This document shows, one piece after another, positions 1 through 38,568 of a DNA stretch of 38,568 bases (positions are counted from its first letter, which is position 1; the number at the start of each line of letters is the position of its first letter). The stretch spans positions 1 through 38,568 of the forward strand of contig JACQXX010000033.1 in the NCBI GenBank assembly GCA_016208495.1, given 5' to 3'. This stretch comes from Acidobacteriota bacterium. Lineage in GTDB: Bacteria > Acidobacteriota > Blastocatellia > Chloracidobacteriales > Chloracidobacteriaceae. A model generated the notes under the pieces. It had not been told where the DNA came from. It worked only from the letters and a program-made list of their open reading frames with translations, and searched no databases. Position numbers and translations under genes: made by a program.

Positions 1-440
1 AAGCTGATTCGGCCACCAGCGGTGACAACTGGTGCGACCGGCAAACAAATCCAGTTTTTGTTCTTTGATTCGGTTTTCCATCTCACCCCGCTCGCAATAG
101 ACTAATGTATAGAGCGTTTCTGGATCATGCGTGAGGTTGGTGGCGACAAAACGTGGATTGGCCCCATCGGCACTGTGTTCCGCCTTGACAATGAGCCGTC
201 GCTCCTGCTGCCAACTATGAGCCGCATACTGACACTCCCCAAATAACCGGTGTTTGGTTTGGGTCGTTTCAAACTGGAATTTGGCTTGCTTGATCACGTC
301 CTGGTTGAGTCGCAATAATCGCTCATTCTTGGCCATCCCCACCACGTACTTCACTTCCTGGCGATCACACTGAAAAAAATCACGTAAAATTGGCTCTCCC
401 GCAATTTCGCTGATACTCAACCAGCTACCGGATAAAATAC
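1..440 (-). pseudogene. IS1380-type transposase, C-terminal part, degraded and cut by window edge
   Basis: Reading the minus strand from about 440 down to the left edge gives an open frame with the C-terminal half of an IS1380-like DDE transposase. It contains GEPILRDFFQCDRQEVK, then YVVGMAKNERLLRLNQDV, and near the edge LVYCERGEMENRIKEQK, which fits the Y-R-E-K signature around the last catalytic Glu of this family. The C-terminus lies left of position 1. Upstream the frame stays open to about position 607, but I cannot match that part to the family N-terminus and found no start or terminal inverted repeat. I infer an old, internally deleted copy. The family call is good; whether it is wholly inactive cannot be judged without the left flank. 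Confidence 0.75.
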
Positions 441-690
441 TCCTCAGGTAGATCGGAGTGGAAACAGGGCAGAACTGAGGGGTGAATCTGGAATCAATGA
501 TTTTGATGGTACCAGCGGAAGCCCAACTTGAGATGGAATCTGTCAAAAGGGAGGTAGAAAGATGCCACTTTACGCAAAGAATGCGCAAAAGACCCGCCAA
601 AACCAGTCAACCGTGACTGAACTGTTGCGGTGTTAAGGAAAATTCGAACTCAAAGCCTGAAATCTATCAATCGGTTTTGATAAGGATAAG

Positions 691-1773
691 ATGAGTTTAA
701 AAGTTAATTGGGAACGGTATATGAAAAAAGCTGGTCTTTGGTTGCCTTACAGTATCTGCTCACTTCTTTTGTTACTGCTGAATATTTCGCCAACTGACGG
801 TTGGAATCATTCACAACGCAAAAACAAATTGAAAACATCAGCAGATATACTGACAGATGCTGTCAATAAAGGTGACTTTGCTGCGGTTAAGAAAGTGCTT
901 CAATCCGGAAACATCAATGCCAGAAATAGCCAGGGAGAAACTGCTCTCATTGTTGCCACCCTAAAAAATGACTTTGAGATGGTAAAATATTTGCTTTCTA
1001 TCGGAGCAAATGTGAACCAGGAAATTGAACATCCGACACAACGCCGCTCAAAAAAAGACAATTGTGATTGTCCACCAATTGATGTTGGGGCAACTCCGCT
1101 CATTTATGCGAGAGATCAGAAAATTGTGCGATTGCTGCTTGATGCTGGAGCAGATGTCAATGCACGTACCTCTGATGGAGATACAGTATTGATAAGAAGT
1201 GCCAGTTACGCAAGTCGTGAAGTGATAGGCGCATTGTTGAACGCCGGGGCAAATGTCAATTTACAAAACACTACTGGTGATACAGCACTCCATTCCGCTG
1301 CATTTAATGGCCGCAGCGATATTCTCCAAATGTTGCTTGGTGCCGGAGCAACGGTGGACACCTCAGATATCGGAGGGTATACAGCACTTATCTGGGCCGC
1401 CAGCAACAACCACGGTGAGGCGGTGAGAGTTCTTCTCAAATTTGGCGCAAATATGAATGCGGCCAATAACGATGGATATACCGGACTGATACTCGCGACG
1501 GTTCACGGATATCAGGAAACGGTTAAAGTGTTGATAGAAGCCGGGGTGGATTTGAATATTCAAACGAAGGAGAAAGGTTATAGCGCGCTCCATATTGCAG
1601 CACTTAACGGACACGAGCCGGTCGTTGAAACCTTGTTGACAGCCGGAGCGGATACAATGCTTAAAACCAAGAATCGGGAAACGGCACTTCAGATTGCCGA
1701 ACGACGGAATGCAGAGCGGCGCGGGTTTGCTGGGATTGTCCGATTGCTTCAGTCTGCAAATACAAGAAAGTAG
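691..1773 (+). CDS. exported ankyrin-repeat protein
   Basis: A 360-residue protein with a hydrophobic stretch near the N-terminus (SICSLLLLLLNI), then ankyrin repeats from about residue 50 to the end. Repeat signatures are easy to see: GETALIVATLKNDFEMVKYL, GDTALHSAAFNGRSDIL, GYTALIWAASNNHGEAV, GYSALHIAALNGHEPVV, each with a following LL..GA. turn. About eight repeats are present, so the mature part should be one elongated protein-binding solenoid, probably outside the cytoplasm. An in-frame ATG at 721 gives a cleaner signal peptide (MKKAGLWLPY...); the first ATG has AAGG a few bases upstream, so both starts are possible. No neighbour points to a partner. A binding role is known for the fold; the target is unknown. 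Confidence 0.85.
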   Translation: MSLKVNWERYMKKAGLWLPYSICSLLLLLLNISPTDGWNHSQRKNKLKTSADILTDAVNKGDFAAVKKVLQSGNINARNSQGETALIVATLKNDFEMVKYLLSIGANVNQEIEHPTQRRSKKDNCDCPPIDVGATPLIYARDQKIVRLLLDAGADVNARTSDGDTVLIRSASYASREVIGALLNAGANVNLQNTTGDTALHSAAFNGRSDILQMLLGAGATVDTSDIGGYTALIWAASNNHGEAVRVLLKFGANMNAANNDGYTGLILATVHGYQETVKVLIEAGVDLNIQTKEKGYSALHIAALNGHEPVVETLLTAGADTMLKTKNRETALQIAERRNAERRGFAGIVRLLQSANTRK

Positions 1774-2134
1774 CCAAACTCGCTTGATGGTTGTTTCATT
1801 GTTGCCCAAGAAGTTTCGGCTCTTTGGTATTTGCCGTGAACCCCAGCTTTTTGAGCAAAACCTACGCCTGTAAATTTTTTAGAACCAACCTCTGTTTTTG
1901 AGGTTATATTCCTGCTTCTACCGGATTTTGTGTTATGCCAGGTCAACGTTGGAAATAAAGAACTTGTCAGTACCACCCGCGTCAGTGGGTGGGGTTAGAA
2001 GCAAGCCAGCCCACCCACTGACGCGGGTGGTACTGACTGATTGGCTCTTCTGATTTGTCTCCAACACAAAATCCGGTAGAAGCAGACTTATTTCCCTGTC
2101 TGATTTTCGGGGAGCATTATAGCCCAAAGTGGTA
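1774..2134. other. intergenic region with a nested palindromic element
   Basis: Convergent intergenic region between the ankyrin gene and the QueA-like gene. A small 6-bp hairpin (AACCTC/GAGGTT) occurs near 1888-1906. The rest is dominated by the nested inverted repeat listed separately. No credible coding frame was seen. Confidence 0.7.
1912..2085. repeat. 174-bp nested inverted-repeat (MITE/REP-like) element
   Basis: The outer arms 1912-1934 and 2063-2085 are perfect 23-bp reverse complements (left arm starts CTGCTTCTACCGG). Inside them, 1966-1993 and 2010-2037 are a second perfect pair of 28 bp (core ACCCGCGTCAGTGGGTGGG) with a 16-nt loop. The whole can fold as a cruciform or a long RNA hairpin. 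It lies between two convergent genes, so it may end transcription in both directions. No clear target-site duplication was seen. The two independent perfect arm pairs argue for a mobile or REP-type element rather than a plain terminator. Confidence 0.8.
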
Positions 2135-3169
2135 TTACCCAACGTGAGGCAAAATCAGGCACAAATCCCCAAACTCATGGCTGAGATACCCTGTTTGTTG
2201 GGCATGGAACATGGCTGCTTTCAGTAACGGTTCATCCACAAAACAGCCCAACAACCGGAAATGGGTTTCCGTGGCTTCATGCATTCCAGAGAGAATCCCA
2301 TCAACCACCTGCCGCTGAATTCCTGGATGCAAGATCAAATCAGTCATCCCGGTTCCAGCGACCAGTTTTCCATGGGTGGCATAATTTCCTTCAAGTGCCC
2401 GAGTCACCGAAGTTCCAATCGCAATCACCCGTCCGCCCTGTTCCTGGGTTGAATGGATTGCCTCAATGGTCGCGGGTGGAATGTCATACCGCTCTGGAAG
2501 TGGAAGCATCGCATCCAGCACCGGGTCACCGCTGGCTGAAATCCCGGCGGCGTGGGTGAGCGCCGCCAGGTTCACTCCGTGGCGCATCAGGTCAAGCAGA
2601 AGTTTCCATTGAAGTGATTTCCCCGCTGAGGGCATCTCCATCGCCCAGGGGCGCGAGGCATAGGCGGTCTGCACATCCCACAATTCCAGGTCGCTATTCA
2701 GATGCGAATACTGGATTGGATGCCCGGCTCGATACATTTCGCGCCACGTCGCGGACTCATCCAGATTGAACTCAAGCTCCACACTCCGAGGTGATAAAAC
2801 AGAAGTTTCAAGGACGTATGCCTGGAGCGGTGAACCTTCAATCTGTAATCGTGCCCCGGCTTTTAAAATCGGCGGGTTCACCCGGTCTTCCGTGCGAGTT
2901 CGCCAGTTTCCTGCGCCCAGGAGAACCGCCAGGAACCGGGTCCCGTGCTGGTGGCAAATCAGTCGAACCTCAAGCTGCTCCTTTGCTTCAGTCTGGGCAA
3001 AAAAGGAGGCGGGCACCGTTGCCGCATCATTAACAATGACCAGATCGCCGGGATGTAAAAAACTGGTCAGGTCGGCCACCTGGGCATCTGTCCACGATTG
3101 GGTTGTCCCATCAATCACCAGGAGCCGATTGTCCAGCGGTTGGCTTCGTGGCCAGCGTGAAGGTTTCAT
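2135..3169 (-). CDS. QueA-like S-adenosylmethionine:tRNA ribosyltransferase-isomerase family protein (divergent)
   Basis: A 344-residue protein, close in length to QueA, the enzyme that transfers the ribosyl part of SAM to preQ1-tRNA in queuosine synthesis. Visible family blocks are LHPGDLVIVNDAATVPASFF near the N-terminus, MPSAGKSLQWKLLLDLMRHG in the middle, GGRVIAIGTSVTRALEG, and DLILHPG...VVDGILSGMHEATETH near the C-terminus. Several blocks differ from classical QueA: the usual TAGLHF region and the ITLHVGAGTF and TNFHLP motifs are not recognisable. I therefore call it a QueA-family paralog and do not assign the symbol. Its ATG overlaps the stop of the upstream SDR gene in an ATGA, so the two are probably translated together. 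Confidence 0.7.
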   Translation of the reverse strand: MKPSRWPRSQPLDNRLLVIDGTTQSWTDAQVADLTSFLHPGDLVIVNDAATVPASFFAQTEAKEQLEVRLICHQHGTRFLAVLLGAGNWRTRTEDRVNPPILKAGARLQIEGSPLQAYVLETSVLSPRSVELEFNLDESATWREMYRAGHPIQYSHLNSDLELWDVQTAYASRPWAMEMPSAGKSLQWKLLLDLMRHGVNLAALTHAAGISASGDPVLDAMLPLPERYDIPPATIEAIHSTQEQGGRVIAIGTSVTRALEGNYATHGKLVAGTGMTDLILHPGIQRQVVDGILSGMHEATETHFRLLGCFVDEPLLKAAMFHAQQTGYLSHEFGDLCLILPHVG

Positions 3170-3885
3170 AACACCTCCGAAGCCAGAAACCGTGTTCCAT
3201 TGGCAATGGACTCAAGGTGTTCCAGCCGAGAAATGATTTTTTTGGCAACTGTTGCGGGTGAATCGAGGGTCGTCGGATCCGCTTCGGGCAGGGCATCAGC
3301 GTGCATTTGGGTATCCATTTCACCTGGATCAACACTGAGGACCTTGATTGGTGTTCCCTCAAACTCAGTCGCCCAAATCCGGGTCAAATGGTCCAGGGCA
3401 GCTTTACTTACGCCGTAGGCGCCCCAGTTCGGATAGGCCGACGCAGCGGCATCGGAAGAAATGTTGAGGATGAGACCTCCACCGCGCAAAACCATTGAAC
3501 CCGCCACGGCTTTGGTCAGGCGAAACGGGGCCAGCAGGTTGGTTTCCAGAACGTGGCCGAAATCTTCGCATTCGGTATCAAGCAGCAAGGGCATTGGGAG
3601 CGGCCCCAGGGTGCTGGCATTATTGATTAACACATCAACCGGTCCGGCCAGCTCTGCCGCCTGGGCGACAATCGGGTAGATGGCTCGTTTATCAGCCACA
3701 TCCGCCTGAATGGCAAAAGCGATGCCTCCCTGCTGGCGAATGATTTGAACGGTTTCTTCAAGCGAAGCTGCATCGCGGGCAACCAGGGCCAGCCGGGCGC
3801 CGCGTTCAGCCAGGTGAAAGGTCAGTGCCTGACCGAGTCCACGGCTGGCACCTGTGATCAAAATTGACTTTCCTGAATAGTTCAT
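3166..3885 (-). CDS. short-chain dehydrogenase/reductase (SDR)
   Basis: A classical SDR of 239 residues. It has the NAD(P)-binding TGASRGLG loop at residues 11-18, the structural LINNA motif at 86-90, the catalytic Ser near 143, and Tyr157/Lys161 in YGVSK. The ATG at 3885 is chosen because AAAGGAGAT lies a few bases upstream; an ATG at 3909 would add eight residues but has no such site. The last four bases overlap the start of the QueA-like gene, making a two-gene operon. An XRE-cupin regulator is divergently transcribed 92 bp away and is the natural candidate regulator. The substrate cannot be predicted from sequence. Confidence 0.9.
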   Translation of the reverse strand: MNYSGKSILITGASRGLGQALTFHLAERGARLALVARDAASLEETVQIIRQQGGIAFAIQADVADKRAIYPIVAQAAELAGPVDVLINNASTLGPLPMPLLLDTECEDFGHVLETNLLAPFRLTKAVAGSMVLRGGGLILNISSDAAASAYPNWGAYGVSKAALDHLTRIWATEFEGTPIKVLSVDPGEMDTQMHADALPEADPTTLDSPATVAKKIISRLEHLESIANGTRFLASEVL

Positions 3886-3977
3886 ACGGTATCTCCTTTG
3901 GTTGCCCATACCGTATCAGGTCTTGCCAGCAATGAAACTTTCTTGCTAATACACTGTCAAAAGGTTAGTTTCTTGTC
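3886..3977. promoter_or_regulatory. divergent promoter region between SDR operon and XRE-cupin gene
   Basis: A 92-bp gap between divergent starts must carry the promoters of both. An imperfect dyad (GCAA..GAAACTTTC..TTGC) lies around 3929-3946 and a related TTAGTTTCTTG follows near 3965. These could be operator half-sites for the adjacent HTH protein. The motif evidence is weak; the divergent arrangement is the stronger argument. Confidence 0.35.
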
Positions 3978-4544
3978 ATGAGCGAACAAACCGACATTTC
4001 AACCAATTTAGCCGCCAACATCAGGCGATTGCGTGAGTTGCGCGGAGCAACCCAGGACAGGCTGGCCCAACTTTCGGGCCTTCCCCGGCCAACCTGGGCC
4101 AATCTTGAATCAGGTTCGGCCAATCCAACCGTTTCGGTCCTGGTCAAAGCCGCCGCGACTCTTCAGGTTTCAGTCGAGGAACTCATCAGCCCGCCCCGAT
4201 CTGAAGGCCGGCTCTATCACGCGACTGAAATTCCGATCAAAAAACGGGAAGGTGTAACAGTGCGCAAACTCCTGCCTGATTCGCTGCAAAACATGGAGCT
4301 TGACCGGATGGAGCTTCCGCCCCGGTCACGAATGAGCGGCGTGCCGCACCGTCCCGGCACCCGCGAATATCTGACCTGTGAAACGGGACAGGTGGAAATT
4401 GCGCTGACAGGTGAAAAATGGATCCTTCAGCCAGGCGATGTTTTTGTCTTTCGGGGCGATCAACGTCATTCTTATTTCAATCCGGGGGATGAAACGGCGA
4501 TTGCCTACAGTGTGATTTTGCTTGGTGCTCAAGGGCCATTTTGA
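3978..4544 (+). CDS. XRE-family HTH regulator with C-terminal cupin domain
   Basis: A 188-residue protein. Residues 10-65 form an XRE/Cro-type HTH (IRRLRELRGATQDRLAQLSG, then RPTWANLESGSANPTVSVL). Residues about 110-185 form a small cupin barrel, seen in HRPGTREYLTCETGQVEI and LQPGDVFVFRGDQRHSYFNPG. This is a standard architecture for regulators that bind a small ligand in the cupin and DNA through the HTH. The gene is divergent from the SDR/QueA-like operon and probably controls it and itself. The ligand is unknown. The start fits the domain boundary, though the nearest AAGG is about 13 bases upstream. Confidence 0.88.
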   Translation: MSEQTDISTNLAANIRRLRELRGATQDRLAQLSGLPRPTWANLESGSANPTVSVLVKAAATLQVSVEELISPPRSEGRLYHATEIPIKKREGVTVRKLLPDSLQNMELDRMELPPRSRMSGVPHRPGTREYLTCETGQVEIALTGEKWILQPGDVFVFRGDQRHSYFNPGDETAIAYSVILLGAQGPF

Positions 4545-4608
4545 ATTGTATAAAGTGGCTGATTCCTTTTAGAAATTCCACAAATCATAGCCCGGAATTC
4601 CAAAGCAC

Positions 4609-4644
4609 TTTTAACCACGAAATACACGAAATACACGAAAAAAC
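4609..4644. repeat. dispersed ACCACGAAATACACGAAA repeat, copy 1
   Basis: Tandem ACACGAAAT-type units preceded by TTTTAACC. The same arrangement recurs at 11628-11658 and 23199-23232, each time outside genes. Here it lies just before the preferred start of the next gene, which argues that the upstream part of that open frame is not coding. Confidence 0.75.
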
Positions 4645-4681
4645 ACTTCCAATATCAATCGCTCAGTCAATTCAAGGCAAG

Positions 4682-5569
4682 ATGCTTATGGCCAACTTTT
4701 CCAAAATCCGATGTCTGGGGTTGGTTCTGATCTTCCTGGTGGTCTTCCATCCTGGCTGGCGTGCCAGTTCCACATCGGTTCAGCATCGCCGATCTCTGGG
4801 ATGTTCACCAAAGGCGCTGACTGCGTACAGACCGATTCCCCAACTGGACTATCCGTGTGAAAGCCACCCGGAAGACAATTTGAACAATCCCGAGCGTGCC
4901 GAAGCATTGGAAGCGTACCTGACGGAGCTTGAAACCACCTTTTCGGATCCAAACTGGTGGGCGGTTTCAGTTGCCGAGCTGAATGTTTGTTCGATCACCA
5001 ACCAGGTTCGCCGGATGACGGCCAGTGAACGCGAGATGCTTGAATACACCACGTATCTTTATGGGGATCATTCGACACGATTGGTCGTCAGTGTGGATCC
5101 GTGCATCTGGTACAGCAGCAACACCTTAAATGGGTTTATCCTGCACCGGGTTGGCAGGCAGGTTGTGGCAACCCTGGTGCTTGATGCCTTTTACACCCGG
5201 TTGGACAAAGCCGTTGACTTCCATCTGGCGCATCACAACGGTGAAAAGCTTATTTTTGTGTATTCAAATACCTCGGATGGGTCTATGCCGCCAACGTTGT
5301 TTACCACTTGCACGGTGTATACGATTGATCCAAAGAGCCACCGGGCCACCCCGAAAAAGCTGTTTCAAGACGAAAAAGGAACGGTGACGAATCAGTTTGA
5401 GTGGAATGGGTATGTATTTGAAGATGAGAAATTAGCCAACCAGTGGTACGCTCCAAAAATTGTTCACAAGGGTCGGTTGAGTCAACGGTTCACCATCTGC
5501 ACACCAATCAACCATCGGATGACCTATTCGACCTATACCTGGAACGGAAAGTACTTTAAGCTCAAATAA
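4682..5569 (+). CDS. exported protein of unknown function
   Basis: About 295 residues from the preferred start. The frame is open from 4541, but the first 47 codons run through an intergenic repeat, while ATGs at 4682 and 4688 have AAGG just upstream and open a good signal peptide (CLGLVLIFLVVFHPGWRAS). The mature part is rich in aromatic residues with several Cys (YPCESHPEDN, VDPCIWYSS, FTTCTVYTID, FTICTPI) and ends in TYSTYTWNGKYFKLK. I do not recognise a family. The mix of short beta-like segments and paired Cys suggests an all-beta periplasmic or outer-surface protein. It precedes two more unknown genes on the same strand. Confidence 0.7.
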   Translation: MLMANFSKIRCLGLVLIFLVVFHPGWRASSTSVQHRRSLGCSPKALTAYRPIPQLDYPCESHPEDNLNNPERAEALEAYLTELETTFSDPNWWAVSVAELNVCSITNQVRRMTASEREMLEYTTYLYGDHSTRLVVSVDPCIWYSSNTLNGFILHRVGRQVVATLVLDAFYTRLDKAVDFHLAHHNGEKLIFVYSNTSDGSMPPTLFTTCTVYTIDPKSHRATPKKLFQDEKGTVTNQFEWNGYVFEDEKLANQWYAPKIVHKGRLSQRFTICTPINHRMTYSTYTWNGKYFKLK

Positions 5570-5615
5570 TGCCAGGGTTCCGTTACCGGCAAAAGGCTCA
5601 ATTTAATCAATATCT

Positions 5616-6608
5616 ATGGACCGTTTAGACACATTTCGCCCACAGCTTTCGCTGACTCAACCCATACCAGGGTATGAAATCTGGTTCACCGTCATCATTG
5701 ATTCTGAAACGGGAAAAGCCCTTTGGCTTCGGTTTTCCACTTTTGTTTCGCGACCAGAAGCGCCAGAGAAACAAATCGGCTTGATGTGGGCATCATTTTT
5801 TGACGCTGAAGAGGCGGCTCATCATTGTTTTGGAGTTGAACATGCGAGGCGTTCAGAGTGCCAGTGGATCAATCACCGCCTGGAGCACCCGAAAGGTCAT
5901 TTAAGCTTTGATCATTTTTCTGGTGAAGTGCTCACAAACAAAGGGGTTTTACGCTGGGACCTGGATTTTCAAAGCCAGTTTGAACCGACCCATCACGTAC
6001 CGGCCTGGTTAAGTGCCTCTCCGCTGGCAAAAACAAAAAGCATCGTTTGCGCTCCGTTTGCCCAGGTGAACGGCACCTTTTCACTCAATGAAAACCAATT
6101 CAGATTCAATCGCGCTGACGGACTTTTAGACCATATTTGGGGCACGCATCGGGTGGAGCAATTGTACTGGCTCTTTGTCCCCACATTTGATCATGACGAA
6201 GAAGGCTGGGGATTGGAAATGGTCGCCGTAAAACCGAACCGGTTTCTTCCCTGGTTCACATTTGTCACGCTGAGACAAGGTGGGAAATTGTGGCACGACC
6301 AGACGGTATGGCAAGCCTGCCGGGGAAAAGTCCAGGCCCGGTATCCTCAGATTGATTTTCAGGTTCGAACCAATACCCACGAAATCACCATCCAGAGCAA
6401 ACTGAACGAATCTCAAACCACGGCTTATATTTACCGTGACCCGGCAGGTTCCAGCCGCTATATTGAGCATAGCGATGTCAGTGATGTTACCTGTGTGATC
6501 CGCGACAAAGACCGGGAACGAACCGTAGGCTGCCGGGGCCGCGCCGCAGTGGAATTTCACGGAATGAACCCCTGGAGCCACCGTCAATATCTTGATCCCT
6601 ACCCATAA
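5616..6608 (+). CDS. uncharacterised protein, possibly lipocalin-like (AttH/CrtC type)
   Basis: A 330-residue protein without a signal peptide, rich in Trp, His and aromatic residues. The block LLDHIWGTHRVEQLYWLFVP followed by a long beta-rich C-terminal half (FVTLRQGGKLWHD, THEITIQSKLN, CRGRAAVEFHG) is reminiscent of the two-barrel AttH/hydroxyneurosporene-synthase lipocalin-like families. The similarity is by pattern only and the enzyme activity is not predictable. It lies 46 bp after the preceding exported protein and 23 bp before the next one, so the three may form a transcription unit. Confidence 0.65.
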   Translation: MDRLDTFRPQLSLTQPIPGYEIWFTVIIDSETGKALWLRFSTFVSRPEAPEKQIGLMWASFFDAEEAAHHCFGVEHARRSECQWINHRLEHPKGHLSFDHFSGEVLTNKGVLRWDLDFQSQFEPTHHVPAWLSASPLAKTKSIVCAPFAQVNGTFSLNENQFRFNRADGLLDHIWGTHRVEQLYWLFVPTFDHDEEGWGLEMVAVKPNRFLPWFTFVTLRQGGKLWHDQTVWQACRGKVQARYPQIDFQVRTNTHEITIQSKLNESQTTAYIYRDPAGSSRYIEHSDVSDVTCVIRDKDRERTVGCRGRAAVEFHGMNPWSHRQYLDPYP

Positions 6609-6631
6609 CTCTCAAACCAGGAGTAAGGAAA

Positions 6632-7114
6632 ATGAAACAGACTCTATCACCTGGAATCAGTATGCTGGCCGGTGTATTGGTTTTCCTTTTTATCACCTCC
6701 CAACCAGTTCCGGCGATACAGAAATATGCTCCTGTCGTTGGTCGGTGGCAGATCAAAGTGCAATTTGCGGATTCAACTTCGGAATTTGATTTTGAGACCC
6801 TTGGGGAAGGGGTTTATGGATATGGGAATGGCTCGATCTTTCTTTTAGATCCCCAAACCAGGCTGGTTGCAACGTTCCCGGCATCGTGGGACAACCACCT
6901 CGTTGACCGCATTCATATCAGCGGGGAAATCAGTTTGCCAGCAATGGCCGGGAAAAACCGGACACATGGAACGCTGGTTCTCAGAATCCATTATGAGCCG
7001 AAGAAAGGTTATGTCGGCACGGCGTTCTTTATCGGAGAAGATTTGACCCAACGCAAAGGCACGATTGAAATGAAACGGACAAAAGGGCCAGAAGAAATCC
7101 TGAAAAATCAGTAA
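6632..7114 (+). CDS. small exported protein of unknown function
   Basis: A 160-residue protein with a clear signal peptide (MLAGVLVFLFITSQPVPA) and a likely cleavage after the Ala-rich end. The mature part starts VVGRWQIKVQFADS and alternates polar and hydrophobic residues as in a beta-barrel or lipocalin-like fold (GTLVLRIHYEPKKGYVGTAFF). AAGGA lies just before the ATG. It follows the previous gene by 23 bp and is probably cotranscribed. I do not recognise the family. Confidence 0.75.
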   Translation: MKQTLSPGISMLAGVLVFLFITSQPVPAIQKYAPVVGRWQIKVQFADSTSEFDFETLGEGVYGYGNGSIFLLDPQTRLVATFPASWDNHLVDRIHISGEISLPAMAGKNRTHGTLVLRIHYEPKKGYVGTAFFIGEDLTQRKGTIEMKRTKGPEEILKNQ

Positions 7115-7150
7115 TAAGGAACCCAGAAGAAAATAAAATCCCACTGAAAT

Positions 7151-7289
7151 CGGGTTCAGGGTTCAGGGTTTCGGGGTTTCGGCGATGAAGCGACTGATCC
7201 GACGCACGATGAAGACTGGAGAACTGGCGGGTACCCTTCAACGTGGACTATTTGGCTCTGAACCCTGAACCCCGAACCCTGAACCCCGG
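7151..7289. repeat. GGGTTCAGGG-type repeats facing each other
   Basis: GGGTTCAGGGTTCAGGGTTTCGGGG at 7151-7180 is mirrored by CTGAACCCTGAACCCCGAACCC at 7258-7289 in inverse orientation, so the two can pair across a stem-loop of about 140 bases. The same unit occurs at 17909 and 31692. The 236 bases between the flanking genes hold nothing coding. Confidence 0.75.
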
Positions 7290-7325
7290 TGGTATGATAT
7301 TTCCATCCGACTCCCTAAATTTTTT

Positions 7326-7353
7326 GAAGTGCGCCGACTTGTCGGCACTTTCA
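7326..7353. repeat. short hairpin (GCCGA-CTTG-TCGGC) of a dispersed family
   Basis: A 5-bp GC stem with a four-base loop at 7333-7346, in the context GAAGTGC...ACTTTCAC. A very similar context and hairpin occurs between cbbL and cbbS (17443-17475). It sits at the 3' end of the acyl ligase gene but lacks a T-run on that gene's strand, so it is not an obvious intrinsic terminator. Confidence 0.55.
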
Positions 7354-10203
7354 CTCTTTCTGGTTCAATCCTTCATTCGCACTATTGCCACCTGGTTTTG
7401 GCCATTTCACCGTTGACAGGTCAGGTTCGGCATATTTTTCCAGAATGGCTTTGCGAGCCGCATCACGTAGCGCAATTACCGAAGTCCAGTCAGTTCCCTG
7501 TGGCACAATCGGAGGAAAAATCGTGACACGAAGGTTTCCACGGTGAGGTAACCATTGTTCATCCCGCAAAATTGACCGGGTGCCGTGTAATGCAACCGGA
7601 ACAACTGGCAATCCGGCGGTAGCCGCAGTTTTAAAGGCCCCGAGGTGAAACGCACGCAAGCCGGGTTCACGGGTGAAGGTGCCTTCTGGGAAAAAACCAA
7701 GCGACTGATGAGATCCGGCGAGCTCCTCCAACCGGGCAATGTTGTTGAGGCTCTCCTGGAAGTCAAACCGGTCAAGGTATTCGGTCCCGAGCCGGTCGAG
7801 TGCAAACCGGATCAACCAGTTTTCGGCCAGTTCTTTTTTGGCCGTAAAGCACATGTTTGGCGGCAGTACGGCCATGACCACAATCGCATCAATGTAGCTG
7901 GCGTGGTTGGCAACATACACACAGGCTTGATCCGTCGGCATGTGTTCGGCGCCGTCAACGGCAATCGGCATCCCACAAACAATCGTTACCAACCGGGCCA
8001 GCCAGCAACCATAGCGGCGTCTGAGCTTCAATGTCGGAATCACCACCAACAACAAACACGAAATCAGGACCGCCGTCACAAAAACCAGCCAGCACCAGGC
8101 CCCAAACAGGAACAAACCTGTTCGATGGATCAATGATTGGAGCGTGCCGGCGGTCTTCAATTTGAGCGCATTGAGGCGATCCCGGAATGGGCTGCGCGGT
8201 CGAAACAAATCTCCGTTCAAGTAGGCATCTCGGGTTCCAGATCGCCGAATTTTGCCGCTCGATGTTTTTAAAACTGAATGTGGCGGGGCCAAAACGATTT
8301 CATCAACGGCTGAATCCAGCAGGTGCAGTGTGGTTTGATTGATTTGGGTTCGGAGCTGTTCCAGCACTTCAGTGTCGGTTTCCCTGGTTTCAGCCACAAT
8401 CACCAGCCGTTCCGTGCCGGAATGCGCATCCGGACAGGCAAACACGGCGACACAACCAGTTCGCACCCCCGGCAAATTCCCCACGACGTCTTCAAGTTCT
8501 TGTGGATACAGGTTTCGTCCGGCGCGGATGATCATGTCCTTACTACGCCCGGCAATAAAAATTTCACCTCCCGCAATGTAGCCAAGATCTCCGGTTTCAA
8601 GCCATTCGCCGCGAAACAGGGCGGCGGTGGCCTCTGGGTTCCGAAAATACCCGATTGTTGCCGAAGGACCCCGAAACTGGATTCTGCCCTGCACCCGGTC
8701 TGGAACTTCATAGCCGAGTTTGTCCACCACCCTCGCTTCATGGTCCGGGAAAGGGAAACCACATCCGACCACCGGCATTCCGTGTGGGTCATTGGGTTGA
8801 ACGGGAATGGCCTTTCCATGTTCGGTAAACGATTGGCGGTCAATCCATTCGACATTTGGCCCACGGCCAGGGGGAGGCCCGGTGAGCCCGACGGAACACT
8901 CAGCCAACCCATACACGGGTGACATGGCCTCGCGATGAAATCCATAGGCGGCGAATTTGTGGCAGAACTGATCCATGGTTCGCGGGCTGACTGGTTCGGC
9001 ACCATTGAGCGCCATCCGCCAGCTACTCAGATCAAGCCCCTGTAAATCTTCATCCTTGATTTTGCGCAGACACAATTCATACCCAAAGTTTGGGCCCGCG
9101 GCGATGGTGCCGCGATAGTCGTGGATAGCTCTCAACCAGCGTTCTGGTCGGGCTAGAAAGTTCTGAGGCGGCATCACCACCAGAAGAGAGGCATAACACA
9201 GACTGCCCAGCCAGGCGCCGATCAACCCCATGTCATGATAGAGCGGAAGCCAGCTAATAAAGACATCGGTTGAGCTGACCTTAAACCTGGTTCCCATGGC
9301 CCGGATGTTGGCCAGCAGGTTGGCATGGCTTAAAACCACACCCTTTGGAGTGCCGGTACTTCCAGACGTGTATTGCAAAAACGCGGTATCCTGAGCGCTG
9401 ATGGAAACCATTTCCGAAGCTTCATCAGCGTGGAAAAGATCTTCAGTCGCAACAATTTCCTGGAGTGAAGCAACCTTGGATTGTAAGAGCGCGGTAAAAG
9501 GTTTCGCCTGATCGAAGGTGATCAACATCACGGCCTGTGCATTGTCGAGGATGCGAACCTGGCGCTGCAAATGATCAGCGAGCGTTGCAATCCGACTTGG
9601 CGGGTAGAGCGGAACCGGAACGCCCCCCGCATACAGACAACCAAAAAAACTGATAAAAAACTCACGGCTGGTCGTCAACATCAGCCCAACCGTCTGGTTC
9701 GGGAGCAATCCCCGACGACGCAACCCGGCGGCTATTTTCAGTGCATCCTGGTAGAGATCGGCATAGGTAATGGTTTGCCCAGTTTCATAAAATCGGATGT
9801 GGGGACGGTCGCCATGAATTTGAGCCTGTCGGCGAAGCAGTTCCGTGAGGGTTGAAATCGTATCCGGCAGTCCTTCGGTTGAGGTGGCGACTGGTTGGAT
9901 GATATCTGGCAATGATTGAGGCGGTGTCCAACTTTCGGCCTGTTTCAGAAATTTCACCAAATCCGCGGGAGTCTCAGCTTCCATCAAGGCTGATTCCGGC
10001 AGCTTGACTGAAAAAGCCTGTTCAATCCGCGACAAAAGCTCGACCCGGCTCAGGCTGTCAAACCCCAGTTCCAGGTCAAGCCGGGTATCAAGTGTAATCG
10101 AGCGGCTCATCGGACCAGAGTGGATTTCAGCGGCCACTTGTCTGACGACAGCCAGTAACCCTTCGTGAATCAATGGTTTGTCTTGACTGGATGAGGTATA
10201 CAT
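7351..10203 (-). CDS. ACP - fatty-acyl-AMP ligase - acyltransferase fusion protein
   Basis: A 950-residue, three-domain protein. Residues 10-90 are an acyl carrier domain with Ser50 in ELGFDSLSRVEL as the phosphopantetheine site. Residues about 115-690 are an adenylate-forming enzyme of the fatty-acyl-AMP ligase type (YTSGSTGTPKG at 278-288; GRSKDMIIRAGRNLYPQELE near its C-terminus). After one or two membrane-like segments (FLFGAWCWLVFVTAVLI), residues about 745-920 are a PlsC-type acyltransferase with NHASYID (His767, Asp772) and FPEGT (838-842). The order suggests activation of a free fatty acid, loading on the fused carrier, then transfer to a lysolipid or other acceptor at the inner membrane. 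It resembles Aas-type enzymes but carries its own ACP. Confidence 0.9.
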   Translation of the reverse strand: MYTSSSQDKPLIHEGLLAVVRQVAAEIHSGPMSRSITLDTRLDLELGFDSLSRVELLSRIEQAFSVKLPESALMEAETPADLVKFLKQAESWTPPQSLPDIIQPVATSTEGLPDTISTLTELLRRQAQIHGDRPHIRFYETGQTITYADLYQDALKIAAGLRRRGLLPNQTVGLMLTTSREFFISFFGCLYAGGVPVPLYPPSRIATLADHLQRQVRILDNAQAVMLITFDQAKPFTALLQSKVASLQEIVATEDLFHADEASEMVSISAQDTAFLQYTSGSTGTPKGVVLSHANLLANIRAMGTRFKVSSTDVFISWLPLYHDMGLIGAWLGSLCYASLLVVMPPQNFLARPERWLRAIHDYRGTIAAGPNFGYELCLRKIKDEDLQGLDLSSWRMALNGAEPVSPRTMDQFCHKFAAYGFHREAMSPVYGLAECSVGLTGPPPGRGPNVEWIDRQSFTEHGKAIPVQPNDPHGMPVVGCGFPFPDHEARVVDKLGYEVPDRVQGRIQFRGPSATIGYFRNPEATAALFRGEWLETGDLGYIAGGEIFIAGRSKDMIIRAGRNLYPQELEDVVGNLPGVRTGCVAVFACPDAHSGTERLVIVAETRETDTEVLEQLRTQINQTTLHLLDSAVDEIVLAPPHSVLKTSSGKIRRSGTRDAYLNGDLFRPRSPFRDRLNALKLKTAGTLQSLIHRTGLFLFGAWCWLVFVTAVLISCLLLVVIPTLKLRRRYGCWLARLVTIVCGMPIAVDGAEHMPTDQACVYVANHASYIDAIVVMAVLPPNMCFTAKKELAENWLIRFALDRLGTEYLDRFDFQESLNNIARLEELAGSHQSLGFFPEGTFTREPGLRAFHLGAFKTAATAGLPVVPVALHGTRSILRDEQWLPHRGNLRVTIFPPIVPQGTDWTSVIALRDAARKAILEKYAEPDLSTVKWPKPGGNSANEGLNQKE

Positions 10204-10395
10204 GGCTGCTGAGGTCTCCTGAGGTAACAGATTCTGAGTTGGGATGGGTGTTTATATAGATTTTTTGGGGAAGCGGAAAGGATGACCCACCATAAAAGCT
10301 CCTTTTGCGCAATTCAATGATTCGCGCTACAGTTTTCAAACCATCACTGTGCCCCTCCTTGATCTCATCCCCATCCTTCAGGTCCGAAATATCAT

Positions 10396-11484
10396 ATGAA
10401 TCTGATCAACGTGTTTGATTTTGAGAAGCTTGCCCAGGAAAAACTCTTTCAAATGGCATTTGATTATTATGCCAGTGGTGCTCACGATGAAATTACACTT
10501 CGGGAAAATCACTCCGCCTTTGATCGCCTGCGGTTGATGTATCGGGTTTTGATTGATGTGAGTCAACGCACTGCCAAAACCACGGTTCTGGGGCACCCGG
10601 TTTCCCTGCCGATCTTGATTGCTCCGACAGCCTTTCATCGGATGGCTCATTCGGATGGCGAAGCCGGCACGACCCGGGCTGCCGGTGCCGCCGGCACGAT
10701 CATGATTTTAAGCTCGCTCGCAAACACGGCGGTGGAAGACATTACCGCCGTTGCCACCGGTCCGGTCTGGTATCAACTCTATATCTATCGCGACCGTGAA
10801 GTGACCCGCGAAGTTGTCCAGCGCGCCGAACAGGCCGGATGCACCGCCCTGGTTTTGACCGTTGATGCCCCATTGCTTGGGCGGCGCGAACGCGATTTCC
10901 GCAACCGCTTCCAATTGCCACCAGGACTGACGGTGAGAAATGTGTTGCCAGCGGGAATCGCGGACCTTCCGAAAGAAGCGCTTGATTCCGGGTTGGCGGC
11001 CTACTTTGCCACCTTAATTGATCCGGCAGTGACCTGGAAAGACATTGAATGGTTGCGTTCGATCACCCGAATTCCAGTTCTAATCAAAGGGATTGTTCGG
11101 GCGGATGATGCGGTTCGAGCGGTGGATTCCGGAGCGGCGGGAATTGTGGTTTCAAATCACGGAGGCCGTCAGCTCGACACGTCACCCGCCACCATCGAAG
11201 TGCTCCCTGAAATCGCCGAAGCCGTTGCCGGTCGAATTGAAGTCTTGATGGATGGCGGTATCCGGCGGGGAACGGATGTGCTCAAAGCGCTGGCCCTCGG
11301 CGCCAAAGCCGTGCTCGTCGGTCGGCCAATTTTATGGGGATTAACCGTTGATGGCGAGCAAGGTGTGGCTCGTGTTTTAGAAATCCTGCGCACTGAATTT
11401 GACCTGGCAATGGCACTGGCCGGTTGTCAGTCAGTGGCGGACATCACCCGCGACCTGGTGCGGAATCCACCCCGGTTTGATTGA
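10396..11484 (+). CDS. FMN-dependent alpha-hydroxyacid oxidase (glycolate/lactate oxidase family)
   Basis: A 362-residue TIM-barrel flavoprotein of the plant glycolate oxidase/lactate oxidase family. Visible marks are YYASGAHDEITLRENHSAF at the N-terminus, LPILIAPTAFHRMAH, the YQLYIYRDR strand, the active-site SNHGGRQLD with catalytic His255, and the phosphate-binding DGGIRRGTDVLKALALGAKA. Members oxidise (S)-2-hydroxyacids and pass electrons to oxygen or, in dehydrogenase forms, to a quinone. Glycolate or L-lactate cannot be told apart here with certainty. Because a RuBisCO operon lies about 3 kb downstream, glycolate from RuBisCO oxygenation is a plausible substrate. The ATG is preceded by only a weak ribosome site. 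Confidence 0.92.
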   Translation: MNLINVFDFEKLAQEKLFQMAFDYYASGAHDEITLRENHSAFDRLRLMYRVLIDVSQRTAKTTVLGHPVSLPILIAPTAFHRMAHSDGEAGTTRAAGAAGTIMILSSLANTAVEDITAVATGPVWYQLYIYRDREVTREVVQRAEQAGCTALVLTVDAPLLGRRERDFRNRFQLPPGLTVRNVLPAGIADLPKEALDSGLAAYFATLIDPAVTWKDIEWLRSITRIPVLIKGIVRADDAVRAVDSGAAGIVVSNHGGRQLDTSPATIEVLPEIAEAVAGRIEVLMDGGIRRGTDVLKALALGAKAVLVGRPILWGLTVDGEQGVARVLEILRTEFDLAMALAGCQSVADITRDLVRNPPRFD

Positions 11485-11492
11485 TACCAGTT

Positions 11493-11520
11493 TGTAGTCA
11501 GTAGATCGTAGTCAGTAGTT
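11493..11520. repeat. GTAGTCAGTAG direct repeat
   Basis: Two units, TGTAGTCAGTAG and CGTAGTCAGTAG, directly after the oxidase gene. A low-complexity intergenic repeat. Confidence 0.6.
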
Positions 11521-11627
11521 CACTAACTGCAATTGATTGAATTACTTGACTGTTTTCTAATACGATCACTTCATTCCAAAATGGTATGATCCACCAGAGT
11601 TGAAGGCTGTAGAATTTCAGATCAAGA

Positions 11628-11658
11628 AACCACGAAATACACGAAAAATACAAAAAAG
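11628..11658. repeat. dispersed ACCACGAAATACACGAAA repeat, copy 2
   Basis: AACCACGAAATACACGAAAA followed by an A-rich tail, matching the copies at 4609 and 23199. It lies in the 430-base gap before the fatty acid hydroxylase, which otherwise holds the repeats and promoter listed separately and no gene. Confidence 0.7.
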
Positions 11659-11765
11659 AAATCCAAAGACCTCAACTGGTTCTGAAGTCGTGTCAGGGAA
11701 AGCACCAGAGAACTCAAACGAGAATGGCCTTGATCCGCAATGAAAGCCTCGTATTAAAAAAGAGT

Positions 11766-11795
11766 CAAATAGTTCAATCAAATAAACTTAGTGAA
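11766..11795 (+). promoter_or_regulatory. shared upstream motif, copy 1
   Basis: AAATAGTT followed by CAATCAAATAAACTTAGT (11775-11792). A 16-of-18 match to the latter is found at 12728-12745, also preceded by AAATAGTT, upstream of the sigma-54 activator gene. It could be a common regulatory site or a short duplication. Confidence 0.4.
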
Positions 11796-11824
11796 CTATG
11801 GATTACGGGCTGCTGACTCCAAAC

Positions 11825-11833
11825 TGGTATAAT
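11825..11833 (+). promoter_or_regulatory. extended -10 promoter element
   Basis: TGGTATAAT is a perfect TGnTATAAT extended -10 hexamer, about 80 bases before the preferred start of the hydroxylase gene at 11915. No good -35 is seen at 16-18 bases. If real, an upstream in-frame ATG at 11798 cannot be the usual start. Confidence 0.45.
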
Positions 11834-11914
11834 TGTCTTTGGAAGCTTCAAGCAGGCAGGTATTGTTTGCCTGGCTATCCTGAACCCAATCCCAAATATC
11901 CTGAAGATCTGTCT

Positions 11915-12682
11915 ATGCTGGAATGGCTCATTCATTGGCTCCAAACTGCCTCCTGGTTGGCGGCAAGTCTGGTGTTTCTGGTCGAAAATCTTGTGATTCT
12001 GGGGTTGGTAATCGTGGTCGGAAACTGGATGGTTGTGTTCTTCCAGGATCGCCCGGTGGCTTTGCCTCCACTCCCCTTGACCTGTGCCGAAGTCGCGATG
12101 GCGCTCCTGAATGCAGGGTTAAACACAGTTGTGACACTGATTGGCTGGCAACTTTGGCGACACGGCGTGATCCAATTTCGGTCTGACTTCGGATTTGGCG
12201 CGCTGGCTGATGTGTTTGTGTTGCTGATGGTGATGGATTTCTTAATGTACGCACTGCATCGCCTTGCCCATCACCAGTGGCTCTACCCGGTACTCCATCA
12301 ACTCCACCACCGTTACGAACGACTCCGCCCGCTGACACTTTTCGCTTTGAATCCAATTGAAAATCTTGGGTTTGGAACGCTTTGGCTGACGGTCATCACG
12401 GTGTATCCAGTTTCCTGGGTGGGGATGTCAATCTATTTGGGATTAAATGTGGCCTTTGGCACGATTGGTCATTTGGGTGTTGAGCCAGTGCCAGGTGGGT
12501 GGGCGCGGAAACCAGTGTTGAACGCCATCGCCGGTAGCTCGTTTCATGCCCAGCACCATCAGGATATCAAGTACAACTTTGGTTTTTATACGCTGATTTG
12601 GGATCGCTTCTTTGGAACAATACAACCTCATTATCAGCTCAAATATGGCCAGGTTCCAACCGTGGAAATCAACAAGGGGTGA
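11915..12682 (+). CDS. sterol desaturase/fatty acid hydroxylase family membrane protein
   Basis: A 255-residue integral membrane di-iron protein. The three His boxes of the family are present: HRLAHH, HQLHHRY and, near the C-terminus, HAQHH, with further His in TIGHLG. Hydrophobic segments include LAASLVFLVENLVILGLVIV at the N-terminus and the region around WLTVITVYPVSWVG. Members hydroxylate or desaturate lipid chains or sterols with oxygen. The frame is open from 11798, but the extra 39 codons cover a promoter-like sequence and no conserved protein, so the ATG at 11915 is preferred. The acyl ligase fusion is nearby but not in the same operon; the substrate is unknown. Confidence 0.88.
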   Translation: MLEWLIHWLQTASWLAASLVFLVENLVILGLVIVVGNWMVVFFQDRPVALPPLPLTCAEVAMALLNAGLNTVVTLIGWQLWRHGVIQFRSDFGFGALADVFVLLMVMDFLMYALHRLAHHQWLYPVLHQLHHRYERLRPLTLFALNPIENLGFGTLWLTVITVYPVSWVGMSIYLGLNVAFGTIGHLGVEPVPGGWARKPVLNAIAGSSFHAQHHQDIKYNFGFYTLIWDRFFGTIQPHYQLKYGQVPTVEINKG

Positions 12683-12712
12683 GTCTGGCACAGGCAATCA
12701 GTTCTTGTAGAA

Positions 12713-12745
12713 AATAGTTAAGTGCTTCAATAAAACAAACTTAGT
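12713..12745 (+). promoter_or_regulatory. shared upstream motif, copy 2
   Basis: AAATAGTT and then CAATAAAACAAACTTAGT (12728-12745), 46 bases before the sigma-54 activator start. It matches copy 1 at 11766-11795. Confidence 0.4.
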
Positions 12746-12790
12746 AACCCAATACCTGAATTCACTACACCCCGATCTTCTCAATTCCTC

Positions 12791-14185
12791 ATGAAATCTT
12801 CTCTTCCTCCAATTTCACAAACCAAAGACACCATTCGAGTCATCCTGATTGGCGCGGGCAATGGTGGAAAATCGCTGCTGGAGATTTTTTCAGACGACCC
12901 GATGATTGCGGTTGTCGGAGTTGCGGACAAAGACGAACACGCGAGTGGATTCCGCTATGCCCAGGAGTTGAAACTCCCAGTCACGACCAATTATCGGAAA
13001 CTCGTGGCGACCACACCGGCTGATATCATTATCAATGTCACCGGAGACTCTGAAATCAGCCGGGAACTGTACACTTTAAAACCAGAACGGACCGAACTGA
13101 TCGGTGGGACAACTGCCCGGTTGATCTGTGAATTGATTTGGACAAAGAAGCAATCCCAGGCCCTGGAGGAAAAATATCAGCTTGCACTCCGTGAACTGGA
13201 AGCCTATGCCGAAACAGAGTTTATTATCGGCAATTCCCCGCAAATGAAAGAAGTTTCCCGCCTGATTACCCAGGTGGCACCAACCCCGACCACGGTTTTG
13301 ATAAGCGGCGAAAGTGGGACGGGGAAGGAACTCGTCGCTCGGGCCATTCACCGGTATAGTTTGCGGTCGTCAAAGGTTCTGGTCACGCTCAACTGCACCG
13401 CCCTTCCACCAACCCTGCTCGAAAGTGAATTGTTTGGCTACAAGCGCGGCGCCTTTACCGGTGCCTTCAAAGACCACATCGGGTTATTTGAAAAAGCGGA
13501 TGGTGGAACCATGTTTCTGGACGAAATTGGCGACATGTCGCTCGAAGTCCAGGCCAAATTGTTGCGTACCCTCCAAACCGGCGAAATTCGGGCCGTGGGC
13601 GATGTCAAATCAAAGATAGTTTCCGTCAGAATCATTGCCGCCACCAATCGCGACCTGAAAAAAACCATTGAAGAAGGTCGGTTTCGCGAAGATCTCTATT
13701 ATCGAATCAATACTTTTACGATCACGCTCCCTCCGCTTCGCGAACGGAAAGCGGATATTCCACTCCTGGCCGAATATTTTCTCCTGCGGGCCCGTGCCAA
13801 AGTGAACAAACGCGTCGAGGTCTTTTCCCCCAAAGCCCTTGAACTTCTGCGCCAGTATGGCTGGCCCGGAAATCTGCGTGAACTGGAAAACATCATTGAA
13901 CGGGCCGTGGTTTTGACCAATTCCACCATGATTGAAGCCGAACACCTTCCGATTCATGTTCAGGAAAAGAACCAGCCGCTGACACTCGAAAGAGGGTTTA
14001 TGGAGGCTAAAGCCGCCGCGATTGACCAGTATGAAAAAGAGGTACTGCTTCGCTTTTTGACCCAGGCCCGAGGCAATGTTTCGGTAGCCGCCAAAATGGC
14101 CAAACTTCCCCGGCGGACCTTCCACCGACTGCTGAGCAAACACAATGTTACGGCTGCCAGTTATAAAAGTAACAAATCAAATTGA
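12791..14185 (+). CDS. sigma-54-dependent activator with N-terminal Rossmann-like sensor domain
   Basis: A 464-residue bacterial enhancer-binding protein. Residues 14-115 look like a Rossmann-type NAD(P)-binding domain: RVILIGAGNGG at 16-26, an acidic turn after the second strand (VVGVADKDEHA), then ADIIINVTGD. A helical linker follows (about 117-142). The AAA+ core has Walker A GESGTGKE (173-180), the sigma-54 contact loop GAFTGA (220-225), Walker B GTMFLDEIGD (239-248), and FREDLYYRIN and GWPGNLRELENIIERA further on. A Fis-type HTH sits at about 428-455 (GNVSVAAKMAKLPRRTFHRL). No receiver, GAF or PAS domain is present. It is immediately upstream of the CBB genes on the same strand, and candidate binding boxes begin at its stop codon. 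Confidence 0.93.
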   Translation: MKSSLPPISQTKDTIRVILIGAGNGGKSLLEIFSDDPMIAVVGVADKDEHASGFRYAQELKLPVTTNYRKLVATTPADIIINVTGDSEISRELYTLKPERTELIGGTTARLICELIWTKKQSQALEEKYQLALRELEAYAETEFIIGNSPQMKEVSRLITQVAPTPTTVLISGESGTGKELVARAIHRYSLRSSKVLVTLNCTALPPTLLESELFGYKRGAFTGAFKDHIGLFEKADGGTMFLDEIGDMSLEVQAKLLRTLQTGEIRAVGDVKSKIVSVRIIAATNRDLKKTIEEGRFREDLYYRINTFTITLPPLRERKADIPLLAEYFLLRARAKVNKRVEVFSPKALELLRQYGWPGNLRELENIIERAVVLTNSTMIEAEHLPIHVQEKNQPLTLERGFMEAKAAAIDQYEKEVLLRFLTQARGNVSVAAKMAKLPRRTFHRLLSKHNVTAASYKSNKSN

Positions 14186-14200
14186 GACATTTTTAGCTCA
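14183..14200 (+). promoter_or_regulatory. candidate upstream activator box 1
   Basis: TGAGACATTTTTAGCTCA, an imperfect dyad (TGAG...CTCA) that overlaps the stop codon of the sigma-54 activator gene. Two near-identical boxes follow. Spacing to box 2 is 20 bp, close to two helical turns. Confidence 0.7.
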
Positions 14201-14202
14201 GT

Positions 14203-14220
14203 TGGGACATTTCTGGCTCA
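14203..14220 (+). promoter_or_regulatory. candidate upstream activator box 2
   Basis: TGGGACATTTCTGGCTCA, 15 of 18 positions identical to box 1. Adjacent paired boxes on one helical face are typical of enhancer sites bound by oligomers of sigma-54 activators. Confidence 0.7.
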
Positions 14221-14294
14221 GAAATAAATTTTTTAATCAACCCATTGATTTGATTGATCTTTGGGTTGGTGGTTCCAGTCGAAAAAGAAAAAAC

Positions 14295-14312
14295 TGAGAC
14301 ATCTATAGCCCA
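14295..14312 (+). promoter_or_regulatory. candidate upstream activator box 3
   Basis: TGAGACATCTATAGCCCA, 15 of 18 identical to box 1. It lies 92 bp after box 2, near nine helical turns, and about 118 bp before the -24 element. Confidence 0.68.
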
Positions 14313-14427
14313 CTCCTGAAACAATTGGAGGGCGACAGGTCGTGCGCACTTAAAAAACCTCCAGGCAAATCATTGTAAATACAAGAGTTACTTCAGCAAG
14401 CCAGGTATCTTCATTTAATGAGGGTCT

Positions 14428-14443
14428 TTGGCACGACAATTGT
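14428..14443 (+). promoter_or_regulatory. candidate sigma-54 promoter for the CBB operon
   Basis: TTGGCACGACAATTGT matches the sigma-54 consensus (TTGGCACG, four bases, TTGC) except that the -12 GC is GT. The distance GG-N10-GT is exact. Transcription would start near 14455, about 400 nt before fbp. Combined with the adjacent sigma-54 activator gene and three repeated upstream boxes this is a strong candidate; similar TTGGCACG strings inside genes at 12453 and 25621 lack the -12 part. Confidence 0.72.
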
Positions 14444-14850
14444 CTAAGGGATATTTGCCCCTCAAAAAAGCACTCGCTGGGTTTTTTTAAGCATTTTCAT
14501 CGAAATATCCCCACAGTGTTTGGCTTTTTGCCAGTCATAGACCTGTGTCTGGCTTCAAGTTCTGAGGCTTGCCCCACACATCTTCACACATCAGCAGGAA
14601 AATGCCATGACGACATTGCAATGCGAATGGTTACCGCTTGAGGCTTCGGCTTTGTTTGATTCAGTTTTTTCCTTATAGAAAAACCAGAACTGCATATTTT
14701 TCAATATGTCAGGTTTTTACTTCAGCAACTACCTTCAAACTGAACGTGTGATTGATTCTCGCCTCTGACGAGGCTTTTTCCTCATTGCCCGACTACAGGG
14801 GGCGTTTGGCAGGTAAACCTGGGAAGGGTGGTGAACCAAGAGTGCACTCT
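14444..14850 (+). other. long structured leader before fbp
   Basis: About 400 bases with no supported gene. It contains a hairpin at 14679-14718 (AAAAACC and CATATT arms pairing with AATATG and GGTTTTT) and a terminator-like hairpin at 14761-14779. A possible sigma-70 promoter, TTGTTT (14652) and TATAGA (14674) with a 16-bp spacer, is also present. No known riboswitch class was recognised. Confidence 0.5.
14761..14779 (+). terminator. terminator-like hairpin in the fbp leader (possible attenuator)
   Basis: GCCTC-TGAC-GAGGC stem-loop followed at once by TTTTT. It lies between the putative sigma-54 promoter and the fbp start, so it would act within the operon's own leader. The stem is only five base pairs. 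Another GAGGC at 14640-14644 could pair with the GCCTC arm instead, giving a possible antiterminator. Confidence 0.45.
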
Positions 14851-15867
14851 ATGTCTCACGACGTCATTAACATCTCAAGACACATCCTCGAACAACAGCG
14901 CCAGGCCCCAGGGGCAACTGGTGAGTTATCAATTTTGCTCAACACCCTGGCCCTGGCAGCCAAGATTAGCTCTCACGAAGTCAACCGGGCCGGGCTGGGC
15001 AATGTCCTTGGCCACGCCGGGTATCAAAATGTGCAGGGCGAGCAGGTCACCAAACTCGATATTTTTACCCATAATCTGCTGCACAGCCTGCTGGGACGCT
15101 CAGGCCAGGTGTGTGTCATGGCCTCTGAAGAAGCCGAACACCCGCTCGAAGTTCCCGAGGGCTACCCCAACGGAAAATATGTGGTGTTGTTTGACCCGCT
15201 GGATGGCTCGGCCAATTTGGAAATCAATGCCAGCGTCGGGATGATTTTTTCAGTGTTTCGGCGTGTTTCGTCCGATGGCAAGGGAACCATTGAAGATTGC
15301 CTGCAAGTTGGGAAACATCAGGTCTGTGCCGGCTATGTCGTGTATGGGGCCAGCACCATGCTGGTGTATTCGACCGGCCACGGTGTCCACGGCTTTACCC
15401 TTGACCCGGCAATTGGCGAATTTCTGCTTTCGCACGAAGATATTCGAATTCCGAAAAAAGGAACGATGTACAGCATCAATGAAGGACGTTCCAAAGGGTG
15501 GCCTCCGGGAATTGCGGAATATCTCAACAGCATTAAAAGCGGCCAGAATGGTCCGACTTACAACCTGCGCTACATTGGGGCAGCGATTGCCGATGTCCAT
15601 CGGACCCTGTTGACCGGGGGAATTTTCTTACATCCAGCCAGTGCAGCAAGCCCGAAAGGCAAGCTCCGGTTGTTGTATGAAGCCTCTCCACTGGCATTTC
15701 TGGTTGAGCAGGCTGGGGGCCGCGCTTCTGACGGAAAACGACCGATTCTGGAGATTCAACCGGAATCTTTGCACCAGCGCGTGCCAATGATCATTGGCAG
15801 CATTGACGATGTTCTCACGGCTGAACGGTTCATCCGTGAGGCCGAAGCCAAAGCACATTATGCGTGA
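14851..15867 (+). CDS. fbp: fructose-1,6-bisphosphatase class I
   Basis: A 338-residue class I FBPase that removes the 1-phosphate from fructose 1,6-bisphosphate, feeding the regenerative half of the CBB cycle and gluconeogenesis. Motifs are the metal-binding FDPLDGSANLEINASVG from residue 114, GYVVYGASTMLVYSTG, RYIGAAIADVHRTLLTGG and KLRLLYEASPLAFLVEQAGG. Length matches the family. The ATG at 14851 is chosen because the family starts here; an open frame back to a TTG at 14752 would read through a terminator-like hairpin. An in-frame GTG at 14842 with GGTGG upstream is an alternative. It is the first enzyme gene after the sigma-54-type promoter and is followed by cbbL. Confidence 0.96.
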   Translation: MSHDVINISRHILEQQRQAPGATGELSILLNTLALAAKISSHEVNRAGLGNVLGHAGYQNVQGEQVTKLDIFTHNLLHSLLGRSGQVCVMASEEAEHPLEVPEGYPNGKYVVLFDPLDGSANLEINASVGMIFSVFRRVSSDGKGTIEDCLQVGKHQVCAGYVVYGASTMLVYSTGHGVHGFTLDPAIGEFLLSHEDIRIPKKGTMYSINEGRSKGWPPGIAEYLNSIKSGQNGPTYNLRYIGAAIADVHRTLLTGGIFLHPASAASPKGKLRLLYEASPLAFLVEQAGGRASDGKRPILEIQPESLHQRVPMIIGSIDDVLTAERFIREAEAKAHYA

Positions 15868-15888
15868 GGTAAAAGTTGGCGAGCATTT

Positions 15889-15971
15889 TAAATTATGAAT
15901 TATGAAACAGTTACGTACTTTTATTCAACGAGATATGGCCTTCTTCATTCATAATTCATAGTTCATAATTC
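15889..15971. repeat. AATTATGAA-type inverted repeat between fbp and cbbL
   Basis: AAATTATGAATTATGAA near 15890-15906 faces TTCATAATTCATAGTTCATAATT at 15947-15969, so the gap can fold as a long AT-rich hairpin. A related block occurs between cbbX and prk. Confidence 0.7.
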
Positions 15972-15977
15972 GGTTAA

Positions 15978-17438
<1,461 letters not shown>

Positions 17439-17442
17439 TGAA

Positions 17443-17475
17443 CTTTGGAGTGCAGCGGCTTGACGCCGCTTTCAC
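17443..17475 (+). repeat. hairpin between cbbL and cbbS
   Basis: AGCGGC-TTGAC-GCCGCT (17454-17470) forms a perfect 6-bp stem in the context TTTGGAGTGC...TTTCACACC. The setting is close to the hairpin at 7326-7353, so this looks like a dispersed hairpin family member placed inside the operon. It could protect the cbbL mRNA end or reduce transcription into cbbS. Confidence 0.6.
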
Positions 17476-17493
17476 ACCGAAAAGGAGTTTTGT

Positions 17494-17910
17494 ATGCGAT
17501 TGACACAAGGTGCATTTTCCTTTTTGCCGGATCTGACCGAAGAGGAAATCAGAAAACAAATTGACTACTGCCTTCAAAACAAGTGGGCCATCAATATCGA
17601 ATACACCGACGACCCGCATCCGCGAAATACTTATTGGGAAATGTGGGGAATGCCCATGTTTGACCTCAAAGACCCCGCCGCCATTCTGTTTGAAATGAAT
17701 GAGTGCCGAAAAGTGTATCCCGGCCATTACATCAAACTGAATGCGTTTGACGCGACCAAAGGCCGGGAAACAACCGCGCTGTCCTTTATTGTCAATCGTC
17801 CAGCGGTTGAACCGGGATTTAAGCTCATTCGACAGGAAACCACTGGTCGCACGGTTCGATACACGATCCACAGCTATGCGACCGACAAACCGGAAGGGCA
17901 ACGGTATTAG
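17494..17910 (+). CDS. cbbS: RuBisCO small subunit, red type
   Basis: A 138-residue small subunit. It starts with [19 protein letters not shown] and has [22 protein letters not shown] and the conserved YIKLNAFDA strand. The C-terminal extension (about residues 108-138, ending in [21 protein letters not shown]-like sequence) is the extra hairpin characteristic of red-type small subunits, which fills the central solvent channel of the L8S8 complex. AAAAGGAG precedes the ATG at good distance. It lies 55 bp after cbbL. Confidence 0.97.
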
Positions 17911-18075
17911 GGTTCAGGGTTCAGGGTTTTTGGAAGGGATGAGGGATGAGGGGTGAGGGATGAAAAAATCACCTTGTCAGTCGGTCATCTTGTCCGGGTT
18001 CTGGGTTTTCGAACTTTGGTCCTTTATGTCCTTTTCGTCCTTTATGTCTTTTCCCGAAACCCCGGAACCCGGCTT
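17909..18075. repeat. composite low-complexity repeat block between cbbS and cbbX
   Basis: GGGTTCAGGGTTCAGGGTTT, then GAAGGGATGAGGGATGAGGGG (17935-17967), almost the same order as at 31692-31742. Further on GTCCTTTATGTCC is repeated twice around 18020-18050, and CGGGTTCTGGGTTTTCG can pair with CGAAACCCCGGAACCCGG. No gene is seen here. Confidence 0.75.
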
Positions 18076-18086
18076 TGAGGTGCTTT

Positions 18087-19007
18087 ATGACGCAATCATC
18101 TGCCTTACAACCTGAACTGCCAGTACCCACGATTGACCTGGGGGCCACGTTGCGCGAGTCATCAATTCAGGAGCTACTGGATGAATTGGATCGGGAGTTG
18201 ATTGGGCTCAAACCGGTCAAAACTCGGATTCGGGAAATCGCCTCGTTGCTTTTGATTGAACGGATCCGCAGACAACATGGCTTAATGACTTCAGCCCCAA
18301 CGCTCCACATGAGTTTTACTGGGCGACCTGGTACGGGAAAAACCACGGTGGCCATGCGAATGGCCCAAATTTTGCACCGATTGGGCTACGTCCGCCGGGG
18401 ACACCTCGTCGTGGCAACCCGTGATGATTTGGTTGGACAGTACATCGGGCATACGGCGCCCAAAACCAAAGAAATTCTGAAAAAGGCAATGGGCGGCGTG
18501 CTGTTTATTGATGAAGCCTATTACCTGTACCGACCTGAAAACGAACGTGATTACGGACAGGAAGCCATCGAGATTTTGCTTCAAGTGATGGAAAACCAGC
18601 GTGACGACCTGGTTGTGATTTTGGCCGGGTACAAAGATCGGATGGAAACGTTCTTTCAATCCAATCCGGGGTTTCATTCCCGAATCGCGCACCATATCAA
18701 TTTTCCGGACTACACGCTTGATGAACTCATGGCAATTGCCGAATTGATGGTTCAGCAGCAAATGTACCGGTTTGACGAGCATTCAAACCGGGCGTTTGCT
18801 GAATACCTGAACTTTCGGATCCAACAACCTCACTTTGCCAATGCCCGCAGTGTGCGCAATGCCATTGATCGAATCAAATTGCGCCATGCCAACCGACTGG
18901 TCCAGCAAGGCGGGATTATTTCTCAGGAGGAACTCCTCCGCATTGATGAACAAGACGTCCGTCAAAGTCGGGTCTTTCAAAGCGGATCGGAACCACAACC
19001 GAATTGA
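18087..19007 (+). CDS. cbbX: red-type RuBisCO activase, AAA+ protein CbbX
   Basis: A 306-residue AAA+ protein that remodels inhibited red-type RuBisCO by pulling on the large-subunit C-terminus. Walker A is GRPGTGKTT (79-87), Walker [10 protein letters not shown] (138-146), followed by [20 protein letters not shown] and the pore and sensor region [19 protein letters not shown]. The length matches CbbX. The ATG at 18087 has GAGG six bases upstream; a TTG four codons earlier is unlikely. Its position directly after cbbLS is the usual red-type arrangement and confirms the RuBisCO class. The 176-bp repeat block before it suggests that it could have its own transcript level. Confidence 0.96.
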
Positions 19008-19016
19008 CCACACAAC

Positions 19017-19115
19017 CGAATTATGAGGGATGAATTATGAATGAAGAGAAAAATAAGCTCTTCTTATTCAACCAAATAGCTTTTCTTCATTCTTAATTCT
19101 CAATTCTTAATTCTT
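19017..19115. repeat. AATTATGA-type repeat between cbbX and prk
   Basis: AATTATGAGGGATGAATTATGAATGAAG near 19018-19045 faces TTCATTCTTAATTCTCAATTCTTAATTC at 19086-19113, giving an imperfect hairpin. It resembles the block between fbp and cbbL. Confidence 0.65.
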
Positions 19116-19129
19116 TTCATGGAGCTGTT

Positions 19130-20134
19130 ATGAAAAGACAAAGACCAATTATTTTGGGGATTGTAGGTGACAGTGCCGCTGGAAAATCCACGCTCACCCG
19201 CGGCCTGGCTCAGCTCATTGGTCCCGAACGGGTGACCTGTGTCTGTACGGATGACTATCATAAATATGATCGGCGTGAACGGGCGGAGCACAAAATAACC
19301 GCGCTTCATCCAGACTGTAATTACCTGGATGTGTTGGAACAGCACCTGGAGCGACTTCACTATGGCCAGCCGATTCTCAAACCAGTGTATGATCATTCAA
19401 CCGGGTCGCTGGTTCGTCCTGAATATATCCAGCCGTCTGAATTTGTCATTGCAGAAGGGCTGCTTGGCTATCACTCGGCGGTCATGCGCCAATTTTATGA
19501 TGTCAAAGTCTATCTGAGCCCGCCGGAAGAACTTCGCCAGGTGTGGAAAATCAAACGGGATACCTCCAAACGCGGGTACCGACCAGAGCAGGTGCTGTTG
19601 GAACTTGAAAAACGTGAGCCGGATTCGCGGGACTTTATTCGTCCACAACGTGAGTTTGCCGATATCGTGGTTCAGTTTTATCCACCCGAAGGGGTTTCCC
19701 CCGAAGAAGCTGGCGGCGATCTCAATGTGCGGTTGATCCTGCGGCCAACCATTCGCCATCCTGATTTGACCTATCTCTCTGAAAACAAAGTCAGTTCTGA
19801 AGCTGGGGTTCGGATGAACCTGGGACGTGACAGCGGCAAACCGGTGGATATCCTCGAAATTGACGGCGGTGTTTTGAAAAACCATGCAGTTGAACTGCAA
19901 GATGCCATCTGGCGTCACCTGCCTGACGAAACGCAAATCAGTGAAAGTCAATTTGGCAATTACATTGATAATGACGACGTGCGACATAGTGCTCCGTTGG
20001 CCATTACCCAATTGCTGCTGGCCTATCATTTATTGCGTGAATATTCAGGGGAGCGAAACATGATCTTTGCCCCGCCGGTCTCAGCCTTGAGCCGTGTTGA
20101 GACGGTTTCTCCAAATCGGCGCACGGCCCGGTGA
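19130..20134 (+). CDS. prk: phosphoribulokinase, cyanobacterial/plant-like class
   Basis: A 334-residue kinase that makes ribulose 1,5-bisphosphate from ribulose 5-phosphate and ATP, the second unique CBB step. The P-loop is GDSAAGKST (13-21), then VCTDDYHKYDRRERAEHKIT, ALHPDCNYLDVLEQHLERL, KPVYDHSTG and FVIAEGLLGY. These blocks match the longer class found in cyanobacteria, plants and archaea-like lineages, not the roughly 290-residue proteobacterial class that usually accompanies red-type RuBisCO. The P-loop Cys that is thioredoxin-controlled in chloroplasts is Ala here, so that redox switch is absent. It lies between cbbX and tkt. Confidence 0.95.
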   Translation: MKRQRPIILGIVGDSAAGKSTLTRGLAQLIGPERVTCVCTDDYHKYDRRERAEHKITALHPDCNYLDVLEQHLERLHYGQPILKPVYDHSTGSLVRPEYIQPSEFVIAEGLLGYHSAVMRQFYDVKVYLSPPEELRQVWKIKRDTSKRGYRPEQVLLELEKREPDSRDFIRPQREFADIVVQFYPPEGVSPEEAGGDLNVRLILRPTIRHPDLTYLSENKVSSEAGVRMNLGRDSGKPVDILEIDGGVLKNHAVELQDAIWRHLPDETQISESQFGNYIDNDDVRHSAPLAITQLLLAYHLLREYSGERNMIFAPPVSALSRVETVSPNRRTAR

Positions 20135-20179
20135 GAATGAGTGAGCTTGAAATTTCCGAGAGAGAGAAAGGGTACAACC

Positions 20180-21952
20180 ATGACTGACCATATTGCGAGC
20201 GTTCAACAAGCAGTAATCAAAGAAGATGAACTGACGAGGCAGAGGCAGGAAGCCGCAAACATTGTGCGCGGACTGGCAATGGACGGGGTGCAGAAAGCAA
20301 ATTCGGGGCATCCGGGGATGCCGATGGGAATGGCGGAGGCGGCGGTGGTGCTGTGGAGTGGGTTTTTGAAGCACAACCCGGCAGACCCGAGGTGGGTGGA
20401 CCGGGATCGGTTTGTGTTGTCAGCCGGACACGGGTCAATGTTGCTGTACAGCCTGCTGCACGTGAGCGGGTATGAGCTGCCACTGGAGGAATTGAAGCGG
20501 TTTCGGCAGTGGGGAAGTGTGACGCCAGGGCATCCGGAGCATGGGTTGACACCAGGAGTGGAAACGACGACCGGACCGCTGGGCCAGGGGATCGCCAATG
20601 GGGTGGGACTGGCGCTGGCGGAACGGTGGGTGGGAGCGAGGTTTAACCGACCGGGACACGAGGTGGTGGATCATTTCACGTATGTGATTGCCAGCGATGG
20701 GGATTTGATGGAAGGGGTGTCGCACGAAGCCTGTGCGCTGGCGGGACATCTGGGGTTGGGAAAACTGATTGTGCTCTATGATGACAACGGAATCAGCATT
20801 GATGGACCGACGAGTCTGTCATTTACCGAAGATGTCCTGAAGCGGTTTTCGGCCTACGGTTGGCATACACAGCGGGTGGATGGGCACAATCCGGCGGCGG
20901 TGGAGAATGCGATCCAGGAAGCGCGAAACGAACCGGAACACCCATCCATCATCGCCTGTCGGACGCACATTGGATATGGGAGTCCAAACCGGCAGGACAC
21001 CAGCAAAGCGCACGGTGAGCCGCTGGGAGCGATGGCGACGCGGGCGGCATCGGGAGCGGTGCTGGATGCGATAGCGGACGTGATACCGACGCTGCTGGGT
21101 GGGTCAGCCGACCTGACGCCATCCAATAACACGCTGCCGAAAGGGAAAGGGTCAGTCACTCGCGACGATTTTTCAGGCCGGTATGTGCGGTTCGGGGTGC
21201 GGGAACACGGCATGGGAAGCGTGATGAACGGGATGGTGCTGCACGGTGGGGTACGGCCCTACGGCGGAACATTCCTGGTCTTTGCCGATTATATGCGGCC
21301 ACCAATTCGGTTGGCGGCGATGATGGAGCAACCCGTGATTTTCGTCTTCACCCACGACAGCATCGGGTTAGGCGAGGACGGCCCGACCCACCAGCCGATT
21401 GAACACCTGACGACGTTGCGGGCGATTCCCAACCTGGTGGTGTTTCGGCCCGCGGATGCCATTGAAACCGTAGCGGGCTGGAAGGTGGCGTTGGAGCGCA
21501 GGCACGGTCCCACGGCGCTGATCCTGACCCGACAGGCGCTCCCGATACTGGGCGTGGCGGAGGGAGCGCAACGCGGCGGCTACACACTGGTTGAGGTTGA
21601 CGATCCACAGGTGATCCTGATTGGCACCGGGTCGGAAGTCCAACTTGCCGTCGAAGCCCACAAACAACTGGCCACCGAAGGCATTCGGGCACGGGTCGTG
21701 TCGCTGCCAGGCTGGGAAATCTTTGATTCACAGCCAGCCGACTACAAAGAAAGCGTGCTCCCCGCCAGGATCAAAGCCCGCGTGGCGGTTGAAGCCGGCT
21801 CGCCGCTGGCCTGGAGTCGCTATGTTGGACTCGAAGGGCGAGTGGTGGGACTGAACCGGTTTGGAGCATCGGCGCCCTATCAGGTTCTCTACCAGCAACT
21901 GGGCATCACCGCCGAAGCGGTGGCCGCCGCCGCCAGGGAACTGGTTGGGTGA
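20180..21952 (+). CDS. tkt: transketolase with an internal deletion
   Basis: A 590-residue transketolase, moving two-carbon units in the regenerative part of the CBB cycle with thiamine diphosphate. Present are [28 protein letters not shown], the TPP motif SDGDLMEG...[27 protein letters not shown] and [18 protein letters not shown]. Around residue 284 the chain goes straight from HGEPLGA to MATRAASG. In ordinary transketolases about 75-80 residues lie between these points, which also explains the short total length (family about 660). The frame is intact. The ATG at 20180 has AAAGGG upstream. Third positions look unusually rich in G compared with the neighbours. Confidence 0.93.
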
Positions 21953-22121
21953 AGAACCAGCCCTGGTTTTAAAAAAGTAACTCACAGGGCTTAACTCATT
22001 TCCTGAGAGTGAATTGCGGCAATTCTTGAACCTTCAAGAATTTTCAGTTGAAGCCGGGTTGAAAGCAGGATTTTCCCTCGTTTGATCAAAGGAAACCCAG
22101 GAAAAATACCCCCAAAATAGC

Positions 22122-22155
22122 AACTGACGGATCCTCGGAAGAATCCGTCAGTTTT
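22122..22155. terminator. intrinsic terminator between tkt and the cytochrome gene
   Basis: A perfect 11-bp stem, AACTGACGGAT at 22122-22132 pairing with ATCCGTCAGTT at 22143-22153, with TTTT at the 3' side. It sits in the convergent gap after tkt, where it would end the CBB operon; an A-rich 5' side may let it serve the opposite strand too. The rest of the 257-base gap holds a smaller hairpin near 22023-22047 and nothing coding. Confidence 0.8.
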
Positions 22156-22209
22156 CAGGGCCTGGTACCTGAAAGCATCTGACTGCAAATGTGGGATCAG
22201 CCTGCTTAC

Positions 22210-22779
22210 TTATTCGTCTGCCGGAGGTGCCGGTTCAGCGTGTGGAATAGCTCGTAAATATTCATAAATGTTGCGGATGTCAGTATCTGTCATTTTGGAA
22301 AAAGCCGGCCAGGGGAAGACCTGAAGAATTGGTCCAAACTGTGGATGGCGATTTTTGAAATCTTTCCCTGTGCGAATTGACTCTTTGAATTGATCAAAGG
22401 TCAACCCCGCAGGAAGTCCTTTGCTGTCAGGAGTGAGATTGGGGGAGGTAAATGGACCGAATTTGGCACCACCAGCCATGTAGTTGGTAGTATTTATTTT
22501 CTCAGCCTGCCCAAGGAAAGGGTCTCCATCTTCTAAATAGGTTGGGGCGGTATGGCAATCAAGGCATCCAGCCACCGCATTAACCAGATAGCTTCCTTCA
22601 CCAACCATTTTTCGATTTTTTCCTTCCAGATTTAATGGAACCGGTGCGATTTCTAACCCGCGCTTCCAGGTTTTGTTTGGAAGATCTTCAGCTAAGGGTA
22701 ATTCCTGAGCATTGACATAAAACAGGACAGATACCATCGAGATAAACAGCAAAGCTGCAAGCATGACGAATCGTTTCAT
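22210..22779 (-). CDS. exported mono-haem cytochrome c
   Basis: A 189-residue protein with an N-terminal signal segment (MLAALLFISMVSVLFYVNA). One haem-binding motif CLDCH is at 72-76 in GSYLVNAVAGCLDCHTAPT. The later part, FTSPNLTPDSKGLPAGLTFD and MTDTDIRNIYEYLRAIPHAE, is typical of the cytochrome c domains of dehydrogenase electron-transfer subunits. Where such domains usually have a Met-Pro sixth-ligand motif, this protein reads QVFPWPAF, so the sixth ligand is uncertain. Periplasmic electron carrier; the partner enzyme is not adjacent. It is convergent to tkt. Confidence 0.88.
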   Translation of the reverse strand: MKRFVMLAALLFISMVSVLFYVNAQELPLAEDLPNKTWKRGLEIAPVPLNLEGKNRKMVGEGSYLVNAVAGCLDCHTAPTYLEDGDPFLGQAEKINTTNYMAGGAKFGPFTSPNLTPDSKGLPAGLTFDQFKESIRTGKDFKNRHPQFGPILQVFPWPAFSKMTDTDIRNIYEYLRAIPHAEPAPPADE

Positions 22780-23062
22780 AACTTTCTTTCCTCTAATTGG
22801 GTCGTTTGATTTGTTTGACGGACAGCGGAGTTGGGTAAGGCATTGCGAACTGATTGATGTTTGCTCTTACAGACTAGCGACGTAAATTGGATTTTCCAAA
22901 CTGTTTGCAACAATCGGTCAAACCGCGCTACGAATGGTCATCCTTTTTATTCAATGAAGCCCTTGCGCAACCGTCAAAAGTTAAGCTTCTTATTTTCTAT
23001 TGGCTTTGGATTTCATACGCGTCAAAGTGCTGGATTCTGGCTCAACCAGGAACGGCTGGTAA

Positions 23063-23384
23063 GGGAGCGTTAAAAAACAATTTCCCGTTTTTGGTTGGGG
23101 AAGGTATTTGGATTGAGCATCCTGGAAGGCTGCCGTTCGGATAGCTGGTGGTTGCTCGGCTACAGGGAGCTAAGTACCTTACCGAAAATTTCCAGACATT
23201 TTAACCACGAAAAACACGAAAAACACGAAAAAGATCAAACACTTACCAAACCCAATATCTTCGGGAAACTTATGACAAGGTACTTACCACCGGCTATCCG
23301 AACGGCAACGCTTCGCGGTGCAAAACCAAAATCTGGACGTGAAAGGACGCCTGTGCTCCCAGGAACTTATTTTTTAACGCCCCC
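23063..23384. repeat. about 320-bp element with imperfect terminal inverted repeats
   Basis: The ends GGGAGCGTTAAAAAACAA (23063-23080) and TTATTTTTTAACGCCCCC (23367-23384) are reverse complements at 16 of 18 positions. Inside, GCCGTTCGGATAGCTGGTGG (about 23133-23152) is matched in reverse near 23287-23307, and TAAGTACCTT (23171) by AAGGTACTTA (23278). Between these inner arms lies a copy of the ACCACGAAAAACACG repeat. No transposase frame is present. This looks like a composite or MITE-like insertion. Confidence 0.65.
23199..23232. repeat. dispersed ACCACGAAAAACACGAAA repeat, copy 3
   Basis: TTTTAACCACGAAAAACACG with further ACACGAAAA units, matching the copies at 4609 and 11628. This copy is in the centre of the inverted-repeat element. 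Confidence 0.75.
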
Positions 23385-23612
23385 TAAAAGTTCACAAGTT
23401 GAAAGAGAGTGATAGGCTGGATTTCTTATTGAACGGAAACGAATTTCGGATTCCCCTCAGGGTTCAAGGTCTTATTTGATTCTGTCGAATCGAACTTGAA
23501 ATGACTCAAGTGTTCCAATCTATGGTGGAGTGGTTTAGATTCTAAAAAACTCATTCTTCGCAGCCTTTTCAACTCAGAAAGCTAATCTTGTTTTTCCTTA
23601 TCACCTGGCAAC

Positions 23613-26600
23613 ATGGCAAATCACAAATGGCTCATCGCAAAATATATCTGCCGCGGGCTGTTCGTGTGGTTGCTGTGCCTGGGCTGGGGACCTCGTGTGT
23701 GGGCACAATCAAGCCCCCTGGCTGATATTCAAGACGTGGGACGATTGAAATTTCGGACTTACTCGGAAAATGCGGGCCTGACTGATATTCATTCGATTGT
23801 GTTTGACCAAAAAGGGTATTTGTGGGTAGGTACCTTGTCTGGACCGGCGTATTTTAACGGTCGAAAATGGACGTTGATTGATCTTCCCAACAAGCACTTA
23901 TCAAACTGGGTCCGAGTGATGACCGTCTCAGCCGATGGCAGTCTCTGGTTTGGCACCGAAAGTGGTGGTCTGGTGCATTATCAAGAAGGCCAAATGACCG
24001 CCTATACCACCGCCTCCGGATTACCCAACAATGGAATTCGGGCATTGCTTGAAACCAAGAAAGCCGATGGTGCGACCACGTTGTGGGCCGGAACGTTTGG
24101 GGGAGGGCTGGCCTGTTATGAAGGGGGGCACTGGAAAACCTACGACCCCTCCAGCGGTTTTCCCAGCCGCTATGTCTACAAATTGATTCAAGGGCATACC
24201 TCTGACGACTCACTCGTTATCTGGGCGGGCACCAGTGACGGCTTGCTGCGGTTTGAAAATGGTACCTGGCATCAGTGGACGACTCAAAATAGCGGCCTCC
24301 CCAACAATGTTATTTTGAGCTTATTTGAAACAAATTCACCTCCCGGAAACACGCAACTCTGGATCGGAACTGAAAAAGGCATCGCCGTTTTTGAAAACAA
24401 TCACTGGCGTCTGTTTGATCCAGAAACAGAAGTTCCCGCCGTGGCAATCCTGGCGCTTCAGGAAACCCGGTCCCCGGATGGCACCCAAACCATGTGGGTC
24501 GGCACCCAGGGTCGTGGACTCCTCCGGTTTGATCGTGGACGGTGGAGCAGATTTGACGTCAACGCTGGATTACCCAACAACTTGATCGTAAGCCTGGCCC
24601 AAAGTCAACTTCAAGGAGGCAACTCTGACACACTCTGGGTTGGCACCAGCCGGGGAACACTGGCCAGTTTGTACCTTGGGGGGTGGAAAACCCTGGATAA
24701 ACAAACCGGGTTGCCTAATGACCAGGTGTATCGGGTGTTGGAATCCAGCAATGCCGAAGGAAAGCCCGTCTACTGGTTTGCTACTTATGGGGGGCTGGCC
24801 AGATTCGAGGCTGGACAATGGTCCCTCTATACCACCCAAAACAGCCCGCTCCCCAGTAATATTGTCGAAACCCTGGCTGAAGAAGTGCTCCCCAATGGCT
24901 CTAAGGTTTTGTGGGTTGGTTTTTTTCAATCAAATTCAGGTGGTCTGGCTCGATTTGAAAATGGCAAGTGGACGGTGTATGACAAATCCAGGGGATTGCC
25001 CGATAACCGGGTCACCCGCATTCTGGTATCCCGGACCGAAAGCGGAAAATCGGTCATCTGGGTCGCAACCTACGGTGGCGGCGTCGGTCGTTTCGAAGAT
25101 GGAACCTGGACTGTCTTCAACACTGAAAATGGATTGATTGACAACCGGGCACAGACGTTGTTGGAAACCGATTCTCCACAAGGCGGCAAAATCCTGTGGA
25201 TTGGCACGTTTGGCGGTTTGGTGCGCTATGAACAGGGAAAGTTCACGACCTATGGCGTTGGTTCCGGCCTCCCAAACAATGGAGTGCTCGATATTTTGGG
25301 AACCACCGACCCAACGGGGAAACCCTGGTTGTGGGTGGGAACCAACGGGGGCGGATTGGCGGGCTTCGATTATGACTCACCTCATCCTCAATGGCTGGTC
25401 TTTTCCAGGCCGGGCCTGGCCCTCTTGCCGAGCAATATCATTTTCCAGATTCAACAAGATGCCCGGCGGCGAATCTATGCCGCGACCAACAGTGGAGTCG
25501 CCCGGCTGATATTCCCTGAAAACCAACCCTTTTCGCCTGAGACGGTTCGGGTTACGACCTTTACCACCGAAGACGGATTACCCAGCGGCATTTGTAATTT
25601 TGGGGCATCGCTGGTGGATAGTCAGGAACGAATCTGGGTTGGCACGGCCAAAGGGGCGGCCTTTCTGGAGACCAAAGCTGATTTCGAGAATTTTCAACCC
25701 CGGCCCCTCGTCATCGAGTACGCCTCCAACTCCAACACGCACATTCAAATCACCTCAGGAAGTGTCCTTTCCTATCGGGAAAACCATTTGACCTTTGAAT
25801 TTGCCTGTTTGGCTTACCATCGGGAGACTGAAACCCGATATCAAACCCAACTGGTTGGCTTTGAAGAGTTCCCAACCCCCTGGAATCAGGATAGTAAAAA
25901 GGAATACACGAATCTGGGGGCTGGAAACTATGTCTTTCAGGTGTGGGCTAAAAATCATTTGGGTGTGGTTTCCGGGCCGGTCGAGTTTCACTTTTCGATT
26001 ACCCCAGCCCCCTGGCGCACCTGGTGGGCATATCTGGCGTATACCCTGGGCGTCATACTGGCTGCCCTGGGTATCATCTGGTTGAGCCAGCAAAGACTTG
26101 AACATCGCAACCGATTGCTGGAAACAAAAATTGCCGAGCGCACGGCGGAACTGGCAGCCAAAGTAAAGGAAGTCGAAGCCTCAGAAAAGAAGGCCCTGTA
26201 TGCCAGCAATGCCAAAAGCACATTTTTGGCCAACATGAGCCACGAATTACGCACGCCATTAAATGCCATTTTGGGGTTTGCTCAATTAATGGAACGCGAA
26301 CATCACCGCCCAGCCCAGGATTACGATTATTTGGGCATCATCATTCGCAGTGGCGAGCATTTGCTGAGCTTAATCAATGACGTGCTGTCGCTTTCTAAAA
26401 TTGAAGCTGGAAAATTGTCGTTGTCAGAACAGGTATTCGACTTAAAGAAGATGCTGCGGAGCCTGCACGAAATGTTCCAGCTTCGGGCGGAAGCCAAACA
26501 CTTGCGCCTGGAGTTCAAAGTCTCGGACAAACTCCCTCAACTTGTCATCGGTGATGAGAGCAAGCTCAAACAGGTGTTGATCAATTTGATTAACAATGCC

Positions 26601-27593
26601 ATCAAATTTACCGAGCAGGGAGGCGTCGTGATTGGCGTCAGTCCAGTCAACCAGAAAATCCACTTTGAAGTCTCAGATACTGGGGTCGGAATTAGCCAGG
26701 ATGAATTTCATAAGCTGTTCGATCCGTTTGTGCAAACCCAAAGCGGGCTCAAAACAAAGGAAGGCACCGGCCTTGGACTGGCCATTAGTCGCGAGATCAT
26801 CCGGTTGATGGGTGGTGAAATTGCGGTTGAAAGCGAAGTCGGTCGCGGTTCGACTTTTTCATTTGAAATAACTCTCTCTCTGGCCACAAGTCCCGAACGA
26901 CCCATCTCGGTCCAAACCGTTCGTCACGTTTCAGCCGGGCAACCGGTCTACCGGATGCTGATTGTGGACGACCATTATGAGAACCGATTGACCTTGAAAA
27001 TTCTGCTTGAATCGGTTGGATTTGAAGTTCAGGAAGCGGCCAATGGCCGTGAAGCGATTGCCCGGTGGGAAACCTGGAAGCCCCATTGCATCTGGCTTGA
27101 CCTGAGGATGCCGGAAATGGATGGGTATGCCGTGACCCGGTTTATCCGAACCAATGAGACAAGTGCCGCCAAAACCGTGATTGTCGCGCTCTCTGCCAGT
27201 GTGTTTGAGCAAGATCGGGCTGGCATTCTCGAATGTGGATGCGATGATTTTGTGACGAAACCCTTTCGCGAAGCACAGCTTTTTGAAAAACTCGAACAAC
27301 TGGTTGGAGTCAAATTCGATTATGAGGAAAAAGCGAACCAGTTTGCCCAATCTGGGTCTGAACCTGGGGTACTCACCTATGTCTCACCGATGCGGATGGG
27401 TCAGTTGCCACCTGAATTGCTGGCCGAATTGTCTCGAAATCTGAACGTCGGTGATTTGATTCACGCTGAACAACTCATTGATACCATCCGTGAACAGGAT
27501 TCACTTTTGGCGGAGGAACTATTGACCCTGTTTCGCCAATATCGAGTCGAAGAAGTTCTCCGAATCATCGAACAGGTGCAATCAACCCAATAG
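23613..27593 (+). CDS. hybrid sensor histidine kinase with two-propeller periplasmic sensor
   Basis: A 1326-residue membrane sensor. After a signal peptide (FVWLLCLGWGPRVWA) come about a dozen propeller repeats of the Reg_prop type, each with LWVGT...GGLARFE.G.W and GLPNN. A Y_Y_Y-like Ig domain follows (about 695-800), then one membrane helix (about 803-827) and a short coiled coil. The kinase core has His877 in ANMSHELRTPLNAILGF, the N box NNAIKFTEQGG, DTGVGIS and GTGLGLAISREI. A receiver domain follows with VDD near its start and phospho-acceptor Asp1163 in WLDLRMPEMDG, then a tail of about 100 residues. No AraC-type output domain is attached and no response regulator gene is adjacent, so phosphotransfer to a distant partner is likely. 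Confidence 0.94.
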   Translation: MANHKWLIAKYICRGLFVWLLCLGWGPRVWAQSSPLADIQDVGRLKFRTYSENAGLTDIHSIVFDQKGYLWVGTLSGPAYFNGRKWTLIDLPNKHLSNWVRVMTVSADGSLWFGTESGGLVHYQEGQMTAYTTASGLPNNGIRALLETKKADGATTLWAGTFGGGLACYEGGHWKTYDPSSGFPSRYVYKLIQGHTSDDSLVIWAGTSDGLLRFENGTWHQWTTQNSGLPNNVILSLFETNSPPGNTQLWIGTEKGIAVFENNHWRLFDPETEVPAVAILALQETRSPDGTQTMWVGTQGRGLLRFDRGRWSRFDVNAGLPNNLIVSLAQSQLQGGNSDTLWVGTSRGTLASLYLGGWKTLDKQTGLPNDQVYRVLESSNAEGKPVYWFATYGGLARFEAGQWSLYTTQNSPLPSNIVETLAEEVLPNGSKVLWVGFFQSNSGGLARFENGKWTVYDKSRGLPDNRVTRILVSRTESGKSVIWVATYGGGVGRFEDGTWTVFNTENGLIDNRAQTLLETDSPQGGKILWIGTFGGLVRYEQGKFTTYGVGSGLPNNGVLDILGTTDPTGKPWLWVGTNGGGLAGFDYDSPHPQWLVFSRPGLALLPSNIIFQIQQDARRRIYAATNSGVARLIFPENQPFSPETVRVTTFTTEDGLPSGICNFGASLVDSQERIWVGTAKGAAFLETKADFENFQPRPLVIEYASNSNTHIQITSGSVLSYRENHLTFEFACLAYHRETETRYQTQLVGFEEFPTPWNQDSKKEYTNLGAGNYVFQVWAKNHLGVVSGPVEFHFSITPAPWRTWWAYLAYTLGVILAALGIIWLSQQRLEHRNRLLETKIAERTAELAAKVKEVEASEKKALYASNAKSTFLANMSHELRTPLNAILGFAQLMEREHHRPAQDYDYLGIIIRSGEHLLSLINDVLSLSKIEAGKLSLSEQVFDLKKMLRSLHEMFQLRAEAKHLRLEFKVSDKLPQLVIGDESKLKQVLINLINNAIKFTEQGGVVIGVSPVNQKIHFEVSDTGVGISQDEFHKLFDPFVQTQSGLKTKEGTGLGLAISREIIRLMGGEIAVESEVGRGSTFSFEITLSLATSPERPISVQTVRHVSAGQPVYRMLIVDDHYENRLTLKILLESVGFEVQEAANGREAIARWETWKPHCIWLDLRMPEMDGYAVTRFIRTNETSAAKTVIVALSASVFEQDRAGILECGCDDFVTKPFREAQLFEKLEQLVGVKFDYEEKANQFAQSGSEPGVLTYVSPMRMGQLPPELLAELSRNLNVGDLIHAEQLIDTIREQDSLLAEELLTLFRQYRVEEVLRIIEQVQSTQ

Positions 27594-27690
27594 CGACCCT
27601 GACAACGATTCGTATTTAACTCACGATAATCGCCCAACTCGGTAAGTGATGATTTAGGGTGAATACTGGAAATGAGATTATCGGAAGACG

Positions 27691-28656
27691 TCATAAACGA
27701 TGCTGGTTGGGCTTGATTTCCTGGTTGAACCAGTCAGGGTGAGGCTTTTTCCAACCATCGGCTGGTATCCAGATTTCGCTCAAGGCCACACCTGAGACCA
27801 GAGCAGCCACTGGTTTTGAAAAAAACTTCCACAAGTCAGTTGTAATCTGTACCAGCTCAAGTGAGGAGGAAAAACGGTTTTTCTTGAGAAAGCCTTTCCA
27901 TTGGGAGTTCTTGGTTGGGTCAAGCGCAAACTGCTTGGTTAAGGCTAATGGAGGTTCTGCCACCAGCGGGGTCATTCGTCGGGTGAAGGTGGCTGAAATT
28001 GCCTGGCTCAACTGGGTGCCCTCAAATTCGTACCGCTGGATCAACACCCAGATATCATAAAAATCTTTGAGTCGGGTATTTCCCATTCCAAGTTCAACCA
28101 AAGCCTGGAATTTCTCAGCGACGACTGTTTCCCGACAATACATGCGTAACTGAGGGGCGGGCATTTCCAGCAAAGTCGGGAAGAACGCTTCTTGAGGTGC
28201 GGGAACAACCAGATCTCCAAAACCAATATCGATTTGAAGCGGAATCAGTGCCTGATCCAACCTGGCCGTGAGTGTAATGCGGACGCCGTGATACTCATCA
28301 TTGTGTTTAATTTCAACCCCCTTCACCGTTTCACTCAAAAACTCAATCCCGTCTGGTACAACCGGGCACAGACAGATTTCTCGGAAAATCGATTCCAGGG
28401 CTGAGATTGTGTTCGTTCCATAACCCAACAAATCCAAATCCCTGGTTGGGCGATGGGGTTCACCTCCCCAGAAAACAAACATCATGGCACCTTTGAGACA
28501 AAACTGGGGTTGGTATGCTGTTTGGGAGAGCCGAAACAGAAACCGTTCCAGAGCATATCGGATGAGCAAGACCTGAAACTCTCCGCCTTTTTCCCTAAAA
28601 ATATTCATCAATCGTTGCCGAACCGAAGCTGCCATATTGGTCGCCGGTTTTTTCAT
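27691..28656 (-). CDS. abiEii: AbiEii-type toxin (nucleotidyltransferase), type IV toxin-antitoxin
   Basis: A 321-residue protein of the AbiEii/AbiGii family. The nucleotidyltransferase core is visible as FCLKGAMMFVFWGG (from residue 52) followed by TRDLDLLGYG with Asp73 and Asp75, and later EKFQALVELGMGNTRLKDFYDIW. Family members are NTP-dependent toxins that stop growth during phage infection. The start overlaps the stop of the antitoxin gene by four bases, the usual translational coupling of the pair. An intergenic gap of 97 bp separates it from the convergent kinase gene. Confidence 0.92.
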   Translation of the reverse strand: MKKPATNMAASVRQRLMNIFREKGGEFQVLLIRYALERFLFRLSQTAYQPQFCLKGAMMFVFWGGEPHRPTRDLDLLGYGTNTISALESIFREICLCPVVPDGIEFLSETVKGVEIKHNDEYHGVRITLTARLDQALIPLQIDIGFGDLVVPAPQEAFFPTLLEMPAPQLRMYCRETVVAEKFQALVELGMGNTRLKDFYDIWVLIQRYEFEGTQLSQAISATFTRRMTPLVAEPPLALTKQFALDPTKNSQWKGFLKKNRFSSSLELVQITTDLWKFFSKPVAALVSGVALSEIWIPADGWKKPHPDWFNQEIKPNQHRL

Positions 28657-29249
28657 TCAATTGCCTCCAGGTAAGGTCGCATCACATTGGCAACCCGGCA
28701 GACCTGGGCCATCCGCCAGAGTTCATCCAGGGTGCCACGGCGACCCCGCCGGTATTCACGCAGTGCTTCAAGGGCGACATCAAGTCCGATCTGGTTGCGG
28801 AACTTGAAACAATCGGCCACGGTTTTGGCCGGAGAAAAGACCTTGACCTGAACGCCTTCAATCAGATGCGTTTCCACCCCAGCCGTAAAGGCGTCAGATG
28901 AAAATCTCATCAACCTGATGTGTGGGAACTCAAGCCGGGGAACGCCCGCATTTCTTCCCACTGCCAGCCAGACCTCAAATGGCAGTTGAGTTCCAAGACG
29001 ATGAAAGGCCAGCGCCGACAATAAACAAATCGTTCCGTGCGGGACTCGGGCGGCAACCAGGGCCAGATCGTGGTGTTCACTGAGTGGGGCTTCCACCAAA
29101 CGATACAGCCCACGCGAAACCCGTTCGATCCGTCCGGCGGCGGAGAGCCGCTGAAAGTATTCAGGAGCGATTCCAAGCTTTGCCGCATCCCGAGGGCGAA
29201 CCATTCCTTTCTGCTGAAGCAGTTCGGTGAGTTCTTCCATGTGGGTCAT
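28653..29249 (-). CDS. abiEi: AbiEi-type antitoxin/transcriptional regulator
   Basis: A 198-residue protein. The N-terminal winged helix is seen in LLQQKGMVRPRDAAKLGIAP and RIERVSRGLYRLVEAP. The C-terminal domain has GTICLLSALAFHRLGTQLPF and VQVKVFSPAKTVADCFKFRN, both typical of AbiEi. It represses its own operon and counters AbiEii without protein-protein inhibition, as known for type IV systems. It is the first gene of the pair. An alternative ATG at 29240 would remove three residues; neither start has a strong ribosome site. Confidence 0.92.
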   Translation of the reverse strand: MTHMEELTELLQQKGMVRPRDAAKLGIAPEYFQRLSAAGRIERVSRGLYRLVEAPLSEHHDLALVAARVPHGTICLLSALAFHRLGTQLPFEVWLAVGRNAGVPRLEFPHIRLMRFSSDAFTAGVETHLIEGVQVKVFSPAKTVADCFKFRNQIGLDVALEALREYRRGRRGTLDELWRMAQVCRVANVMRPYLEAIE

Positions 29250-29591
29250 ATGTTATGAAATACCACCAGATAATAATAAATACTGGCAATTTATAACAAA
29301 ATGTATCTCAGAAAACAATGCTGGACCTGGAGGGGCGGCGTTTCCACGGATTCCAGCCAGGCGGCGGGCGCCACCTTGACTGCCTTCAGGCGACAAAGCA
29401 ACATTGCGTTCACCAGCAACCGATTTTTCACAACCGGATACGGCACTGAGATCCATCGAGGGAATGAACCGCTTTCCCTTTCCGTATGTCTCAAACGCCC
29501 GACTGCTTTTACCGATAAACGGCCTGACTTCTGGCGAGTGTGGTCGGTGATGAACGCCAGCAGCCAGAACTTGCCCGACTGAGGATGATGT
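29250..29591. other. divergent gap upstream of the AbiE operon and the esterase
   Basis: ATAAAT at 29276-29281 and ATTTAT at 29289-29294 form an inverted repeat with a seven-base spacer, well placed to be an AbiEi operator about 30 bases before the antitoxin start. From 29300 to 29590 short frames exist on both strands but none is recognisable as a gene. Confidence 0.45.
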
Positions 29592-30530
29592 GTGAATAGC
29601 CTGCAAAGTCAATTGGTTCTTTTTCTGTTGAAGCATCGTCACTGGTTTCGTCTGAAGTTGAAACGGGAACCGGTTGATTGGAATACCTCAATTCCCGCGC
29701 TACGGGAGCGAGCCGAGAAATCCACCGGGATCTTTGGCAAGCTGCCGCCTGGAATTGCGGCATTGCCGGTCACAATCAATGGTCTTTCGGCGGAGTGGGT
29801 TCGACCTGTCGGAACCAGCGATGACCGAGCCATCCTCTATTTTCATGGCGGTGGGTATGTGATGGGCTCCTGTCGAACGCACCGCGCAGTCGTGGGGAAG
29901 TTTGTCGCGGGCAGCCAGATCGGCGCCCTGATCTTTGACTATCGGTTAGCGCCGGAGCATCCGTTTCCCGCTGCCCTTGACGATTCAATCGCGGCCTACA
30001 CCTGGCTTCTGGCGCAAGGTTTTTCTCCGGCTCGCATTGTGTTTGCTGGGGATTCAGCCGGTGGCGGGCTCTGTCTGGCAACGCTGCTTGCCCTTCGGGA
30101 CACCGGAATCGAGTTGCCGGCGGCGGCAGTTGTCCTCTCTCCCTGGACTGACTTGAAATGCACTGGGAACTCCTATCAGCGTCCGGACCCGCTGGCACCA
30201 GAAGGGTCCTGGAGTGTTTTCAGTAGCTACTACGTCGGTCAAAACGATCCGGCCCACCCGTTGATTTCTCCCCTATATGGTGATCTGGCCGGGCTTCCTC
30301 CATTGTTGCTGTATGTCGGGGAAGAAGAATCAATGCTCGACGACGCAACTCAATTCGCGGAAAAGGCTCGCACGGCAGGTGTGACGGTCAGGATACACAT
30401 CGGAAAGGGGATGGTTCATTGCTACCCCGCGCTGTCTCCACTGTTTCCGGAAGCCAGCGAGGCGATGGACGACATTTGCCGTTTTCTCCATTCATCAGTG
30501 CTCAAGGATAGCGGAACAGAAAACTCGTAA
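29592..30530 (+). CDS. alpha/beta hydrolase, hormone-sensitive-lipase type esterase
   Basis: A 312-residue hydrolase of the HSL/GDXG family. The oxyanion motif is HGGG (85-88) in ILYFHGGGYVMGS; YRLAPEHPFPAALDD follows; the nucleophile Ser155 is in GDSAGG (153-158); the acid and His are in the LLYVGEEESMLDDA and KGMVHCYPAL regions. Members cleave short- to medium-chain esters. The start is a GTG with GAGG seven bases upstream. It is cytoplasmic by sequence. Neighbours give no substrate clue. Confidence 0.92.
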   Translation: MNSLQSQLVLFLLKHRHWFRLKLKREPVDWNTSIPALRERAEKSTGIFGKLPPGIAALPVTINGLSAEWVRPVGTSDDRAILYFHGGGYVMGSCRTHRAVVGKFVAGSQIGALIFDYRLAPEHPFPAALDDSIAAYTWLLAQGFSPARIVFAGDSAGGGLCLATLLALRDTGIELPAAAVVLSPWTDLKCTGNSYQRPDPLAPEGSWSVFSSYYVGQNDPAHPLISPLYGDLAGLPPLLLYVGEEESMLDDATQFAEKARTAGVTVRIHIGKGMVHCYPALSPLFPEASEAMDDICRFLHSSVLKDSGTENS

Positions 30531-30672
30531 AAATAAGGCTCTCGCTCAGACCTTCAATGATGTGTGCCTCCACAGGGTTTCACCTGGAAATCTCATCTGC
30601 CTACGCCAGTGCTGATAGTCAACACCTTCTTCCATGAAGGAGAAACACCGTCCAAAAGTTTCAATTCCTGAT

Positions 30673-31680
30673 TCAATTCAGTGTCACTTCGGTATCCAGG
30701 TTTGGGCGAGTGGTCTGAGGCGAGGTGTCGCGCACCTGAGTCCCAAGGGGTTGAACGGCAGCCCGGCGTTCTCGAACCAGGAGTTCTTCCAATAAGCGAC
30801 GGTTGACCGCGAGCAGGTTGGCGGCCAGGCCCAACACCCAGCACTGAAGCCCCACCAGTGCAAAGAACAAAGTCACCAGCAGTCCATTCAGTCCAGAAAG
30901 AGCTGGCAGATGAAACCAGGTTGCCAGTCCAAACCCAAGGGATATACCCATCGGAAACATCCCCAACCCCAGACAAAACACCAGCGGCTTGTAGGTCAGA
31001 AAAATCCGAATGATGGTCAACGCCGATTGCCACACATACGCTCCGGGTGAACGCATCAACCGCGACGGTCGCTGAACCGGGTTCGTTCCCACCGGTACCG
31101 AACGAACCGCCAGACCCTGCACTCCGGCCTGAATGATCATTTCCAGAGTGTAGGTGTATTTGCTGAAAATATTGATCCGCAGGGCTGCTTCACGACTGAT
31201 GGCCCGAAAACCGCTGGGTGCATCCCGAATTTCCGTCTGACTGACACACCGCACGACCCAGTTCCCAATCCGGTGGAGTACTCTCCTGGTCAATGAGTAG
31301 TGGTCAATTTGGCGAAGGTTCCGCTCCCCAATCACAATATCCACCTGGTCGTGTACAACCAGTTCGATCAGGTGGGGAATATCCTCAGCCCGATACTGGT
31401 TGTCGGCATCGGTGTTGACAATGATATCGGCGCCGGCAGCCAGAGCCGCCTCCAGCCCTTTAACAAACGCCGTGGCCAGCCCGCAGTGCCGATGAAGCCG
31501 GACAATATGGTCTACGCCTGCGGTACAGGCAACCTCGACGGTCCGATCCGTGCTCCCGTCGTCAATCACCAGCCACTCAATTGTATCAATGCCCGGTAAC
31601 TGGCGTGGAAGTTGGGCCAGCGTGATTCCCAGGGTGGCTTCTTCATTGTAACAGGGGATTTGGATAATGAGTTTGGTCAT
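30673..31680 (-). CDS. family 2 glycosyltransferase with C-terminal membrane segments
   Basis: A 335-residue GT-A enzyme. It starts MTKLIIQIPCYNEEATL, with VIDDGSTDRTVEVA near residue 38 and the metal-binding NTDADNQY near 90. After DAPSGFRAISREAALRIN the C-terminal part has two to three hydrophobic segments (LVFCLGLGMFPMGISLGFGL, LLVTLFFALVGLQCWVLGL), as in dolichyl/polyprenyl-phosphate sugar synthases. It would make a lipid-linked sugar for the neighbouring membrane glycosyltransferase-like protein. An open frame back to 31809 contains a dispersed repeat and is not believed. Confidence 0.9.
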   Translation of the reverse strand: MTKLIIQIPCYNEEATLGITLAQLPRQLPGIDTIEWLVIDDGSTDRTVEVACTAGVDHIVRLHRHCGLATAFVKGLEAALAAGADIIVNTDADNQYRAEDIPHLIELVVHDQVDIVIGERNLRQIDHYSLTRRVLHRIGNWVVRCVSQTEIRDAPSGFRAISREAALRINIFSKYTYTLEMIIQAGVQGLAVRSVPVGTNPVQRPSRLMRSPGAYVWQSALTIIRIFLTYKPLVFCLGLGMFPMGISLGFGLATWFHLPALSGLNGLLVTLFFALVGLQCWVLGLAANLLAVNRRLLEELLVRERRAAVQPLGTQVRDTSPQTTRPNLDTEVTLN

Positions 31681-31691
31681 AGTACAAACAA

Positions 31692-31742
31692 ACCAGGGTT
31701 CAGGGTTTTTTGAAGGGATGAGGGATGAAGGATGAGGGATGG
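31692..31742. repeat. GGGTTCAGGGTTTT / GAAGGGATGAGGGATGA composite repeat
   Basis: The same two repeat types in the same order as at 17909-17967: CAGGGTTCAGGGTTTTTTG, then GAAGGGATGAGGGATGAAGG. It lies immediately upstream of the glycosyltransferase. Confidence 0.75.
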
Positions 31743-31824
31743 AAGAAAACTTATTGTCCGCCTGTCTCATCCTTTGGATTCGGTTGAAACCCTTTATCCC
31801 GTGGCACATATAGGTTCGGGTACT

Positions 31825-33582
31825 TCATTCTTTGTGAGCAAGCTGGTTCAGGATTTTTCGGGCATCAATCAGCCGTAACTGGTTGGATTCAAATACCGTA
31901 CAGGAATCAGTCATTCGAGCGAGAACGGGTTGTTTCCCGGATTGAAGGTTGAGCCGGGCTTCGTTGGCCGCTGGCTGAAATTGTTGAGCCCAGGGATTGA
32001 GATCAATCGCCAGGGGTTGGAACGCTTTGCGGTCAATGAGAAAGTAATCAATCCTGTACGCGAGAATAAAATCCCGCAATTTCACTGGATCAGGTGTGTA
32101 GTGGGCTTGAATGAGCGCCTGCGTCCGGGTTCGGAATTGATTGTAATACCCGGTATGGTAAGGAATCCCGCTTTCCCGGCCAACCAGGATCGAGCGTTGG
32201 GCAAAAATCGGCAGGTTGTTGGCTTCTTCAGTCAGCGAGGCAACCACAATTGATTTGGGTTGAGCCGCCAAAAACCGGTACAGCGCCGGTTCCCCGCCAG
32301 TGACATAGCGGGTCCGAGGATAAAATCCTTCAATTTTCCGATTGAGCCAGAGTGGGTACAGACTGATGATCCCCAAACAACAGACAATCACCAGTCCAAC
32401 ACCTCCGGTTTTTAAACGGGCGGCTGGTACCTGGCTGGCCCACCTCAGGCCGGTATCCATCAGCGAAACCAGCACGATTCCAGCGGCAAAAGCCGTTGCA
32501 ATCCGCCACGAATGCTGGGAAAACCGGCTGGGTAAGTAGAGATGGAACAACATCATGTGAGCCAGGAGAAAGAATCCGATTGAACTCAGCAGAAACTTCC
32601 CCAAATCCAGGCTGAGTTTGTTCAATTCCGCAAAATGTGAATTCCAACGCTGGAGAACCAGCAGAATCGGCAACCAAACGGCAGTCAGAATGTGAGGTGG
32701 TGGAAATGGAACCTGTTTCCATTCCATCGGGAAACACCCGGATCGCTCTCCCCACAACCAGAAAGCGGTCGGGCTTTTCAAGAAAAAGGCAGTTCTTCCC
32801 AACGGACCAAATTCCGGCCAGGTTCGAGCCTGTGCCAGCGAAACAAACGGTCCAAATCGAGAAGTTTGAAAGGCATACATTCCAAGTACCAGCCCGGCGG
32901 CAATCAAACCGACCCAAACAAAGCCGTCTCCGGAAAACGTTATTTTCCCTTGTCGCCATTTCCACAAAGAAAGAAGGAGCATCCCGGCGGAAAGTAACAC
33001 CGCTGGCGGGTAAAACAACCCCTGAACGAGAATGCTGAAGGTGCATCCCACCGTGGAATGCCGGGTAAGAAAATACCAAAACGCCAGAAACAGCGGATAG
33101 AAAAAAGCTCGGGGCGTGGCGGAAACCAGATCGTCTTTCATCCACAGATTCTGGTTGAGCAGAAACGTGCTCAAAAATGCCGCGAATGGGACTGGAAACA
33201 ACCTCAGGCAAACAGCAAATCCAAAGCCAGTCAGACCCAATGCCAGCACTGGAGGAAGCAGTTTACTGGCGAACAACGGAGATATCCCAATCAGCGCCAG
33301 TCCGCGATAGAGCAGCGCATACCCAGGAGGTGCAACTGATTGAAAATAATCGGCAATCAGGTCGTTCGGAAACAATTCGGGATCCAAGAACCGCTGCATC
33401 CAGAACACATGCTGCCGGGTGTCATCCTGGATGACATACGCCGCGCTGACACTTTCGCGCAGTGCCGGAATGGAAAATCCGAGCGCACAGACCAGGCTCA
33501 ACCAGAACCAGCCATTTCTGGTCAAGGAAGCATCTTCGGAAACCGGGGTGGTGACAAAAAGGCGAATCGAATCCAGCGTCAT
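31825..33582 (-). CDS. polytopic membrane protein, GT-C glycosyltransferase-like
   Basis: About 585 residues with ten or more hydrophobic segments, for example WFWLSLVCALGFSIPAL, LLPPVLALGLTGFGFAVCL, LIAAGLVLGMYAF and FLLSSIGFFLLAHMMLFHLY. The first large loop contains IQDDTRQHVFWMQRFLDP, an acidic pair in the position expected for the catalytic loop of GT-C enzymes. The C-terminal 180 residues are soluble (VASLTEEANNLPIFAQRSIL). It is preceded in sense by no gene and followed by a polyprenyl-phosphate sugar synthase-like GT2, which fits a two-step transfer. A GTG at 33630 would add 16 residues; the ATG at 33582 is preferred. Confidence 0.78.
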   Translation of the reverse strand: MTLDSIRLFVTTPVSEDASLTRNGWFWLSLVCALGFSIPALRESVSAAYVIQDDTRQHVFWMQRFLDPELFPNDLIADYFQSVAPPGYALLYRGLALIGISPLFASKLLPPVLALGLTGFGFAVCLRLFPVPFAAFLSTFLLNQNLWMKDDLVSATPRAFFYPLFLAFWYFLTRHSTVGCTFSILVQGLFYPPAVLLSAGMLLLSLWKWRQGKITFSGDGFVWVGLIAAGLVLGMYAFQTSRFGPFVSLAQARTWPEFGPLGRTAFFLKSPTAFWLWGERSGCFPMEWKQVPFPPPHILTAVWLPILLVLQRWNSHFAELNKLSLDLGKFLLSSIGFFLLAHMMLFHLYLPSRFSQHSWRIATAFAAGIVLVSLMDTGLRWASQVPAARLKTGGVGLVIVCCLGIISLYPLWLNRKIEGFYPRTRYVTGGEPALYRFLAAQPKSIVVASLTEEANNLPIFAQRSILVGRESGIPYHTGYYNQFRTRTQALIQAHYTPDPVKLRDFILAYRIDYFLIDRKAFQPLAIDLNPWAQQFQPAANEARLNLQSGKQPVLARMTDSCTVFESNQLRLIDARKILNQLAHKE

Positions 33583-33910
33583 GGTAGTGCGCTCAGTGAA
33601 GATGAGGACTGGTGATGTGTTCACAACCAACTGCAGGCGTTGAAACAGTTAGTCCTTGAGACTGGCGTCATCATGACATAGGGATGTGTTAGGACGAAGA
33701 AAATAATTCGTTCACGTTCACAATTTGCTTGATTTGAGGGATATGTGTTTGGTACAAGGTTTTCTCCAGATTGAAACCTCAATTTTCAGCCTAAAATCAA
33801 CTTTTTTCACATTACCTTTTGACGTGTGTGCCGATCTGATCGGTTGATTGCGTCCATTTCAGATGAATTTCAATCCTCCATCTCAATCCAGGATTGAAAC
33901 TGGGTGAATC
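33583..33910. other. divergent gap before the pentahaem cytochrome
   Basis: About 330 bases between divergent genes, AT-richer than the surroundings. It should hold both promoters, but I found no convincing -35/-10 pair, repeat or small gene. Confidence 0.4.
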
Positions 33911-36166
33911 ATGAAAAGGGTGAAGCTCTTCTGTTGCGCTGGGATAGCCTGCATTTTTCTGTGGGCCAGCACCGCGATTGCCCAACGGACCAATCACTTA
34001 CCGTCGGCTGAGACCGTTCCTCCGCTTCCCGCCGAACCCTTCTCCCCCTCGCAAGTGCGAACGGAAGACGGAAGTTTGATTCCGGTGGAAGCTTTTTTCT
34101 CGGCTTCGCGATGTGCTGGGTGTCATACCGACACCCACGCCGGGTGGAGCGAGTCGCTCCACCGAAATGCCGCCCGTGAACCTTTTTACCGGGAAAGCGC
34201 GGATATTCTGCTTCGCACGCGGGGGATTGAATTTACCCGCCACTGTGAATCGTGCCACACGCCAGTCGCGTTGCTGTCGGGAGCGTTGACCAGGGCGAGC
34301 GGAAAAACTGCCGCTCCATTTACTCCACTGGACTCGGAAGGCGTCACCTGTGTCATTTGCCATTCAATTACTGAAGCCCGACTTGACGGCACCGGGAGTT
34401 TTACGATTCGGCGTCCGGCGTTACTGGCTCGGGAAGACGGGACACCGATATTTGGCGACTTTTCAGATGAACAAATCCTGGCTGACATTCCAGGCCATAA
34501 ACGGGCGATGATGCGACCACTCCTGCGCCAGCCTGAATTTTGTGCGACCTGCCACAAAGTGACGGCGCCGCCGGATTTGAATGGATACAAGCAAATTCCA
34601 GGTTTCTCGGCCTACGACGAGTGGCAACAGTCGGGAGCTTCGCACGAAGTGGTATCGCCATTTTACCGCCGGGAATCGCGGCTTGATTGTCGGTCGTGCC
34701 ATATGCCCAAAGTGGCGAGCACCAATGACCGCGCCGCCAAAAATGGGCTGATTGTCCTGCATCGCTGGCCGGGTGCAAATACTGCGGCACCAATGTTTTA
34801 TGGTCAGACCGAACAGGTGCAGATGACCGAACAATTTCTGGCTGGAAACCACCTCAAGGTTGATGTGTTTTCGCTGCAACGGGAGTCAACCGGTGAAGTG
34901 ACGGCGCCACTCGAAAGCGAAACAAGACTCAAGAAATCAGCTTCCGGTTTTGATTCGGGTGAGACCTTCATCCTGCAAGCGGTGATTGCCAACCGCAATG
35001 TGGCCCATTCATTTCCACCCGAAGTCCGGGATCTCTATGAAGCCTGGGTAGAATGTGAAGTCACGGATGAAACGGGCCAAACCCTGTTCCACAGCGGATT
35101 TATCAAGTTTGACGGAATGCTGGATGAACGCGCCCACGTCTACAAAACGATTTTGCTTGATTCTCACAGCCGGACCATCACGCGTCACCAAATCTGGCTG
35201 ATCCAGGCCAAAGGCTATGACCACGCCATTCCAGCCGGAAGATCGGATGTGGTTCGGTTTCGGATGGAACTTCCCGCAAATGCGAGAAACAAACTGACCG
35301 TCCGCGTCAAAGTCAATTACCGACGATTGAACCAGGAATACACCAGCTATGTGTTGAATCGCCAGCACCAGTCGTTGACGCTGCCAGTTATCACGATGGC
35401 TGAAGACGTCAAAGTGCTCACGATGGCCGGCGAGAAGCCCACTGAATCCAATCCATTGAAAATAAAGGAGCAGTCAGGTGAATTCCGAGCTATGACTGCC
35501 CGGCGATGGAATGACTTCGGCATTGGATTGCTGGAACAGGCTGAATATGGAGCGGCAGCCACAGCGTTTGAACAAGCAGCCCGGCTGCAACCAACTGATC
35601 CGCAATACTTTGTCAACGCCGCGATTGCGGAATTCCGCACTGAACGCTTTGCTCCGGAACGGCTGCAACAACAAAAAGCAGCCGTGTGGCTTGAACAGGC
35701 GGCGCGGCTGGATGCAACCAATCCGCGAATGCGCTACTACCGGGCGCTGGTTCGACGGGCGGAAGGAAAATGGGTTGAAGCGGCTGACGAATTGACGATT
35801 TTGACCGGTTTGTTCCCGCGAGACCGGGAATTGCACCGGCACCTGGCCCAAACCCGGCTTCTGCTTGGACAGTTGGTGGAAGCCGAAACCGCCGCCCGGC
35901 AGATTCTGGCAATTGATCCAAATGATGCCGGGGCATACCAGTTTCTAGCGGCGGTTTACACCCGAATGGATCGCCAGGCGGAGGCGAATTGGGCGGCGAA
36001 GCAGTATGTTCTCTGGCGGGAAGACCCGCTGGCCAACGAAGTCGCCGCCCGGTTTTATACGGCCCATCCCGAATGGCAGGAGTTGCGCACCAAACGGATG
36101 ATGTATGGAAAAGGCGCCCCACTCCGTCCGGTTCTGATCGGAAGTCAGGCATCGCCGGTTGAATGA
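33911..36166 (+). CDS. exported pentahaem cytochrome c with C-terminal TPR repeats
   Basis: A 751-residue protein. A signal peptide (CCAGIACIFLWASTAIA) is followed by five CxxCH motifs: CAGCH 68-72, CESCH 112-116, CVICH 147-151, CATCH 211-215, CRSCH 260-264. The arrangement resembles cytochrome c554-type multihaem proteins. A beta-rich middle part (about 330-480) follows, with VIANRNVAHSFPPEVRDLYE. From about 535 to the end are TPR repeats (GAAATAFEQAARLQPTDPQYF, EAETAARQILAIDPNDAGAY). It is probably a periplasmic electron carrier or enzyme linked to a scaffold. It precedes the next exported protein by 58 bp. Confidence 0.9.
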   Translation: MKRVKLFCCAGIACIFLWASTAIAQRTNHLPSAETVPPLPAEPFSPSQVRTEDGSLIPVEAFFSASRCAGCHTDTHAGWSESLHRNAAREPFYRESADILLRTRGIEFTRHCESCHTPVALLSGALTRASGKTAAPFTPLDSEGVTCVICHSITEARLDGTGSFTIRRPALLAREDGTPIFGDFSDEQILADIPGHKRAMMRPLLRQPEFCATCHKVTAPPDLNGYKQIPGFSAYDEWQQSGASHEVVSPFYRRESRLDCRSCHMPKVASTNDRAAKNGLIVLHRWPGANTAAPMFYGQTEQVQMTEQFLAGNHLKVDVFSLQRESTGEVTAPLESETRLKKSASGFDSGETFILQAVIANRNVAHSFPPEVRDLYEAWVECEVTDETGQTLFHSGFIKFDGMLDERAHVYKTILLDSHSRTITRHQIWLIQAKGYDHAIPAGRSDVVRFRMELPANARNKLTVRVKVNYRRLNQEYTSYVLNRQHQSLTLPVITMAEDVKVLTMAGEKPTESNPLKIKEQSGEFRAMTARRWNDFGIGLLEQAEYGAAATAFEQAARLQPTDPQYFVNAAIAEFRTERFAPERLQQQKAAVWLEQAARLDATNPRMRYYRALVRRAEGKWVEAADELTILTGLFPRDRELHRHLAQTRLLLGQLVEAETAARQILAIDPNDAGAYQFLAAVYTRMDRQAEANWAAKQYVLWREDPLANEVAARFYTAHPEWQELRTKRMMYGKGAPLRPVLIGSQASPVE

Positions 36167-36224
36167 TGAGCGGAGGGACGTCGCGGGCTTCCCGCCGCGC
36201 CCTATATAATAAGGAGAGAGACTG

Positions 36225-38568
36225 ATGAGTTGGAAATTGCGGCACGTGAAAATAATCCTGCTGGTGATGGTTCTCGGTTTTCTTTCCGTAGGCGGATGGG
36301 CGGTGTCAGCCTGGGTGCGGCAACAAACCGGTGGGACGACCCGATTTGTGTATGACGAAAAAAGCCAGCTTCGGGCGGTGATTGCGCCCAACGGAGACGT
36401 GGCGATCTACGAGTATGACCCGGCGGGGAACATCACGGCGATTCGTCGCGGTTCAGCCGCGCAACCCGTGATTCTGTCCTTTTTTCCCAAGGAAGGCATT
36501 GTTGGCGACAAGGTGACCTTTGTCGGAACCGGGTTTGGCCCGACAGTGGCGGACAATCTGGTGACATTCAAGGATGGAAAAACGGCGGTGATTGAAAGCG
36601 CTTCGGTGACGGAAATCGTGGCCATCGTTCCGGAAGGGACCGTGACGGGTGAGGTCACGATCAAAACACCGACCCAAACCCTGACCACGACGGAGCCGTT
36701 CGTGATCGTGCCTCCGGTTCAGGTCACGCCATCGCCAGTGGTGATTGATTTTCGCGAACAGGTCAACTTCACCGCCCGGGTGCGGGTTCAATCCAGCGAC
36801 CGGAGTGTGACGTGGTCAGTAACTTCGGGAACCGGCTCTGGAAATGGGACCATCACTCAAAATGGAGTCTATAACGCACCCCGGTTGTTTACCGATGCCA
36901 TCTCATCCGTTCCTATCGTGGTGAGGGCCACCAGCAAAGCCTTTCCAATTCTGTTTACTGAAGTTCCGGTCACGGTGGGTCGGGTGACACTCACTCCATC
37001 AGAAGCCATTTTGCTCCCCAACGAACAACGCCAGTTTACAGCTTCGGTATTTGCCGTGGCCCTACCGGCCAATAACCGGAAAGTGACGTGGTTGGTCAAC
37101 GGCATTGTGGGAGGCAACCCGACGGTTGGAACGATTTCAGCCGAAGGACTCTATCAAGCTCCAGCGTTGATTCCAGCCGAACCGGTTGTGATCCGGGCCA
37201 TGAGCCAGATGCTTCCACAACTCTTTGCCGAAAGCCGGATTCGGATCGGCCAAATCCAGGTGACTCCGGCGGAACTCATCATCGGCCCAGGAGGTGCGGG
37301 ACAGTTTACGGCGACGTTACCAGGCACAATTGCTGAACAACCCATCATCTGGAGCATCAACGGGGTCGAAGGCGGCAACCCAAACATTGGAACCATCAGC
37401 GATACGGGTATTTACACAGCGCCAAACGCCGTTTTGAGCCAACCGATCACGGTCCGGGCCGCAAGCCGGTTGGGGCCGAATTTGTTTGGCGAGGCACGAG
37501 TGCGGATGGGCACCATCTCGGTCTCGACCTCCCAACCGTTTGTTGAACTGGGTGGCGGCGCCTTCAGCGCCACCTTCACGGCGAATATTGAAGTTGGACC
37601 GGAAATCAACCGGGAAGTGGAATGGAGTATCAATGGCGTGGTTGAGGGAAATAATTCGTTGGGAACCATCACGCCATCGCCGAACCGGAATGCGGTCGCC
37701 AGTTACGACCCACCTGACCGGTTGCCGCCAGTACCGATTGTGATTCGGGCGACGTTGAAGGCACTGCCCACAATTTTTGGCGAAGTCGGCATCACGCTCG
37801 GGAAAATGACGCTGAGTCCAACGTCGGCAGTGCTCGGACCCGGGATGAAACAGAAATTCACGTCGGTGGTGACCTTGCTGTCAGAGAACAAACAGGTTGC
37901 CTGGAGGGTCAACCAACAGATAGGAGGCTCGCCGTCAATCGGCCTGATCAGTACGGATGGAACGTACACGGCACCGAGCCATCCATCCATAGCGCGAGTC
38001 CAGATAACAGCCACAAGCCTCGCCGTTCCACGGTTGACGAAGACCGCCGACGTCACACTGGTCGGAAGCATCCAGGTGAGCCCGGCTTCGGCGTCGCTGG
38101 TCACGGAGCAAACGGCTCAGTTCAACGCAGTGGTGCTGCCGCAGGGGACAGTAGATCAGGTCACCTGGAGCGTCAATGGGGCGCCGGGAGGGAATGCGAC
38201 GGTTGGAACCATCAGCGGGAGCGGGTTTTATACGGCTCCGGCGACTGTCCCAACTGGCGCCATCACCATTCGGGCGACCAGCACCGCGGTTCCGAGTGTG
38301 TTTGGCGAAGCCCGCGTCACCGTGAGCGGGATCACCAATATCCAGGTAGTTGTCTCGCCATCAAATGCGACGGTGACAGCGGGAGATAGCTTCCAGTTCA
38401 ATGTGCAGGTGCTGCCGGGCAATGCCAACCAGCAGGTGACCTGGAGTGTCGATGGAATTCCAGGCGGAAATTCAAACGTGGGAACGATTTCCCCGACCGG
38501 GCTCTACACGGCGCCGACCACGGTTCCGTCAGGCGGGTTGTCGGTGACGGTACGTGCCACCAGCGTGG
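36225..38568 (+). CDS. secreted YD-repeat, IPT and Ig-like repeat protein, 3' end beyond window
   Basis: The frame is open from an ATG at 36225, with AAGGAGAG upstream, to the right edge: 781 residues, incomplete. A signal anchor (IILLVMVLGFLSVGGWAV) is followed by one YD/Rhs-type repeat (VAIYEYDPAGNITAIRR), an IPT/TIG domain (about residues 78-165, GDKVTFVGTGFGP), and at least seven tandem bacterial Ig-like domains of about 90-100 residues. Each has a version of VTWSVNG.GGN..VGTIS..GLYTAP and ends in IRATS. Such proteins are large surface or extracellular adhesins or scaffolds. It follows the pentahaem cytochrome closely and may be cotranscribed. Confidence 0.85.
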   Translation, partial: MSWKLRHVKIILLVMVLGFLSVGGWAVSAWVRQQTGGTTRFVYDEKSQLRAVIAPNGDVAIYEYDPAGNITAIRRGSAAQPVILSFFPKEGIVGDKVTFVGTGFGPTVADNLVTFKDGKTAVIESASVTEIVAIVPEGTVTGEVTIKTPTQTLTTTEPFVIVPPVQVTPSPVVIDFREQVNFTARVRVQSSDRSVTWSVTSGTGSGNGTITQNGVYNAPRLFTDAISSVPIVVRATSKAFPILFTEVPVTVGRVTLTPSEAILLPNEQRQFTASVFAVALPANNRKVTWLVNGIVGGNPTVGTISAEGLYQAPALIPAEPVVIRAMSQMLPQLFAESRIRIGQIQVTPAELIIGPGGAGQFTATLPGTIAEQPIIWSINGVEGGNPNIGTISDTGIYTAPNAVLSQPITVRAASRLGPNLFGEARVRMGTISVSTSQPFVELGGGAFSATFTANIEVGPEINREVEWSINGVVEGNNSLGTITPSPNRNAVASYDPPDRLPPVPIVIRATLKALPTIFGEVGITLGKMTLSPTSAVLGPGMKQKFTSVVTLLSENKQVAWRVNQQIGGSPSIGLISTDGTYTAPSHPSIARVQITATSLAVPRLTKTADVTLVGSIQVSPASASLVTEQTAQFNAVVLPQGTVDQVTWSVNGAPGGNATVGTISGSGFYTAPATVPTGAITIRATSTAVPSVFGEARVTVSGITNIQVVVSPSNATVTAGDSFQFNVQVLPGNANQQVTWSVDGIPGGNSNVGTISPTGLYTAPTTVPSGGLSVTVRATSV

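Follow-up and report, generated by a model that had tools for sequence, protein, structure and literature searches.

The last gene of the Calvin-cycle set in this acidobacterium encodes a transketolase (tkt) that lacks, in frame, the linker between the diphosphate-binding (PP) and the pyrimidine-binding (Pyr) domain. We assign a probability of roughly 0.5 to the reading that this is a real linker loss in an enzyme which, judged from its sequence and predicted structure, is probably still active. The window, which is the whole stretch of DNA analysed here, is an entire contig (C33) of 38,568 bases and belongs to a draft genome assembly of 8.38 Mb in 177 contigs. Between positions 14752 and 21952 it carries fbp-rbcL-rbcS-cbbX-prk-tkt, all on the forward strand, with tkt in the last position (Table 1). 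The gene that Pfam recognizes as an AAA ATPase is presumably cbbX, a name given from its position and size. A GTG start codon further upstream, at 20141, would make the tkt product 603 amino acids long.

Table 1. Calvin-cycle genes, domains of the linkerless transketolase and the segment shared with contig C31; positions are those of the window.
Feature	Position	Strand	Basis
fbp, fructose-1,6-bisphosphatase	14752..15867	+	Pfam
rbcL, Rubisco large chain	15990..17438	+	Pfam
rbcS, Rubisco small chain	17494..17910	+	Pfam
cbbX-like AAA ATPase	18075..19007	+	Pfam (AAA)
prk, phosphoribulokinase	19130..20134	+	Pfam
tkt, transketolase, 590 aa, without PP–Pyr linker	20180..21952	+	
PP (TPP diphosphate-binding) domain, residues 22–283, ending in HGEPLG	20243..21028	+	Pfam and alignment
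Junction A284–M285, where sampled relatives have a linker of about 80 residues	21029..21034	+	Alignments
Pyr (pyrimidine-binding) domain, residues 286–455, starting with ATRAASG	21035..21544	+	Pfam
C-terminal transketolase domain, residues 466–577	21575..21910	+	Pfam
Segment of 119 bases identical to the start of contig C31, which then diverges	21840..21958	+	

As a preliminary description of this DNA had reported, the protein passes from HGEPLGA straight to MATRAASG near residue 284 with the frame intact, and positions 20990–21080 lie within one open frame. The window protein has two residues between the G283 and A286 columns, compared to 81–90 in the 64 relatives of alignment A1 (64 of the 85 reference sequences plus the window). 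About 79–88 residues are therefore absent, slightly more than the approximately 75 estimated in that description. The Pfam Transketolase_N match covers residues 22–288 and ends at profile position 269 of 334, the Transket_pyr match starts at residue 284, and in the comparison with a full-length relative (L092) the matches stop at residue 268 of the relative and restart at its residue 353. The loss preserves the frame and reaches exactly up to the motifs HGxPLG and ATRxASG, both of which are complete in the window protein. According to our rough estimate, a random 84-codon deletion in a 2,007-bp gene would keep both motifs for about 7 of 1,755 starting points and, with one third of the lengths in frame, the observed outcome would arise by chance in about 0.1% of cases, a figure calculated after the fact for a single event. 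The linker of the relatives is not free sequence, because three of its columns (E, F, and W) are at least 90% conserved.

On the basis of family score and catalytic columns the sequence classifies as a transketolase, and the missing linker makes it an unusual variant. TIGR00232 (bacterial transketolase) reaches 817.7 bits against a cut-off of 682.25, with the match split in two stretches, and four Pfam families score above their cut-offs, PF00456, PF02779, and PF22613 being the transketolase set; the TIGR00232 and Pfam matches cover both sides and omit the linker. TIGR00204 (DXPS), at 67.4 bits against a cut-off of 465.95, falls below its family score. The usual PP–Pyr linker of about 40–80 residues is absent, but it is a usual rather than a defining feature of transketolases, since a split-gene transketolase is active without it (see below). 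Nor are PP and Pyr-C on separate chains, as they would be in a split-gene enzyme, for the protein is encoded in one open frame of 590 codons. The catalytic motifs on both sides, already described as retained, are indeed intact: the columns that are invariant over 65 sequences include H44, H84, H118, N203, H278, R288, E342, H404, and R451 of the window protein. We take these columns to be TPP- or substrate-binding, as is usual for the family. The other basis for their roles is PMC4601599, where both His263 and Arg357 appear among the listed substrate-binding residues; by their motifs, these two probably correspond to H278 and R288. Of 160 columns with a conservation of 90% or more, the window protein deviates in 2 (range among the 64 relatives, 0–19), and its conserved sites show no decay.

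No other linkerless tkt was found in the orthologous operons, in the best 80 loci or, at E ≤ 1e-120, in the 395 other genomes of the phylum. A genome of the same order (G012) has rbcL-rbcS-cbbX-prk-tkt and one of the same class (G046) has cbbX-prk-tkt, each in identical order and with a full-length tkt. The orthologues at the operon position are about 74–76% identical to the window protein and belong to other genera, the window's own genome being the one that represents its genus; a full-length protein in close relatives at this locus, which the preliminary description had named as a refutation, was thus found only in a loose sense of close. Loci L120–L122, from other genomes of the phylum, have matches to prk and to tkt, the latter in open frames of 701–718 codons. 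All of the 80 loci, which are the best 80 of at least 581 pattern-matching stretches, span 68–109 residues more than the window protein over the matched range (74 matched in two pieces, and six in a single piece that contains the additional residues). In the phylum survey, 8 of 396 genomes had a match at E ≤ 1e-120, and the window's own was the sole one-piece match across both sides; this threshold, with three candidates scored per genome, may have let a linkerless gene of high divergence escape. Moreover, 57 of 58 relatives gave a match and, among the matches listed, no other with at least 50% identity spans both sides in one piece. Among the 15 of 720 plasmid records listed, every match is in two pieces and no gene is linkerless. 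Among the titles and abstracts listed in literature searches, none describes a one-chain transketolase without a linker, although one may still be in print. The reference set of 85 leaves out L021, whose ORF covered 272 query residues only, and L095, L097, L100, and L101, which had no plus-strand match; alignment A2 consists of 43 of the 85 references and the window row, with L092 as first sequence. The tkt of the relative L017, an Acidobacteria locus, ends a stop-free frame of 1646 codons (2–4939), which may be a fusion or a chance open frame. A phylum member, G216, has an identical frame and nearly identical match coordinates, which makes Acidobacteriota the probable phylum of the window.

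The best PDB sequence matches of the window protein are bacterial transketolases of the TIGR00232 type (2e6k of Thermus thermophilus and TktA of E. coli, 1qgd), which share its domain order, catalytic columns, and predicted chain arrangement, but differ in the linker, as counted above for the 64 relatives. The split-gene transketolase of Carboxydothermus hydrogenoformans (6yaj, 6yak), which was found by sequence, resembles it in having PP and Pyr without a linker, but consists of two separate chains, whereas the window encodes one continuous chain; the sequence match is also weaker (156 and 85.4 bits vs. 762 for 2e6k). According to PMC7661550, this split-gene enzyme is active without the PP–Pyr linker as a tetramer built from two kinds of chain, and a linker of about 70 residues is missing from it as well as from DXPS and PDH. 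DXPS is thus, like the window protein, a single chain without this linker; its TPP site is described as lying between domains of one monomer, in contrast to the site between monomers in transketolase (PMC7661550). The human transketolase linker is given as 39 residues vs. 77 in M. tuberculosis (PMC3352088). In such human-type short transketolases (3mos, 4kxu) the linker is shorter but still present, unlike in the window protein, and the superposition with the window model has 27% identity and a Z of 38.9 at best.

Structure prediction of the shortened enzyme, which had been suggested as a further check, gave a divided answer. With alignment A1, the best AlphaFold2 model has a pLDDT of 92.0 and a pTM of 0.92, with 89–90 in blocks around the junction, and speaks for the favored reading; the other four, with pLDDT values of 85.6, 83.6, 82.9, and 82.5, speak against it. 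All five models of the full-length control L092 range from 93.4 to 91.7 on a shallower alignment (45 vs. 65 rows). The deletion thus costs model confidence, as four of five models fall while the control stays high. The best model superposes on the transketolase chain 8qmf_B over 570 residues at 1.2 Å (Z 49.1), which shows the domain placement and not the closure at residues 284–285, and its top Foldseek match is 2e6k. The predicted placement of the domains within the chain is the usual one for transketolases, to which the model is biased by an alignment made up of linker-bearing proteins. The 50 structural matches listed contain no DXPS entry, a result with which a DXPS-like fold is still compatible.

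In the reading that we favor, a single recent or tolerated deletion would have taken out the helical bridge of tkt. The PP, Pyr, and C-terminal domains would then still assemble as a dimer with TPP at the PP/Pyr interface, as in the linker-free split-gene transketolase, and the linkerless single-chain enzyme would act in the Calvin cycle alongside Rubisco and phosphoribulokinase, whose genes directly precede tkt. Activity could be kept despite the loss because the transketolase linker is not known to contain a catalytic residue. We counted in favor of an active linkerless enzyme the in-frame and flush ends, the low number of conserved-site deviations (2/160), the nearest neighbor shared by both halves (L091), the conserved operon position, the best model, the split-gene precedent, the shorter human linker, and flank repeats of at most eight bases; counted against it were the single instance, the conserved E, F, and W columns, the drop in four of five models, the second tkt, and contig C31. 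The preliminary description had left a natural enzyme, a damaged copy, and an assembly collapse side by side; the natural enzyme is now favored, though not proven, by the flush in-frame ends, the undecayed conserved sites, and the high confidence of the best predicted fold. If active, the protein would indicate that a one-chain transketolase needs no helical linker, offer a natural test of the interconversion between transketolase (site between chains) and DXPS (site within the chain), and provide a compact scaffold for biocatalysis. In the split-gene study, the missing linker is suggested to leave room for bulkier substrates (PMC7661550).

Within the favored reading of a real loss in an active enzyme, the arrangement of the active site could take two forms. 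Firstly, the loss may have rewired the enzyme such that the junction connects each PP domain with the Pyr domain that completes the same active site, which would create a DXPS-like within-chain site in a true transketolase. Such a site would be possible because H278 of HGEPLG and R288 of ATR, the equivalents of which reach a common active site from two separate monomers in ordinary transketolases, are now ten residues apart in the chain, but we regard it as improbable, and hold to the same low degree that this version would be a natural step between the transketolase and DXPS architectures. Secondly, the usual between-chain site could be retained with a directly closed chain, as predicted in the best AlphaFold2 model.

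Somewhat unlikely is that the loss is real but damaging, i.e., a recent in-frame loss after which the enzyme is weak or inactive and which the cell tolerates since another gene supplies transketolase. A second tkt, for which the preliminary description had proposed to search the genome, is indeed present on contig C116 as a full-length open frame of 747 amino acids with about 54% identity to the window protein, and the cell is therefore not dependent on the short tkt for transketolase as such. Damage would also agree with the uniqueness of the linkerless form among those sampled, with the removal of near-invariant residues along with the linker, and with the lower AlphaFold2 confidence in four of five models. 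However, no second lesion accompanies the loss, as the frame is open and the conserved sites are nearly all kept, and a damaged copy gives no reason for in-frame, motif-flush ends, which have a probability of about 0.1% in our rough estimate. The neighbors of the C116 gene, with translations read by eye, are a 6-phosphogluconate-dehydrogenase-like frame and a frame of 960 codons (L006 11960–14842) that resembles a fusion of transaldolase and glucose-6-phosphate isomerase.

Unlikely, and more so than damage, is a strain mixture or assembly artefact, in which the linker was lost by the joining of reads or the window holds a minor allele, while the organism has a full-length cbb-type tkt. This explanation draws on contig C31 (6,727 bases), in which the 3′ end of tkt is continued differently. 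After the 119 shared bases, C31 continues with 173 strongly palindromic bases absent from the window, then with 105 bases (293–397) of 96% identity to window positions 21959–22064, and then with unrelated sequence, where frames read by eye like parB, parA, and a TnpB-type protein. At its end, 141 bases are identical to the start of contig C91. Both 119 and 141 are k values of MEGAHIT, and overlaps of these lengths, typical of graph branches, fit a multi-k de Bruijn assembler of this kind. We infer that the assembly graph branches just after tkt and that the tkt 3′ end occurs in two versions, owing either to a second copy or to different strains. They lower the confidence in the contig, though the linker is not directly concerned, and keep alive the strain-variant or assembly option. 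In addition, a fragment with the linker alone could have been too short for the minimum contig size of the assembly. On the other hand, the flanks of the junction share no exact repeat longer than eight bases (329 bases compared on the left and 371 on the right), which makes a simple repeat collapse, as one form of the assembly collapse considered in the preliminary description, unlikely, and a contig through the junction should need reads that carry the junction k-mers and the absence of a strong competing branch. A search with full-length L092 found no displaced cbb-type linker fragment elsewhere in the genome, and, short dispersed repeats aside, no second operon copy was found among the 40 of 1081 first-look candidates that were scored. 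An artefact, too, gives no reason for in-frame and flush ends. None of the genes downstream of tkt in the window or in C31 matches L110 or L111, and either continuation of tkt could be the older. If the loss were an artefact, it would warn that a draft contig may lose sequence in frame and so mimic a biological change.

A chimera of two lineages was rejected, because FastTree phylogenies of the two halves (open frames above 750 aa trimmed to their last 750 residues) place L091 as nearest neighbor of both, with modest clade supports of 0.739 for the N half, where L120–L122 are included, and 0.916 for the C half.

The third-position composition of tkt (20180–21949) is odd for its gene set, with G3 0.48 and GC3 0.66 in the N half and G3 0.41 and GC3 0.72 in the C half, compared to G3 0.26–0.29 and GC3 0.51–0.58 in prk, cbbX, rbcL, and fbp; tkt may differ in its history from the other genes of the operon. 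The window also contains dispersed, palindrome-rich repeats that recur dozens of times across the genome, at 7113–7319 and at about 17906–18072, where they occupy the gap between rbcS and cbbX. Directly upstream of the Calvin-cycle genes, Pfam identifies an FMN-dependent dehydrogenase, possibly of the glycolate or lactate oxidase type (10396–11484), and a sigma-54 activator-type regulator (12791–14185). A single frame of 950 amino acids on the reverse strand (7351–10203) combines AMP-binding, phosphopantetheine, and acyltransferase domains (Pfam).
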